A stretch of 64,000 bases of DNA from Sphingobacteriaceae bacterium (GTDB lineage Bacteria > Bacteroidota > Bacteroidia > B-17B0 > Aurantibacillaceae). Both the position numbers and the translations under genes were made by a program. Positions 1-64,000 of this stretch are shown here, one piece after another. The first letter of the stretch is position 1, and each line of letters begins with the position of its first letter. Where the stretch lies: assembly GCA_023251775.1 (NCBI GenBank), contig JAHEYC010000006.1, forward strand, positions 1 to 64,000, read 5' to 3'. The notes under the pieces were generated by a model. It was given only the letters and a program-made list of their open reading frames with translations. It did no database searches and was not told the origin of the DNA.

Positions 1-171
1 GCTTCTGAATTAAAGCCAAGAAATGCTAATATCCTTGAACATTATGGCGATTGCTTGTATAAATTGAATAAAGTGGCTGAAGCCATCAAGTATTGGGAAT
101 TATCAATTAGCGCAGGTGGAAATAAAGAACGACTTTCACAAAAAATAAAAACAAAAAAACTCATTGACTAA
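1..171 (+). CDS. C-terminal fragment of TPR-repeat protein (truncated by window start)
   Basis: Frame 1 open from base 1: ASELKPRNANILEHYGDCLYKLNKVAEAIKYWELSISAGG...LID*, TPR-like helical pattern; stop at 169-171. Confidence 0.7.
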   Translation, partial: ASELKPRNANILEHYGDCLYKLNKVAEAIKYWELSISAGGNKERLSQKIKTKKLID

Positions 172-1039
172 TTTTTTAAGATATACTCTTTTTATTATCC
201 TGATCTCCATTATTGGTTCTACACTGAGTTGTAAGCACAAAAAAAAGATGCAACAAAAAAATGTTGTAACGGTTGATGCAGATACTTTAGGAAAATGTAA
301 GATCGATCATAAGAACGCCCGTGCCTTAACAAAATATATAAAGGAGAACGAATTAAAATACGATTGGCTCTTTTTAAAATCTAACGTTACTACTTTATTC
401 GAAGGAGAAGATAAAAGTTTTGATGCTAAAGTTCGTTTACGCAAAGACAGTTTAATGCTTATTACTATTGAATTGCTCACCATAGATTTTGCTAAAGTAC
501 TGATCTCAAAAGATTCGATCAAAATGGTGGATTACCATCATAAAAAATATTTTAAGGGCGATTTTAACTATATAAATGATCTTTTGAACGCCGATCTTGA
601 TTTTAACGTTATTCAATCTGTTATTATAGGAAATAGCGCTGAATTTACCGACGATGACGGGAAATTAAGTCCTGTAACCGATCGCACGAATTGTTGTTAT
701 AAGCTAAGTACTGAGCGCGAAAAACATTTACGCCGTATAGAAAAAGGCACCGAGGATCTAAAAAAAGCATTACAGATCATGACCCTCGATCCTAATACGT
801 TCAAAATAACTAAAAATGAATTCATCGATCCATCCACTAATAGAAGTTTTATTGCAACGTATACCGATTTTAAGACAAAAGATAGCGTTTATGCACCGTA
901 CAATGTTAATATTGACATAAAGGCAGAGCGGAATATGAACATCAAAATTGAGTATGTTCGTATAGAGAAAAATAAACCGCAAAAGTTCCAGTTCAATATT
1001 CCGAGCAAGTATGAAAAAATTACGATACAGAAAAAATAA
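164..1039 (+). CDS. DUF4292-like lipoprotein
   Basis: N-terminal signal with lipobox-like LSC; FxG..A.VRL..DSL...I pattern; directly upstream of an EnvC-like gene as is common in Bacteroidota; TTG start overlapping previous stop. Confidence 0.7.
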   Translation: MTNFLRYTLFIILISIIGSTLSCKHKKKMQQKNVVTVDADTLGKCKIDHKNARALTKYIKENELKYDWLFLKSNVTTLFEGEDKSFDAKVRLRKDSLMLITIELLTIDFAKVLISKDSIKMVDYHHKKYFKGDFNYINDLLNADLDFNVIQSVIIGNSAEFTDDDGKLSPVTDRTNCCYKLSTEREKHLRRIEKGTEDLKKALQIMTLDPNTFKITKNEFIDPSTNRSFIATYTDFKTKDSVYAPYNVNIDIKAERNMNIKIEYVRIEKNKPQKFQFNIPSKYEKITIQKK

Positions 1040-2372
1040 CGCAATCAGAATTATCTGTTTGCTGTTAATTTTTTCGTGTCTTAGTTTAACCCTTCCCGCT
1101 CAAACAAAAACCACCAAGGATCCAAAAAAAGATCTCGAGAATAAAAAGAAAAAGATCAACGAAGAGATCAACGAGATCAACGAGATGTTGAACAAGACCA
1201 AAGCCAACAAAAAAAATTCTTTGGGAAATCTCTTAACGCTAAATATGAAACTGGATAAACGCCAGGAATTGATAGCGGCCATTAATGCAGAAATTGATCA
1301 GCTCAACAAAAAAATAAATTTAACGGAAGGAGAAATAGATCACCTAAAATCGAATCTTATAAAATTAAAAACAGAATATGCCCGCATGATCATTTCGGCG
1401 CAGCGACAACAAGATGCTTATAGCCGATTGATGTTCTTATTCTCGAGCAACAACTTTAATCAAGCGCTCATGCGTTTAAAATATTTGCAACAATATTCGG
1501 TGTATCGTAAAAAGCAAGCCGATGAAATTGTTTCTACGCAAACTATTTTACAAGTAAAGCTTGGCGAATTAAAAGAAAGTAAACACGAAAAAAATGTATT
1601 GCTTGGAAATGAAGAAGCCGAAAAAGATAGTTTGAGCCAGGAAAAAGCAGAACAAGAAATTGTGCTCACCGGTTTACAACAAAAAGAAAAAGATCTTAAA
1701 ACAAAATTGGAACGTAAAAAACAAGAAAGTGTTGAATTACAATTGGCCATTAAAAAATTAATTGCAGATGAGATAAAACGTAAAGCCGATGAAGCCGCCA
1801 AAGAAGCGTTGGCTGCGAAAAAAGCAAAAGAAGAAAAAAATAAGAAAGATAAGAATGTCAAAGTTAAAGAGATCGCCAAGACCAACGACTCCAAAGAAAA
1901 TATAAAAGAAACACCAACCTACCCTGATCTTTCGGATGAAGCCGAAGCCTTAAGCAATGATTTTGCGAACAACCGCGGAAAATTACCTTGGCCAATTACC
2001 AAGGGAATTATTTGCGAACCTTATGGCGAGCACGAACATCCCGCTATTAAAGGATTTATGATGATGAACAATGGTGTTGAAATTTGCAGCGGTAAAGGCG
2101 CCACGGCCCGCGCTATTTTTGATGGTGAAGTAACCAGCGTGGCAGTTTCGCCAACCGGAGGTAAATTAGTTATTATTCGACATGGTGAATATTTAAGTGT
2201 GTACACCAACCTCAGCGATGTACAAGTAAAGGTTGGCGAAAAAGTAACCTTAAAACAACCCTTAGGTACAGTGATGATGGACGAAGATGAAACCAAAGCA
2301 GCCATGAATTTCCAGATCTGGAAAGGCCAAAAAACCATGGACCCTAGTGGATGGTTGTATAAGGGGGGTTGA
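1011..2372 (+). CDS. Murein hydrolase activator, EnvC-like (coiled coil + M23/LytM domain)
   Basis: Signal peptide, long coiled coil, C-terminal GVEICSGKGATARAIFDGEVTSVAVSPTGGKLVIIRHGEYLSVYTNLSDVQVKVGEKV = degenerate LytM domain; overlaps upstream CDS by 29 nt. Confidence 0.88.
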   Translation: MKKLRYRKNNAIRIICLLLIFSCLSLTLPAQTKTTKDPKKDLENKKKKINEEINEINEMLNKTKANKKNSLGNLLTLNMKLDKRQELIAAINAEIDQLNKKINLTEGEIDHLKSNLIKLKTEYARMIISAQRQQDAYSRLMFLFSSNNFNQALMRLKYLQQYSVYRKKQADEIVSTQTILQVKLGELKESKHEKNVLLGNEEAEKDSLSQEKAEQEIVLTGLQQKEKDLKTKLERKKQESVELQLAIKKLIADEIKRKADEAAKEALAAKKAKEEKNKKDKNVKVKEIAKTNDSKENIKETPTYPDLSDEAEALSNDFANNRGKLPWPITKGIICEPYGEHEHPAIKGFMMMNNGVEICSGKGATARAIFDGEVTSVAVSPTGGKLVIIRHGEYLSVYTNLSDVQVKVGEKVTLKQPLGTVMMDEDETKAAMNFQIWKGQKTMDPSGWLYKGG

Positions 2373-2376
2373 TCAA

Positions 2377-3495
2377 TTATCCCAAAAACTCATACACCTT
2401 CCCAGGCTTACTCTTTATCAAATTGCTAAATTCCAATTGTAATAATAAAGTACTCACAGCGCTCACGCTCATTTCACTCGCGTAACAGATCTCATCCAAA
2501 CTCAATTGCTTTTTTTGCTGGAAGGTTTGCGCAATTTTTTGTTCATCATCACTTAAGCTTATTAATAAAGGGACTTGTTTCTTTTTTGCGTTCCGGTGGT
2601 TTAACTTGTCGAAGCCCCAGTTCATTGCATCTAAAAGATCGGCCGCACTTTCTATCAATCCTGCCCTATTGCGTTTTATCAAGCCATTACAACCTTCACT
2701 TAATTCGCTTCCCGCTTCTCCCGGAAATGCAAATACATCTTTATTATAACTGTGCGCAATAGTGGCCGTAATTAAACTTCCGCCCTCTCGTTTACTTTGT
2801 ACAACTAATAATGCATCGCACAAACCGGCCACAATTCTATTTCGTTTTGGAAAATTTACAGCATCCGGATTTGTTTCGCTCATAAAATCGGTTAACAATC
2901 CCCCATGCTTGATCATTTTTTTTGCTAAAGCTGTATGCGAACCGGGATAAACGCGATCTAAACCATGCGCCACAACTCCCACAGTTTGCAATCCATTATC
3001 TAAAGCATATTTATGCGCGTGAACATCTATACCATATGCCAAACCGCTCACCACCAAAATTCCGGTTCCGGCCAAGTCGGCTATTAATTTATTGGTGATA
3101 TCAATTCCATAGTCATCGGGCTTTCGCGTTCCAACAACCGCCACAATTTTTTCGGTATTTAAATTGGCATTGCCTTTATAATATAATAGTACCGGCGAAT
3201 CGTTGCAAAATTTTAAACGCTGAGGGTATTCCTCATCCGTAAAGAACAAAGGTTTTATTTTATACTTTAAAATAAATTCGATCTCCTTCTCTGCCCGCTT
3301 TAATACGTTTTTATTATTCACAACATGCTTGGCATTTATAACCCCAATTCCGGGGATCTTTTGCAGCAGTTTTTCCTTAGTTTTAAATACCTCACTTGCG
3401 CTACCGCAATACGATACCAAATTTTTGGCATTTACATCGCCCACCTTTGGTAAAAGTGTGAGGCCTATTTGGTATATAAGTTCCTTTTGGTCCAT
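2377..3495 (-). CDS. dprA: DNA-processing protein DprA
   Basis: VGTRKPDDYG...VSGLAYGIDVHAHKYAL...FPKRNRIVAGL...VVQSKREGGSLITA; Rossmann-like DprA core with C-terminal winged helix. Confidence 0.95.
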   Translation of the reverse strand: MDQKELIYQIGLTLLPKVGDVNAKNLVSYCGSASEVFKTKEKLLQKIPGIGVINAKHVVNNKNVLKRAEKEIEFILKYKIKPLFFTDEEYPQRLKFCNDSPVLLYYKGNANLNTEKIVAVVGTRKPDDYGIDITNKLIADLAGTGILVVSGLAYGIDVHAHKYALDNGLQTVGVVAHGLDRVYPGSHTALAKKMIKHGGLLTDFMSETNPDAVNFPKRNRIVAGLCDALLVVQSKREGGSLITATIAHSYNKDVFAFPGEAGSELSEGCNGLIKRNRAGLIESAADLLDAMNWGFDKLNHRNAKKKQVPLLISLSDDEQKIAQTFQQKKQLSLDEICYASEMSVSAVSTLLLQLEFSNLIKSKPGKVYEFLG

Positions 3496-3523
3496 TAATT
3501 ATTTATAGTATTTTTAGCCTTGA

Positions 3524-5872
3524 ATGAACAAATGTAATATCACTTTACTGCTTTTGATTGCTTTATTTTGTAGCAATTTGCGTGCTCAGCAAAAAAATGC
3601 TGTAATTACGGGCAAAGTAAGCGATATAATTAGTCAGGAAACCCTTGTGGGAGCCATAATTAAGACCGGAAAACAGGGTACAACTACCGATGTTGAGGGT
3701 AATTATAAATTTCGTCTCGAACCCGGGTCATACACTATTTCGTGTTCTTATGTGGGTTATAAAACGGAAGTAAAAGTGCTTGATCTTAAAGAAAATGATT
3801 CCCTTCAAATAGATATTGCCCTAAAAGATCAGTCGGCCCTGGATGAAGTGGTTGTAAGTGCCGGACGCTACGAACAAAAAATTGGGGAGGTTACCATTAG
3901 CATGGAAATTTTAAAACCCGCCCTTTTGGAAAATAAAAATACCACGTCTTTAGATGTGATCATGAATCAAGTGCCCGGCGTTACGGTTAATGATGGCCAA
4001 GCGAGCATTCGCGGGGGAAGTGGATTTAGTTACGGCGCAGGAAGCAGAGTTTTAATGTTGGTGGATGAAATGCCCATGCTTAGTGCCGATGCAGGAGATA
4101 TTAAATGGAATTATTTGCCTTTAGAAAATGTTGAACAAATTGAAGTGATCAAGGGCGCGGCTTCTTCGTTGTACGGATCGAGCGCGTTGAATGGTGTTAT
4201 TCATTTGCGAACTGCTTATGCCAAAGATAAACCTATTACGCACGTGTCTTCATTTGTTGGTGCTTATGATGCGCCGCGGAATACATACAAATGGTGGAAA
4301 GGTACAAGTCAAATGCAACGCGGCATAAATATCTCGCATGCCGAGAAAATTGGGAATTTTGATATTGTGTTGGGCGGACATATGTTCAGCGATGATGGTT
4401 ATCGATATTTAGAAACAGAAAATCGCGGACGATTGAACTCTAATGTGCGCTATAATTTTAAAAAGATCCCGGGATTAATTGCAGGCATTAATACCAATAT
4501 GATGAATACAAAAGGGGGATTGTTCTTTTTATGGCAAACTTACGATTCGGCTTATATTCCTCAGGGAAGAAATATTCAACGCTATAATAATATCCGTTTA
4601 AATGTTGATCCGTATATAACTTATATTTTTGGAAGTAATAAACTGAGTGTGAAAACGCGCTATTTTAAAACCAATAATATCAACGATAAAAACCAAAGTA
4701 GTTTAGGCGAATTATTTTATAACGAAGAACAGTATCAACTCAAATTCAAAAATAATTTGAACCTTTCACTCGGATATGTTTTCATGAAAACCGTGACCAC
4801 TTCTGATTCATTGTTTGGAAAACACGAAGGTTTTAATCACGCAGGATATGTGCAAGCAGATAAAAAATTCTTTAATAAACTTACGGTGTCATTAGGTGCT
4901 CGAGGCGAGTTTTACAGAGTTGATACAACAAAAACAGTTGGACATTTATTTGGGAAAAAAATTCCGTTCTATCCTGTATTTAGAGCGGGGGTAAGTTATC
5001 AATTAAAAGAATACACTTTCATTCGCGCATCTTTCGGACAAGGCTATCGTTTTCCGAGTGTTGCCGAAAGATACGTGAGTACGAATGTAAATCTACTACA
5101 CATTTTCCCTAATAAAAGTTTACAACCCGAAATTGGTAACAATATGGAAATCGGTATCAAGCAGGGTTTCAAAATTGGAGAGTTCAAAGGATTTTTGGAT
5201 GTGGCGGGTTTTTGGACACGCTTTGATAATATGGTGGAATTTGTTTTTAATTATTACGGAACTGATCCGAATATATCATTCGTGCAAAAATTAAATTACT
5301 ATGGTTTCCAATCTCAAAATTTAGGCAAAGCAGATATTAAAGGTATTGACGCAGGCGTTAACGGCACAGGAAAAATTGGTTCCTTGAATATTACCATCAT
5401 GAGTGGTTATACTTATATGAACCCAATTAAGCCCGATTATGATCCAGTAAAAGATACTTTAGGTTTACCGGGATTAAATGTGTTGAAATATCGCAACCGT
5501 CATTTATTTAAGAACGATATTCAGATAGACTATAAAGCATTTTCTATTGGTGTTAGTACACGTTTTCAAAGTAAGGTCCAAAATATTGATAACCGTTTTG
5601 TTCGTCCTTTATTTTATGAGCTTGGAGCCGGCTTTGACACGGATGGTGCCCCTACTATTTTACCCGGCTTAAAACAAAACTTCGATCAGTTCCAAAAAAA
5701 TGTATGGGTGCACGATCTTCGCGTGTCGGTGCAATTAACTTCTGCACTTAAATTATCTTATATCGTCAATAATTTTACCAATGTAGAATATCAATCACGT
5801 CCCGGAGATATGAGGCCGCCTACATTGCATATGCTTCAATTAAGCATTCGGCCAAAGTATAAGGATAAATAG
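3524..5872 (+). CDS. TonB-dependent outer-membrane receptor with carboxypeptidase-like regulatory N-domain
   Basis: N-terminal ITGKVSDIISQETLVGAIIKTGKQGTTTDVEGNYKF; plug QVPGVTVNDGQASIRGGSGFSYGAGSRVLMLVDEMP...EQIEVIKGAASSLYGSSALNGVIHLRT; beta-barrel C-term. Confidence 0.93.
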   Translation: MNKCNITLLLLIALFCSNLRAQQKNAVITGKVSDIISQETLVGAIIKTGKQGTTTDVEGNYKFRLEPGSYTISCSYVGYKTEVKVLDLKENDSLQIDIALKDQSALDEVVVSAGRYEQKIGEVTISMEILKPALLENKNTTSLDVIMNQVPGVTVNDGQASIRGGSGFSYGAGSRVLMLVDEMPMLSADAGDIKWNYLPLENVEQIEVIKGAASSLYGSSALNGVIHLRTAYAKDKPITHVSSFVGAYDAPRNTYKWWKGTSQMQRGINISHAEKIGNFDIVLGGHMFSDDGYRYLETENRGRLNSNVRYNFKKIPGLIAGINTNMMNTKGGLFFLWQTYDSAYIPQGRNIQRYNNIRLNVDPYITYIFGSNKLSVKTRYFKTNNINDKNQSSLGELFYNEEQYQLKFKNNLNLSLGYVFMKTVTTSDSLFGKHEGFNHAGYVQADKKFFNKLTVSLGARGEFYRVDTTKTVGHLFGKKIPFYPVFRAGVSYQLKEYTFIRASFGQGYRFPSVAERYVSTNVNLLHIFPNKSLQPEIGNNMEIGIKQGFKIGEFKGFLDVAGFWTRFDNMVEFVFNYYGTDPNISFVQKLNYYGFQSQNLGKADIKGIDAGVNGTGKIGSLNITIMSGYTYMNPIKPDYDPVKDTLGLPGLNVLKYRNRHLFKNDIQIDYKAFSIGVSTRFQSKVQNIDNRFVRPLFYELGAGFDTDGAPTILPGLKQNFDQFQKNVWVHDLRVSVQLTSALKLSYIVNNFTNVEYQSRPGDMRPPTLHMLQLSIRPKYKDK

Positions 5873-5911
5873 TTTTAGCCTTGAAATTTTTTTACTGATA
5901 GATGATTTTTT

Positions 5912-6323
5912 GGGCGTGCCGGCGAGCTCACCGGATACAATTTGGAAGTTCGCTCGCCGTCGCGCTTTTCGCTACAAGCCTGCTTGTCCTTTGCTATGTT
6001 TGTAGGGCTGCGGTGGCTCCTAAGGTCGCCTCCTCGCCCAACAAACATTTAGCAAAGTCCTAAGCAGGGCTTTCCGCTTCAATCGCTCACGCAGCAGTTT
6101 GGAAAGTTGGAGTGTGATCATGGAATTTCTTGCGGGATGAAACATCCCGCCCCATCGTAAATGTCCCCTCGCCGCGTGAGGGATTGAGCAATTGTTTGAG
6201 CTCCTTTTTTATTTCTTGCGCTTCCATATTGTTTTTGGCGCAAGAAATAAAAAAGAGCGAGTTGCGAAAGCCCGACGGCGAGCGAACTTCCAGCGTGTTT
6301 GGGGTGAGCTTGTCGGCACGCCC
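5912..6323. repeat. Complex nested inverted-repeat element (outer arms 5912-5974 / 6261-6323; inner arms 5978-6008/6036-6070, 6079-6092/6174-6187, 6200-6221/6238-6258, 6132-6150)
   Basis: Outer arm gggcgtgccggcgagctcacc...ggaagttcgctcgccgtcgcgcttttcgc pairs with gcgaaagcccgacggcgagcgaacttcc...ggtgagcttgtcggcacgccc; four further hairpins inside. Confidence 0.85.
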
Positions 6324-6340
6324 AAATAATTCTAAATAAA

Positions 6341-6369
6341 AAAAGCCACCTCAAAACGAGATGGCTTTT
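6341..6369 (-). terminator. Rho-independent terminator of the downstream-facing minus-strand metalloprotease gene
   Basis: aaaagccacctc-aaaac-gagatggctttt stem-loop followed on minus strand by a T-rich tract; about 20 nt past stop at 6390. Confidence 0.75.
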
Positions 6370-6389
6370 AATTTTTGTATGAATTATAA

Positions 6390-9131
6390 TTATTGCTTAA
6401 CCACTTTTACTACACGTGTTTCGTTGTTTCCTTTTACATGTACAAAGTAAATTGCAGAAGGAATATCATGCGTACTTATTTTTCCGTTGCGTGCTATGGT
6501 CTCCGAACGTACAATTTGTCCTATCGCATTGTAAATAGTTACTTTCACATCTTCATTTGATCTAATGAACAACTCATCTTTAACCGGATTAGGATAAACC
6601 GAAAGTATCAAACTAGAATACTGAGAAGCATCTAAACCTGTACAAGGGAAAACAGTGAGCGTAATTGTTTTTGTATCGCTGCAACCATTGGTTGTTCCTA
6701 CAACTGTATACTGTGTAGTTGTTAATGGCGTAACGGTAGGACTAGAACCTGAAATATTTCCCGGATTCCAAACATACGTTGTTGCACCTACGGCGAATAA
6801 TGAACCTACAGAGCCAGGACAAAGTGTTGGTGTAGAAGATCCAACATTTACTGTTGGTTTACCATTTACAGTAATTGTAACTGTTTCAGAATCGGCACAA
6901 CCTGCAGCAGAATTTCCATCCACCGTATAAGTTGTAGTTGTATTAGGATTCACAGGAACGGAAGCGCCGGTTAAGTTACCCGGATTCCATGTATATGTAT
7001 TTGCACCTGATCCGTTAAGTGTTGTTCCGGGACCCGGCGTACAAATGGTTGGACTAGTTGCCGTAGCAGAAATTGTTGGTGTTGCATTTACCGTTATTAA
7101 AATTGTGGCTGTACCACTGCAAGCTGCAGCTGTACCATTAACTGTGTAAGTTGTGGTTGAGTTAGGTGTAACGGCAATGCTTGTTCCATTAAGATTTCCC
7201 GGATTCCAAGTATAACTTGAAGCACCCGATGCTGTAATAGTTGTTGTTGCACCACTACAGAACATAGTTGAAGATGCAACGGGAACAATTCCCAACGATG
7301 AACCAATTGTTACGGTAACTTGTTTTGAACTTACACAACCGCCGTTGATACCTTGAACAGTATACACAGTTGTAACACCGGGAGAAACATTTATCATAGA
7401 AGTTGTTTGCGTTGTACTCCACGAATAACTTGGTGCACCGCTGGCTACTAATGTAGCTTGACCACCAACACAAATTGTTGTACTGTTTGCAGTTAATGTT
7501 GGTGTGATATTTACAGTAACAAGAACGGTCGCAACTTTTACGCAGGTTGCAAATGAACCGCTAACACTATAAACAGTTGTTGTACCCGGAAAAACCACTG
7601 CTGATGTTCCTGTAATTGCACTCGGACTCCATGTCCATGTTGTTGCACCGCCGGTTGCTGTTAAAGTTGCAGGATTACCCGAACAAATGGTTGTTGCACC
7701 ATTTGCAGCAATAGTATATCCGTTGGTGATAGAGAACGGTTGATAGCTGTAATTATTTAGAGTGTAGGTATCAACTACTGAATTTGGATTTAATGCATTA
7801 ACTGCAAAGTAATGCGAACCATTTGCTAAATTTATTTGCGGGAAATTCACGATGCTTGATGTATTAGGTGCTAAATTTCCAACCCAGTTCAATGTTTGTG
7901 TACCAACACCATCACAGTTATAAGTGAATGTTACAGTAGTGACATTGTTTGTGCCAAAATTATGAAGGTTAATTGATGGTAAGATAAAAGGATCGCAATT
8001 TGCAATTTGTGAATACGTAGGGCTTATGATATTTGTAACACCCACATTATTGATCACAGTTCCTAAATTACAAACTGTAGAGGTAAGTAAACTTGCACGG
8101 AATTGCGAATTGGCCATGATGAGTTGCATACGATAAACCTGATCTTTCGTGAACAATTGCATACATGCATCATCTACATAATCCATATAATTCATGAACA
8201 TATTTCCATTTGGTCCATTTGAACACGTTACTTGAGGGAAAGCCGGACAACCAAAATTCAATGTATTTTGAGTTGGCGTATCAGCACATTCATCAGTACC
8301 ACAAGTTTGGTCGCCATCAACGTGACGTAATCCCATCCAATGACCAATTTCGTGAGTTGCAGTTCTTCCTTTATTGTATGGTGGAGCAGCAGATCCAATA
8401 CTTCCAAATGCAGTGTTCAAACACACAACACCATCGGTAGTTGAAGTACCGTAAGGTGGCGCTAATCCTAATAAGCCTGTCATGCCGGGATTAGGGAACG
8501 TTGCAAATCCTAATAAACTACTTCCAAGATTAACTACCCAAATATTTAAATAACGATTTGGATCCCAAATACTATTTGGTTTTATTGTGGCATCACAATA
8601 AGCCATTGTGTATGGGCCGGCTGTCCAACCACTAGTTACACTATTACGACGATCAATACCGGGTTCTGCTAAAACACCATTGGTAGGATTAACAACAGCC
8701 AAACAAAAATTAACTTTGGTTTTTCCTAAGAAAGGTTTAAAAACTCCGGGAATTAAAGTTGTATCCGAATTGGTGCCATTGTAATCTTTATTTAAAATAT
8801 TTATTTGATCCACAACTTGGGCCTGACTAATATTTGCACCTGAGCCTATCGCCTGACCACTGTGCACAACGTGAACAATAACCGGTATATTAAAAATAGA
8901 TTGTGTTCCATTATCTGAATTTCCTTTTGGTCCGCCCACTGCCGGAAGCAAAGTTTTGTACCACGTTTCGAATTGTTGTGGTAAGATACCGGTTCCGCAA
9001 CCTCTTTTATTAGGATGATCATTTGCAATGCTAGGATTTGTTTGCACTGCTGCGCTTACTTGTGCATTTGATCGCAAACTACAGCACAAAAGTAGTGGCA
9101 AAATAAAAAGTGATGAGTAATTAAATTTCAT
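6390..9131 (-). CDS. Secreted zinc metalloprotease (M43/pappalysin-like) with multiple Ig-like repeats and T9SS type A sorting domain
   Basis: ATHEIGHWMGLRHV...CGTDECADTPTQ...MNYMDY (HExxHxxGxxH + Met-turn); several TICSGNPATLTATGGATTWTWSP-type repeats; C-term VYPNPVKDELFI...IYFVHVKGN. Confidence 0.92.
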   Translation of the reverse strand: MKFNYSSLFILPLLLCCSLRSNAQVSAAVQTNPSIANDHPNKRGCGTGILPQQFETWYKTLLPAVGGPKGNSDNGTQSIFNIPVIVHVVHSGQAIGSGANISQAQVVDQINILNKDYNGTNSDTTLIPGVFKPFLGKTKVNFCLAVVNPTNGVLAEPGIDRRNSVTSGWTAGPYTMAYCDATIKPNSIWDPNRYLNIWVVNLGSSLLGFATFPNPGMTGLLGLAPPYGTSTTDGVVCLNTAFGSIGSAAPPYNKGRTATHEIGHWMGLRHVDGDQTCGTDECADTPTQNTLNFGCPAFPQVTCSNGPNGNMFMNYMDYVDDACMQLFTKDQVYRMQLIMANSQFRASLLTSTVCNLGTVINNVGVTNIISPTYSQIANCDPFILPSINLHNFGTNNVTTVTFTYNCDGVGTQTLNWVGNLAPNTSSIVNFPQINLANGSHYFAVNALNPNSVVDTYTLNNYSYQPFSITNGYTIAANGATTICSGNPATLTATGGATTWTWSPSAITGTSAVVFPGTTTVYSVSGSFATCVKVATVLVTVNITPTLTANSTTICVGGQATLVASGAPSYSWSTTQTTSMINVSPGVTTVYTVQGINGGCVSSKQVTVTIGSSLGIVPVASSTMFCSGATTTITASGASSYTWNPGNLNGTSIAVTPNSTTTYTVNGTAAACSGTATILITVNATPTISATATSPTICTPGPGTTLNGSGANTYTWNPGNLTGASVPVNPNTTTTYTVDGNSAAGCADSETVTITVNGKPTVNVGSSTPTLCPGSVGSLFAVGATTYVWNPGNISGSSPTVTPLTTTQYTVVGTTNGCSDTKTITLTVFPCTGLDASQYSSLILSVYPNPVKDELFIRSNEDVKVTIYNAIGQIVRSETIARNGKISTHDIPSAIYFVHVKGNNETRVVKVVKQ

Positions 9132-9313
9132 GTATGATAGTTTAGGACATCAAGTTAATTTAACAAAGTCAGATTGTCAATATTTTAGTGTTAAAAAGGC
9201 GGATTTTACGCCTAAAAACGCCTTTTTATAGATAAAGAAATCTCTAAACATTTAAATCACAGGTCTTCATGATTTTACGCTAGTTTATTTAAATACCTAT
9301 ATAATTTAAAGTG

Positions 9314-9321
9314 TAATTTTG
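9314..9321 (+). promoter_or_regulatory. Putative -7 box (TAATTTTG) upstream of nadD
   Basis: Matches Bacteroidota TAnnTTTG; 20 nt upstream of ATG at 9342; -33 element not clear. Confidence 0.4.
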
Positions 9322-9341
9322 CCTTAGTAATTCATCAAAAA

Positions 9342-9917
9342 ATGCGAGTAGGACTTTTCTTTGGATCGTTTGATCCCATTCATGTTGGACATCTTGCTAT
9401 TGCCAATTATATGGCCGATCACACAGGATTAGATGAAGTATGGCTTGTAGTATCGCCGCATAATCCGTTGAAAGAAAAGAATAGTTTGTTGAACGAGAAT
9501 GAGCGCTTACACCTGGTGAATATGGCTTTGGATCATCATAAAAAAATAAAAGCGAGTGATATTGAGTTCAAATTACCTAAGCCATCTTATACCATAGATA
9601 CATTAAGGTATTTAGCCGAAAAATTTCCGCAGAACGAATTTTGTTTGATCATGGGGAGTGATAATTTAGGTAGTTTTGACAAGTGGAAGAATTACGAAGA
9701 GATCTTAAAACACTATAAGATATTAGTGTATCCGCGTCCCGATAAAAAAGGATCACAATTTGACGAACATCCTGCTGTTACTTTTGTTGATGCTCCTTTA
9801 ATGGATATTTCTGCAACATTTATCCGTAGATCCATCAAAGAAAAAAAAGATGTGCGTTCTCTCCTTCATCCTAAGGTTTGGGAGTATATTGATACCAAGA
9901 ATTTCTACAAAAATTAA
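9342..9917 (+). CDS. nadD: Nicotinate-nucleotide adenylyltransferase
   Basis: MRVGLFFGSFDPIHVGHLAIANYM...MGSDNLGSFDKWKNYEEIL...ISATFIRRSIKEKK. Confidence 0.95.
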   Translation: MRVGLFFGSFDPIHVGHLAIANYMADHTGLDEVWLVVSPHNPLKEKNSLLNENERLHLVNMALDHHKKIKASDIEFKLPKPSYTIDTLRYLAEKFPQNEFCLIMGSDNLGSFDKWKNYEEILKHYKILVYPRPDKKGSQFDEHPAVTFVDAPLMDISATFIRRSIKEKKDVRSLLHPKVWEYIDTKNFYKN

Positions 9918-9977
9918 AGAGTCTATAAGCCCATTTTTTATTCGTATATTTAACCTTTAAAAATTAAAGAGAACTAT

Positions 9978-11297
9978 ATGGGTTGCAGCGGATGCGAAAC
10001 AGGACGGGGAAACCATAATCAAAATAATAACGGCATACCTGCGGGATGCAATAATAACGGCTCTTGCGGAACAACCGGAGGCTGCAATAAACTCAATGTT
10101 TTTGATTGGCTTGGAAATATGCGTATGCCCGAAGGACAAAAGGCCTGCGATATGGTAGAAGTGCGTTTTAAGAATTCGCGCAAGGATTTTTTCAAGAATG
10201 TAAATAATCTGTCGCTTGTTATTGGCGATGTAGTAGCTGTTGAAGCAACTCAAGGACATGATATTGGTGTTATCTCTTTAACCGGAGAATTGGTGAGAGT
10301 GCAGATGAAAAAACGCAATGCAAATCCTACGGAAGAAGAAACCAAAAAAATATATCGCAAAGCAAAACAAAATGATGTAGATAAATGGCAAGAGGCTCAA
10401 AAGCTGGAAGTTTCTACCATGTTCAAAGCACGTACCATTGCTTTACGTTTAGGTTTGCAAATGAAATTAAGCGATGTAGAATATCAAGGCGATAGATCAA
10501 AAGCTATTTTTTATTATACGGCCGATGAGCGTGTTGATTTTAGAGAGCTCATTAAATTATTGGCCGAGGAATTCAAAGTGCGTATTGAAATGCGTCAGAT
10601 AGGCGCGCGCCAAGAAGCATCGCGCTTGGGAGGAATTGGTGCTTGCGGTCGCGAATTATGTTGCAGTACATGGTTAACCGATTTTAGAACTGTTTCTACA
10701 AGTGCCGCGCGTTATCAGCAATTATCATTAAATCCCTTAAAACTTGCAGGGCAATGCGGTAAATTAAAATGTTGTTTGAATTACGAATTGGATAGTTATG
10801 TGGATGCGTTAAAAGAATTCCCGATCATCGAAAATAAATATTTGCAAACTGTAAAAGGTGATGCATTTCATCAAAAAACAGATATTTTCAAAGGCGTAAT
10901 GTGGTTCTCGTACAAACAAGAACCGGATGTTTTTATTCCAATGAAAGCCGCGCAAGTAAAAGAAGTGATCGCAAAAAATGAAAAAGGCGAAAAGCCGGAT
11001 GACCTTGTACCTTTTGTTTTAAATTTAAAACCAAAAACGGCGGTTGTTGAACATACATTTGAAAATGTGGTGGGGCAAGATAGTTTAACGCGTTTTGACA
11101 GAAAAGATAATAAGAATAAAAAGCCGCATCATCACCATACTAAAAATAAGCAACACTCTAAGGGAAATCAAAATAATCCTAACAAGGGAACGCCAAATCC
11201 GAATCAACAAAAGCCAAAACCGCAGCATAAACATCAGGGACCGCATCCTAAAAAACCAAACAACAATCCTAACAATAACAATGACAAGAAGGGTTAA
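9978..11297 (+). CDS. ricT: PSP1 domain / RicT(YaaT)-like protein with Cys-rich N-terminus and Asn/His/Pro/Lys-rich tail
   Basis: VEVRFKNSRKDFF...GDVVAVEATQGHDIGVISLTGELV...YFTADERVDFRELIKLLAEEFKVRIEMRQIGARQEASRLGGIGACGRELCCSTWL...GQCGKLKCCLNYE. Confidence 0.9.
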   Translation: MGCSGCETGRGNHNQNNNGIPAGCNNNGSCGTTGGCNKLNVFDWLGNMRMPEGQKACDMVEVRFKNSRKDFFKNVNNLSLVIGDVVAVEATQGHDIGVISLTGELVRVQMKKRNANPTEEETKKIYRKAKQNDVDKWQEAQKLEVSTMFKARTIALRLGLQMKLSDVEYQGDRSKAIFYYTADERVDFRELIKLLAEEFKVRIEMRQIGARQEASRLGGIGACGRELCCSTWLTDFRTVSTSAARYQQLSLNPLKLAGQCGKLKCCLNYELDSYVDALKEFPIIENKYLQTVKGDAFHQKTDIFKGVMWFSYKQEPDVFIPMKAAQVKEVIAKNEKGEKPDDLVPFVLNLKPKTAVVEHTFENVVGQDSLTRFDRKDNKNKKPHHHHTKNKQHSKGNQNNPNKGTPNPNQQKPKPQHKHQGPHPKKPNNNPNNNNDKKG

Positions 11298-11757
11298 AAT
11301 AATTTTTGCGATCGTTGTTCTCTTCTCGGTATTAGTTAGCTCATGCAACAAGAATGTGATCTATACTGAGTATAGAAAATTCAATGAGAACGAATGGTTT
11401 GTGAAAGAAAAAGCGGTGTTTGAAGTGGATATTAAAGATAAAACTTCCTTAAATAATATTTCGTTAATGGTAAGGCATGCCGATGGATATCCTTACAGTA
11501 ATATCTTTTTATTCTTAGAAACAACGTATCCGGATGGTAAGATGGAAAAAGATACCTTGGAAGTTATTTTAGCAAATACCAAGGGTGAATGGATGGGCAG
11601 TGGTGCCGGTGATATTTATGATCTTAAAGTTCCCATTAAAAGAAATGTAAAATTTCCGCTAACAGGTAAATATAAATTCGCGTTCCAACAGGCTATGCGC
11701 ACCGATCCACTTCCGCTTGTGATGGATTTTGGTTTTGAGATAGAGAAGTCTAATTAA
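11281..11757 (+). CDS. gldH: Gliding motility lipoprotein GldH
   Basis: From internal ATG at 11281: MTRRVKIIFAIVVLFSVLVSSCNKNVIYTEYRKFNENEW...NISLMVRHADGYPYSNIFLFLETTYPDG...GSGAGDIYDLKVPIKRNVKFPLTGKYKFAFQQAMR; the ORF-track start at 11095 lies inside the ricT-like tail in another frame. Confidence 0.88.
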   Translation: MTRRVKIIFAIVVLFSVLVSSCNKNVIYTEYRKFNENEWFVKEKAVFEVDIKDKTSLNNISLMVRHADGYPYSNIFLFLETTYPDGKMEKDTLEVILANTKGEWMGSGAGDIYDLKVPIKRNVKFPLTGKYKFAFQQAMRTDPLPLVMDFGFEIEKSN

Positions 11758-11820
11758 TAGCGTCTAGTAGAGTTCCCATTTAAATTTGATCAAGCGAAAT
11801 CCTAGGATACTAAATTTTTT

Positions 11821-11926
11821 TGCCGCAGATCTCACAAATTATCACAGATTTGAAACGCAGATTTATTAATGCTCTCCTTAAATAATCTGTGAAAAAAATC
11901 TGCGTGAATCCGCGGAATCTGTGGCA
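11821..11926. repeat. Imperfect palindromic intergenic repeat (tgccgcagat...cacagatt / aatctgtg...aatctgtggca type)
   Basis: Left tgccgcagatctcacaaattatcacagattt pairs with right aatctgtgaaaaaaatctgcgtgaatccgcggaatctgtggca. Confidence 0.8.
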
Positions 11927-11938
11927 TAAAAACGGCTT

Positions 11939-12598
11939 TCACTTAGTTTTTGCAGAATTCCTTTTTAAATTTAATTCAGTACTCAGTTCATTCATCCATT
12001 TTTTACCCCATTTGGTTTTGAACTCTCCGGGTTTTTCTGTTTCAAAAAGTTTAGTTGCTTCTTGCAAAAGGTCTAAAGCTTTTTTGCGTTTTGCTTTGTT
12101 TGAGAAATAAAAACATCTATAAAAATAAGCGTTCACTATCCGGATCCTTGGGTTAAGCGCATTTATTTTTTTAAAGCTTTCTAATTGGGTCTCTAATAGA
12201 TCAATTGCTTTTGGATCAGTTTTTGCCAAGCGAAATTCGTTGATCTTATGATAGAACATAAGGATCTTGCATTCTGGATCTGCAGGCCTCATGGTATCTA
12301 CTTTTTTCAAATTTGTTGCCGCTATCACTAGTGCTATCTTTGCCCCTACGGTGTCTTTTTTTATAAGGGAGATATCGGTTATTCTTACATAACATAATGC
12401 GCTATGAAAGGCGACATCCCAATTATTTGAAACGCCTCTCGACACACGTTCCATGGCCTTTGCGCTAAGATCCAACGTAGGCCTATCGTTTGATGTGTCG
12501 GCATTGGCAATATTCATTTCCATGATCTTTTCATAGAAGGTTTGTGCACTTAAAAAAGAGCTTGATATCCAAATAAAAAACAATAAAAGAGTTCGCAT
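11939..12598 (-). CDS. Secreted hypothetical protein (TPR-like helical)
   Basis: Signal peptide MRTLLLFFIWISSSFLSAQ; helical repeats; no clear family. Confidence 0.65.
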   Translation of the reverse strand: MRTLLLFFIWISSSFLSAQTFYEKIMEMNIANADTSNDRPTLDLSAKAMERVSRGVSNNWDVAFHSALCYVRITDISLIKKDTVGAKIALVIAATNLKKVDTMRPADPECKILMFYHKINEFRLAKTDPKAIDLLETQLESFKKINALNPRIRIVNAYFYRCFYFSNKAKRKKALDLLQEATKLFETEKPGEFKTKWGKKWMNELSTELNLKRNSAKTK

Positions 12599-12706
12599 AA
12601 TGTTAAAAATATAAGTTTAGATGCGTTTTTTAAGTGTGCATTGTATCAAAGGTATAAAAAAGCGACAAATACCACTTTTCCCCTATATTTCCGGTTAATT
12701 TTTGGT

Positions 12707-12714
12707 TATATTTG
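12707..12714 (+). promoter_or_regulatory. Putative -7 box TATATTTG upstream of the CotH-like gene
   Basis: Exact TAnnTTTG match 37 nt before the ATG; weak/absent -33. Confidence 0.4.
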
Positions 12715-12750
12715 TTTTAATATATTGTTAAATTATAACGCTAATTCCAA

Positions 12751-15315
12751 ATGAAAAACTTTACAGTGAAAAAAATGATCATATTGTTCTTATTTGTTAT
12801 TTGCTTCAGCACAGGCAAAGCACAAACCATATTGATCAACGAATATTCTTGCGCCAATTTAAGTGTCACCATAGATAACTACGGGAAGTATGAAGATTGG
12901 ATCGAACTCTATAATACAACCGGAAGTACCATTGACATTAGCGGTTATTTTTTATCCGATGATGTTGCTAACCTTGCAAAGTTTGCTATCCCTGCAGGAA
13001 CTACCATTGGTCCTAATGCTGTGTTGAGGGTTTACGCAAGCGGAAGAGGCGTTTCTGCTCCCGGAAATATTCACACCAATTTTAAATTAACCCAAACAAA
13101 AAATACTCCCGAACCTATCATTTTATCAAATGCGAGCAGTGTTGTGCTTGATAGTATCAGAGTTAAAAAAACCAAACTTGCACATTCAAGGGGAAGAATA
13201 ACAAATGGCGCGCCGAGTTGGAGCGTATTTACAACGCCTACTCCAAATGCTAATAATGCAGGTTCTGCTTACAGCGGATATTCAAATCGTCCTTCTATGA
13301 GCTTCAGTGCAGGATTGTATCCAAGCGCTATTTCAGTTTCACTTATTAATAATGAGCCATCATCAACCAGTTTGTATTATACCACTGATGGAACTGAACC
13401 AACAACTTCATCTAGTTTATACACCGGTGCAATTGCCGTTTCAACCACACAAATAATTAAAGCTATATCAACAAGCACCAATCCTTCTATCTTATCTAGC
13501 TTTGTTGAATTCAATACGTATCTTATTAACGAGATCCACACAGTTCCTATCATTTCCATTTCGGGCACAAGTTTAACTACACTTGCGAACGGCCTTCAAA
13601 GTTTAAAACCGGAAGGATCCATTGAGTATTTTACAAAGAACGGATTAAGAACATCAACTTCGTACGGTGGATTCAATAGCCATGGACAAGATTCGTGGGC
13701 TAATAGTCATAGGAGTCTTGATTTTGTTGCGCGCGACGAAATGGGTTATTCAGCCGAATTAAAAGAAAAAGTTTTCGTACAAACTTCACGCGATAAATTT
13801 CAACATTTGATCTTACGCGCGGCTGGCGACGATAATTATCCTGCTGATTTTAATGTTGACAACGCAGGCAGCGCTCACATGCGTGATGCTTATTTTCAAA
13901 CGCTTTGTAAATCGGGCGGATTGAAATTAGATATTCGCACGGCATCAAAATGTGTTGTGTATTTGAATGGCATGTATTGGGGCGTTTATGATCTGCGCGA
14001 GATCCCAGATGATCATGATTACACAAATTATAATTACAACCAAGGAAAATATGATCTTCAATATATTCTTACTTGGGGAAATACGTGGTCAGAATACGGC
14101 GGAAATCAATCTATTACCGATTGGAATGCTCTAAAGAGTTTCATAATTGGTAACAGTATGGCGGTTCAGTCTAATTTTGATCTTGCCGCAGCACAATTGG
14201 ATGTTGAAAGTTTAGCCGATTATGTTATCTGTAATGCCTTAGGAGTTACAACCGATTGGTTAAATTATAATACAGGTTGGTGGAGAGGAATGAATGCGGC
14301 AGGTACACATAAAAAATGGGGATATATTCTTTGGGATAATGATGCAATATTTAATTTTTATGTGAATTATACCGACGTTGCCAGCACAAACTTTAATGCA
14401 CCAATTTGTCAAGTAGATAATCTTTGGTCGCATAATGGTCCTTGGGGTCCTTCCGATCCGCAACAACATACGCGTGTATTAAAACAACTTAGAACTAATC
14501 CAGGATTTGAACAATGGTATCTTTCGCGTGTTGCCGACCTAATGAATACAACATTCAGTTGCCCTAAAATGTTAGCACACTTGGATAGCATGAAAGCAAT
14601 TATCGATCCTGAAATGACACGTCAATGTCAACGCTGGGGAGGAACTTATGCAGGATGGTTAGCAAACTTTAATACCTTGCGCACGTTCATTTCGAATCGT
14701 TGTGGACCACTTGCACCTTGCGGAATGCAAAGCTGTTATAATTTAACCGGACCATATCCTGTAACTTTTTCGGTGGATCCAATTGGTGCAGGTAATGTTA
14801 CTGTAAATTCACTTACAGTAAATGCTTTGCCTTGGCCGGCCAATTATTTTGGTAATGTCGATATCAAGTTAGCCAGCACTTCTTTTTCTGCATCTAACCA
14901 ATTTGTAACTTGGATAGCTGCTAGTACGAACACATTCATAAGCGCGCCTTCGGTGAACGTAAATACCATAAGACTTACATCAAGCGAGACCATCACTGCT
15001 AAATACGTTGTTGGTGTTGGCGTTAAAGAACTCACCGATCCTACGATGGAAGCTAGTTTATTTCCAAATCCAACTTCTGATGCATTCTCACTTACATTTA
15101 ATGTTTTAGAAAGCTCCGCTGTTTCGATCAAAATAGTGAACATATCAGGACAACAAGTTGGTGAATTAGTTCCTAACACACCTTCGTTCGACAAAGGCTC
15201 CTATAAAATTGATGTGAACTCTTCCATTACGTCAACAATGGCCAACGGTGTTTATTTTGTTCAGCTTAATGTAGGCGATCATAATAAAGTATTTAAGTTA
15301 GTTATTCAAAAATAG
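12751..15315 (+). CDS. CotH kinase family protein with lamin-tail domain, FN3-associated repeat and T9SS type A sorting domain
   Basis: ILINEYSCANLSVTIDNYGKYEDWIELYNTTGSTIDISGYFLSDD (lamin tail); YYTTDGTEPTTSSSLYTGAI; CotH core VYLNGMYWGVYDLREIPDDHDY...KWGYILWDNDAIFNFY; SLFPNPTSDAFSLTF...GVYFVQL CTD. Confidence 0.9.
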   Translation: MKNFTVKKMIILFLFVICFSTGKAQTILINEYSCANLSVTIDNYGKYEDWIELYNTTGSTIDISGYFLSDDVANLAKFAIPAGTTIGPNAVLRVYASGRGVSAPGNIHTNFKLTQTKNTPEPIILSNASSVVLDSIRVKKTKLAHSRGRITNGAPSWSVFTTPTPNANNAGSAYSGYSNRPSMSFSAGLYPSAISVSLINNEPSSTSLYYTTDGTEPTTSSSLYTGAIAVSTTQIIKAISTSTNPSILSSFVEFNTYLINEIHTVPIISISGTSLTTLANGLQSLKPEGSIEYFTKNGLRTSTSYGGFNSHGQDSWANSHRSLDFVARDEMGYSAELKEKVFVQTSRDKFQHLILRAAGDDNYPADFNVDNAGSAHMRDAYFQTLCKSGGLKLDIRTASKCVVYLNGMYWGVYDLREIPDDHDYTNYNYNQGKYDLQYILTWGNTWSEYGGNQSITDWNALKSFIIGNSMAVQSNFDLAAAQLDVESLADYVICNALGVTTDWLNYNTGWWRGMNAAGTHKKWGYILWDNDAIFNFYVNYTDVASTNFNAPICQVDNLWSHNGPWGPSDPQQHTRVLKQLRTNPGFEQWYLSRVADLMNTTFSCPKMLAHLDSMKAIIDPEMTRQCQRWGGTYAGWLANFNTLRTFISNRCGPLAPCGMQSCYNLTGPYPVTFSVDPIGAGNVTVNSLTVNALPWPANYFGNVDIKLASTSFSASNQFVTWIAASTNTFISAPSVNVNTIRLTSSETITAKYVVGVGVKELTDPTMEASLFPNPTSDAFSLTFNVLESSAVSIKIVNISGQQVGELVPNTPSFDKGSYKIDVNSSITSTMANGVYFVQLNVGDHNKVFKLVIQK

Positions 15316-15324
15316 TTTAGGTAT

Positions 15325-15729
15325 ATGTTCAAAAAACTTTTTGTTTGTGTTACGATCGCATTTGCATTACTAACCTTTCATTCCTGCAAGAAAGTTCCCG
15401 GTGAAGGGGGATTTGCCTCAATAGAAGGGAAATTGTACGTTAAGAATTACGATGCTACATTCACTATCATCACCTCCGAATATTATTTGCCGGGCGAGAA
15501 TGTATATATTATTTACGGAGATGATACAGAAATTGGTAATACCATTAAAACATCGTACGACGGCTCATTCAAATTCAATTATTTGAGAAAAGGAAAATAC
15601 AAGGTATATGCCATTGGGAAAGATCCCTCCAAACCATCGCTTTCGGTTCCTAAAGAAACACTTTTAGAAGTGACCATTACCAAAAAGAAAGAAAAAGTTG
15701 ATCTTGGAACTCTTACCATCACTAAATAG
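15325..15729 (+). CDS. Carboxypeptidase-regulatory-like lipoprotein
   Basis: Lipobox-like FHSC; GSFKFNYLRKGKYKVYAIGKDPS. Confidence 0.65.
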   Translation: MFKKLFVCVTIAFALLTFHSCKKVPGEGGFASIEGKLYVKNYDATFTIITSEYYLPGENVYIIYGDDTEIGNTIKTSYDGSFKFNYLRKGKYKVYAIGKDPSKPSLSVPKETLLEVTITKKKEKVDLGTLTITK

Positions 15730-15732
15730 ATC

Positions 15733-16425
15733 ATGCTAAGTAAGACTATAATTTGTTGTTTTTTTGTAATGTTTTTTTGGTGGGGTGGTTCTGCACAAAA
15801 CACAAAGGACGCAGGTTCATGGATCACGTTCTCGCTTCAAAAGACCATCACCAAAAAAATAAATTTGGCTATTGATCAAGAGCTGCGATTGAAAGAAAAT
15901 TTTCAGAGAGTGAATTTATTTTATACGAACATAGGAATTGATTATAAGATCAGTAAAAATATTAAAATTAGTCCGAGTTATCGTTCCATCCAAAAAAAAC
16001 GTTTCGAGCCCGGTTTTAGTTATAGGCACCGTTTTATGTTAGATGTAACACTAAAGAAAAAAATTTCAAGCATTACCTTGAGCGAAAGGGTAAGATACCA
16101 GGCGGAAGTGCAGGATTATTTTTCAAGTAGAAAAGGATATATCCCGGAACATTATCTCCGTTTTAAAACAGACCTTAAATGCAATGCCCTTGACAAAATA
16201 ACTCCATATATTTCCTGTGAACTACGTTATCAGCTTACAGCTCCCAGAGGTGACGATCCGTTTTATAATTACGGGTTTCATAGAGTGCGTAATGTAGCAG
16301 GGATAGAATACAAAATAAATGACAACAACTCATTAAACCTTTACTACCTTATTCAGTCAGAGTTTGATATCTCGAACAAAGAGAGCATCTATATTGTTGG
16401 CCTTGGATATAACCTAAGCATTTAA
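15733..16425 (+). CDS. DUF2490-like outer-membrane beta-barrel protein
   Basis: Signal peptide; GSWITFSLQKTITKKINLAIDQELRLKENFQRVNLFYTNIGIDYKISKNIKISPSYR. Confidence 0.75.
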   Translation: MLSKTIICCFFVMFFWWGGSAQNTKDAGSWITFSLQKTITKKINLAIDQELRLKENFQRVNLFYTNIGIDYKISKNIKISPSYRSIQKKRFEPGFSYRHRFMLDVTLKKKISSITLSERVRYQAEVQDYFSSRKGYIPEHYLRFKTDLKCNALDKITPYISCELRYQLTAPRGDDPFYNYGFHRVRNVAGIEYKINDNNSLNLYYLIQSEFDISNKESIYIVGLGYNLSI

Positions 16426-16435
16426 GTTGAACCTA

Positions 16436-18127
16436 ATGATGAATAAATTAAAAATGAAACTAGGATCTTTTTGTATACTGTTTGTTTTTTGCGGCAAGAT
16501 CTCTGCTCAATGGGTATCAAACCCTGCGATAAATACCACAGTGGCAATTGTGGCTAAATCACAAAATAACATTCACACCATAAGTGATGCCAATGGTGGC
16601 GCCATTATTTCATGGGATGATAACAGAAATTCATCCACAAGCTCTACTGATATTTTTGCGCAGCGTTTGAATGCAAGCGGGATCGCAAAATGGACCATGA
16701 ATGGAATTTCAATTTGTAATGATGCTGCCACCCAACAAGCCTCAGCAATTGCCGACGTTGGTATGGGAAATGCTATTATTACTTGGGAAGATCACCGCTT
16801 AGGGAATTATGATATTTACGCGCAAAAAATAGATTCTTCGGGAAATATTCAGTGGGCGGCGAACGGTTTAGCTATTTGTTCAAAGGCATTACATCAAAAA
16901 AATCCGAAGATAGTTGGCGATAATGCCGGAGGTGCAATTATTGTTTGGGAAGATTCCTTGAATAATTTTTGGGATATCTATGCGCAACGCGTGAGTTCTA
17001 CAGGTGCAATATTATGGGCAGTGAGCGGCGTTAGTATTTGCGCAGCATCCAATACGCAGTTAAATCCAAAGATAGAAAGCGACGGATTAGGTGGCGCAAT
17101 CATAACTTGGCAAGATAAACGAAATAATATTGATTACGATGTATATGCTCAGCGAATTGATAATAATGGAAATGTGCAGTGGACAACCGACGGCGTGATC
17201 ATTTGCAACGCGATAAATACACAAAGTAATCCGCGCATAGAACCGGATGGTGCTAATGGTGCTATAATTGGATGGACCGATAAACGAAATGCTGTAGATA
17301 ATAATATTTATGGGCAGCGAATCAATTCTTCGGGCGTAGTGCAGTGGACAAGCAACGGTCTTCTTGTTTGCGGAGCTGCTAATCATCAAAGTGCATTGGA
17401 TATTAAATACACAGGAAGTAATGGTACCATTTTTACTTGGAAAGATGCGCGAACTGCTACAACTTCTGTTTATGCGCAATTAGTTTCGTTAAGTGGAACT
17501 GTTCAACTTGCCACCGATGGCATAATGATCTCGAATGGTTTAAGATCCAATAACCCCAATGCAGTAAGTGATAAACAAAACGGAAGCATCCTTGTTTGGC
17601 AAGATTCTTCGGCCACAGGTTGGGATATAAAAACACAACGTTTAGATCCAACAGGGAATGTTCTTTGGGCAAGCGGTGGTGTTACTGTATCCAACGCAGG
17701 CAATGATCAAATAAATGCTACACAAATAAGTGATAATAACGGAGGCGCCATTTACTTTTGGGAAGATTATAGGAATGCGGCCGATTATAATATCTATGCG
17801 CACCATTTATATAGTAGCGGTAATCCTGACATTGGCCTTGATGAATTACGAAATGAAAATTCTACCAACGTACTTTGCTTTCCAAACCCGATAAACAATT
17901 CCTCCGTTATTAAATTGATCGGAAATTCAAAAGGGAAAGATTGGCAATTGCAGATCTTTGATGCACAGGGACGATCGATCCTCACAAGAACACTTGCAAC
18001 AAATGAGGTGTTTTCGTTGGAAGATGCCAACATTACATCCGGAATTTATTTTTATCTTGTAAAAGTAGATGGAACATCCTTACCTTTGAAGGGCCGTTTT
18101 ATTTCAACACAAACAGAGCATGACTAA
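16436..18127 (+). CDS. T9SS cargo protein with tandem beta-propeller-like repeats (DIYAQRI.SSGNVQW)
   Basis: About 8 repeats of about 50 aa (GGAIITWQDKRN..DYDVYAQRIDNNGNVQW); C-term CFPNPINNSSVIKL...GIYFYLVKVDG; ATG at 16436 preferred over TTG at 16427. Confidence 0.8.
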   Translation: MMNKLKMKLGSFCILFVFCGKISAQWVSNPAINTTVAIVAKSQNNIHTISDANGGAIISWDDNRNSSTSSTDIFAQRLNASGIAKWTMNGISICNDAATQQASAIADVGMGNAIITWEDHRLGNYDIYAQKIDSSGNIQWAANGLAICSKALHQKNPKIVGDNAGGAIIVWEDSLNNFWDIYAQRVSSTGAILWAVSGVSICAASNTQLNPKIESDGLGGAIITWQDKRNNIDYDVYAQRIDNNGNVQWTTDGVIICNAINTQSNPRIEPDGANGAIIGWTDKRNAVDNNIYGQRINSSGVVQWTSNGLLVCGAANHQSALDIKYTGSNGTIFTWKDARTATTSVYAQLVSLSGTVQLATDGIMISNGLRSNNPNAVSDKQNGSILVWQDSSATGWDIKTQRLDPTGNVLWASGGVTVSNAGNDQINATQISDNNGGAIYFWEDYRNAADYNIYAHHLYSSGNPDIGLDELRNENSTNVLCFPNPINNSSVIKLIGNSKGKDWQLQIFDAQGRSILTRTLATNEVFSLEDANITSGIYFYLVKVDGTSLPLKGRFISTQTEHD

Positions 18128-18608
18128 TATGAAAAGAATAACTATACTCATTTTTGCACTGATTATCTCATGCAGCGTTTGTAATGCTCAGAAGAAAAAG
18201 GATATTAAAAAAGCGGGTATAAGAACTATAACCACTACCGAAACACAAGGAACAAAATCGTTCAATGATTCTAAAGAAACGTACGACGCAAATGGGTATA
18301 TTACCGAAGAGGTTAATTATGATAAAGAAGGTAATTTAAAAAGCACTAAGAAATATAAGTATAATAAAGGCGGCGATCCCATTGAAGAAATGGAGTACGA
18401 TGAGAAAAATGCGTTGAAAGAGGTAAAGTTAACCAAGTACAATTCATTAGGCGAAAAAACAGAAGAGCAATATTTGGACAAAGATAAAAAGCAGTTCAAA
18501 AAATATGTTTATACGTATGATGCGAAAGGATTTAAAACAGATCGCAAACATTATGATGCCAATAACACATTGATCTCAACCAAAAAATATACTTACGGTT
18601 ATAAATAA
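18120..18608 (+). CDS. Secreted protein with YD/MORN-like repeats
   Basis: YDANGYITEEVNYDKEGNLKSTKKYKYNKGGDPIEEMEYDEKNALKE repeats; signal peptide; overlaps previous CDS by 8 nt. Confidence 0.65.
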   Translation: MTNMKRITILIFALIISCSVCNAQKKKDIKKAGIRTITTTETQGTKSFNDSKETYDANGYITEEVNYDKEGNLKSTKKYKYNKGGDPIEEMEYDEKNALKEVKLTKYNSLGEKTEEQYLDKDKKQFKKYVYTYDAKGFKTDRKHYDANNTLISTKKYTYGYK

Positions 18609-18609
18609 A

Positions 18610-19353
18610 ATGTCGGCGGTTTACAACATATTGGATACATTTGATACCATTACCTTGGGGGAAATGGATAAGGTGAAACTAATGGATCGTATGGATTCAA
18701 AATATATGTTCACTATGCAAATGCTTCCGCAACTACTCGATAATTGCAAAGCCCATTATTTTGTGACCGATATTGGCGGTAAAAAATATTCGAGTTACGA
18801 AACACTTTATTTTGATACCAACGATTATAAGCTATATACGCAACATCATTCGGGAAAACTTAATCGTTATAAAATAAGAAAGCGTACGTATGTAGAAAGC
18901 GCTTTAACTTTTCTGGAAGTTAAATTCAAAGACAATAAAGGGAGAACGACCAAAGACCGCATAAAACTTAAGACCAATGAACTCGATGCTAAAGCTATTG
19001 CCTTCATTGAAAAAGAAACGCCTTTAAAAGCGCAAGACCTAAAACCAAGTGTACAAATAAATTATACGCGAATTACCCTGGTAAATAAGGCACTTAACGA
19101 GCGTATCACTATTGATCTGAACTTGACCATTAGTAAGGACACGTATTCACGATCATTCAATAATGTGGTGATAGCAGAGATAAAACAAAACAAACAGAGT
19201 TATTCAGAATTCACTCATCTTATGAGAGAGAATCGTATTAAGGAAGGTGCCATGAGTAAATATTGTTTTGGCATAAGCAATCTTGTGGGTGAAGTTAAAA
19301 AGAATAATTTTAAAGAGAAGAATTTACGAGTATTAAAACTAAATAACGTTTAA
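18610..19353 (+). CDS. VTC domain (polyphosphate polymerase-like) protein
   Basis: MDSKYMF...YSSYETLYFDTNDYKLYTQHHSGKLNRYKIRKRTYVESALTFLEVKFKDNKGRTTKDRIKL...KPSVQINYTRITLV. Confidence 0.9.
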   Translation: MSAVYNILDTFDTITLGEMDKVKLMDRMDSKYMFTMQMLPQLLDNCKAHYFVTDIGGKKYSSYETLYFDTNDYKLYTQHHSGKLNRYKIRKRTYVESALTFLEVKFKDNKGRTTKDRIKLKTNELDAKAIAFIEKETPLKAQDLKPSVQINYTRITLVNKALNERITIDLNLTISKDTYSRSFNNVVIAEIKQNKQSYSEFTHLMRENRIKEGAMSKYCFGISNLVGEVKKNNFKEKNLRVLKLNNV

Positions 19354-19973
19354 TGGAAACAGAAGCAATTACCGACGGCCTCGACGCCTTAATGAAGATC
19401 TCAGGAAAATTTGGAGCCCGATTGATTATTGATATGATCTTTGTGATCCTACTTTTAAAATTCATTTATATCAAACGCTATAAAAGCAAGGATTATGTAT
19501 TTACCTTCTTTGTATTCAACATTGTTATCTTTTCGGTAGCATTCTTATTGAATAAAGTGGAGCTTTCGTTGGGAGCAGCTTTTGGTTTGTTCGCCGTATT
19601 TGGAATGTTGCGTTATAAAACAGAAGAGATCAGCATCAAAGATATGACCTATCTCTTTTTGAACATTGCTATTGGTCTTATTTGTGCCGTTACAAAGATC
19701 AAGGGCGATGATATGTTCGAATATTTATTCTTGATAGGATTAAATTTACTCATCTTCATCATTATTTATCTTTTAGAAAGCAATGTATTCATGAAACGCG
19801 AATCGATGAAGTTGGTGAATTATGAGAAGATCGAGAATATTAAAGCTAATGATCATACACAGTTATTGGCTGATCTTAGAGAGCGAACAGGGATCAACAT
19901 TCACAGGGTAGTAATTCAAAAAGTGGATTTCCTTAAAGATTCAGCGCAAATAAAGATCTATTACTACGAATAA
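19353..19973 (+). CDS. DUF4956 membrane protein
   Basis: Four predicted TM helices; ALGAAFGLFAVFGMLRYKTEEISIKDMTYLFLNIAIGLICA-like signature (LSLGAAFGLFAVFGMLRYKTEEISIKDMTYLFLNIAIGLICAVT); 1-nt overlap with VTC gene. Confidence 0.88.
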   Translation: METEAITDGLDALMKISGKFGARLIIDMIFVILLLKFIYIKRYKSKDYVFTFFVFNIVIFSVAFLLNKVELSLGAAFGLFAVFGMLRYKTEEISIKDMTYLFLNIAIGLICAVTKIKGDDMFEYLFLIGLNLLIFIIIYLLESNVFMKRESMKLVNYEKIENIKANDHTQLLADLRERTGINIHRVVIQKVDFLKDSAQIKIYYYE

Positions 19974-19976
19974 TTC

Positions 19977-20069
19977 TTTAACCACGAAAGGCACGAAAAA
20001 TTTTTCACGAAGGGCACGAAAGATGTATTGTGCATTTCGTGTAAGCTTTTTGTGTGTTTCGTGGTTAAA
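19977..20069. repeat. Palindromic intergenic repeat (tttaaccacgaaaggcacgaa ... ttcgtg...tttcgtggttaaa)
   Basis: Perfect 13-bp terminal inverted arms (19977-19989 / 20057-20069) plus internal cacgaa/ttcgtg pairs. Confidence 0.85.
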
Positions 20070-20085
20070 AAAGCGAGTAACTGCG

Positions 20086-20445
20086 TCAAAACTTATCTTC
20101 CATCTCAACACAAACCTTTTCTACATTTCCATTCATTGGAGGCATGAGCTTGGTGAGTTTAACCTTTAACGAAACAATTGTTTTAAACTCAGCAGCTATC
20201 TCATCAAAGATGCGTTTACATACATGCTCAATTAATTTTGAACGCACTGCCATTTGTTTTTTAGAGATCTCGTAAATAGCGCAGTAATCTATAGTCTCTT
20301 TAAGTTCGTCTGAAATAGCAGCTTTGCTAAAGTCAGTGGTCATATATACATCCACAACATAATTAGCCCCTATCTTTGCTTCTTCTTCTAAGCAACCATG
20401 AAAGGCATACAGTTTAATTCCTTCTATATTTATTTTGTGGATCAT
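20086..20445 (-). CDS. folB: Dihydroneopterin aldolase
   Basis: MIHKINIEGIKLYAFHGCLEEEAKIGANYVVDVYMTTDFSKAAISDELKETIDYCAIYEI...KLIEHVCKRI; start set to ATG at 20445 because the upstream ORF extension runs into a terminator. Confidence 0.92.
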   Translation of the reverse strand: MIHKINIEGIKLYAFHGCLEEEAKIGANYVVDVYMTTDFSKAAISDELKETIDYCAIYEISKKQMAVRSKLIEHVCKRIFDEIAAEFKTIVSLKVKLTKLMPPMNGNVEKVCVEMEDKF

Positions 20446-20469
20446 TAGCCTGCAAATATACTCAAAATA

Positions 20470-20501
20470 AAAAGGCGTCACTACTTATCGTGACGCCTTT
20501 T
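20470..20501 (-). terminator. Rho-independent terminator of the giant SprB-repeat gene
   Basis: aaaaggcgtcac-tacttatc-gtgacgcctttt; perfect stem, T-rich tract on minus strand. Confidence 0.88.
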
Positions 20502-20516
20502 CTTTTGAATGTTTTG

Positions 20517-23500
20517 TTATTGTTGACGGATCACAGTTACATGTCCCACAAAGTATTTTTTATACCCTTGAAGATCGGTGATCAAGATCTTGTAAATATA
20601 AACACCTTCTTCAACTACCTTATCCTTTACACGACCATTCCAGCCCTTGTGTAAATTGTCTGAACTAAATAATAATTCACCCCAACGATCAAAGATCTCT
20701 AATTTGTATTTATCCTCTGCTTTGATACCATAACCTTGAGGGTAGAAAGATTCGTTAAGATTATTATCATCCGGCGTGAACGCATTTGGAATATAGATGC
20801 CAACGTCGTTCAATACTTCAATGTTCTTCTTTAATGTATCCTTACAACCATACATGTTGGTGGCAACTAACCATGCCGGATAAACCCCAAGGTAATTATA
20901 GGTATGCGTTGGATTTACTGCCGTAGATGAATTATTCTTTGACGTATAATCACTGAATTCCCAATAGTACGATGTTGCCGCTATGGAAAGATTAGTGAAT
21001 GTTACAACAGGATCCAATAATGTAACAGTTTGTGGTATCGCATCAAAGTTGGCAATTGGCAATGGCCATACCTCAACATAATTTAAATAAGTGGTGTCGA
21101 TCTTACAGCCATATTGATTTGTGATCTGTAATGATACGTCATAATTTCCATCTGTACCATACGTAATACTTTGGTAAGAATTATTTCCATTCGCTTCAGG
21201 ACCATTTCCAAAATTCCAAATATAAGTATCGCTCTTAGAAGAATCAGATAAAGCTTGGAATTGTACTGTCCAAGGCATACAACCTTTACGCGGTGTTGAC
21301 GAGAACGAACCAACAGGTAAAGGATTTACTCTAACGGTGAACTCTGCTGTTCCTCCCGGAATTGTACAACCATCGCTTATGGTAACTGTGTACATATTTG
21401 GTGTATTAAGCGAATAGGACGCAGTTACTAAAATACTTGGTGTAGATTGATTACCCGGTTGCCAGTTGAATGTGTAAGGACCACCATTACCCGGACTTGT
21501 TATAACCGGAGTTAGTACAACATTATCTTTAGCACATTTTGTTACCGAGAATCCAGTGCCGGTTAATTGAGGTTTAACATGCACAATAACATCAATAGGA
21601 CCATTTAAACATCCATTTGCATCTGTAACCATTACTGTGTATGTTGAAGAAATATTCGGCGTAACTGTATGTGGTCCGCCCAACGTTGAAGTGATCACAC
21701 TACCCGGAGTTGTCCAATTATAGGTATAAGGTAAGGTACCTCCGCCAGCTGCTGCAAAAATTTGAATGAAACGTCCGTAACAAATAGTATCCGGTCCGCC
21801 ACCTGTTAAGATCAATTTATTTGGTTGAGTAACATTTATTACACCGATCGCTTTACAACCATACATATCGGTAACTGTTCCTGTATAAACCGAAGCAACA
21901 ATTCCTGTTATTGTTCCTGTTGTTGCTGCAATAGGAGCCCAATTATAAGTGAATGGCGAATTTCCTGTTGGTGTCATCCATGCACTTCCGTTTGGTTGAC
22001 CAAAACATAAAGGAGAAACAAAACCTAACGTTACTGTTGGTAATGCAGGCGCAGGTACATCCACTGTTTTTGTAATGATACAACCATTATTATCGGTTGT
22101 AGTAAGCATCCACACACCGCCATTTAAATTGATAGCAATATTTGTGTTTTGTGGTGTTGGCGTATTCCAATTATAACCATATGGCGAAGTTCCGCCAGTA
22201 ACAATTACGGTTGCCGAGCCATTAGCATTTCCGCAAGTTGCAGGAAGCGTTGCCGAACTTACAATAACAAGTGCACTTGGTTGGTTAAGTGTATAAACAG
22301 AACTTGTAGCACATCCTTTTACATCGGTAACAGAAAGTGTATACTGACCCGCAACTAAATTTGTTACCACTTGATTTGCCGGTGGCGTTACAGTTGTTGC
22401 TGAAGCCCAATTAATAGTATAGAATGGTGTTCCGCCTGTGATATTTGTATTGATCAATCCGTTGTTACCACCATTACATAAAATTTGTATCACTGTATTT
22501 GTGGTAATAATAAGTGGCTGCGGTTGCGTTAATGTAACTGAGCTGCTTGTAACACATCCTTTAGCATCGGTAATAACGCAAGTAAATGTTCCTGCACCAA
22601 CGTTGGTTAGTAATGAATTTGTTTGCGCAGATGGGGTCCAACTATACGTATAACCAGGAGTTCCTCCATTCACAAGTGCAGGTGCTTGCCCGTTAAATGA
22701 TAAGAAACAACTCGAATGCGTTGGTGTACCAATAGCACTTACCAATTGCGGCGGTTGATTAATGAGAACATTCGCACTTGCGATACAACCTGCACCGTCA
22801 AATACTGTGATGCTATGTAAACCTGCAGGTAAATTTACTACCGCAGAAGTTGTTTGTGCTGCAAAACTCCACAAATAAGTCATTGGTGGAACTAATACCG
22901 AAGAGATAACTGTTGCGGCACCAGTTGCATTTCCAAAACAATCAACATGGGTTGAGAATGTATTGGCGATGGTTGGTCCTGCAATATTAGGAATGTTTGC
23001 AATGGTTGTTGTTGAACATCCATTCGCATCAGTAACCATAATTGTATAAGGACCTGCTGTAACACTTGTTAATCCCGGATTTGTGTAAGTTGGACTTCCA
23101 CTCCATAAATATGTATAACCCCCTGCTCCGCCCGATGCAGCTACCGAAGCACTTCCGTTTGCTTGACCGCAATTTGTTGAAACGATCCCTAAAATAGTTG
23201 CGTTCAATTGTGTAGGTTGAGTAATAGTTATGGTTTGTGTTTGCTGACAACCATTACCATCAGTAATAATAACTGTATGTGTTCCCGGACCAAGATTACT
23301 TGCCACCGGTGTTACATTTAAACTTGGTAACCATAAGAATGTTGGAATACCCGATCCACCTGAATAAGCAACATTACCTATTCCGTTATTCGCATTAAAA
23401 CATGTTACGTTACTTGAAGTTAATGTGGCAGTTAATCCAGGAGGTTGCGTGATATTTACAAATCCTGTTGCTGTACAACTTTTTGTATCGGTAACAGTAA

Positions 23501-26500
23501 ATGTATACAAGCCGGCAATTAAATTACTTGCGGTAGGATTTGTTTGAGCATTGCTCCAGTTATATAAATATCCCGGAGTTCCGCCACTTGCATTAATAGT
23601 TGCAAAACCATTACTACCTCCCGAACAACTTACACTTCCTACAGCACTAATTGTTCCAACCAATAAAGGTGGTTGAGAGATACTGAATGTTACTATTGCA
23701 ATACAATTATTTGCATCGGTTGCTGTCATTGTATAATTAACCGGACAAAGATTACTTACACTTTGTGTTGCTAAAGGTCCTGCACCTCCAACATAAAAAT
23801 AAGAAACAGGGCCAACGTTATTTGTTGTAGTTGCAAATGCCATACCATTACATGCATTGAAACATGTAACATTTGTTTTAGAAACACTCGCTAATAATTG
23901 TGGAGGATTATTTAATTGAACAGAACCATTGATGATACAACCTTTGCTGTCCATTACCGTTACTAAATAAACACCCGCTCCCATATTACCGGGTGAGGCA
24001 GTACCTTGGCCTGATCCCGGATTTGGTGTCCATGTATAATTATATGCAGGAGTTCCACCTAATACACCTGCATTAGCATTACCGTTGGTAGCGCCAAAAC
24101 ATAAAGGATTATTTCCTGAAACATTTATAGTTAATGATGTTGGTTGAGTAATAAGAACACTTGCTGTTGCAACGCAACCAACATTATCGGTTACACTTAC
24201 TGTATAAACTCCGGCCGACATATTTGTTGATAATGGAGTGATCTGCGCATTGCTCCACATATAGGTATATGGTAAAGATCCACCACTTGCAGAAGCTGAA
24301 GCCGCTGCATTATTGCCACCAAAACAACTCACGTTAGTTTGACTTATAATAGAAATGCTTGGTCCTGATGAATTAGGAACTGTTGCTGCTCCAGGGTAAA
24401 TACAACCATTCGCATCTTGAACAGCTACTGTGTATGTACCCGCAGGAATATTATTTAATAAAGGACCTGTAGTACTTGTACTCCATGTATATGTATAAGG
24501 ACCATTTCCGCCGCTTGCACTTACACTTGCACTACCATTGCTTTGATTACAATTTGCAGTAGTTGTACTGCTTAATACTGTTACCGAAGTAGGTTGAGTA
24601 ACGTTTACTGTTTTGGTTAGATTACATCCTTTTGTATCTGTAACAGTAACCGAATAAACACCAACTGATAAACCTGCTGCTGTTGAAAGTGTTGATCCGC
24701 CGGGTGTCCACAAATATGTGAAGCCCGGATTACCACCGGTAATATTTGAAACCGTTGCACTTCCACTTGAACCATTATAACATAATACACTTGAACTGTT
24801 AACTGCAAAATTTAATACTGCAGGTTGAGTGATTGTAATGTTGGTATTTGATTTACATCCATTAAAATCGGTTAAATAAACTGTGTAATTTCCAGGAGCA
24901 AGATTGGTAGCCATTGGACCTAATTGTGTATTACTCCAACTATATGTAATTGGCGCAGTGAACGGACCTATGCTACTTGCAATTGCAATTCCATTACTAA
25001 AACCAAAACATGTAACCGGACTAAAGCTTGCAATTACTGCTGTTCCACCAGGAGTTGCACCAACCGAAATTTGCCCTGTTGCTAAACAATTGTTTTGATC
25101 CTTAACTGTAATTGTATAATTTCCTGTAGGAACTCCATTTGACACAGGATTATTTCCACCCATTGGCGACCAAGTGTATGTATATCCTCCTGCACCACCC
25201 GCTGCTGTTACACTTGCAACACCATTAAAGCCTGCACAAATTGCATTGGTACTTGAAAGCGTTAATGTTACAGGCAAAGGGTTAATAACCGCAACGGTTT
25301 TTGTAAGCGTACATCCTTTGCTATCAATAACTGTAATGTTATAAGCAGCAGCCGTAATATTTGTTGTAAATACATTTGATGCCTGATTTGGTCCGGCATT
25401 TAAATTGTATAAATATGGTCCGGTTCCACCACCTGCCAATGCAGTAATGGTTCCATTATTTCCACCAAAACAACTTGGTGAAACTGAACTTAAGGTTAAC
25501 GTTAATTGGGCAGGTTGACTAATATTTAATGTAACTGTAGTTACACAACCCATAGCATCCATTACATTCACCGTATAATTTTGCGCAGTTAAATTTGTAA
25601 AGAATCCAAATCCACTTGTGATATTTCCGGGAGTTAATGTGTAATTATAATTTGGTGTTCCGCCAAACGTATTCAAAGTGAAACTTCCGTTTGCACCGCC
25701 AAAACAACTCACGTTACTAACACTTGCTACTGCCGAACTTGGACTTCCAGTATTTCCAATAACAAAGTTTACAGTAAATGTGCAACCATTCGCATCCATA
25801 ATGACCACACTTTTTGGTCCTGCCAATTGATTGATCACAAAACTATTTGTATTAAATGCCGTGTTGTTCCAAGAATATTGATAAGGACCAACACCGCCCG
25901 TGATAGAAGATACAGTTGCAGATCCATTAGAGTTACCGCAAGCTGCCGGAGTTATAGTTAAGTTCGCCGCAGATGGTCCAACCACTGTTGTTACTGTAGC
26001 AACAATACTAAATGTACAACCTACTGCATCTTTTACAGTGATGGTATGATTACCCGCAGCAAGACTTCCTGTAACAGATCCCGTTGGTACGCTGTTCAAA
26101 CTAAATGTAAATGGACCAACTCCACCGGTTACACCCGTGATACCAATGATACCTGTGTTTGCAGCACATGCCGTTGGCGCCATAGTGAAAGTAATATTAC
26201 TTGGAGGAATTGTATTTACAATAGAAACTGTTTTAGTGAATGTACATCCATTCACATCAATTACGCCAATAGTATAAGTACCTGCTGCTAAATTTGAAAA
26301 GTTTGTTGCAGTACTATAAGGACCGTTATTAATGTTGAATGAATACGTTGGTGTTCCACCTGTAACTGCGCCGGCAACAATGATCCCGGTATTGTTTGCA
26401 CAACTTGCATTTGTGAATGTTGTAGCAAGTGCGGTAATTCCGGGTGTGTTACCAACCGTTGTTGTTACTGTGAATGTACATCCAAAATTATTTGTGAGCA

Positions 26501-27911
26501 CAACCGTATAATTACCGGGAGCCAATGGCGTTAAGGTTTGTGTAACAATTGGATTTCCGTTGAGCGTCATCGCTGTGATGAATTGCCCGGGAGGCGAAGT
26601 ATTCGCAATTACTATCTTACCATTATTCTGTCCGCAAAATGCATTTGTAACTGTAAGCACAGCAGCAGGTGATGCATTAACAACGACGACAGCTGTTGTA
26701 CTCGTTATACAACCATTATCATTTACAGTATGTGTTACGGTGTATGTGCCGGGCAATGTAAAACTTCCTACATAGTTTGCAACGTTACCCGTTGCAGGAG
26801 CACCTGCTACAGGGTTGAATGCATACGTATGTATTCCACCCGGACTAGCCGCATTAAAATTAAATGAATTACCATTGATACATTGCGTTGCATTAGGAAT
26901 TGCAAATGCAGGCGATAAACCAAAAATAGTTATTTGCGTTGTGACGACATTTGTACACGAACCAATAGCAACGGTATGCGAAACTGTGTACACTCCGGGA
27001 TTACCAAATGTAATGAGGGGATTAGTGGACGAACTTATGGCTAACGTTGTATTCGCTGCCGGCGTTACGGCCCACGTATGGCTAACACCTGCGGTTCCTG
27101 TGTGATTAAATTGAATTGGTGTGTTGATGCAACCGTTAGAGTTTAGTGGAGTAAATGCAGCTGAAACAGCAGGCACAACTTGAACTTGAATAGTTTGTTG
27201 TAAGGTATTACATGGTGTTGAAACAACCGCTGTGTAATTTGTTGTTACAACAGGGGAAACTACAATAGCTGAAGTTGTTTGATTAGTTGGAAGCCATGTA
27301 TAAGTTGTTTGACCGCAACCACCGGCAACATTGGTAATACTTAATGTAGAACTTCCCGGCGAACAAAAGATCAATGGGTTTCCGTTTATATTAAAACTTA
27401 ATGGAACAAAAATTCCGGGAACTGTAAATGCAAGTGGTGCCGTCCAAGGACCAACACTATTTGTACCACTCACCCATTCGCGTGCTGCAACAAAATATGT
27501 TTGACCGGGACATAAACCTGCGTAACAAATTACCACAGGCCAGTATGGTTCTTGAATACACTGATCGGGCCAACCCGGAGCAACATATGCAGGAACATTT
27601 AAAAGAGAATTGAACCAAGGAAATTGATTGAATGTAACACCGGGACCAGCCCAGTTCAACAACTGTGTTTGCATTGTTGCAGGGGGAGTTCCGGTTAATT
27701 GATTTGCTGTACACCTTATCTCGGCTTGCAACCAATAAGGTCCTCCGCCACAAGTGGCAGCATTTGAACTTGCAGTGATAGTAACGCAAGTTGGTCCAAC
27801 TGTAATAACAGGGTTAACCAAGGCCATTCCATGACTCGCATATAATTTGCTAAAGAGCGCCGCCATAAAAAGTATGGCGATCAAAATTCCTGCTCTTGGT
27901 TTTAAAAACAT
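20517..27911 (-). CDS. Giant SprB-repeat/PKD adhesin-like protein with gliding-motility-associated (T9SS type B) C-terminal domain
   Basis: About 20 repeats of type TNVSCFGGNNGSASVSASGGTPPYTYTWSN..; PKD domains near C-term (PRKGCMPWTVQFQALSDSSKSDTYIWNFGNG); C-term IYIPNAFTPDDNNLNESFYPQGYGI...KLEIFDRWGELLFSSDNLHKGWNGRVKDKVVEEGVYIYKI; start set at ATG 27911 (MFLKPRAGILIAILFMAALFSKLYA signal). Confidence 0.93.
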   Translation of the reverse strand: MFLKPRAGILIAILFMAALFSKLYASHGMALVNPVITVGPTCVTITASSNAATCGGGPYWLQAEIRCTANQLTGTPPATMQTQLLNWAGPGVTFNQFPWFNSLLNVPAYVAPGWPDQCIQEPYWPVVICYAGLCPGQTYFVAAREWVSGTNSVGPWTAPLAFTVPGIFVPLSFNINGNPLIFCSPGSSTLSITNVAGGCGQTTYTWLPTNQTTSAIVVSPVVTTNYTAVVSTPCNTLQQTIQVQVVPAVSAAFTPLNSNGCINTPIQFNHTGTAGVSHTWAVTPAANTTLAISSSTNPLITFGNPGVYTVSHTVAIGSCTNVVTTQITIFGLSPAFAIPNATQCINGNSFNFNAASPGGIHTYAFNPVAGAPATGNVANYVGSFTLPGTYTVTHTVNDNGCITSTTAVVVVNASPAAVLTVTNAFCGQNNGKIVIANTSPPGQFITAMTLNGNPIVTQTLTPLAPGNYTVVLTNNFGCTFTVTTTVGNTPGITALATTFTNASCANNTGIIVAGAVTGGTPTYSFNINNGPYSTATNFSNLAAGTYTIGVIDVNGCTFTKTVSIVNTIPPSNITFTMAPTACAANTGIIGITGVTGGVGPFTFSLNSVPTGSVTGSLAAGNHTITVKDAVGCTFSIVATVTTVVGPSAANLTITPAACGNSNGSATVSSITGGVGPYQYSWNNTAFNTNSFVINQLAGPKSVVIMDANGCTFTVNFVIGNTGSPSSAVASVSNVSCFGGANGSFTLNTFGGTPNYNYTLTPGNITSGFGFFTNLTAQNYTVNVMDAMGCVTTVTLNISQPAQLTLTLSSVSPSCFGGNNGTITALAGGGTGPYLYNLNAGPNQASNVFTTNITAAAYNITVIDSKGCTLTKTVAVINPLPVTLTLSSTNAICAGFNGVASVTAAGGAGGYTYTWSPMGGNNPVSNGVPTGNYTITVKDQNNCLATGQISVGATPGGTAVIASFSPVTCFGFSNGIAIASSIGPFTAPITYSWSNTQLGPMATNLAPGNYTVYLTDFNGCKSNTNITITQPAVLNFAVNSSSVLCYNGSSGSATVSNITGGNPGFTYLWTPGGSTLSTAAGLSVGVYSVTVTDTKGCNLTKTVNVTQPTSVTVLSSTTTANCNQSNGSASVSASGGNGPYTYTWSTSTTGPLLNNIPAGTYTVAVQDANGCIYPGAATVPNSSGPSISIISQTNVSCFGGNNAAASASASGGSLPYTYMWSNAQITPLSTNMSAGVYTVSVTDNVGCVATASVLITQPTSLTINVSGNNPLCFGATNGNANAGVLGGTPAYNYTWTPNPGSGQGTASPGNMGAGVYLVTVMDSKGCIINGSVQLNNPPQLLASVSKTNVTCFNACNGMAFATTTNNVGPVSYFYVGGAGPLATQSVSNLCPVNYTMTATDANNCIAIVTFSISQPPLLVGTISAVGSVSCSGGSNGFATINASGGTPGYLYNWSNAQTNPTASNLIAGLYTFTVTDTKSCTATGFVNITQPPGLTATLTSSNVTCFNANNGIGNVAYSGGSGIPTFLWLPSLNVTPVASNLGPGTHTVIITDGNGCQQTQTITITQPTQLNATILGIVSTNCGQANGSASVAASGGAGGYTYLWSGSPTYTNPGLTSVTAGPYTIMVTDANGCSTTTIANIPNIAGPTIANTFSTHVDCFGNATGAATVISSVLVPPMTYLWSFAAQTTSAVVNLPAGLHSITVFDGAGCIASANVLINQPPQLVSAIGTPTHSSCFLSFNGQAPALVNGGTPGYTYSWTPSAQTNSLLTNVGAGTFTCVITDAKGCVTSSSVTLTQPQPLIITTNTVIQILCNGGNNGLINTNITGGTPFYTINWASATTVTPPANQVVTNLVAGQYTLSVTDVKGCATSSVYTLNQPSALVIVSSATLPATCGNANGSATVIVTGGTSPYGYNWNTPTPQNTNIAINLNGGVWMLTTTDNNGCIITKTVDVPAPALPTVTLGFVSPLCFGQPNGSAWMTPTGNSPFTYNWAPIAATTGTITGIVASVYTGTVTDMYGCKAIGVINVTQPNKLILTGGGPDTICYGRFIQIFAAAGGGTLPYTYNWTTPGSVITSTLGGPHTVTPNISSTYTVMVTDANGCLNGPIDVIVHVKPQLTGTGFSVTKCAKDNVVLTPVITSPGNGGPYTFNWQPGNQSTPSILVTASYSLNTPNMYTVTISDGCTIPGGTAEFTVRVNPLPVGSFSSTPRKGCMPWTVQFQALSDSSKSDTYIWNFGNGPEANGNNSYQSITYGTDGNYDVSLQITNQYGCKIDTTYLNYVEVWPLPIANFDAIPQTVTLLDPVVTFTNLSIAATSYYWEFSDYTSKNNSSTAVNPTHTYNYLGVYPAWLVATNMYGCKDTLKKNIEVLNDVGIYIPNAFTPDDNNLNESFYPQGYGIKAEDKYKLEIFDRWGELLFSSDNLHKGWNGRVKDKVVEEGVYIYKILITDLQGYKKYFVGHVTVIRQQ

Positions 27912-28115
27912 AACCTGAAAAATTTTTTTTAAATATAGCCTTTTGCGAGTGATAAGACCGCGCGCTTTGCTAAGTAATAATGCCCTTTCACTCAAAAGGT
28001 TTTACCTTTTTTAAAGAGGGCCAAAAACGATCCAACGAAAAGATGGACCTAAGAAAAATGACGAAAAACTCATTTTTTGCTCAAAAATAACGAAAAATGA
28101 TGCTTTTTTAACAAA

Positions 28116-29807
28116 TTATTGATCAAAATCGATCAAAAACAGCTTAAAAACAAAGACCCTATTTTTTGAATTATCGAGTCCGGAAACGAAATAGACCTGA
28201 TCTTTGCCCAAATCGCTAAATCGAACTTTACCGTCGAGTACTTGTAATTCTTGCGTTTGCCTACCAAGAATATCGGTAATGATAACACTGTGAATTTGCT
28301 CGCAGGGAATATATAATTCGCAAGAATTTTGTCCATTATTTTTAAGTAGTGGCTCGCATTTTTGAGTGAGGTAATTTTTTACTCCGATATTTATATTAAT
28401 GCTCGAGGTAATTGCCGTAAGAAATCCATCATCTTGTCCGCCATTAGTTAATTGATAATTATTTGTGATCACAGGAAAATCTGCGCTTGATGTTGACCCA
28501 CAAACAACAATTCTGTTCTTAAAAAGCACAAGATCTCCCGGTGCATCTGCCCCACTACCGCCTTTGTACGTTGTCCAAACTAATTGTCCGTTCGCATTTA
28601 TTTTTGCCACAACAATTTCATTTGCGCCATTGTACACCGTATAATTTGCAGTGCCCAACATTGGAAAATCATTGCTTTGTGAATTGATGAGTGAGTAGAT
28701 ATTATTGTTTGCATCAATTTTACAATGCATATTGATATCAAAAGAAGATCCCCCAAAGATATTACTCCAAACAAGTGTACCCGTTGGCGTTAACTTCAAA
28801 CAATAATTATCGCTACTTCCTGCAATAAGTGTTTGATGTGAGATCGCCGTTTTATAAAAATTATTACTGTTTGTTTGTCCTGTCAAATAAATATTTTTTT
28901 GAGGATCGGTGCACACGCCGTAACAATCATCTGTTCCACTTCCGCCAATGTAAGTTGAGAATAATCTGTTCCCTACAGAATCCAATTTAATGACGTACAC
29001 ATCCATTCCTCCATTAGAACTTGGTTGCATGCATCCCGCACTTGTATTTAAATTATTGCTGAACGAACCTCCAACACCAATTACATTTCCGTCGGCATCG
29101 GTTGCAACATCATGAATATCTTCCGCATTACTTCCTCCATAGAACGTTGAAAATTTTAATTGTCCTTGTTTATCGAATCGCGTAACAAAAGCATCAACAG
29201 CGCCAACTAAATTTTGTTGGAAGGATAAAGTTGTTGTGTGGATGCTTGGACTTAACGACGTTCCACCAATAATTATATTTCCTTTTGGATCAATAGCAAT
29301 GGCGTAAGAAAGATCTGTATTTGTTCCACCAAAAAAAGTGACCCATTTTGCTTGCCCGTTCAAATTAAATTTACCAACAAAGCAATCATACTGTCCTGCA
29401 CTTGCGGGTTGAAAACATCCAACAGTCGTATTAAGATCTGTTCCTTCTGTATATCCTGTAAAAACAATACTACTATCCATTGGAGAATAAGCGATCTTCT
29501 CACCCGAATCATACATTAATGTTCCAAAATACGTACACCAAATAAGCGTGCCACATGAATCAAATTTTGCTAAGAATGCTTCGTAATCAGCTTTGTAAAC
29601 TGATTGAAAAGCGCCCGCAGTTACGGGTAGATCATTACTGGTTGTATTTCCAATGGCATAAATATTTCCTTTATTATCCTTACATATCCCTCTGAATTCA
29701 TCAATTTGTGATTTTCCAAAGTAGGTAGACAGCTGCGGACAAGGTTGCGCAATTGCTTTTAACAAAAGAAAGGAAAGGAAAAAAATATGAAGGATGCGTT
29801 TATACAT
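28116..29807 (-). CDS. SBBP-repeat beta-propeller secreted protein with divergent T9SS-like C-terminus
   Basis: Repeats of type FGGTNTDLSYAIAIDPKGNIIIGGTSLS...DAFVTRFDKQGQLKFSTFYGGSNAEDIHDVATDADGNV. Confidence 0.85.
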   Translation of the reverse strand: MYKRILHIFFLSFLLLKAIAQPCPQLSTYFGKSQIDEFRGICKDNKGNIYAIGNTTSNDLPVTAGAFQSVYKADYEAFLAKFDSCGTLIWCTYFGTLMYDSGEKIAYSPMDSSIVFTGYTEGTDLNTTVGCFQPASAGQYDCFVGKFNLNGQAKWVTFFGGTNTDLSYAIAIDPKGNIIIGGTSLSPSIHTTTLSFQQNLVGAVDAFVTRFDKQGQLKFSTFYGGSNAEDIHDVATDADGNVIGVGGSFSNNLNTSAGCMQPSSNGGMDVYVIKLDSVGNRLFSTYIGGSGTDDCYGVCTDPQKNIYLTGQTNSNNFYKTAISHQTLIAGSSDNYCLKLTPTGTLVWSNIFGGSSFDINMHCKIDANNNIYSLINSQSNDFPMLGTANYTVYNGANEIVVAKINANGQLVWTTYKGGSGADAPGDLVLFKNRIVVCGSTSSADFPVITNNYQLTNGGQDDGFLTAITSSININIGVKNYLTQKCEPLLKNNGQNSCELYIPCEQIHSVIITDILGRQTQELQVLDGKVRFSDLGKDQVYFVSGLDNSKNRVFVFKLFLIDFDQ

Positions 29808-29897
29808 TGCGCTAATATCAAATATACATAAAATTTATAATGTTGCGCATTCAAGCATCTTTGTTTACCTTTAATAGTAATACAAACTAATTTTATC

Positions 29898-30848
29898 ATG
29901 AAAAACATTTCACGTTTCGTTACAAAAAGAACAAATTTTATTTTACTTCTTTTTGTTGGGCTCATCACTTTTATTGTGAGCAGTTCATTTATCACAACTA
30001 CGGTTGCATGTGGCGGTCCATTTCAAACAGGAAATGCATTGGGTAATGGCTTTGCAATTTTAGGTCCCGGTGGTGCCGGCGCACCCGGCGAAGGTGGAAC
30101 GTGCGGAAGAGGCGGTTGCCATAATGTAACGGATAATACAGGAGCAGGAAGTGTGACATTAGATATTGGCGGAGGAGCTACACAATATATTCCCGGACAA
30201 ACATATACCATCACTGTTACTGCAACACATCCAAGCGTAATTGCAATTGCGTTCGAAGTAACTAATCGTCCGCAAAGTGGCGGATCAAATGCGATCGGTA
30301 CGTTTAGTATTTCTGATGCTACACGAACAAAAAAGACAAATGGAAGTTTTGGCGGAGCGGGAAATAATTATGTGGAGTGTACAGCTTGTGGTGTGGATGT
30401 ACTTAGTTCGGGATATAATCAGTGGACATTTAATTGGACCGCACCAATAACCGCAACAGGAAATATAACATTTTACCTTGGTGTTGTTGCTGCTAATTTT
30501 AATAATCAACCAACGGGTGATTTTACGTATTCAACAACAAAACTATTGACACAAGGAAGTGGTGTTGGATTAAATGAAATAACTAATGCCGGTGAATTTG
30601 CGATGTATCCAAATCCTGCGCATGAGAAATTAAATATTACTTATACACTCAAAAAAGAAAGTGATGTAACAATAAAAATTGTTGATATAAGAGGATCACT
30701 TGTTGATGTTCTACTAACAGAGAAACAATCGGCAGGAGACTATAAGCAAGATCTGAATTTAAATTCCAAAAAATATCCACAAGGAATTTACTTTGTGCAT
30801 TTAAGTATTGATGATAAGGTTACCTACCGAAAATTATTTATTCAGTAA
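29898..30848 (+). CDS. Reeler/choice-of-anchor V-like secreted protein with T9SS type A sorting domain
   Basis: GAGAPGEGGTCGRGGCHNVTDNTGAGSVTLDIGG...YIPGQTYTITVTATHPSVIAIAFEVTN; C-term MYPNPAHEKLNITYTL...GIYFVHLSIDD. Confidence 0.82.
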   Translation: MKNISRFVTKRTNFILLLFVGLITFIVSSSFITTTVACGGPFQTGNALGNGFAILGPGGAGAPGEGGTCGRGGCHNVTDNTGAGSVTLDIGGGATQYIPGQTYTITVTATHPSVIAIAFEVTNRPQSGGSNAIGTFSISDATRTKKTNGSFGGAGNNYVECTACGVDVLSSGYNQWTFNWTAPITATGNITFYLGVVAANFNNQPTGDFTYSTTKLLTQGSGVGLNEITNAGEFAMYPNPAHEKLNITYTLKKESDVTIKIVDIRGSLVDVLLTEKQSAGDYKQDLNLNSKKYPQGIYFVHLSIDDKVTYRKLFIQ

Positions 30849-31391
30849 TTACGGAGGCATTGGTCCTGTATAACTAATACAAGGGATATCACCCGAAACA
30901 AAACACGGATGGTGAACACTCCAACCCGGGATCGTAATATTACTTGTTTTTACTTCTAATAGATAATACGGCTTTACCCACCACTCTTTCATGCATGCTG
31001 CGTCAACTTGTAACGATTCTGTAGATTTAAAGTCGGCAGCCTTAAGTGGCTTTAATTGTTTTGCTTGAATAATACTATATGTTCCCGGTATGATCTGAAA
31101 CGAAAATTCTCCTTTGGCATCCGTTGTAAAACTTGTGATCACTTCTGCTTTTGCAGAATTCACTTTTCCTTTTCTCACATAAAAAACTTTTCCTCCATAA
31201 GGAATTGCTTTTTGATACTCCGCTTCCATTTCAGGAGTTGGGGCTATACCACCACAATACGAATTCGTTTGCATTAGCTTCCCTGTAACCGTAACGCGCA
31301 CCGGTTTTACACCTCCTGTTTTTGTTTGCGCATTGAACGAAAATACGAACATTGAAAAAATTACTGCGATGATGATGTTATTGCTTTTCAT
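30849..31391 (-). CDS. Secreted hypothetical protein with carboxypeptidase-regulatory-like region
   Basis: Start set to MKSNNIIIAVIFSMFVFSFNAQ at 31391; KPVRVTVTGKLMQTNSYCGG...GEFSFQIIPGTYSIIQ. Confidence 0.65.
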   Translation of the reverse strand: MKSNNIIIAVIFSMFVFSFNAQTKTGGVKPVRVTVTGKLMQTNSYCGGIAPTPEMEAEYQKAIPYGGKVFYVRKGKVNSAKAEVITSFTTDAKGEFSFQIIPGTYSIIQAKQLKPLKAADFKSTESLQVDAACMKEWWVKPYYLLEVKTSNITIPGWSVHHPCFVSGDIPCISYTGPMPP

Positions 31392-31478
31392 AAGCTCTTT
31401 TAATTGAGATGAAGTAAAGGTATGTATTCTGTATAAAAGAATGTTAATTAAACTCAAGTGCCTGTTCCTCAAATAAAA

Positions 31479-31502
31479 AAGTCCCGCAATAAAGCGGGAC
31501 CT
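31479..31502 (-). terminator. Rho-independent terminator downstream of tRNA-Ser
   Basis: gtcccgc-aataaa-gcgggac perfect stem, minus-strand TTTTTTATTT tract. Confidence 0.85.
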
Positions 31503-31519
31503 CATCTAAATACATTCAG

Positions 31520-31606
31520 CGGTGAGAGAGAGATTCGAACTCTCGGTACGGTTTCCCGTACGCATGTTTAGCAAACATGTCCTTTCGGCCACTCAGGCAT
31601 CTCACC
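31520..31606 (-). tRNA. tRNA-Ser (anticodon GCT)
   Basis: Minus strand GGTGAGATGCCTGAGTGGCCGAAAGGACATGTTTGCTAAACATGCGTACGGGAAACCGTACCGAGAGTTCGAATCTCTCTCTCACC(G): 7-bp acceptor, anticodon loop TTGCTAA, long variable arm, GTTCGAATC T-loop, discriminator G. Confidence 0.96.
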
Positions 31607-31674
31607 AAAATCGAATGGCAAATGTATATAATTTTTATTAAAAAAGGTGATTTTTTGGTGATTTATAGAGCTTT

Positions 31675-32169
31675 TTACCCCAAATACATCTCTATCAAAC
31701 CCTCAGGGGCCTTGTAGTTTAGGGTTTTTTTGGCATCATCAATATCTATCACAAGATCTTTATTATAAGGTAAAATAACCTGTTTGCCCTTGTGATCAAT
31801 ATTAAGAACAGGATTTGCTCCTGTATCATCAATGTGGGTGATGGTTCCAACTTCACCGAATTTCTTATCTATTAAAATATATCCGATCAAGGGATGCGTT
31901 TCTTCTTCAAAAACAAATTCCTCATTCACCAATACTTTTTTTCCTACAAATGCTTTTGCTTTTTCAACCGAATCAATTTCTTCTAACGAAATATTGAATC
32001 CGTTCTTTGTTTCTCTAAACTCAGAAATAAATTGTGGCGAATCGCCGTTTGATGTTTTAATAATGATAGCATTGCAATTCTTAATATCAAAATCGCGCGT
32101 GATGTTCAATTGTAATTCTCCCTTTAAGCCATGCGTTTTACTAAAATAACCTATTTCGGTAAAATTCAT
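31675..32169 (-). CDS. rimM: Ribosome maturation factor RimM
   Basis: EIGYFSKTHGLKGELQL...LIGYILIDKKFGEVGTITHIDDTGANPVLNID...ILPYNKDLVIDID. Confidence 0.93.
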   Translation of the reverse strand: MNFTEIGYFSKTHGLKGELQLNITRDFDIKNCNAIIIKTSNGDSPQFISEFRETKNGFNISLEEIDSVEKAKAFVGKKVLVNEEFVFEEETHPLIGYILIDKKFGEVGTITHIDDTGANPVLNIDHKGKQVILPYNKDLVIDIDDAKKTLNYKAPEGLIEMYLG

Positions 32170-33770
32170 TTTTTTAATGCGGCTTCAACAAAACTAATAA
32201 ATAAAGGATGGGGATTTTCTACAGTACTTCTGTATTCGGGATGGAATTGCACGCCAATAAAAAACGGATGATCGGCCAATTCAACAATTTCGATGAGTCC
32301 GCCTTCGGGATTAATTCCCGACAATATCAAACCGGCATCAGTAAATTGTTTGATGTATTCGTTATTGAACTCGTAACGGTGACGATGACGCTCTGAAACC
32401 CGTTTTGTTTTATAAATAGAAGCTGCTAAAGTTCCGTCCTCTATCTCACATGCATAAGCACCTAAACGCATAGTGCCTCCCATGTGCGAAATGCTTTTTT
32501 GATTTTCTAAAAGATCAATTACCGGACTATTAGTTGCAGGATTCATTTCGCGGCTGTGCGCATCTTTTAACCCTAAAACATTTCGTGCAAATTCTATAAC
32601 CGTGCATTGCATTCCCAAACAAATTCCTAAAAACGGTAATTTATTTTCGCGTGCATATTTAATAGCCGTAATTTTTCCGTCAATACCTCTATTACCAAAA
32701 CCGGGTGCCACTAAAATTCCTTTTAAGCTGGCAAATTTTTCATCAATATTTTCTTCGGTTAAACTTTCGCTATGGATCCAATCTACAATAACTCTGCAAT
32801 CATTTACTGCACCGGCATGAATAAATGCTTCGGAAATAGATTTGTATGAATCTTTTAATTCAACATATTTTCCTATCAATCCAATGCGAACTTCTTTTGT
32901 TGGATTATGGAATTTCTCAAGAAAGTTTTTCCAATTATCCAACTGTGGTGCTTCGGTAGCATTGATCCCTAATTTTTTAAGCACCATCACATCCAATTTT
33001 TCTTTCTCCATTAAAATTGGAACTTCGTAAATGGTGCTTGCATCAATGGCTTCAATAACCGATTCTTGTGCCACGTTGCAGAACAATGCTAATTTTTTGC
33101 GAATATCTTTATTTACCGGATGCTCTGTTCTACATACCAAAATATCGGGTTGAACGCCATATTCTAATAATAATTTTACAGAGTGTTGCGTAGGTTTTGT
33201 TTTTAATTCGCCTGTTGTACTTAAGTAAGGCAAAAGTGTAAGATGAATAACTGCGCAACTTCCTTCTAATTCCCAACGTAACTGACGAACTGCTTCAATG
33301 TATGGTAGTGATTCTATATCACCAACTGTTCCGCCGATTTCGGTGATCACATATTCAAACTGTCCGGTTTTACCTAATTGTTTGATGCGATTTTTTATTT
33401 CATCGGTAATGTGTGGAATTACCTGAACGGTTTTTCCTAAAAATTCTCCTTTACGTTCTTTCTCAATTACCGATTGGTAAATGCGACCTGTTGTTACGTT
33501 ATTTGCCTTCGAGGTTGGAACATTTAAAAAGCGTTCGTAGTGACCAAGATCCAGATCTGTTTCTGCGCCATCATCGGTTACATAACATTCGCCATGTTCG
33601 TACGGATTTAATGTTCCCGGATCGACATTAATATACGGATCGAGTTTTTGAATCGTAACGGTAAAACCGCGCGCTTGAAGTAATTTGGCTAAACTTGCGG
33701 AGATAATGCCCTTACCAAGTGAAGATGTTACACCACCGGTAACAAAGATATATTTGGTTGGCACTGACAT
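32166..33770 (-). CDS. pyrG: CTP synthase
   Basis: MSVPTKYIFVTGGVTSSLGKGIISASLAKLLQARG...QKLDPYINVDPGTLNPYEHGECYVTDDGAETDLDLGHYERF...GICLGMQ...HPEY; 4-nt overlap with rimM. Confidence 0.98.
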   Translation of the reverse strand: MSVPTKYIFVTGGVTSSLGKGIISASLAKLLQARGFTVTIQKLDPYINVDPGTLNPYEHGECYVTDDGAETDLDLGHYERFLNVPTSKANNVTTGRIYQSVIEKERKGEFLGKTVQVIPHITDEIKNRIKQLGKTGQFEYVITEIGGTVGDIESLPYIEAVRQLRWELEGSCAVIHLTLLPYLSTTGELKTKPTQHSVKLLLEYGVQPDILVCRTEHPVNKDIRKKLALFCNVAQESVIEAIDASTIYEVPILMEKEKLDVMVLKKLGINATEAPQLDNWKNFLEKFHNPTKEVRIGLIGKYVELKDSYKSISEAFIHAGAVNDCRVIVDWIHSESLTEENIDEKFASLKGILVAPGFGNRGIDGKITAIKYARENKLPFLGICLGMQCTVIEFARNVLGLKDAHSREMNPATNSPVIDLLENQKSISHMGGTMRLGAYACEIEDGTLAASIYKTKRVSERHRHRYEFNNEYIKQFTDAGLILSGINPEGGLIEIVELADHPFFIGVQFHPEYRSTVENPHPLFISFVEAALKK

Positions 33771-33935
33771 ACAGTTTTATAAAAAACTGTTTACGAAAGT
33801 ACTAAAATAAAAAGTACTAAGGAACTTAAATTTGTGAAAAGACGCCCGGAAACCGTCACAATTTCTAACATTATATTAACCTTAATGCAAAATATGTGGA
33901 ACATTGGGCGTGGAACCTAGTATAAAAGCAAAAAA

Positions 33936-33964
33936 GCCCCGTCCTGACATGAAAGGACGGGAGC
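33936..33964 (-). terminator. Rho-independent terminator of PspC-domain gene
   Basis: gccccgtcct-gacatgaa-aggacggg(a)gc, minus-strand T tract. Confidence 0.8.
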
Positions 33965-33976
33965 TCAAAGTGAAGC

Positions 33977-35737
33977 TTAGTCGTTGTCTTTCTTCACCTT
34001 TTTCTTTACTTTGATATCGTGGTTCTCGTTATTGATGTTTACACCCTTTTCATCAATTATTATTTGATTACCATCTTTATCATTTACTTCTATCCCATCC
34101 TCATTTATTTTTACATGTTCTTTCTTTAAGATCTTTTCAACTTCTTCAACGTCGCTTTTTTCCAAGCCATCGCAATCCACACATTCCATTTCTTTTTCGT
34201 TCATTTTCCAACGGCGACCAAGCATATCCTGATCGTATGTATTAGTAACATTATCTACATCATAAATAACATTCTTCAATGAGCGGTCGAAATACACTAC
34301 CTTGCCTTTAGGAACTTTTACAATGATCTCGATCTCTTGCACTCTGAATTTTTGATCTCCGTCCAAATAAAATATCTCATCTAAAACAATTCCTGTGCTA
34401 TCTATTTTATAATTATAATTTATCTCTTTCGCGCGATCATAAGCCAAACGTTTTTCTTTTCCTCTCGCTTTTCTGTTGATGATTATCTCAATATTCTCGC
34501 CAGAAGTATTGATCACTCTAAGTTCAGGAAAACCAACGATCACTTTTTTATTATTCATGGTACCAATTGAATAATGATCATGACCTAAATTGAGTTCGTT
34601 GTCTTCATCAAAATTTAATTCTTCGATCTTGTGTTGAGCTACTAGTTTATCAAGGGAAATTGCTGAGATCGTAAAAACTTCCGCACTTGACACTATGGTC
34701 TTGCTTTCTTTATATTTACTTGTCTCACCAAAATCCGAACCTGTTTTTACACCGGCATAAGTTGCCATCACAAAACCGATCACCCATAATAAACCAGCGC
34801 CGATATTTAACCAACGATTAGAATATTTTATTTTGAATAATAATTTTATTCCACCGTAAAGGATCATAAAAGCAGGAACAGCGAACACAATGATGCCTCC
34901 GATAAATGCTAACCAATAATGCGAACGGTCGATAAAAATAATATTGATCCAATCGTTGAATTCGGCTGTTCCGCCTGCGATTGAAAAACCAAACACCGTC
35001 GACATCAAGCCGAACATGATCATAAAGCCAATGAAAATGAGGAATGCTCCTATCAAACGACCCACCACTCTAAAGATAGCACCAAACACATCTGCAATTC
35101 TATCACCAATATGTCGGCTCGAATCAACAACAGAGTTTACGCCATCATGCACGTGTTGACCAAAATTTTTACTGATATTATCAATATTCACGGCTTCGCC
35201 ACGCATCGCTAATCTATCGGCAGTAGTTTTTGCTTCGGGAATTACGATCCATAAAATAATATAAACCCATAAACTCACACCTCCAAAAAAGATGAGCAAG
35301 AAAGTTGCTAAGCGGATCCACACCACATCAATATCAAAATAATGTGCCACGCCTGCGCAAACTCCGCCAATTGCTTTTTCGTCGGGATCACGGAACAAAC
35401 GTCTTTTAATTGGTCCTGTTTGTGAAGCAGATTCCGTTTGTTTAGATGAGTTGTTAGTGTTATTGGTTGTTTCACCATCCACAAATTCCTCCGGTTTTCC
35501 CAAAGCATTTATCACTTCATCCACATCAGCCATCAACACTACTTGTTTAAATGGTGTTACTTTGGCTTGCAGTAATTCTGCAATGCGGGCTTCAATGTCG
35601 GCGATAATTTCATTACCACTTTCATTACTTGTAAAATATCCTTTGATGGTACTCAAATACTTACTCAACTTGTCGTAAGCATCTTCTTCGATGTGGAAGA
35701 TAATACCGCTGATATTTATAGTTACCGTTTTATTCAT
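33977..35737 (-). CDS. PspC domain-containing membrane protein
   Basis: RRLFRDPDEKAIGGVCAGVAHYFDIDVVWIRLATFLLIFFGGVSLWVYIILWIVIPEA; adhesin-like C-term; paired with PadR regulator. Confidence 0.92.
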   Translation of the reverse strand: MNKTVTINISGIIFHIEEDAYDKLSKYLSTIKGYFTSNESGNEIIADIEARIAELLQAKVTPFKQVVLMADVDEVINALGKPEEFVDGETTNNTNNSSKQTESASQTGPIKRRLFRDPDEKAIGGVCAGVAHYFDIDVVWIRLATFLLIFFGGVSLWVYIILWIVIPEAKTTADRLAMRGEAVNIDNISKNFGQHVHDGVNSVVDSSRHIGDRIADVFGAIFRVVGRLIGAFLIFIGFMIMFGLMSTVFGFSIAGGTAEFNDWINIIFIDRSHYWLAFIGGIIVFAVPAFMILYGGIKLLFKIKYSNRWLNIGAGLLWVIGFVMATYAGVKTGSDFGETSKYKESKTIVSSAEVFTISAISLDKLVAQHKIEELNFDEDNELNLGHDHYSIGTMNNKKVIVGFPELRVINTSGENIEIIINRKARGKEKRLAYDRAKEINYNYKIDSTGIVLDEIFYLDGDQKFRVQEIEIIVKVPKGKVVYFDRSLKNVIYDVDNVTNTYDQDMLGRRWKMNEKEMECVDCDGLEKSDVEEVEKILKKEHVKINEDGIEVNDKDGNQIIIDEKGVNINNENHDIKVKKKVKKDND

Positions 35738-35760
35738 GACTTCTTTTTATTTAGTGTTTT

Positions 35761-36093
35761 TTATTTGATTATTGTTTTGTTCACTGCGTGTACCAATTCT
35801 TCCCAACTCACATGAAGTTCCTTAAGATATTGTACCCCAATTTCGGTGAGCTTGTAATATTTGCGTGGTGGACCGCCGGTACTTTCTTCCCACCTGTAGG
35901 TTAATAAACCTGTGTTCTTTAACCTGGTAAGCAAAGGATAAAGTGTGCCTTCAACTACCACTAACTTTGTTTCTTTAAGCTTTTCGATGATCTCGGTTGG
36001 ATACGCATCGCCCTGCGATAGAATTGAAAGTATGCATAGTTCAAGAACACCTTTTCGCATTTGCGCTTTTGCATTCTCTGAGTTTACTGACAT
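35761..36093 (-). CDS. PadR family transcriptional regulator
   Basis: MRKGVLELCILSILSQGDAYPTEIIEKLKETKLVVVEGTLYPLLTRLKNTGLLTYRWEESTGGPPRKYYKLTEIG; start set at 36093. Confidence 0.93.
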   Translation of the reverse strand: MSVNSENAKAQMRKGVLELCILSILSQGDAYPTEIIEKLKETKLVVVEGTLYPLLTRLKNTGLLTYRWEESTGGPPRKYYKLTEIGVQYLKELHVSWEELVHAVNKTIIK

Positions 36094-36184
36094 GATCTCA
36101 TTTTTTTTTGTGGCTAGGTTCATTTTGTACTTCGCCTGTTTGTTTTTTATTGTTCCTTAAATAAATTGCAATTATTTGGTGATA

Positions 36185-36227
36185 CAAAGATATGTTGTTT
36201 TTTTAGTACTATGCAACACATAGTACT
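36185..36227 (-). promoter_or_regulatory. Putative padR-pspC promoter (minus strand TTG-N21-TATCTTTG) with overlapping perfect palindrome AGTACTATG-caaca-CATAGTACT (36205-36227)
   Basis: Plus-strand CAAAGATA 36185-36192 = -7 box TATCTTTG on minus; CAA 36214-36216 = -33 TTG in the centre of the palindrome. Confidence 0.6.
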
Positions 36228-36327
36228 TTAATTTAACATATTTTTATCATAACTATCTGATAATCAACAATAATAATTTTCTATCAAAATTAATAAATTC
36301 GTATCTTCGCAAAATACTTACCGATCT

Positions 36328-37134
36328 ATGCAGGATACCCAATCCATTTTTGATGTACTTTTTACCTGGCAAGGTGTAATTAATCTGATCACTTTATCTG
36401 TTCTTGAGATCATTCTTGGTATAGATAATATCATTTTTATCTCTATTGCCGTGGATAAGCTGCCTCGTCCCTTACAAAAACGCGCCAGATTCATTGGATT
36501 AAGCTTAGCACTGATCGTACGTTCGATATTACTTTGCTTAGTTGGATGGATAGCTCACCTACGCGATGCCTTGTTTACTTTGGGAGGTTATGGCATTTCG
36601 GGTAAAGCTTTGATCTTATTTGGAGGCGGTGTTTTTTTAATTTACAAGACCTGGGTAGAGATCGTTGAGAAACTTCATCAAAACGAAGGCGGGCATACCA
36701 AAAAACATGATGGCAAAGATTCGTTCGGTGCCATCATAACTCAGATCATCATTATCGATTTCATTTTTAGTTTTGATAGTATATTGGCAGCCGTTGGTGT
36801 GAGTGGTGAAGTGGTGATCATGATCGGTGGTGTTGTGATATCGATGATCTTAATGATATTGTTTAGCGGGTATGTTGCCGATTTCATAAACAGAAATCAA
36901 GGAATTAAAACCATAGCGCTTGCTTTTTTATTAGTGATTGGAGGCGTATTGGTTGGAGAAGCGATCGTTGATGCTTACAATTTCTCGGTTCCCGAAGCTG
37001 AACATTTAGAACTGAATAAAAATTACGCTTACATTGCTTTAGCCTTTGCCATGTTCATTGAATTATTGAACATGAGAGAGAAAAGAATAAGACGAAAGAA
37101 AGATGGCGATGCTACGCCTTCGAAACATCCGTGA
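36328..37134 (+). CDS. TerC family integral membrane protein
   Basis: LEIILGIDNIIFISIAVDKLPRPLQKRARFIGLSLALIVR...IIIIDFIFSFDSILAAVGV...FAMFIELLNMR. Confidence 0.93.
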   Translation: MQDTQSIFDVLFTWQGVINLITLSVLEIILGIDNIIFISIAVDKLPRPLQKRARFIGLSLALIVRSILLCLVGWIAHLRDALFTLGGYGISGKALILFGGGVFLIYKTWVEIVEKLHQNEGGHTKKHDGKDSFGAIITQIIIIDFIFSFDSILAAVGVSGEVVIMIGGVVISMILMILFSGYVADFINRNQGIKTIALAFLLVIGGVLVGEAIVDAYNFSVPEAEHLELNKNYAYIALAFAMFIELLNMREKRIRRKKDGDATPSKHP

Positions 37135-38413
37135 TCAATTCATCCTGTTTCATTTTATTTTTGTAATCAACCGCGTTGAAGATATACAGCATTAGGAAAA
37201 AAGGGAAACCATTCAGGAAATAATGTCCTTGCCTGAATAAATTCAACAAGATCATGATCAAAAGTGCATTGCTTATTAACCAATGATTTGTTAGAGCATT
37301 TTCTGTTCGCTTTACATAGCCTTTGATGATGATCACCAAAAAAACAGTTACGCCAAATAATCCCGTTTCTGATATTAAACGCAATAGCATTGAATTCGCA
37401 TCGGCCGAATTAAAATTAAATCCTCTCACGGCCCAATCTTTTGCCAGAGAATATTTCTCAAACGCAATTAAATGAGAACCTATACCCGTACCAAACACAA
37501 AATTTGTTTGGAAATTTTTGAGCGCGACCGTATAATTATTATACAAGATAAATGAGGAGCCATGCGTTTTACCTAAGATAAATTTACCGGTGGTAAAAAG
37601 TTCTATCAAACTATCGTACCTGTCTTTAAAATCCTTTACATTGTTGTACAATAAATAGAACAAGAACATCATCATTGGAACAAGTAATAAGATATATCTT
37701 ACCAAACCAAAACTCACCGCTAAAAAAACAATGGACAAGAAGATCCCCATTTGACCTAATCCGGAAAAAGATAAGAGATAAATGACCACGATCAAGATAC
37801 TTTGCTTCCTTGATAAATAATATCCTTCCTTTTGAAAAAGATTATAAAGCGCTACAAAAAAAGCAGCCGATAAAACTCCGCCCAAATGCGATGGTTCGCC
37901 AAAAATAGAATTGATCCTTATCCCAAAATTACCTCCTGAAATAACACCCCATTTATTGAATATCCATTTGTAATTATACCCCGGCTTAAATCCAATTTGG
38001 TAAGAGATGAATTGTATGGCGCCGATGATCGAAACAATATAAGCTCCTTTTAAATACCATTTGAACAAGCGGTCGACATTCATTTCAAATTCAACGATCA
38101 CATAATAATAAAAAAAGTACGACAAAGTCATGCCCGTAAATACTTTAAAGAACTGTGAAGCTGTATTATTTCCAAGTACTATATTTAATAAGCCTATCGC
38201 TAAAAGCAATGAGAAGCAGTACACTAAATTCTTACTTAATTTATGCCGTGTCATAAATGCCGGCAACAGCACAAGGAAAATAATATACCCGAAGTGGAAC
38301 TCAAAAGGTTCTTTAGAAAATACATAGGAGTTGATAAAAACAGATAGGTAGATGAACAGAACAACCAACCTGTTTGATCGTTTATCCATTATATCTTCTG
38401 CCAATGCTTCCAT
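37112..38413 (-). CDS. O-antigen polymerase/ligase-like multi-TM protein
   Basis: About 10-12 TM helices, NSIFGEPSHLGGVLSAAFF and FGTGIGSHLIAFE motifs typical of Wzy/WaaL-type proteins. Confidence 0.7.
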   Translation of the reverse strand: MEALAEDIMDKRSNRLVVLFIYLSVFINSYVFSKEPFEFHFGYIIFLVLLPAFMTRHKLSKNLVYCFSLLLAIGLLNIVLGNNTASQFFKVFTGMTLSYFFYYYVIVEFEMNVDRLFKWYLKGAYIVSIIGAIQFISYQIGFKPGYNYKWIFNKWGVISGGNFGIRINSIFGEPSHLGGVLSAAFFVALYNLFQKEGYYLSRKQSILIVVIYLLSFSGLGQMGIFLSIVFLAVSFGLVRYILLLVPMMMFLFYLLYNNVKDFKDRYDSLIELFTTGKFILGKTHGSSFILYNNYTVALKNFQTNFVFGTGIGSHLIAFEKYSLAKDWAVRGFNFNSADANSMLLRLISETGLFGVTVFLVIIIKGYVKRTENALTNHWLISNALLIMILLNLFRQGHYFLNGFPFFLMLYIFNAVDYKNKMKQDELITDVSKA

Positions 38414-38473
38414 TTTACCCGGAGTATTTTTAGTAAAAGTAATTAAATTAATCCTTAGTAGTTCATTTTTTAG

Positions 38474-38481
38474 TAAGTTTG
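38474..38481 (+). promoter_or_regulatory. Putative -7 box TAAGTTTG upstream of acyltransferase gene
   Basis: Exact TAnnTTTG match, 43 nt before ATG at 38525. Confidence 0.35.
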
Positions 38482-38524
38482 TACGGGTGGCTTAACAGCT
38501 AATTCACCCTTGTTAAATTAATAA

Positions 38525-39676
38525 ATGAAACAGGAACCTGTTGTTTTTTTTCCAAGGATCAATGCACTGCGTTTTATGGCTGCACTTGCGGTTATTATTA
38601 CTCATATTGAATTGATCAAAGGTGCGTTTGGCCACAAAGATATTTGGAAAAACCCTGTTATTTTTAATCTTGGCGGACTCGGGGTTTATTTTTTCTTTGT
38701 ACTAAGTGGTTTCTTGATCACCTATCTTCTTTTGGTTGAAAAAGAGAATTACACAAAAATAAAAATAAAGGATTTCTACATTCGTCGCTTACTCCGTATT
38801 TGGCCACTCTACTATCTCGTTATTAGCATTGGCTTCTTTCTTCTTCCGTATTTTCCTTCCATTCAAATACCATATTTAAAGAATGTAGTTGAGAATAGTT
38901 TTTATCAGAACCTGTTATTGTACATGATCATGTTGCCGAATTTGGGATATTCTATTTATTCGGCTTTTCCTCACATTGGACAAGCATGGTCGATAGGTGT
39001 GGAAGAACAATTTTATATTATTTGGCCTTGGATAGTTGCGAAGTCGAGATCATTATTAAGAACATTAGTGTTCATTTTTTTCTTTTTAATTGCGATCAAA
39101 ATTATTGTATTGCTTTTGGGGAATTATTATAGAACAGAAGCCTGGTACATTCATTTGAAAAGTTTTATTGCTATGACAAAATTCGAATCCATGGCCATTG
39201 GCGGTATTGGTGCGTATTTTTTACAGCAAAAAAAAGAGGCCATTCCCGGCCTCGTTTATCACTCACTTACATTCAATGTGAGTATACTTTTAATTCCAAT
39301 ACTGATCTATGTCACGCCTAATTTTTTACAAGACGGAATACATATTGTATACTCCCTTATTTTTTTGGTGATAATTTTAAATGTAGCTTCTACTAAAAAA
39401 CTTTGGCTCAATCTCGAAAATAAAACACTTGATTTTTTAGGCAGGATCTCGTACGGTTTATACATGTACCATTTGATGCTCATTCCAATAGTTGTTGTAT
39501 TCCTTGGAAAATTTAAAACGGATCTTAGTGATCTTTGGTTCAATGTACTTTTATATCTACTTACACTTGGATCAACCATTCTTATTGCTTCGTTATCATA
39601 TTTATATTTTGAGAGTTTCTTTATACGACTAAAATCCAAATTCTCGCCGGTACATTCAAAGGTTACTAAAGATTGA
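38525..39676 (+). CDS. Acyltransferase 3 (OafA/YrhL-like) family protein
   Basis: FFPRINALRFMAALAVIITHIE...FFFVLSGFLITYLLL...IRRLLRIWPLYYLV...AWSIGVEEQFYIIWP. Confidence 0.92.
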   Translation: MKQEPVVFFPRINALRFMAALAVIITHIELIKGAFGHKDIWKNPVIFNLGGLGVYFFFVLSGFLITYLLLVEKENYTKIKIKDFYIRRLLRIWPLYYLVISIGFFLLPYFPSIQIPYLKNVVENSFYQNLLLYMIMLPNLGYSIYSAFPHIGQAWSIGVEEQFYIIWPWIVAKSRSLLRTLVFIFFFLIAIKIIVLLLGNYYRTEAWYIHLKSFIAMTKFESMAIGGIGAYFLQQKKEAIPGLVYHSLTFNVSILLIPILIYVTPNFLQDGIHIVYSLIFLVIILNVASTKKLWLNLENKTLDFLGRISYGLYMYHLMLIPIVVVFLGKFKTDLSDLWFNVLLYLLTLGSTILIASLSYLYFESFFIRLKSKFSPVHSKVTKD

Positions 39677-39677
39677 A

Positions 39678-40655
39678 TTAACCATTAGTTAATTTATTTA
39701 CCCGTTCTACTTCCTCTGCTGTAATTCGTTTACCGGGAATATTTATCTCACTCTTTGCGTAAGTTTCAGGAATTGGTTCGTTCGCCAGGATCTTATCGAT
39801 CCATGGAAGATAATAAGCTGGTGTATTCTTATCCGCTTTTAATTTCTCGAAATAAGCTTTATCAGTAAAGCCCATCTTTTGCATAAAGTAAAATACAGTT
39901 TGAATGGAATAATTATTTACATCCGGACCAACTTGCGTTTTGGTTGGAGCAAAAAATTCATCTTCCAATATCCCGTAAAATTTATCTTTATGCGGATACC
40001 ATTGATAAGTTTCCTTAGCGGCAATTCCCAATTTCCTATCCATTCCCAATAAATAAATAAGTTGTCGTAATGGTTTTTTTACCGCTTTTAAAAACGGATT
40101 GCTGCGTAATTTGTCCGTTGCTAATTTTGTTTCAGGTGACCAAAATACTAAAGTTGCAGACAAGGTTTCAGGATTTATTACGGCGTGAGGTTCCCAACTA
40201 TCTACCATATGAACTTTTCTGTCTTTTTGTTTGAACCGTTCTCTGATCTTTAACTGTACTTCCTTTGTTTCTTTATTGAACTTCGGTTCTCTATCAAAAA
40301 TAAATGTTTCGTATCCGCTTCCAAATGCAGCGAATGAAGTGAGTAAATAATTATTATGATGGTGGATAGCCGAGGCTAAAATATTTTTCTCTTTACTTTC
40401 CAGCGCCGTGAACAAATGTATCTTCAAATAGAAATCATCGCATTCGTATACATATAAGAACGGAATATCGTACATGCTCCATTTATAGTCTAAAAATCCT
40501 TTGTCATTTAAATTTCGTTTAAAAACCTCTTCCCAAAATGACTTATCCGTCCCCATGGTTTGTAATATGGGCGCCACCGCTTTGTGCAGTTCCCTTCTAT
40601 TCTCGATCTTTTCGTTAAGATCCAAAATTTGCTTGACGTATGTATTATTTTTCAT
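39678..40655 (-). CDS. Uncharacterised protein, possible cupin-like fold
   Basis: HHHNNYLLTSFAAFGSGYETFIFDREP...HMVDSWEPHAVINPETLSATLVFWSPE; His pattern reminiscent of cupins, no confident family. Confidence 0.55.
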   Translation of the reverse strand: MKNNTYVKQILDLNEKIENRRELHKAVAPILQTMGTDKSFWEEVFKRNLNDKGFLDYKWSMYDIPFLYVYECDDFYLKIHLFTALESKEKNILASAIHHHNNYLLTSFAAFGSGYETFIFDREPKFNKETKEVQLKIRERFKQKDRKVHMVDSWEPHAVINPETLSATLVFWSPETKLATDKLRSNPFLKAVKKPLRQLIYLLGMDRKLGIAAKETYQWYPHKDKFYGILEDEFFAPTKTQVGPDVNNYSIQTVFYFMQKMGFTDKAYFEKLKADKNTPAYYLPWIDKILANEPIPETYAKSEINIPGKRITAEEVERVNKLTNG

Positions 40656-40668
40656 TTTACTGAACTTA

Positions 40669-41634
40669 CTAATTGGTAATGATCTTATTTAGTACGTGAT
40701 TTATTCCCGGTACCTTTGGCATATTAAAATTATAGAATCTGCTGAACTTTAATGCGGCGTTCTTTATTCCATTTAGTTTCAAAATATTTCGGTCGATCAA
40801 TTTCTTTTCCAATTCCAAGAATTGTTGTTTGGTCATTTTACCATAGCGTGTATGATAGATGCACTGCAAATAGGTTTGATAAATTGTACCCAATAATTTA
40901 CCGCCGATATTGTTTGCTTTTGCCTGAGCATAAAATTTAGAATAATATCCCAACGACCCAATTACCCTTGGCATATTATAATCAAATGTATTGGCACTTC
41001 GCCTATCATCGCCAACTCTGTAATGACAATCCACTATTTGAGGAAATTGTTTGAATTTGATATTTTTTTCGAAAAGAATTCGCGTATGGATCTCAACATC
41101 TTGCAAACGTCCAAAATTTTCGTCAAAGCCACCTGCCTCAACTAAAACTTTTTTTTTCCAGATCGGTTGTAAAATCGACCAGGGCAGATCGTGTTGTAAA
41201 AAATCGATGAGGGGTTGCTTTGAAGTTGGTCTCCATATATGCTTTGCATCCCCAATAACTTTATCAAAAACACCCATGGCAAAAACACACATATCTAATG
41301 AAGGATCCTTCTGCATTTCTTTTACTCTACCTTCAATACAGGTATTTACCAATATATCATCCGCATCTAAAAATATCACATACTCGCCAGTCGACATCTT
41401 TATCCCCATATTACGGCAAACATTAGCTCCACTTCTTTTTTCGGTGCTTGAAGATTTGATGCGTTCATCTTTGAATTGGGTCTTTACAAGTTCCAATGAT
41501 CCGTCGGTTGAGCAATCATCAATAAATATCATTTCCCAATTTTTGTACGTTTGTTCTAAAACAGAATTTATTGATTCGCCAAAAAAAACTGCTTTATTAT
41601 GATTTGCTGTGATTATTGAAACTTTTGGTCCCAT
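40669..41634 (-). CDS. Glycosyltransferase family 2
   Basis: KVSIITANHNKAVFFGESINSVLEQTYKNWEMIFIDDCSTDGS...EYVIFLDADDIL. Confidence 0.92.
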   Translation of the reverse strand: MGPKVSIITANHNKAVFFGESINSVLEQTYKNWEMIFIDDCSTDGSLELVKTQFKDERIKSSSTEKRSGANVCRNMGIKMSTGEYVIFLDADDILVNTCIEGRVKEMQKDPSLDMCVFAMGVFDKVIGDAKHIWRPTSKQPLIDFLQHDLPWSILQPIWKKKVLVEAGGFDENFGRLQDVEIHTRILFEKNIKFKQFPQIVDCHYRVGDDRRSANTFDYNMPRVIGSLGYYSKFYAQAKANNIGGKLLGTIYQTYLQCIYHTRYGKMTKQQFLELEKKLIDRNILKLNGIKNAALKFSRFYNFNMPKVPGINHVLNKIITN

Positions 41635-41637
41635 TGG

Positions 41638-42882
41638 TCAATTAGCATTCATTACTTTAGTTAAAAGATCACTTGCAACGTGATCAAATGTATATTTTGA
41701 TAGATCAAGATCCTTAGAGAAAGATCCAAATTCGCTAGAAAGAATAGTTAAAAGATCTTCCTTCTTATCTAAACAAAAACCCAGCTTCTCATCTTTTATT
41801 TTTTGATATACATAACCTTTCGGGCCAAGATACAAGAAAGGTTTTTTATAAGGTAAGAATTCGTAGAATTTACTTGTGACATAATTCTTATTGTGTTCAG
41901 AAAGAAGTATAATGATAAGATCGGAAGAGTTGATCTCATCAAATACTTTTGTGTGAATGGAAGGACTTACAATTATGTGATCATTACTAGAAGCAAATAT
42001 CTTTCCTTTGTTCACATCGTCGGTATAAATATTTATTTTGAGGTCGGCATTTTTTGAGTGTTGAAGAAAATAAATAACCGAATCATTTAGTAATTGAAGA
42101 TATGGTTCGCACCCTATATATAATGCGCCCGCGTAAACAATATTCACGCCGTTTGTTCCCTTTTTTTCTTTTGTCAATACAACATCATCGGGATCGAACG
42201 CGTGTGACAATTCGGTAAATTGGGCTTTAATGGTTCCCCCTCCTGCATACGTTGCTTTTATTTCATTCAATAAAAATAAATTTGGCGCCGTAACAAGATC
42301 AACATTTTCAAATACCAGATCCTGCTTCTCTAATTCGTGTACTTTTCTGTTGTATGATAAATTTTTCATGCCATAATTTTGCGCATTCATCCATGGATCT
42401 CTATAATCGGCAACGATCTTTATATTTGGAAATTTCTTTTTGAGTTTAGCACAATAATAAAGCAAATTGAACGGAGCGCCAGTTACACAAATTAATTCTA
42501 ATTTATTTTTCTCAATGATATTCGAAACAGTTTTTAAAAATCTATCTTCTATACCTATGGCTTTGTCGTAAATAGTACCTTTACTTATAAATGATAAAGC
42601 TAATTTTGCGAAGCGAATACGAAAAGACCTAAATGGTGATGAATAGTCGTTAAGCCATTTTACAAATACATTTTCTTTAATAGAATACATTTCCAAACTT
42701 GAAAATACTTCTTTACTTATCCATACAGGTTCGAACTTATTTACTTTGTTAGCTCTATTCAAAACCGCCACCTTTGCTCCTAATTTCAAAAAACTCTTTG
42801 CCATCTTGGCCCAACGTCGGCCACCAATGCCTTTATTGGGAGGAAGATCCCAACAAATTATTAAAATGGAATACGACCGCAC
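41638..42882 (-). CDS. GT4-like glycosyltransferase
   Basis: YSILIICWDLPPNKGIGGRRWAKMAKSFLKLGAKVAVL...IKIVADYRDPWMNAQ...GVNIVYAGALYIG. Confidence 0.82.
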   Translation of the reverse strand: MRSYSILIICWDLPPNKGIGGRRWAKMAKSFLKLGAKVAVLNRANKVNKFEPVWISKEVFSSLEMYSIKENVFVKWLNDYSSPFRSFRIRFAKLALSFISKGTIYDKAIGIEDRFLKTVSNIIEKNKLELICVTGAPFNLLYYCAKLKKKFPNIKIVADYRDPWMNAQNYGMKNLSYNRKVHELEKQDLVFENVDLVTAPNLFLLNEIKATYAGGGTIKAQFTELSHAFDPDDVVLTKEKKGTNGVNIVYAGALYIGCEPYLQLLNDSVIYFLQHSKNADLKINIYTDDVNKGKIFASSNDHIIVSPSIHTKVFDEINSSDLIIILLSEHNKNYVTSKFYEFLPYKKPFLYLGPKGYVYQKIKDEKLGFCLDKKEDLLTILSSEFGSFSKDLDLSKYTFDHVASDLLTKVMNAN

Positions 42883-43986
42883 TTAAAAATTATTGATGAC
42901 CTTAGAAATATGGTCAATTTGTTCAACGTTCAATTCAGGATACATTGGAATGGAGAGAATATTTTTTGTTTGCTTAAAAGCCACCGGAAATTGTTCGGGT
43001 TGATGTTTCAAATATGAATATGCATTTAAAAACGGTAAGGCGGTAGGATAATGAATAGCAACTTCTATGCCCTGCGAAGAAAGATGTTCTTTTAATTGGT
43101 CTCTTTTGTTTGATCGGATCACATATAAATGAAATACATGATAGGCATTCTTATTTTGTATTGGCAAACTCACATTAGTTGAATCTAATATTTTTGAATA
43201 ATGCGATGCCGCTTTATTACGTGCCAAATTCCATCCATCCAAATAATTTAATTTTACCGAAAGAATGGCGGCATGCAAACCATCCATGCGCGAATTTCTT
43301 CCTTCTATTATATGATCGTGCTTTCTTTGCTGACCATGATTCGCGATCATTCGACATTTTTTTGCGATCGTTTCATCGTTTGTTGCAATAGCGCCGGCAT
43401 CACCATACGCTCCCAAATTCTTTCCCGGGTAAAAACTAAATGAGGAGGCATGACCAAATGTCCCGACCAATTTCCCATTGTATTTTGCCCCATGAGCTTG
43501 TGCGCAATCTTCTATCACAATTAAATTATGTTTTTTGGCAATACGCATCACCTCTTCCATATTTAAAGCGTTGCCGTATAAATGAACGGGCATGATGGCT
43601 TTTGTATTTTTAGTGATCGCTTTTTCAACTAAGTTCAGATCCATTAAAAGCGTATCCTCGCACACGTCCACAAACACGGGTTTTGCGCCACATCGCCCAA
43701 CCGCTTCCGAACTAGATATCCACGAAAGCGCAGGCACTATTACTTCCTCCCCTTCTGTGATACCATAAGCTTCTAATAATATTTCTAAAGAATCAGTTCC
43801 ATTTGCGCAAGAAATCACATTAGCTATTCCCAAATATTTTGCAAATTCTGATTCAAATTTCTGAACGTATTTATTTCCCGATCCACCAATAAAAGCAGTA
43901 TCGGCTATCACATCGGCAATAGCTTTGTCTATTTCTGCTTTATAGTTTTGATATTGTAATTTAAGATCTACGAAAGGGACTTTCAT
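42883..43986 (-). CDS. DegT/DnrJ/EryC1/StrS sugar aminotransferase (WbpE-like candidate)
   Basis: VPFVDLKLQYQNYKAEIDKAI...ANGTDSLEILLEAYGI..GEEVIVPALSWISSSEAV...IVIEDCAQAHGAKYNGKLVGTFGHASSFSFYPGKNLGAYGDAGAI. Confidence 0.9.
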   Translation of the reverse strand: MKVPFVDLKLQYQNYKAEIDKAIADVIADTAFIGGSGNKYVQKFESEFAKYLGIANVISCANGTDSLEILLEAYGITEGEEVIVPALSWISSSEAVGRCGAKPVFVDVCEDTLLMDLNLVEKAITKNTKAIMPVHLYGNALNMEEVMRIAKKHNLIVIEDCAQAHGAKYNGKLVGTFGHASSFSFYPGKNLGAYGDAGAIATNDETIAKKCRMIANHGQQRKHDHIIEGRNSRMDGLHAAILSVKLNYLDGWNLARNKAASHYSKILDSTNVSLPIQNKNAYHVFHLYVIRSNKRDQLKEHLSSQGIEVAIHYPTALPFLNAYSYLKHQPEQFPVAFKQTKNILSIPMYPELNVEQIDHISKVINNF

Positions 43987-43995
43987 GTTCTGAAT

Positions 43996-44469
43996 TTATA
44001 AGTTTCTTATTTTCTTGGCGGGATTACCTGCGTAAATTCCAGGTTCGGTAATATTCTTTGTAACTACAGCGCCTGCTCCAATAACAACTTTATCGCAAAT
44101 TGTAATCGGTAAAATTGTGGTGTTTGAACCAATGGATACGTTATTTCCAATAGTAGTTGACTTCCATAATTCTTTATTTCCGCGGGCAGGACCGCCAATT
44201 GAAAAAAGATCGTTCACAAACATCACACCGTGCCCAATAAAACAATCATTTCCAATAGTCACCAATTCACAAATAAATGAATGCGATTGTATCTTGCAAT
44301 TATTTCCTATCACCACATCTTTTTGAATTTCTACAAAGGGACCAACGAACGCATTGTTGCCAATTTTGCATCCATAAATGTTCACCGGTTCAACTATTTT
44401 ACAGTTCTCACCAAACTCAACATTTTTGATCCCAACTTTTAAGCCCGTGAATTTATTTGGCGCTTCCAT
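43996..44469 (-). CDS. Left-handed beta-helix N-acetyltransferase (WbpD-like candidate)
   Basis: Hexapeptide repeats ..IGNNAFVGPFVEIQKDVVIGNNCKIQSHSFICELVTIGNDCFIGHGVMFVND...IGAGAVVTKNITEPGIYAGNPAKKI. Confidence 0.88.
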   Translation of the reverse strand: MEAPNKFTGLKVGIKNVEFGENCKIVEPVNIYGCKIGNNAFVGPFVEIQKDVVIGNNCKIQSHSFICELVTIGNDCFIGHGVMFVNDLFSIGGPARGNKELWKSTTIGNNVSIGSNTTILPITICDKVVIGAGAVVTKNITEPGIYAGNPAKKIRNL

Positions 44470-45469
44470 ACATCATTTCGATAGCTTTAATACTTTTTAT
44501 TCCCTCATATCCATCCACCGTTTCATGACTTCTTCCTTTCAAATGCGAAATAATTGACTTGATCACCTTATCATGATTTGAACTGGTTCCTTGGTATTTA
44601 CCATATGCATTTGGTTTATCAGAAAATTCTATGCCTTGGGGTAATGGATAATTTTCCACATCCCAATATTCGATCTTGTTCAAATACTGTCCGCCAATTT
44701 TTATAGTACCCTTTTCCCCAATAATGGTAATGCTTCCTTCATAATTCTTATTGTAAACGCAAGTTGTCCAGATCAAATTTCCAATAGTTCCGTTTGCGAA
44801 TTTTAAAACTGCAATTCCTGAATCTTCCGTTTCTATTTTGTGATCTTGAGTTTCCATTTTACATTGCGATTCTACCAGATCACCGAACCACCAAACCAAA
44901 AGATCAATAAAATGACTTGCTTGTGTATACAAAGATCCGCCTTCTAATTTCTTTTTTCCTCTCCATGGCGATTCGTCGTAATACCCTTGATATCTGTTCC
45001 AAAGAATATCGCATTTTACAATGAATATTTTTCCCACTCTATTTTCCTCTAAGGCTTGCTTGGCTAATTTGATCGGGATATTATAACGATTTTGTTTAAC
45101 CACCCATAATTTTTTATTATTCTTGTCTGCAGCATCTATCATTCGCTTACAATCAGAACTTAAAAGTGCCATGGGTTTTTCAACTAGAACATTAAATCCT
45201 TTATTTAATGCATCTATCGTCATTTCCGCATGTAAATGATGAGGCGTAACCACATTAATAATATCGGCCTTTACTTCTTCCAACATTTTACTGTAAGACT
45301 CATACACTTTTATTCCTCCATATAAATTGCTCAGTTCGTTTGCTTTTGCAATATCCGTATCGCAAATAGCCACTACTTCCGCTTCTTCATCGGCGTCTAA
45401 TACAGCAATATGTCGCTTTCCAATACTCCCGCAACCAACTATAGCGAATTTTATTTTACTATTACTCAT
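44453..45469 (-). CDS. Gfo/Idh/MocA oxidoreductase (WbpB/WlbA-like candidate)
   Basis: KFAIVGCGSIGKRHIAVL...NVVTPHHLHAEMTIDALNKGFNVLVEKPMAL...LWVVKQNRYNIPIKLAKQAL; next to WbpD/WbpE-like genes. Confidence 0.88.
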   Translation of the reverse strand: MSNSKIKFAIVGCGSIGKRHIAVLDADEEAEVVAICDTDIAKANELSNLYGGIKVYESYSKMLEEVKADIINVVTPHHLHAEMTIDALNKGFNVLVEKPMALLSSDCKRMIDAADKNNKKLWVVKQNRYNIPIKLAKQALEENRVGKIFIVKCDILWNRYQGYYDESPWRGKKKLEGGSLYTQASHFIDLLVWWFGDLVESQCKMETQDHKIETEDSGIAVLKFANGTIGNLIWTTCVYNKNYEGSITIIGEKGTIKIGGQYLNKIEYWDVENYPLPQGIEFSDKPNAYGKYQGTSSNHDKVIKSIISHLKGRSHETVDGYEGIKSIKAIEMMYGSAK

Positions 45470-46572
45470 TCTTTAATTTTAGATAGTTTTTTAATTAATT
45501 TCGATCCCATCGCAATGCCCTTGTCCTCGATAAACTGTTTTGTTACAATGGCCATTAGCAGTGTGCCCAAGGTTGTTACAGCTAAACACAACGTTAATAC
45601 GAATACACTACTGAGTTTTCCCACTAATGCTTGATTTATATAGGTTGAAATTCCCCAAGCAAAAATGAAATGAAATAAGTAAATGGAAAATGAAACCCTT
45701 CCAATTAATTGAAGGAATTTGAAATTTAATTGCTCAATACTTTTAAATGCAAAGAACAAGAAAGCAAAGGTAACAGAGGTAAAAAATGGAAAGAGAGAAA
45801 TGTCGGACAGATCAAAGTATTTTACTGTGAGCATAATTAGTGACAAAAACATGAACGCCATAAAAAATAAGAGGCCTTGTTTAGTGTCGTAAACCTTATT
45901 CTTAAAAATGGTATAAAAACAAATTCCCATTAGAAAAACGGGTAATTGATTAAGTAAGGTGCAATAATAGAAATTGAAATCATGTTTAGAGACCGGTGGG
46001 AATAAATGCGGTAGAGCTCTAAAAAAAACAAAAGCACTTATCGCAGCTGCAATTGGTAATGAAATTATGATCCATTTCTTACTTAAGCTCGAAATTTTAC
46101 TGAACAAGAATGGAAAGATCAAATAAAACATCATCTCTGTACCGATCGACCATCCGCCGGGAACAGCTTGAAAAATAGGACCCGGGGACAGACTTTGAGT
46201 AAATGTAAGATGTCTGAATATGCTGGTCCAAGAATTCTCAACATTGACATTAAATGAAGGTATGATGTCGTGACCTCTCATATAATAAATGACCCCATAT
46301 AAAAGTATTCCGAAATAATATAGCGGTGCTATTCTAAAAAAACGTCGAATAAAATATTTTATATTCGCTTTATCCTCATTTTCCCTACCCTCTTTTGATA
46401 AACATAAGGTGTATGCCGAAACAAAGAAAAAAAGCTGAACGCCATGCTTACCATAGTTACATATGTTTTTTACGAACGGATGAAGATCGCTTATACTTTG
46501 AGATGTATGAACAAAAATCACACCCAGAATTGCAAGTCCACGAAGGCTATCTATGTATTCGTATTTCTTCAC
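45466..46572 (-). CDS. Acyltransferase 3 family protein
   Basis: KYEYIDSLRGLAILGVIFVHTSQ...FFFVSAYTLCLS...RRFFRIAPLYYFGI...GGWSIGTEMMFYLIFP. Confidence 0.9.
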   Translation of the reverse strand: MKKYEYIDSLRGLAILGVIFVHTSQSISDLHPFVKNICNYGKHGVQLFFFVSAYTLCLSKEGRENEDKANIKYFIRRFFRIAPLYYFGILLYGVIYYMRGHDIIPSFNVNVENSWTSIFRHLTFTQSLSPGPIFQAVPGGWSIGTEMMFYLIFPFLFSKISSLSKKWIIISLPIAAAISAFVFFRALPHLFPPVSKHDFNFYYCTLLNQLPVFLMGICFYTIFKNKVYDTKQGLLFFMAFMFLSLIMLTVKYFDLSDISLFPFFTSVTFAFLFFAFKSIEQLNFKFLQLIGRVSFSIYLFHFIFAWGISTYINQALVGKLSSVFVLTLCLAVTTLGTLLMAIVTKQFIEDKGIAMGSKLIKKLSKIKE

Positions 46573-47810
46573 TAATATCCAAATAGCTTAGAGAGATAAT
46601 AACTCCATCTATGCTTTTTGTTCTCTTTACCAATAAGATCAACGCGCGCTTTTTGAAAATCCTTGTATTTAAAATACGAATGCTCTTGTGCAATATGCTC
46701 AGCTTGCGTTTGCAATGAATTTGATAATTTGTATTCCTTTTCCATCATGGCCTGCAAATTAGTGAGTACTTGAAGACATAATACGGCCGGTTTAATATTA
46801 CTGCAATTATAATTTCCGTAATAATTCATATGATGAGTGAACGCAGTCAGTGAATTTTCGATGCTGTTAACTATATCCTCAGCCATATTCTTGTACTTAT
46901 AGGTTGGATGAAGATGAATTGTCATCTTAGAAAGTAAACTTGGTAATAATAAATGACTGCCTGTAATTGAGATCGCCATGATACTATTGGCATAAATATG
47001 GTTATACTCGAAGTCATTTTCTTTTGTATACGTATCTGTTCGTTTATCCATTATCCAAGCAGGGAAATTAAATTTGTCTGACTCTCCAACAACAATAAAA
47101 TTCACTTTTTCTGAAAAAAATGGTTTCATTAGCGAAAAAAGTTTCGTTATTTTCTTCCCTTGTTTATACGATCCCCATTGCCGAATAGTGTCTTTTCGAT
47201 AATAAAAAACAATATTTTTCTCTTCCTTAGGTTTTGTTTCACCAAAAAGGTCCAGTCTGCTCACTAATTTCTCTTTTAGAAATTCACCATAGGTATGGAT
47301 GGGGAATATCTCTTTGGTACTATAATTTTTTGTTATTGCATCCATACTTTTATTAAGAATAGGACATTTTTCCAAGGCTTTAAATGATTGATCAACTACT
47401 AATACATGAGTGAACGTATTCTTCTTTACAAAATGTTCGAGCGCTTTTGGAACGATGACCAGCGCATCATAGTCCTTTAATTCTGCAGAGCTGTCAACTG
47501 CTAAGAATAATTTAAGTAATGCATGACCAAAACAATTATCCAACACATTAAAAATAATAACCTTTTTGTTCTTTATAACCCCAACTGTTAAGGATACCTT
47601 ACTGTCATCGATAGATCCCTTAGGGTCAAAATTCTCATAAAAGGGTTTATTGTAAAAATTAATTTCGCCTTTCAGTATTGATCTCTTCTTGATATTAAAA
47701 GATAAAGGAAAAGCTCTTGCATGATCGATCGGTAATAAGGATACAGCCTCGTTCGACAATTCTGCATGAAAATAACCAGCGATCACTGTATGTTCGTTGT
47801 ATGCGATCAT
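46572..47810 (-). CDS. Uncharacterised polysaccharide-locus protein, possible glycosyltransferase
   Basis: Position in cluster; NCFGHALLKLFLAVD...ANSIMAISITGSHLLLPSLL vaguely GT61-like; low certainty on function. Confidence 0.5.
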   Translation of the reverse strand: MIAYNEHTVIAGYFHAELSNEAVSLLPIDHARAFPLSFNIKKRSILKGEINFYNKPFYENFDPKGSIDDSKVSLTVGVIKNKKVIIFNVLDNCFGHALLKLFLAVDSSAELKDYDALVIVPKALEHFVKKNTFTHVLVVDQSFKALEKCPILNKSMDAITKNYSTKEIFPIHTYGEFLKEKLVSRLDLFGETKPKEEKNIVFYYRKDTIRQWGSYKQGKKITKLFSLMKPFFSEKVNFIVVGESDKFNFPAWIMDKRTDTYTKENDFEYNHIYANSIMAISITGSHLLLPSLLSKMTIHLHPTYKYKNMAEDIVNSIENSLTAFTHHMNYYGNYNCSNIKPAVLCLQVLTNLQAMMEKEYKLSNSLQTQAEHIAQEHSYFKYKDFQKARVDLIGKENKKHRWSYYLSKLFGY

Positions 47811-48454
47811 TTCTTTTTATCGGGATAAAATGAGATTATATTATCGCGCACATCCATTTTATAATGCGGACGTTTTGATATGACGTATTTATTTAATGCA
47901 TCTATCGTTGGATAATCCTCTGTACCATTAAAATCTTTTGCATCATCAATTACCAGAACATGATCGATGGTGCTTGAAAAAACAGTATCCAATTCTCCGT
48001 ATATAGGACAATTCAATTCGCCTTTTGCTGTACTTCCACCAGAATAATGTCCATCCAACCAAAACAAAGCCGGCTCTTTTAAGATCTTTGTTACTTCTTT
48101 TAGTTTTACCGAACTATCGCCTTCAATAATATGAATATGCTTGAAGCGCTTGAATTTTTCGACAGCCTTTTGATAATAATCAGGACTTAATTCGATGGTA
48201 TAGATCTGATCAAAATTTTTCCGTTGAGCTTCTACCATTTCCCCTTGGAAAGTGCCTGTTTCCACCAAAGTGCTTAGGTTAAATTTTTGTTTATATTCCA
48301 AAATGCGTTGTTGCTTTATGGGATGAGGAGGCGGAACAGGTTTGCCCTTGCTTTCCCATTTGGAAATAAGTTCTTGATTTATTTTCCTGCGTTTCATGTC
48401 CCAATAAGGATCTAATATGAAAAGCGGTAAATTTTTGATGAGGAATTGTTTCAT
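47807..48454 (-). CDS. Class I SAM-dependent methyltransferase-like protein
   Basis: LVETGTFQGEMVEAQRKNFDQIYTIELSPDYYQKAVEKF...IIEGDSSVKLKEV...ALFWLDGHYSGG. Confidence 0.75.
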   Translation of the reverse strand: MKQFLIKNLPLFILDPYWDMKRRKINQELISKWESKGKPVPPPHPIKQQRILEYKQKFNLSTLVETGTFQGEMVEAQRKNFDQIYTIELSPDYYQKAVEKFKRFKHIHIIEGDSSVKLKEVTKILKEPALFWLDGHYSGGSTAKGELNCPIYGELDTVFSSTIDHVLVIDDAKDFNGTEDYPTIDALNKYVISKRPHYKMDVRDNIISFYPDKKK

Positions 48455-48457
48455 TTT

Positions 48458-50863
48458 TTAATTTTTTGAAAATTTAAAAAGATTCTTAAGGGTCACTAAT
48501 TTTGGTAATATGTATTTAAATATTGGATATTCTAGATTGGCGTATGATCTAAATTGTTCATGCGGCACGGGTTTTGAAGAAATGATCTGTTTGAATTCTT
48601 CTTCCGAAAGATCCATTTTCTTTAAAAAGAAACGAAGATCCTCTTTAAGTACAACTGCATCAATGATCGGTTTATCTAATTCTTTTAAAGCTTCCTCTTT
48701 GGTAATTTGGCCCGAACATATCATGGATGATAAATGTGCTTTGCGTTTATCAACTCCAAATTTTTCTTTTAAAGCATATCCCTGATAAAATCTGGTAAAA
48801 ATGGATTCATAATGTTTACCACCATAATCTTTCCAGCCAATATTATCAATAAGATATTGCTTTGAATCCACCTTATGGTAATCCAAATAACATAATATAG
48901 GCTCAATATTAAGTCCCCAAATAAATTTTAAATATTGATGCCACCAAAAACCATAGGTAGGAAATGATCTGAATTTTTTTTGTGTGCCAAATTTCTTATA
49001 AATATCTCTGATATTCTTTAGATCTCCTTTATCATACCGCATTGGCTTCGGTAAAATTCCTTCCGATTGATAATTAAAACCTGTAAGGACATACTTTACA
49101 TTCAACTCTTTTGCTTTTTTGAGTGTGATAGCCCACAAACCATGATCGGTTGGAACTTCCCAATCTAAAACTCCTGCTTTTATATATGCTTTTTGCAGAT
49201 CTTTGAATTCCTCCCAATCCACTACAAAGGTGTAAAGATCAAATCCAGTTTTTTTTGATATTTGTTCAATGTTCTTTACGGCAAGTTCGCTATTCCAACC
49301 ATTATCGAAATGAATAAGCAAAGCATTTAATCCCAACTCGTGCGCTTTAATGGCAACAAAAGAACTATCTACGCCACCGCTTACACCAATAAGACAATTA
49401 TATTTTTTCCCTTTGCTCTCACTTTTTATTTTTTCCGCTATCTTTTTCAACTGTGCATCTTTTGTTGACTGGGTCGGTAACATATACATCTCAAAATCTC
49501 GCTTGAACATAGTACAGTAATTACAAACACCATCAGCATTAAATGTGATAGCAGGATCATCCGTAGTATCTAACACACATTGTGTACAACACACTTTATA
49601 TTTTTGCTTCCAAGCATTTTCCTTTTCAATATCCGGTGAGCATTGCAACTCCAGATGCTCGCAAAACATATTAAAATTGTTCTCCGCGTTAAAATGATCC
49701 TTCCAAAAACGCTTTATCTGCTTACTTGCTTCTTCAGTAACCCAACTTGAATCCTTAAAGGTCAAAATAGTTTGCATTAATTCGTTAGGGCTAATGTCTT
49801 TTTTTACCAGAACGCCGGTCTTGCCCGTTACAATTTCGTGCACAGCTCCAACGTTGGTTGCCAAAATAGGGATCCCGAAACTTATCGCCTCCATCATCGA
49901 CACAGGAATGCCTTCTGTTTCGCTAACATTGATGAATAACGTTACAGGTACCCTTTTGTAAAATTCGTTCAATTCCTCAGGGGAAATATGTCCATTCATG
50001 TGAACTTTAACATTATCGGGTATCCGTTCAAGAATTGGTTTTAATTTATCCATTTCCTGCTTGGTATAATCACCAATATGGGTCCACATCATATTCTCCT
50101 TAGCCGTAGTTAAAGCCTCTGCGATCAAATTCAATCGTTTTAAGGGGACAAAGTTCGAGCAAGAAACCAAATGCAATTCGCTTTTCAATAAAGGATTTGT
50201 TCCATTATCAGTTGTACCCAAATAAAATGCTTTTGCCTTGTGAGAAAAAGTGAAATTCTCTTTAATATATCGTTCACCCAACTTAGAAATAGGAAAGATC
50301 GCAGACGCATATTCATAACACGTATGTCTGAATGGAATAAAGTTGTTCGGCCATCGCTCTTTATAAAGATCAAAACCATGTAATCGAAAAACAAATTCTG
50401 TTATCTTGTGATCTTTCATTAATAATGCTAAGGCCAATGCCCAACTATTCATCCAGAAGGAATAATGCAAGGTTTGGTTATGGGTTGAAGGATCGATGAC
50501 CTTTATCTTCTCAGATAATTCAATAGCATTTAAAAGCTCGCTTAAATAGTATCTTATTTTTCTAATAAAATATAATTTTGGTTTACAGTGGATGAATTCA
50601 TTACCAAGTATACTTAGAATGCTCCAAAAATTCTTACGGAAGAGTGCTTTCCTATTACGCACATACTTTATCTCACTTAAAAATCTCACTTCCACATTTG
50701 GAGGTAATTCAAAAGCCCCTTTCTCCTCTATTAAAGGAAGTATGATCACTTTTTTGAAATGTTTACTTAAATACGGTAATTCATTATGCAAATACGGCTC
50801 GCTATGCCCGTAAGGGAAGTTAACTGTATAAAGAAAAATAGTGGTATCCTTTTTATTCGGCAT
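48458..50863 (-). CDS. Bifunctional fusion: GT4 glycosyltransferase (N-terminal half) + WbpG-type N-acetyl sugar amidotransferase (C-terminal half)
   Basis: N-half VSCSNFVPLKRLNLIAEAL...SETEGIPVSMMEAISFGIPILATNVGAVHEIV; C-half CTQCVLDTTDDPAITFNADGVCNYC...YNCLIGVSGGVDSSFVA..AHELGLNALLIHFDNGWNSELAVKNI...VPTDHGLW...VLTGFNYQSEG; single uninterrupted 801-aa ORF. Confidence 0.92.
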   Translation of the reverse strand: MPNKKDTTIFLYTVNFPYGHSEPYLHNELPYLSKHFKKVIILPLIEEKGAFELPPNVEVRFLSEIKYVRNRKALFRKNFWSILSILGNEFIHCKPKLYFIRKIRYYLSELLNAIELSEKIKVIDPSTHNQTLHYSFWMNSWALALALLMKDHKITEFVFRLHGFDLYKERWPNNFIPFRHTCYEYASAIFPISKLGERYIKENFTFSHKAKAFYLGTTDNGTNPLLKSELHLVSCSNFVPLKRLNLIAEALTTAKENMMWTHIGDYTKQEMDKLKPILERIPDNVKVHMNGHISPEELNEFYKRVPVTLFINVSETEGIPVSMMEAISFGIPILATNVGAVHEIVTGKTGVLVKKDISPNELMQTILTFKDSSWVTEEASKQIKRFWKDHFNAENNFNMFCEHLELQCSPDIEKENAWKQKYKVCCTQCVLDTTDDPAITFNADGVCNYCTMFKRDFEMYMLPTQSTKDAQLKKIAEKIKSESKGKKYNCLIGVSGGVDSSFVAIKAHELGLNALLIHFDNGWNSELAVKNIEQISKKTGFDLYTFVVDWEEFKDLQKAYIKAGVLDWEVPTDHGLWAITLKKAKELNVKYVLTGFNYQSEGILPKPMRYDKGDLKNIRDIYKKFGTQKKFRSFPTYGFWWHQYLKFIWGLNIEPILCYLDYHKVDSKQYLIDNIGWKDYGGKHYESIFTRFYQGYALKEKFGVDKRKAHLSSMICSGQITKEEALKELDKPIIDAVVLKEDLRFFLKKMDLSEEEFKQIISSKPVPHEQFRSYANLEYPIFKYILPKLVTLKNLFKFSKN

Positions 50864-50866
50864 GAA

Positions 50867-52006
50867 TTATTTTAAACTCGGATTCTCTTTGAAAAAATCA
50901 TTGATCTTTCCGCAAATGAATTCCACTTCATTGGTGGTTAAACTATAATAAAATGGTAATCTTAATAATGTGTCTTGATAGTGATCTGCTTGTTTTAATT
51001 CACCGCCGTTATATTTCGACTCATAAAACGGACTCTTATGCAGAGATAAATAATGGAACACGGTTAAAACATCAAACGATTTTAAATAAGTTATCAATTT
51101 TGTTCGAGTTTCTAAAGAGTTTAACACCAAATAAAACATGTGCGCATTATTTGTTGCGTACTCCGGAATGTGGGGCAAAGTAAAATTCCCCTTAGAAAAA
51201 GCACTTAATTTTTGGTGATAGGTCTCCCAGATCAATTTTCGTTTTGCTTGAATTTGTTCTATGTTCTCAATTTGTGCGAACAAGAACGCGGCAATAACTT
51301 CGCTGGGTAAAAAAGAGGAACCAATATCTACCCAACCATATTTATCCACTTCTCCTCTAAAAAAAGAAGAGCGGTTTGTTCCTTTTTCTCTGATGATCTC
51401 GGCACGTTTTATAAAACGTTCATCATTAATGGCCAACATTCCTCCTTCTCCCGAAATAATATTTTTAGTTTCATGAAATGAAAAACAAGATAAATGTCCG
51501 ATCGAACCTAAGGGTTTTCCCTTATAATAGCTATCAATGGCCTGCGCTGCATCTTCTACAACAAACAGCTCATGTTTTTTAGCTAATGCCATGATCCTAT
51601 CCATATCACAAGCAATTCCGGCATAATGAACAGGCAATATCACTTTTGTTCGTTTTGTGATCAATGGTTCGATATTCTCCACATTCATATTTGGATTCTC
51701 ACCGCCCGAATCAACAAAAATAATTTTTGCACCTCTTAATACGAAGGCATTTACTGTAGATACGAAGGTGTATGAAGGTGCGATCACTTCATCGCCTTCT
51801 TTTATGTCTAATAAAATTGCTGCCATTTCTAAAGCATCGGTACAACTCGTTGTAAGCAATGCCTTTTTGAAACCATATTTTTTCTCGAAGAACTGATGAC
51901 ATTTTTGAGTAAAAATTCCGTCGCCCGAGATCTTTCCCGATTGCACAGCCTCGGCAATATACTTTGTTTCGTTGCCCGTTAAAAAAGGTTTATTAAATGG
52001 GATCAT
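50867..52006 (-). CDS. wecE: dTDP-4-amino-4,6-dideoxygalactose transaminase (WecE/RffA family)
   Basis: MIPFNKPFLTGNETKYIAEAVQSGKISGDGIFTQKCHQFFEKKYG...LTTSCTDALEMAAIL..GDEVIAPSYTFVSTVNAFVLRGAKIIFVD...FSFHETKNIISGEGG. Confidence 0.9.
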   Translation of the reverse strand: MIPFNKPFLTGNETKYIAEAVQSGKISGDGIFTQKCHQFFEKKYGFKKALLTTSCTDALEMAAILLDIKEGDEVIAPSYTFVSTVNAFVLRGAKIIFVDSGGENPNMNVENIEPLITKRTKVILPVHYAGIACDMDRIMALAKKHELFVVEDAAQAIDSYYKGKPLGSIGHLSCFSFHETKNIISGEGGMLAINDERFIKRAEIIREKGTNRSSFFRGEVDKYGWVDIGSSFLPSEVIAAFLFAQIENIEQIQAKRKLIWETYHQKLSAFSKGNFTLPHIPEYATNNAHMFYLVLNSLETRTKLITYLKSFDVLTVFHYLSLHKSPFYESKYNGGELKQADHYQDTLLRLPFYYSLTTNEVEFICGKINDFFKENPSLK

Positions 52007-52018
52007 TTATAAGATAGA

Positions 52019-52726
52019 TTAAAACCAAAAATGATAAATATTTTTTGTGTCTGAAATATGATAGCCGCATTTTTCGTAAAGTTTGCAAGCAAGCGTATTT
52101 TCTCCTTGAGTTACCACAGACGCCGTTGGAAGTTTTTTTGATAAGTACCAATTATGAGAAGCCTTCATTAATTCCATTCCAATTCCTTTTCCTCTTGAGG
52201 CTGGACTTACCGCAATTAGCCCAATTTGCCCATTTATTCCCTCGGCCTTTAATGTTACCAAGCCCAGTATTTTATTATTCTCTTTGTACACTAATACTTC
52301 ATCCGCTATTTGTCTGTTCACCGACTTCGTTATCCATTCGGTATATAAACGTTCAAATTCTTTGTTCTTAAAATTCTTATCCTTGCTAAATCGTGAGTAA
52401 ATACCGCTTTCAATGGCAAGATCCAAAACATCTTTAACCGGTTGGTCAGGTAAAAAACTCACAATATTCTTAGACGCTTCCTCTCCTTTGACAGAAGATA
52501 TGGCAAACGTTGTTTTTGTATCAACCAAAGATCCGCCATGCTGTTTTGCAATTTCATTAAGTTCTTTATTTTGAGAAGGAATAAAACTATATGCCAGTTT
52601 ATAGTGCATTTTCTTTAGTTCGTTCAAACACGATTCCATTTCAATTGCAGAATGGATCTTCTTTGCATCTAAAAGTGCTACTTTATAATTAAAGAACTGC
52701 GAATCCCAATCGAGATGTTTAAACAT
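52019..52726 (-). CDS. wecD: GNAT acetyltransferase, WecD/RffC-like (dTDP-4-amino-4,6-dideoxygalactose N-acetyltransferase candidate)
   Basis: LDWDSQFFNYKVALL...SGIYSRFSKDKNFKNKEFERLYTEWITKSVNRQIADEVLVY...IGLIAVSPASRGKGIGMELM; adjacent to WecE. Confidence 0.8.
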   Translation of the reverse strand: MFKHLDWDSQFFNYKVALLDAKKIHSAIEMESCLNELKKMHYKLAYSFIPSQNKELNEIAKQHGGSLVDTKTTFAISSVKGEEASKNIVSFLPDQPVKDVLDLAIESGIYSRFSKDKNFKNKEFERLYTEWITKSVNRQIADEVLVYKENNKILGLVTLKAEGINGQIGLIAVSPASRGKGIGMELMKASHNWYLSKKLPTASVVTQGENTLACKLYEKCGYHISDTKNIYHFWF

Positions 52727-53664
52727 TAGCTCTCACTATTTGCTTTTTCACTGATGATATACAATGGTCTACCTTTTACTTCATTAAATACACGCGAAAG
52801 ATATAATCCAATTATTCCTAAGATAAAAATTATCAATCCCGAGAAAAAACAAATTGAAATGATAAGACTCGACCAACCAGTTACAGTAAATTTTCCGTTT
52901 AATGCCATTACTATTAATACTACAGCCGACAAAAAGGAGATCCCCGCAATGAAAATTCCTAATTTAACAACGAGTTTTAATGGCTTTTCGGAGAAAGCAA
53001 CAATGGTGTTGAATCCTAATGTCATAAGTTTTTTAAGACTGTATGAACTCTCACCTTCAAAACGCAAAGCATGTTCTATCTCGATAGAGGTTTTTTTAAA
53101 TCCTACCCATTGAACTGCAGTTGGAAAAAATCGAATTTGCTCGCGCATTTGCGTAATAGCCTCAATTGCTTTTTTATGATAGATACCAAAATTGGCGATA
53201 GAACTATCCTGTTCGGTTTCGGTCATGTACCCAAGAAAACGATAGAACATCTTCGAGGTAGATCGTTTAAGGAATCCATCTTGTCGTTGCATTCGTTTTG
53301 CCAATACAATATCAAATCCTTCCATTGCTTTTTTATACAATTTTTCTATCTCTTCGGGTTGATCTTGAAGATCACAATCCATTACAACTACCCAATCACC
53401 TTTTGCAATATCTAATCCCGCTGTAATGGCGTAATGCTGACCAAAATTTCGCGAGAGTTTTATGCCTTTAACTTTGTTATTTGTTTTACATACGTTATTT
53501 ATTGCTTCCCAACTTTTATCCGGACCACCATCTTCCACCAAAATGATCTCATACTTCTGTGTGATCTTTGAAATAGAATCGGATATTCTTTTTACCAATT
53601 CAGGAATTATCTTTTCTGCCTTATAAACCGGCGAAACAATGGATATGTGAATGTCGTTACTCAT
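52726..53664 (-). CDS. DPM1/GtrB-like family 2 glycosyltransferase with two C-terminal TM helices
   Basis: ISIVSPVYKAEKIIPELVKRI...EIILVEDGGPDKSW...LSRNFGQHYAITAGLDIAKGDWVVVMDCDLQDQPEEI. Confidence 0.92.
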   Translation of the reverse strand: MSNDIHISIVSPVYKAEKIIPELVKRISDSISKITQKYEIILVEDGGPDKSWEAINNVCKTNNKVKGIKLSRNFGQHYAITAGLDIAKGDWVVVMDCDLQDQPEEIEKLYKKAMEGFDIVLAKRMQRQDGFLKRSTSKMFYRFLGYMTETEQDSSIANFGIYHKKAIEAITQMREQIRFFPTAVQWVGFKKTSIEIEHALRFEGESSYSLKKLMTLGFNTIVAFSEKPLKLVVKLGIFIAGISFLSAVVLIVMALNGKFTVTGWSSLIISICFFSGLIIFILGIIGLYLSRVFNEVKGRPLYIISEKANSES

Positions 53665-55522
53665 TTTTATTTAAGATTAAAACTTGGTACTTTCCAGATC
53701 GCATATAGTTCTTACTTATAGAATCCGGTAGAACATATTTATTGGTGACAACAAGATAATCAAATTCTCCTTTATTTAATTCATCCCTTAGATCACAATT
53801 CAAAGTATATTTTGGGAAAACCGTAAGCCAACTCTCCAATTTCTCATATGCATCTTTTCGTTTCTCATCTTTATCGCTTAAAAGATCCTCTTTACATGTA
53901 ACTAAATACTGATCAGAATTATCGTAAAGATAAGAAAGATAACTGCCAACCTGAACTACCATAGATTGTCTTCTTTTAGGGCTATAATCCTTTAGATCAT
54001 TCTTGCTAAAAGCAAAACTCCCTTTGGAATTATCTTTTATAAGGTCTTTCAACATCTTTACCTCATTTTGGTTGAATCCTTCTCGTGAAAGATTTATCTC
54101 AGCCAAACTATAACTACACTTTGTTAAGTCAATGGTATGATAGGTCCTTAAAAAATAACAGCCACATAAAATAAAGACCGCAGCACTTATGAAATGTGCT
54201 CTTTTATTTAAATTGTTCAAGATAATGATAACAAAAATAATTAAAAATGCGGTGGCAAAACAATACGAAAAATAAGGGAACTGATAGGCATTATCAATAT
54301 TATTAAAAACTTGAAAGAAAATAATTGATCCAATTCCCGAAAAGATCACCGAGATCACTATCTCATTCACCGATCTTATCTTAAAGGCGAATTTATTTAA
54401 TAGGAATATGACCATAGGAATAATTAAGAATTCGATCGTTAATATAGCAGTGATCCCAACAATAGCGCGCCAAATGATCATGTCCTGTACTAATAATTCA
54501 CCAACAGGTTTCATTGGAATTAATTTTACAGTTGTCATAGTAAGTTTGTAAAAAATCATCATTCCGATCAAAAAAAATGCTGTTGCGGAATTATAACTAA
54601 TGAATTGCTTCCATGTTAATACCTTTTTGCGTTTCGCAATGATCCAGAAAATAATAATTGCGGCTAATAATCCCGGAATTAATGTAATAGAAAAAGTGAG
54701 TACTATTAATGATGTCAAGAGAACAAGATGATAATTTTGCTCGAAAATAAATATGCAAAGGGATAAAATTCCCAGGTAATACATTATAAAATTAGGCCTG
54801 AGCCAAAAGTCGGAATAGGTATAATAATTAATATCCTTAAAATTAAATAAGATGAATAAAGGGAAAATGGAAATTGCGAATGCGGCCAAAAAACCAACGA
54901 CACTATTTTTTGAAAAGGATACAAAGCCGATAAACACTAATGAAATTAGGAATGGATACGTTATATATTTAAGAGCAATTACATTCGTAACGCCCAATAT
55001 TGTTGCGAAGATCGAATTCAACCACAATTCGGTATAATGATAAGGATACGTGCCACTAAATTCTTTCCCTTGTGAATTATAAAAATGGTGAGCATTCTCT
55101 TGCCCAAACTTGCCTAAACTATGCGATATTTTTGAATAAAATCGAATATCGTTCTCAATATTATCAGGAAATACATAATAGCCGGTTATAAAAATAATAA
55201 AAGGGAAAATAAGACTTAATTTCAAAAGCAAAGCAAGATCAGGCTTAACGAATTGTTGTTTTTCCTTTCGGTTATTGATGCTCAAATAAATAAGTACTCC
55301 TAACAGAAATAAATTTATAGTTATGCCTTTGGAAATTATGATCGCGTAAATCGATACACAAAATAGTAATGCGAAAAATGTATTTAAAAAGATATTTTTC
55401 ACTTCTGAATTTGAACCAGATCGAAATGCAAAGCTACCCATGTAAGCCAATAGCATAAATACGACGATGGAGAATGCCGAAAAAATACTTAATTGATAAA
55501 TGGAACTAAGATTGCCAATCAT
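53657..55522 (-). CDS. Large multi-TM membrane protein (possible GT-C glycosyltransferase or polymerase)
   Basis: More than 10 hydrophobic segments, short soluble C-terminal domain; 8-nt overlap with GT2 gene. Confidence 0.7.
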   Translation of the reverse strand: MIGNLSSIYQLSIFSAFSIVVFMLLAYMGSFAFRSGSNSEVKNIFLNTFFALLFCVSIYAIIISKGITINLFLLGVLIYLSINNRKEKQQFVKPDLALLLKLSLIFPFIIFITGYYVFPDNIENDIRFYSKISHSLGKFGQENAHHFYNSQGKEFSGTYPYHYTELWLNSIFATILGVTNVIALKYITYPFLISLVFIGFVSFSKNSVVGFLAAFAISIFPLFILFNFKDINYYTYSDFWLRPNFIMYYLGILSLCIFIFEQNYHLVLLTSLIVLTFSITLIPGLLAAIIIFWIIAKRKKVLTWKQFISYNSATAFFLIGMMIFYKLTMTTVKLIPMKPVGELLVQDMIIWRAIVGITAILTIEFLIIPMVIFLLNKFAFKIRSVNEIVISVIFSGIGSIIFFQVFNNIDNAYQFPYFSYCFATAFLIIFVIIILNNLNKRAHFISAAVFILCGCYFLRTYHTIDLTKCSYSLAEINLSREGFNQNEVKMLKDLIKDNSKGSFAFSKNDLKDYSPKRRQSMVVQVGSYLSYLYDNSDQYLVTCKEDLLSDKDEKRKDAYEKLESWLTVFPKYTLNCDLRDELNKGEFDYLVVTNKYVLPDSISKNYMRSGKYQVLILNKNE

Positions 55523-56507
55523 AACAATGATCTAAATTAGAATGATATGCCCTTGAAACTTTTGAAAATGTGGAATTCCCCTGGTAAAACAGAAATTTTG
55601 CTTTGCTTAATAAGAACATCTCAGTGATGCTGTCCTCATATATGCTATATTTAAGATCTTCTGCATTATTATATAGGGCCCATTGATGTAATCCTTCGTT
55701 ATTTAATTTTGGTTTATATTTTGGGTATAAAATAAGATCCGTAAAATGCGACTTAAAAATATTCTCTACTTCTTCAGAATCGGTAGACAAGTAGACACTC
55801 TTTGTTTTTAAATTATTTTTAAGGTCATTAATGAATTTATCAAGAGAAGCCTTGGGTTTTTTATCGGTATATCTTACGTGAACACCTGTAACATCACTTT
55901 CAAATTTATTAGCCGAAGCAAATTCGTTCACTTTTTCTAAAACAAATTTCTTGGGTTCAATAAACTCCTTCATATGATCAAAAGAAATATTCGGCAAAAA
56001 ATCGGCATAATATAGAACGTCCTCTTTGCGATCATCTTTCAATCTATCGCCATACACCAAACATTTTTTATCAAATACATTTTTAATAGCAATTATATCA
56101 CTATCGCTGCTTATTTTCCTTGCTTCAGAAATTGGTTTCCAACATGATCTTAGTTTACTCCAATTTCCCCTTGGGAAAAACGTTTCCGGTAATTTTAAAA
56201 ACACGTTTGATGACTCTTGATAATACAATTCGTAGATCCCTTTTTGAGGAAATGTTTTAAATAACTCTGAAGAATGATCCAATACGTCAAAATTCTCAAT
56301 ATCCCTGTAAGATCCCAAACTCTCCACATTTTTGAGTTCAAATGTTTTAGTAAATGCGTTCACGCCAAATTTATCAAATTGTCCGTCTTCCCAATCCACG
56401 ATCAATATTCTGTTATTTCTTTTTGCATATGCTATTGCTGCAAGCACTGTCACCAATCTGTTCCCCGACCCTGCACATCCTTTTACTATAAGATATTTTT
56501 TTGTCAT
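55506..56507 (-). CDS. NodZ/alpha-1,6-fucosyltransferase-like (GT23-type) protein
   Basis: LIVKGCAGSGNRLVTVLAAIAYAKRNNRILIVDWEDGQF...VTGVHVRYTDKKPKASLDKFI...VYLSTDSEEVENIF. Confidence 0.6.
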   Translation of the reverse strand: MTKKYLIVKGCAGSGNRLVTVLAAIAYAKRNNRILIVDWEDGQFDKFGVNAFTKTFELKNVESLGSYRDIENFDVLDHSSELFKTFPQKGIYELYYQESSNVFLKLPETFFPRGNWSKLRSCWKPISEARKISSDSDIIAIKNVFDKKCLVYGDRLKDDRKEDVLYYADFLPNISFDHMKEFIEPKKFVLEKVNEFASANKFESDVTGVHVRYTDKKPKASLDKFINDLKNNLKTKSVYLSTDSEEVENIFKSHFTDLILYPKYKPKLNNEGLHQWALYNNAEDLKYSIYEDSITEMFLLSKAKFLFYQGNSTFSKVSRAYHSNLDHCYDWQS

Positions 56508-57425
56508 TTACCCTTTTACCAGGGAAGAAATAAAATGACGGAAAAAAGAAACGGACACCACCGGATAAATAAAAAGCTCTTTAATATATCTGCCAACACC
56601 ATTCAATTTTATCTTCCAGCTTTTTTGTCGTGCTTTTGTTACGGTCAATATTAATTCGGCAACCTTATCGGCTTTTGTCCAGTTGCCACTTTCAATATAG
56701 TCTTCTTTTCCTTGCAGTCGGCGATTTAGCATGTAAATAATAAGGTCGTGACCAATAATTGCCTTAGGATCTTTATGCGTTTTTGTAACTGAGTTAGGAT
56801 TTGCCCTGTAATAATATAAAGGCTCGCCAATGCAAGCCACTTGATATTTTTGGATGATCTTTGAGAACCAATAAAAATCCTCGTATCCTATTCTGTCAAA
56901 ATACAGATCGTATGTTCCTAGTGCTTTTACGACTTCCGAACGCAACATCATAGCAGAACCTGCCAAGACCGTTTTGTATCCTAAAAAATCCTTGTAAATG
57001 CTTTGGTGATCTTGCGGAAAATGCGAGCGCGATAAAAATTTGCCATCTGCATCCATTCTATTTATATCAGAACTTACAACCGAAATATCCTTATTGCTCT
57101 CCAAAAAATTAACCAACTTTTCGATTCGTGATAGATCACTATGATCATCTGCATCCTGGAAAGAAATATATTCGCCCGTGCATTTGGTGAATAATTTATT
57201 AGAAGCTTGCAAATACCCCAAATTAATTTCATTGTGAAAGCGTTTAATGCGGGCATCACTGTAACTGTCGATGATCTGCTTGGTATTATCCTTACTTCCA
57301 TCATCGGCTATCAAAAGTTCAAAATTGGTATAGGTTTGTTTTAAAACGCTGTCAATAGCAGTTCTTATATAATTTTCGCAATTATAAGCAGGCATTAAAA
57401 TGGAGACTAACTTGCCTTGAGCCAT
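56508..57425 (-). CDS. Glycosyltransferase family 2
   Basis: LVSILMPAYNCENYIRTAIDSVLKQTYTNFELLIADDGSKDNT...EYISFQDADDHS. Confidence 0.93.
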   Translation of the reverse strand: MAQGKLVSILMPAYNCENYIRTAIDSVLKQTYTNFELLIADDGSKDNTKQIIDSYSDARIKRFHNEINLGYLQASNKLFTKCTGEYISFQDADDHSDLSRIEKLVNFLESNKDISVVSSDINRMDADGKFLSRSHFPQDHQSIYKDFLGYKTVLAGSAMMLRSEVVKALGTYDLYFDRIGYEDFYWFSKIIQKYQVACIGEPLYYYRANPNSVTKTHKDPKAIIGHDLIIYMLNRRLQGKEDYIESGNWTKADKVAELILTVTKARQKSWKIKLNGVGRYIKELFIYPVVSVSFFRHFISSLVKG

Positions 57426-58726
57426 TTGTGTTTAACATTTAACTTCATTGTTTCGATTAAGAGAAAAAAATAAGTGCAAATTAAAATAGGTTTACTTACG
57501 AAAAGAAATTTTTGAAGCGACATCAATGGAATTACATTCGATTGAAGTTCGTTGTTTTGCTTTGCTTTTAAAATGCCTTCATATATATCTAACGATGCTT
57601 TGGTTCTTTTTTGCAACCATTCACTAGCCTCCTCGCCCATTTTTCTAAAGGGAGCAGGATCTTTTCTATAATTTTCAAAGGCAGAACAAACTTCTTCGGC
57701 GGTACTTGCATCCACCATTGGATACAGCTCAAGTCCTAATTTTTTATAGTGCGCGTCATTGCGATGATGGATCACCGGTTTTTTCATGGCTATAAATTCA
57801 CAAATACAACTATAACTGAACCAAAACCGCGGACCAAGTTCACCAACGCATATATCGCACTCGCTAATTGCTGCCATGATATCTTTGCGAAACATTTTCG
57901 GTAGCCATTTTACATTTGATGCTATTCCTAACTCCTTTATCAATTCTTTTGACTTTTCTACGTCAGTTCCATACTCTACCAAAACAAGAAGCGAATCATT
58001 TTTATTTTCTCCCTTTTTTAAATATGCTGCGAAGGCATTTATAAGCACATTATTACCCTTGTTTATTTTATACGGACCTCTACTGCTCCAATCTTGCGAG
58101 CTGTGCTGAAACACAATGAATTTATAGTTATTGCGAATGTCGGATAAAGCATTCTTTGGTCTTTTCTTGTTAAATAATTCAGAATCGTATTGGGGTAAAT
58201 ATAAAAATGGCGGACCATCAACTCTTTTTCCCTTTTGGCCCCTTATGATCTTAAGAGGCGTTTCATTAACCTCTTCTGAAAGGTCCATTGAAAAATAGTT
58301 CGCTTTCTTTATCCCCTCAAATTGCGCCTTTCCGGTAATAAATAATTTGATCTCCCAAAGTTGCGGCGGTGTATTTTTGTATTTGGGAAATGCATAATCG
58401 TATAGATCATTTCCGTGAGGAAAGAACACATCCAATCGTAAACCGGCCTTGAAAAAAAAGGCAGGTGCAATATCTGTCCCAATATAAAAATCAAATCCTT
58501 TTACCTTTTCACATATTTCATTTGACGAATACTCGAAATAATTTTCTCGGCTCCAGTTCAAATTAACGATCTTGTAATTACTAACATCTTCATATGTATC
58601 CGCCTGAGGAAGAAAATGATCGAACTCCTCGAAAAGAAAAAAAGTTACATCGTGTTTTTCGTCCAACAAATATCTTCCAATTTGAAACGTCATGTTATTC
58701 ATATTTCCTAAACAGGCGATCTTCAT
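57407..58726 (-). CDS. Glycosyltransferase (GT4/GT-B-like)
   Basis: KIACLGNMNNMTFQIGRYLLDEKHDVTFFLFEEF...VKWLPKMFRKDIMAAISECDICVGELG...CICEFIAMKKPVIHH. Confidence 0.78.
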   Translation of the reverse strand: MKIACLGNMNNMTFQIGRYLLDEKHDVTFFLFEEFDHFLPQADTYEDVSNYKIVNLNWSRENYFEYSSNEICEKVKGFDFYIGTDIAPAFFFKAGLRLDVFFPHGNDLYDYAFPKYKNTPPQLWEIKLFITGKAQFEGIKKANYFSMDLSEEVNETPLKIIRGQKGKRVDGPPFLYLPQYDSELFNKKRPKNALSDIRNNYKFIVFQHSSQDWSSRGPYKINKGNNVLINAFAAYLKKGENKNDSLLVLVEYGTDVEKSKELIKELGIASNVKWLPKMFRKDIMAAISECDICVGELGPRFWFSYSCICEFIAMKKPVIHHRNDAHYKKLGLELYPMVDASTAEEVCSAFENYRKDPAPFRKMGEEASEWLQKRTKASLDIYEGILKAKQNNELQSNVIPLMSLQKFLFVSKPILICTYFFLLIETMKLNVKHKWLKAS

Positions 58727-59430
58727 TTTTTATTTAGCAGATCTTTGCTTGCTTTAAATCCTAAATTCATGAGTACATCAATAATACTTAAGCCCTTTAC
58801 AAAATCAGGCGAATTAAATTGCGGATACGCTTTAGGAACATAACTATTATATTTTACAGCTATACCTTGCGCCACAAACAATTCATCTTTTTGATATTCC
58901 CCTGCTCCCGCTCCGCACAGATAAGTGGAGGCATTTACTTTTTTAAGAAGATCAATAAGCATTTCATTCGAAGTGAACTGTGGTTGCATTTGCGAACTAA
59001 CTACTACTTCTGTTGCGATGTCCATTTTTGTCATCACTTCTTTTATGAATTGTGTATTCTTTTGACAAAGATCTACGAGTGGTGAACTAAAATAATTTTC
59101 TATAAGGTAAAACACGTCTTTAAAGAACGGGGCTTTTTTATAATTGAGTTCAACCGATTGTTTGAATTTTCTAATGGAGTGTTCGTCCATATATATTTCC
59201 ATTTTATTAATGGGAATAAATACTTCCTTCTCATCTTTTTTCAAATTCACCGACATCCAATGTTCTTTCCCACCTATCAACATTTTTACTCTTCGGCACC
59301 AAAATTCTGCTGATTTAGGATTGTTGCTGACATGATCCAGTATAATAAATGTATCAGCATTGTTGATCTTATCAAATAAACCCAACCATGGCATAAAATC
59401 GGGTTGGTGAATAGTTACAATTTTGCTCAT
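58723..59430 (-). CDS. WbqC family protein
   Basis: MSKIVTIHQPDFMPWLGLFDKINNADTFIILDHV..NPKSAEFWCRRVKM...YLCGAGAGEYQ. Confidence 0.92.
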   Translation of the reverse strand: MSKIVTIHQPDFMPWLGLFDKINNADTFIILDHVSNNPKSAEFWCRRVKMLIGGKEHWMSVNLKKDEKEVFIPINKMEIYMDEHSIRKFKQSVELNYKKAPFFKDVFYLIENYFSSPLVDLCQKNTQFIKEVMTKMDIATEVVVSSQMQPQFTSNEMLIDLLKKVNASTYLCGAGAGEYQKDELFVAQGIAVKYNSYVPKAYPQFNSPDFVKGLSIIDVLMNLGFKASKDLLNKK

Positions 59431-59864
59431 TATAACTTATTCAGGTAGATCTGAAAACTGATAAGATCTGTTTGACTTAGTGCTTTAGCGTAGATATGTT
59501 TGCTGTCTTCACCATTCGACTTAATAATTAGTTTTCTTACTTGAGGATCGGAGCCTATCATTTTTTTTACGGCTTCAATCATTTTATAAGAATATCCTTT
59601 CTTTCTAAAGTCTTTATGTATCACAAATTCTTCCATTTCGTAACCAATTCCTAAATATCTTGGCATATAGAATTTATTAAGTGTAACTAATCCAACTTTT
59701 TCGTGTTCGTTTCCAAAGATCATGATAGAACAAACATCACTTTTTAAAATGTCTTTGAAATAAACACCAAATGAATCCAAGGAATAGTTCACGTTTCCTC
59801 GCAACTCTTCTAAAGTTTTGTAGATCCATTCCAGATCATTTAATGTGGCCTTACGTAAAAACAT
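59430..59864 (-). CDS. GNAT N-acetyltransferase
   Basis: FLRKATLNDLEWIYKTLEELRGN...EFVIHKDFRKKGYSYKMIEAVKKM. Confidence 0.85.
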   Translation of the reverse strand: MFLRKATLNDLEWIYKTLEELRGNVNYSLDSFGVYFKDILKSDVCSIMIFGNEHEKVGLVTLNKFYMPRYLGIGYEMEEFVIHKDFRKKGYSYKMIEAVKKMIGSDPQVRKLIIKSNGEDSKHIYAKALSQTDLISFQIYLNKL

Positions 59865-60888
59865 GTTTTAATGCTTGGTTAACGGAATTTATTTCATCAT
59901 CGCTTAGATCTTCAAAATAAGGAAGACAAAATGTATTATTTACGATCTTAGACGCATTTACCAATTGTATTTGCTCTTCCTTACTACAATTCCATGTGAA
60001 AAAAGGAGATAAAGCGATCTGCTTGGCTTTAAAAGTCTCGTTCAGTTTAGCTTTCAGTGATTCATCCACATAAATAACAAAACGTTGAGAGATCTTACTG
60101 TTTCCATTCGTTAATACGTTCACTTCCTTTTTTCCTTGGAGCGTTGCCAAATAACTATTTCGTATTTGCGTTAAACGTTCTTGCGTTGTTTTGATATGAG
60201 CTAAATTAGCATGTAGAACAGCGGCATGTGCATTCAAGAATCGGAAATTATAACGTTCTGAAGTTTCAAAACTCGTTTGATCATCATAGTATACCAATTT
60301 TGACGCTTTCTGTGCAAGGTCTGAGTCGTTCAACACTAAAGCGCCGCCATCAATTCCGTTTATTCCCTTAGTTGGATAAAAAGAAAACACTTGTACATCG
60401 GCTTCGCTTGAAGAGAACAAACTTGAATGAAAAGATTGACATGCATCTTCGATCACTGTTAAGCCTAATTTTTTGAATTCTGAGGTGGCCGATAAATTAC
60501 CGGCAAAATTTGCTGAAATAATATAGTTAATGTTGTGTTGTTTTACCAATCTGGTAACATGTTCCACATTACAATTCCCATCACTTTCGTTCACGTCGCA
60601 AAATATAGGTTTGTTCCCACTTGTAATTACTGCATTTGTTATTGCAAAACACGTACTCGCACAAGGAACTATCACCTCTTGCCCTTTTATGCCCAATGCC
60701 TTTAGTGCCACAAATAAAGCAGAATTTCCATTGGAAGTTAAAACAACATGTTGTTTTTTAAAAAGTATTTTAAGTTGCTCTTCCACTTTTTTAATGTACT
60801 CGCCATTGGCCCAAGAGGAATTTTGATGAACCTTTGTTAATTCCTCTAACTCCTTTTTATTTGAACTAAGTCGAAAGTAAGGGATCAT
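59851..60888 (-). CDS. DegT/DnrJ/EryC1/StrS sugar aminotransferase
   Basis: MIPYFRLSSNKKELEELTKVHQNSSWANGEYIKKVEEQLKILFKKQHVVLTSNGNSALFVALKALGIKGQEVIVPC...VIEDACQSFHSS...VFSFYPTKGINGIDGGAL. Confidence 0.9.
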   Translation of the reverse strand: MIPYFRLSSNKKELEELTKVHQNSSWANGEYIKKVEEQLKILFKKQHVVLTSNGNSALFVALKALGIKGQEVIVPCASTCFAITNAVITSGNKPIFCDVNESDGNCNVEHVTRLVKQHNINYIISANFAGNLSATSEFKKLGLTVIEDACQSFHSSLFSSSEADVQVFSFYPTKGINGIDGGALVLNDSDLAQKASKLVYYDDQTSFETSERYNFRFLNAHAAVLHANLAHIKTTQERLTQIRNSYLATLQGKKEVNVLTNGNSKISQRFVIYVDESLKAKLNETFKAKQIALSPFFTWNCSKEEQIQLVNASKIVNNTFCLPYFEDLSDDEINSVNQALKHVFT

Positions 60889-61617
60889 TTATTTTTCGTT
60901 ATCGTAAAAGTGTTCATCAAAATAGGTATCAGGGTGGGTCAAGATATTGATCAAGGAGTGTCCGTCTTTTGCGTGTTCAACAAATGTTCGGTTATCACCT
61001 GCTATTAATTTTCCCTTATCGTAACATTTCCACCGCACCCATTCCGAATCGGAAACGTAAAATGCTTCTTGAAATAAATTAAATTCGGGTTGATGGTCGT
61101 AGGCTTCGTAAAGCAAACCAAATTCCTTTGCCGTTCTTTCTTTCCAAAAATCAAGATTGTTCAAGCCTGTCATTCCTCCATGACTAGCAACTCCGCGGAT
61201 CTTTGTATTGAACATTCTATTAATAATATCAATATCTCTTTCTAAACAGGCTTTTGCATCTTCATTCCAAATGGCAGACTGATCTATCACTTCAGAATGA
61301 TAACCTAATTCGTGACCGGAAGCCATCAATTTTTTAATGATGCGATAATTCTCAAATGAAAAAGGATTGTACTCGGGCGCATGCAATCTTATAAAAAAAG
61401 TTGCTTTAATATCAAGTTTATTAAAGATTTCTATTAAACGTCCGGCTTTTTTAACCGAAAGATCAATATCCACTCTGTTCACCACAACTTTACTGCTTGA
61501 AGTGAGTTTACTTTTTGTTTTAAAATAGTCTTCGCAGGTGATGAACTTGTATCCAAGCTCTTTCACTTGGCGATATTGCTCTTCAATAGTTTGAAAGGTG
61601 AATTTAAATGTGCTCAT
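60889..61617 (-). CDS. Polysaccharide deacetylase-like (NodB-fold) protein
   Basis: VVVNRVDIDLSVKKAGRLIEIFNKLDIKATFFIRLHAPEYNPFSFENYRIIKKLMASGHELGYHSE. Confidence 0.8.
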   Translation of the reverse strand: MSTFKFTFQTIEEQYRQVKELGYKFITCEDYFKTKSKLTSSSKVVVNRVDIDLSVKKAGRLIEIFNKLDIKATFFIRLHAPEYNPFSFENYRIIKKLMASGHELGYHSEVIDQSAIWNEDAKACLERDIDIINRMFNTKIRGVASHGGMTGLNNLDFWKERTAKEFGLLYEAYDHQPEFNLFQEAFYVSDSEWVRWKCYDKGKLIAGDNRTFVEHAKDGHSLINILTHPDTYFDEHFYDNEK

Positions 61618-62369
61618 ATTTTTTCAAGTATTTTTTTATCAGGGAAATTTATTAATACACCAAAGTCCTTTTTTTGATAAACAACCATACTGCCCATGGC
61701 CACTGCCGAAGCGCCGCCATTTTGCACGGCATCTTTTAAATGGTCTACACTTCCTGCTCCGCCATGCGCAATTACCGGCACATTAACCGAGTCTGTGATC
61801 CGTTTTACCATGGCTACATCAATTCCTTCCCAAGTTCCCTCTTTATCAACCGATGTGATCATGATCTCGCCCACCCCCGCTTTTACCAATTCTTTTGCCC
61901 ATTCTTCAGGCGATTGTTTATGTTTATCGGAGGCGGAATTAGACACTACTTCTAATTTTCCAAAAAAATTCTTTTTTACATCAATAACTCCAACTACGGC
62001 TTGTGAACCATAAATGGCCGCTACTTCGCCGATCAATTTTAAATTTTGATGCGCAGCGCTGTTGATCGCAATTTTTTCAATTCCAATTTGAAATATTTTT
62101 TTTGCTTGTTCCAATGTTCGTATGCCACCGCCATAAGCCAATGGCATAAAACACTCATCGGCTATTTCGGATAATAATTTATAATTAGGCTCGCGATCTT
62201 GTGGTGTTGCTTCAATATCTAAGAAAATAAGTTCGTCCACTTCCTTCTCATTGAAAATTCTAACGGTATTAATTGGATCGCCAACGTATTTTGGATTTTT
62301 GAATTTAATTGTTTTTACTAATCCGCTACCTTTAAGCAATAAACACGGAATATATCTGGTGAGAAGCAT
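61614..62369 (-). CDS. hisF: HisF-like cyclase/ammonia-channel subunit for sugar amidotransferase
   Basis: RYIPCLLLKGSGLVKTIKFKNPKYVGDPINTVRIFNEKEVDELIFLDIEAT...PLAYGGGIRTLEQAKKIFQIGIEKIAINSAA...VPVIAHGGAGSVDHL; located next to WbpG-like gene rather than other his genes. Confidence 0.92.
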   Translation of the reverse strand: MLLTRYIPCLLLKGSGLVKTIKFKNPKYVGDPINTVRIFNEKEVDELIFLDIEATPQDREPNYKLLSEIADECFMPLAYGGGIRTLEQAKKIFQIGIEKIAINSAAHQNLKLIGEVAAIYGSQAVVGVIDVKKNFFGKLEVVSNSASDKHKQSPEEWAKELVKAGVGEIMITSVDKEGTWEGIDVAMVKRITDSVNVPVIAHGGAGSVDHLKDAVQNGGASAVAMGSMVVYQKKDFGVLINFPDKKILEKI

Positions 62370-62980
62370 TAGATCTTTGAGAAATTAGTTAGCAGGTGCA
62401 TTCCGTATTTATGACTTTTTTCGGGATGGAATTGCGCCCCGTAAATATTATCCTTTTGAATTGCCGAATCAAATTCGCCGCCATGATTTGTTTTGAGGAT
62501 AGAATTCTCATTCTTATCGCACACAACTTTATACGAATGCACAAAGTAAAAACGATAATCCTCCGTAAATCCTTCGGTTAATTTGCTTGAATTATTTTTC
62601 TTCACAAAGTTCCAACCCATATGCGGGATCTTCAAGGAAGGATCATTATCGAATTTAAATTTGATGGTTTGTGCCGGAATAAGATCAAGACCTTTTAAAA
62701 TTCCTTCTTCGCTGCTGCGTGTGAGAAGCTGCATCCCAAGGCAAATTCCTAAGAACGGAACTTTTTGTTCGAGTGCTTTATGAACTAATACACTTCTTAA
62801 GTTCAGTTCATCAATTTTTTGAATAGCAGCATCAAATGCACCAACGCCTGGCAACAAGATCTTTTCTGCTGCTTCAATTTCTTTAAGGTCAGAACTTATT
62901 TTACAAGGCGCGCCAATTCGTTTGAGCATGTTTTGCACCGATCCTAAATTGCCCATCCCGTAATTAATAATTGTGATCAT
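62369..62980 (-). CDS. hisH: HisH-like glutaminase subunit
   Basis: ITIINYGMGNLGSVQNMLKRIGAPCKISSDLKEIEAAEKILLPGVGAFDAAI...FLGICLGMQLL...YFVHSYK...GAQFHPEKSH. Confidence 0.95.
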   Translation of the reverse strand: MITIINYGMGNLGSVQNMLKRIGAPCKISSDLKEIEAAEKILLPGVGAFDAAIQKIDELNLRSVLVHKALEQKVPFLGICLGMQLLTRSSEEGILKGLDLIPAQTIKFKFDNDPSLKIPHMGWNFVKKNNSSKLTEGFTEDYRFYFVHSYKVVCDKNENSILKTNHGGEFDSAIQKDNIYGAQFHPEKSHKYGMHLLTNFSKI

Positions 62981-62982
62981 AT

Positions 62983-64000
62983 TTATTTTTGCATTCCGGA
63001 TCTAGAAGTGTACTTAATATAAAAACTCATTGGCACAAGACTTGCCTTAGCAAGAATATAGAAAAGCGGCCTTAGTCTTTCAAATCTCCGCTTGTATGTT
63101 TTATAATCGCGATAAGATCTTTTCTCACCATTCATTATTTTATCATATTCCTCGTCCGAAAATTCTGTCCTTTTTTTGAAATACGGTATAAGTTCATCTT
63201 CAACAAATGGTGGTGTACTATATTCTTTTATAGCATCCTCTCGCTTCATTAACCCGGATCTTACAGATGCCGATAAACTATTATTTCGTGAATCGATGCC
63301 AAATTTTTGCGGTCCGTACACAGAAGTACTGAACGCTGCTATTCTATTTTCAAGATGATGGCCACCGTAATATTCCCATTTATATTCTTTTTCAAGAAAT
63401 GTTCTTGCTTCTTGTTTCGAATAATCAATATACCATAGAGGTCTTATTTTTTTAATTCGTTTTACAAGGATCCATTTCATAAATGAAGCGAAATCCATAT
63501 TAGGAAATGTTTTCATAGGCAGTTTACCAAATTGCTTATGCACATTTTTAATATACCCTCCATCTACGTATGAACTACCGAGTGGCGATACACCTTCGGT
63601 CATGAACGAGTGTCCTTCGAGCACATATTTAACTCCATATTTAGCAGCGGCTCTATACATGGTTTCTGCTAAAGCAATATCGGTTGGACCATCGATCTCT
63701 GACACACCTGCTAAAAAAAATGAACGAATAATATCATCCGATTCTTTATTATCCACCACATGTGTATAAAGGTCAACATTAAGTTTACTTAGTACTTTTG
63801 TGATATTTTGCGTAGCAATTGCCGTATTCCATGTATTGTCGTAATGAACAGCAAGTGGTCTCAAGCCCCATTCCACTGCTTTAACGATCATATAAGAAGA
63901 ATCCGTTCCACCGCTAACACCAACAATGCAATCATACTTTTTATGTTTACCATCTTTCTTTATCTGATCAAGGATGGCCATGAAATTCTTTAAACCTTCG
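62983..64000 (-). CDS. WbpG-type N-acetyl sugar amidotransferase (5' end truncated by window edge)
   Basis: KYDCIVGVSGGTDSSYMIVKAVEWGLRPLAVHYDNTWNTAIATQNITKVLSKLNVDLYTHVVDN...GPTDIALAETMYRAAAKYGVKYVLEGHSFMTEGVSPLG; frame remains open (..EGLKNF) past ATG 63981 to the window end. Confidence 0.92.
   Translation of the reverse strand, partial: EGLKNFMAILDQIKKDGKHKKYDCIVGVSGGTDSSYMIVKAVEWGLRPLAVHYDNTWNTAIATQNITKVLSKLNVDLYTHVVDNKESDDIIRSFFLAGVSEIDGPTDIALAETMYRAAAKYGVKYVLEGHSFMTEGVSPLGSSYVDGGYIKNVHKQFGKLPMKTFPNMDFASFMKWILVKRIKKIRPLWYIDYSKQEARTFLEKEYKWEYYGGHHLENRIAAFSTSVYGPQKFGIDSRNNSLSASVRSGLMKREDAIKEYSTPPFVEDELIPYFKKRTEFSDEEYDKIMNGEKRSYRDYKTYKRRFERLRPLFYILAKASLVPMSFYIKYTSRSGMQK

Follow-up and report, generated by a model that had tools for sequence, protein, structure and literature searches.

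A GT4 glycosyltransferase fused to an N-acetyl sugar amidotransferase, and the recurrent linkage of the two enzymes in Bacteroidota

A single gene on the minus strand of the window (the whole stretch of 64,000 nucleotides analysed here) encodes an 801-aa protein that joins a GT4 glycosyltransferase to an N-acetyl sugar amidotransferase (48458..50863), as read from its open frame, from Pfam and NCBIfam searches and from AlphaFold2 and Foldseek. Both domains are of known kinds; the fused arrangement appears new, as part of a wider pattern of repeated linkage of amidotransferases to glycosyltransferases. No description of a GT4-amidotransferase fusion was found in the literature searched, which was mostly open-access. 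We infer catalytic activity for both halves, and the protein is probably a bifunctional enzyme.

Architecture of the fusion protein

The frame starts at an ATG and contains zero internal stops. An earlier note made from the sequence had described it as one uninterrupted frame holding two complete domains; the first statement is upheld by the open minus-strand frame and the recurrence of the fusion in independent genomes, the second by Pfam, by TIGR03573 and by profiles built from relatives, which were used to set the domain limits. The GT4 domain occupies residues 4-403 (49655..50854, minus strand), with matches to Pfam PF00534 and PF13692 and to the BshA fold, and the amidotransferase domain residues 421-797 (48473..49603, minus strand), with a TIGR03573 score over cut-off and a match to the 8wex fold. 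The gap between the two profile matches defines an interdomain linker of residues 404-420 (49604..49654, minus strand), where model confidence is lowest between the domains (pLDDT 69-83). The boundary previously put at 49640/49620 falls inside this linker, the profile limits being 49655 and 49603. The domain search proposed in the earlier note places Glycos_transf_1 (PF00534) on residues 230-377 with 56.3 bits (Pfam cut-off 26.4) and the WbuX N-acetyl sugar amidotransferase profile TIGR03573 on residues 425-761 with 259.5 bits (NCBIfam cut-off 203.2), the latter match spanning profile positions 3-343 of 344. An assembly join, a frameshift artefact or chance was considered as the origin of the fusion and rejected: the same architecture runs across the junction in independent genomes, with a split counterpart of one cluster elsewhere, and an artefact is therefore excluded.

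The GT4 domain carries the motif E317-GIPVSMM-E325 (49889..49915, minus strand), both glutamates of which are invariant in an alignment of six fusions and are the two conserved glutamates of retaining GT4 enzymes. The zinc-like CxxC...CxxC motif and the PP-loop reported previously are present in the amidotransferase domain: the tetracysteine motif C426xxC429...C447xxC450 (49514..49588, minus strand) is invariant in the six fusions, as are S495, G496, G497, D499 and S500 of the PP-loop SGGVDS (residues 495-500; 49364..49381, minus strand). These correspond to the family motifs CxxC...[GN]xCxxC and SGGxDS, and zinc is bound in 8WEX by the cysteines equivalent to those of the fusion (PMC10607449).

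The AlphaFold2 model, another of the checks proposed, was built from 61 sequences and has a mean pLDDT of 92.8 and a pTM of 0.74; this pTM leaves the relative orientation of the two domains unfixed, and the model gives no sign of a channel between the active sites. With Foldseek, the GT4 half matches BshA-type structures (6n1x, E 4.8e-15, TMt 0.73; BshA range 0.73-0.75) and is, as modelled, of the GT-B fold, and the amidotransferase half matches 8wex, the N-acetyl sugar amidotransferase of Legionella (E 1.1e-13, TMt 0.63). Judged by sequence and model, both halves look catalytically able, being complete with conserved active-site residues. That one half would instead be a non-catalytic scaffold or specificity domain appears very improbable. 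The cluster holds a separate, HisH/HisF2-linked amidotransferase that could make the fused one redundant, and the zinc cysteines are largely lost in the amidotransferase part of the AsnB-type fusions L089-L091; against this, the window retains all four cysteines, the PP-loop and the GT4 glutamates, and these do not vary among the six fusions.

Recurrence, partners and phylogeny of the fusions

The full-length match recurs among 150 relatives. In a phylum-wide sample of 398 genomes, about 70 amidotransferases score over the cut-off and only that of the window belongs to a frame of more than 500 aa, whereas about 14 of about 150 do so in 89 genomes of the window's own family. The view of the earlier note that these amidotransferases are standalone elsewhere is thus not borne out as stated, roughly one in ten being fused within the taxonomic family, to partners of several kinds. 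A scan of GTDB contigs yielded the same GT4-amidotransferase architecture on nine of them (L186-L194); L189 and L192 match the records G137 and G091 found before the scan. After removal of duplicates, 13 fusions with the GT4 family of the window entered the trees, the window's own and twelve others from relatives. Since the scan was seeded with fusions, the larger set described next gives no measure of prevalence.

Of 193 amidotransferase relatives, 33 are fusions. The partner is a glycosyltransferase, from one of several families, in 24-26 of these, an AsnB-type enzyme in four (one of them, L203, counted as such from length and position alone) and an acetyltransferase in one. The partners besides the window's GT4 family include other GT4 enzymes (L053, L054, L234 and others) and, in L050, L051 and L088, a GT-A-like domain that reaches 79% probability against GT2 profiles. 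The Pfam match of this N-terminal part is weak, a PDB sequence search gave nothing useful, and it is provisionally regarded as a GT-A enzyme. For the 736-aa fusions L052 and L056, a GT4 identity of the N-terminal part was rejected, as the profile comparison gave 2% probability; the partner, called GT-like from circumstance, is possibly GT-B-like.

Several further architectures were observed. The reverse order, an amidotransferase followed by a C-terminal GT2, occurs in L092:1-1627, which is cut by the contig end. Three proteins of about 1000 aa (L089:8025-11033, L091:2674-5688 and L090:8756-11395) combine an AsnB-type glutamine-dependent asparagine synthetase with a WbpG-type amidotransferase and may make their own ammonia. 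A single 594-aa ORF (L200:5389-7173) joins a hexapeptide acetyltransferase to an N-acetyl sugar amidotransferase, bringing acetylation and amidination together in one protein. The 832-aa product of L049:1062-3560 carries a 450-aa N-terminal domain ahead of the amidotransferase, for which a Pfam search found no match and which has stand-alone homologues in other amidotransferase loci. Proteins of 608-678 aa with an N-terminal GATase_7 glutaminase and a distant amidotransferase-like domain scoring below cut-off are encoded in L093, L094, L096, L099 and L038:7513-9339, the last in the window's own genome (contig C107). The same contig holds a probable second GT4-amidotransferase fusion (L038:12005-13468, 487 aa), the start of which is lost at the contig edge.

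When the amidotransferases are labelled as fused or alone, the tree of all 193 requires 20 changes, at least 16 of them forced by well-supported branches; this tree cannot tell gains of fusion from losses. For the window's GT4 family taken alone, 6 changes are found in the amidotransferase tree and 6-7 in bootstraps of the GT4 tree, and a smaller amidotransferase set analysed by two methods gives the same picture of repeated change. A single ancient fusion inherited by all was rejected: for this GT4 family, the amidotransferase tree and the GT4 tree conflict, and on either of them at least 6 changes are required.

Particular loci illustrate both fission and exchange of partners. L186 and L251 share the same cluster (amidotransferase, HisH, HisF, two more genes, GT4, second amidotransferase), 45-66% identical gene by gene; in L186 the GT4 and the amidotransferase after it are joined in a single protein of 795 aa, and in L251 they are separate genes with an 11 bp overlap. 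In the GT4 tree the window groups as sister (support 100/91) to a GT4 of G007 that directly precedes a separate amidotransferase, and there the GT4 ends with a TAA two codons before the ATG of the amidotransferase, in the same frame. In the amidotransferase tree the window and G025 are sisters, with 72% identity across the part present, yet in the GT4 tree they are not; the partners have thus been swapped, with the two domains remaining linked or becoming linked again.

Adjacency of unfused genes was analysed as well. Stand-alone homologues of the GT-A-like partner directly adjoin an amidotransferase in five of six cases. The gene following a stand-alone amidotransferase is a glycosyltransferase in 48 of 142 cases, against 135 of 1038 for other genes of the same loci, a count in which the seeds of the glycosyltransferase profile were partly drawn from such neighbours. 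With seeds not chosen by adjacency, the figures become 30/160 against 121/1090 (p 0.009); the profile used there was poorly converged and this result is kept as the conservative one.

The repeated fusion and fission, the split but adjacent genes of L251 and the exchange of partners all speak for a functional pair of amidotransferase and glycosyltransferase. The strongest argument for a coupled function is this recurrent re-linking, and amidination and transfer probably operate together; the suggestion of the earlier note that amidination is coupled to sugar transfer is in this respect retained. Operon streamlining alone, in which the stop codon between in-frame neighbours was lost and two independent pathway enzymes perform uncoupled reactions in one chain, would fit the frequent adjacency and overlap of the genes (median gap about 0), the G007 pair with its two-codon spacing and the evident persistence of split versions. 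Since repeated linkage to several glycosyltransferase families and partner exchange exceed what inheritance of one fusion would give, this explanation is considered improbable.

Sugar substrate, ammonia supply and order of steps

The fusion gene sits in a long minus-strand glycan cluster. Only 3 bp upstream of it lies a gene for a WecE-type dTDP-4-amino-4,6-dideoxygalactose transaminase (50867..52006, minus strand; NF008687, 573 bits, cut-off 375); next in the upstream direction is a WecD-like N-acyltransferase (52019..52726, minus strand) whose acyl group is not certain because its NF008212 score of 110.6 bits is below the equivalog cut-off of 219. Upstream of the latter, the ORF list and the comparison of loci place a GT2-like glycosyltransferase (52726..53664, minus strand), and the order GT2-WecD-WecE-GT4(-amidotransferase) recurs in L042 and L101. 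Outside the cluster, the same genome encodes RmlB (463 bits) and RmlA (468 bits), so that together with WecE dTDP-Fuc4N can be made; further amino-sugar genes of the cluster are found at 42883-45469 and 59430-60888. WecE was not seen beside the fusions L186-L194, and the sugar therefore probably differs between relatives.

In the same cluster, about 11 kb from the fusion and not adjacent to it, are found an AglZ/HisF2-family acetamidino modification protein (HisF2; 61614..62369, minus strand; NF038364, 360.1 bits, cut-off 310), a HisH-type glutaminase (62369..62980, minus strand; TIGR01855, 234.6 bits, cut-off 105.4) and a second, stand-alone N-acetyl sugar amidotransferase of 396 aa (62983..63999, continuing to 64173 on the contig, minus strand; TIGR03573, 236.5 bits). 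Across the genome, five genes clearly encode amidotransferases, and four of these pass the TIGR03573 cut-off. All 20 genomes examined with fused or closely linked amidotransferases possess a single HisF2-like copy scoring 304 bits or more, 13 of these exceeding the cut-off of 310, and these copies stand apart from weaker HisF paralogues. The distance to the fusion or split pair is about 11 kb in the window, 19 kb in G080 and 22 kb in G007. As a HisF2-like copy is present in all 20 genomes, and lies kilobases away from the fusion or split pair in these three, ammonia for the fused amidotransferase is probably supplied in trans.

A second source of ammonia is suggested by AsnB-type neighbours and by the AsnB fusions: of 153 amidotransferases in the lineage (loci L037-L185), 42 lie beside an AsnB-type gene, 36 beside HisH/HisF and 4 beside both. 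An AsnB-like protein has been proposed for acetamidino formation in the O-glycan cluster of Tannerella forsythia (PMC6120980). Relatives of the window's amidotransferase often adjoin or are fused to AsnB-type enzymes. For the window's own cluster, which encodes HisH/HisF2, the ORF lists showed no gene of the AsnB type.

Amidination of the nucleotide sugar before its transfer by the GT4 domain is the reading we favour, at about even confidence. The family performs an ATP-dependent swap of the acetyl oxygen for ammonia (PMC10607449). The C-terminal half would thus activate with ATP the N-acetyl group of a nucleotide-linked amino sugar and exchange its oxygen for ammonia to give an acetamidino group. 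The most likely substrate would be dTDP-Fuc4NAc formed by the adjacent WecE and WecD-like enzymes, with dTDP-Fuc4NAm as product; this assignment, drawn from the two neighbouring genes, is the weakest step and falls somewhat short of even confidence. The single HisH/HisF2 pair of the cluster would feed ammonia in trans to both the fusion and the second amidotransferase, the N-terminal GT4 half would move the amidinated sugar onto the growing lipid-linked glycan, and the fusion would hold a scarce modified donor together with its own transferase. We infer the order of these steps, as we do the sugar and the supply of ammonia in trans.

The opposite order, with the GT4 domain attaching the N-acetyl sugar to a lipid-linked acceptor for subsequent modification by the fused amidotransferase, was the one towards which the earlier note leaned and is judged rather unlikely. 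It is consistent with the commonest fusion partner being a transferase and not a sugar-nucleotide enzyme, and with the pocket of 8WEX, described as unusually wide and open (PMC10607449). In Methanococcus maripaludis lacking the WbpG homologue MMP1081, the third sugar is still transferred, though unamidinated, and the glycan lacks only the fourth sugar (PMC2952790). The glycosyltransferase concerned therefore does not require prior amidination. The same result also fits a pool of unmodified nucleotide sugar, and it shows no more than that one transferase is able to act without prior amidination. The acetyltransferase-amidotransferase fusion L200 favours the nucleotide-sugar stage, and the WecE and WecD-like genes directly upstream fit a free nucleotide sugar at least equally well.

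Relation to known systems

The window's amidotransferase shares its domain, tetracysteine motif and PP-loop, as well as the nearby HisH/HisF2 genes, with the WbpG (P. aeruginosa O5), WbuX (E. coli O145) and PseA-type enzymes (TIGR03573, 8WEX). These are described as separate proteins, whereas the domain of the window is the C-terminal half of an 801-aa protein that also contains a glycosyltransferase. The GT4 domain has the GT-B fold and the two conserved glutamates in common with retaining GT4 enzymes of known structure (BshA, WbnH, WaaG), from which it differs in carrying an amidotransferase at its C-terminus. As in the AglXYZ and WbpG-HisH2-HisF2 acetamidino systems, an amidotransferase, a HisH and an AglZ/HisF2-family HisF occur in one cluster; unlike these systems, the window provides a single HisH/HisF2 pair for its two amidotransferases, of which one is fused to a glycosyltransferase.

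For Bacteroidota, a coupled amidination and transfer can be tentatively proposed, doubtful on balance, in which the amidotransferase is an exchangeable module, linked anew to many different glycosyltransferases, that either passes a short-lived amidinated donor straight to the transferase joined to it or amidinates a sugar once that transferase has attached it. If true, the coupled step would replace the free pool of amidinated donor that is assumed for WbpG and PseA. The sole structural paper found states that the function of the amidotransferase family is little known (PMC10607449). The acceptor and the timing of acetamidino formation are poorly characterised, and the fusion gives a means of finding out at which stage bacterial surface sugars are amidinated. 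A polypeptide that would combine both activities, together with the naturally separate genes found in a matching cluster, makes the question directly testable. From the repeated fusions one can further predict the glycosyltransferase that uses an amidinated sugar, a match otherwise difficult to infer from sequence.

As a separate observation, positions 20517-27995 of the window hold a repetitive ORF of 2492 aa that by eye resembles a large secreted adhesin.
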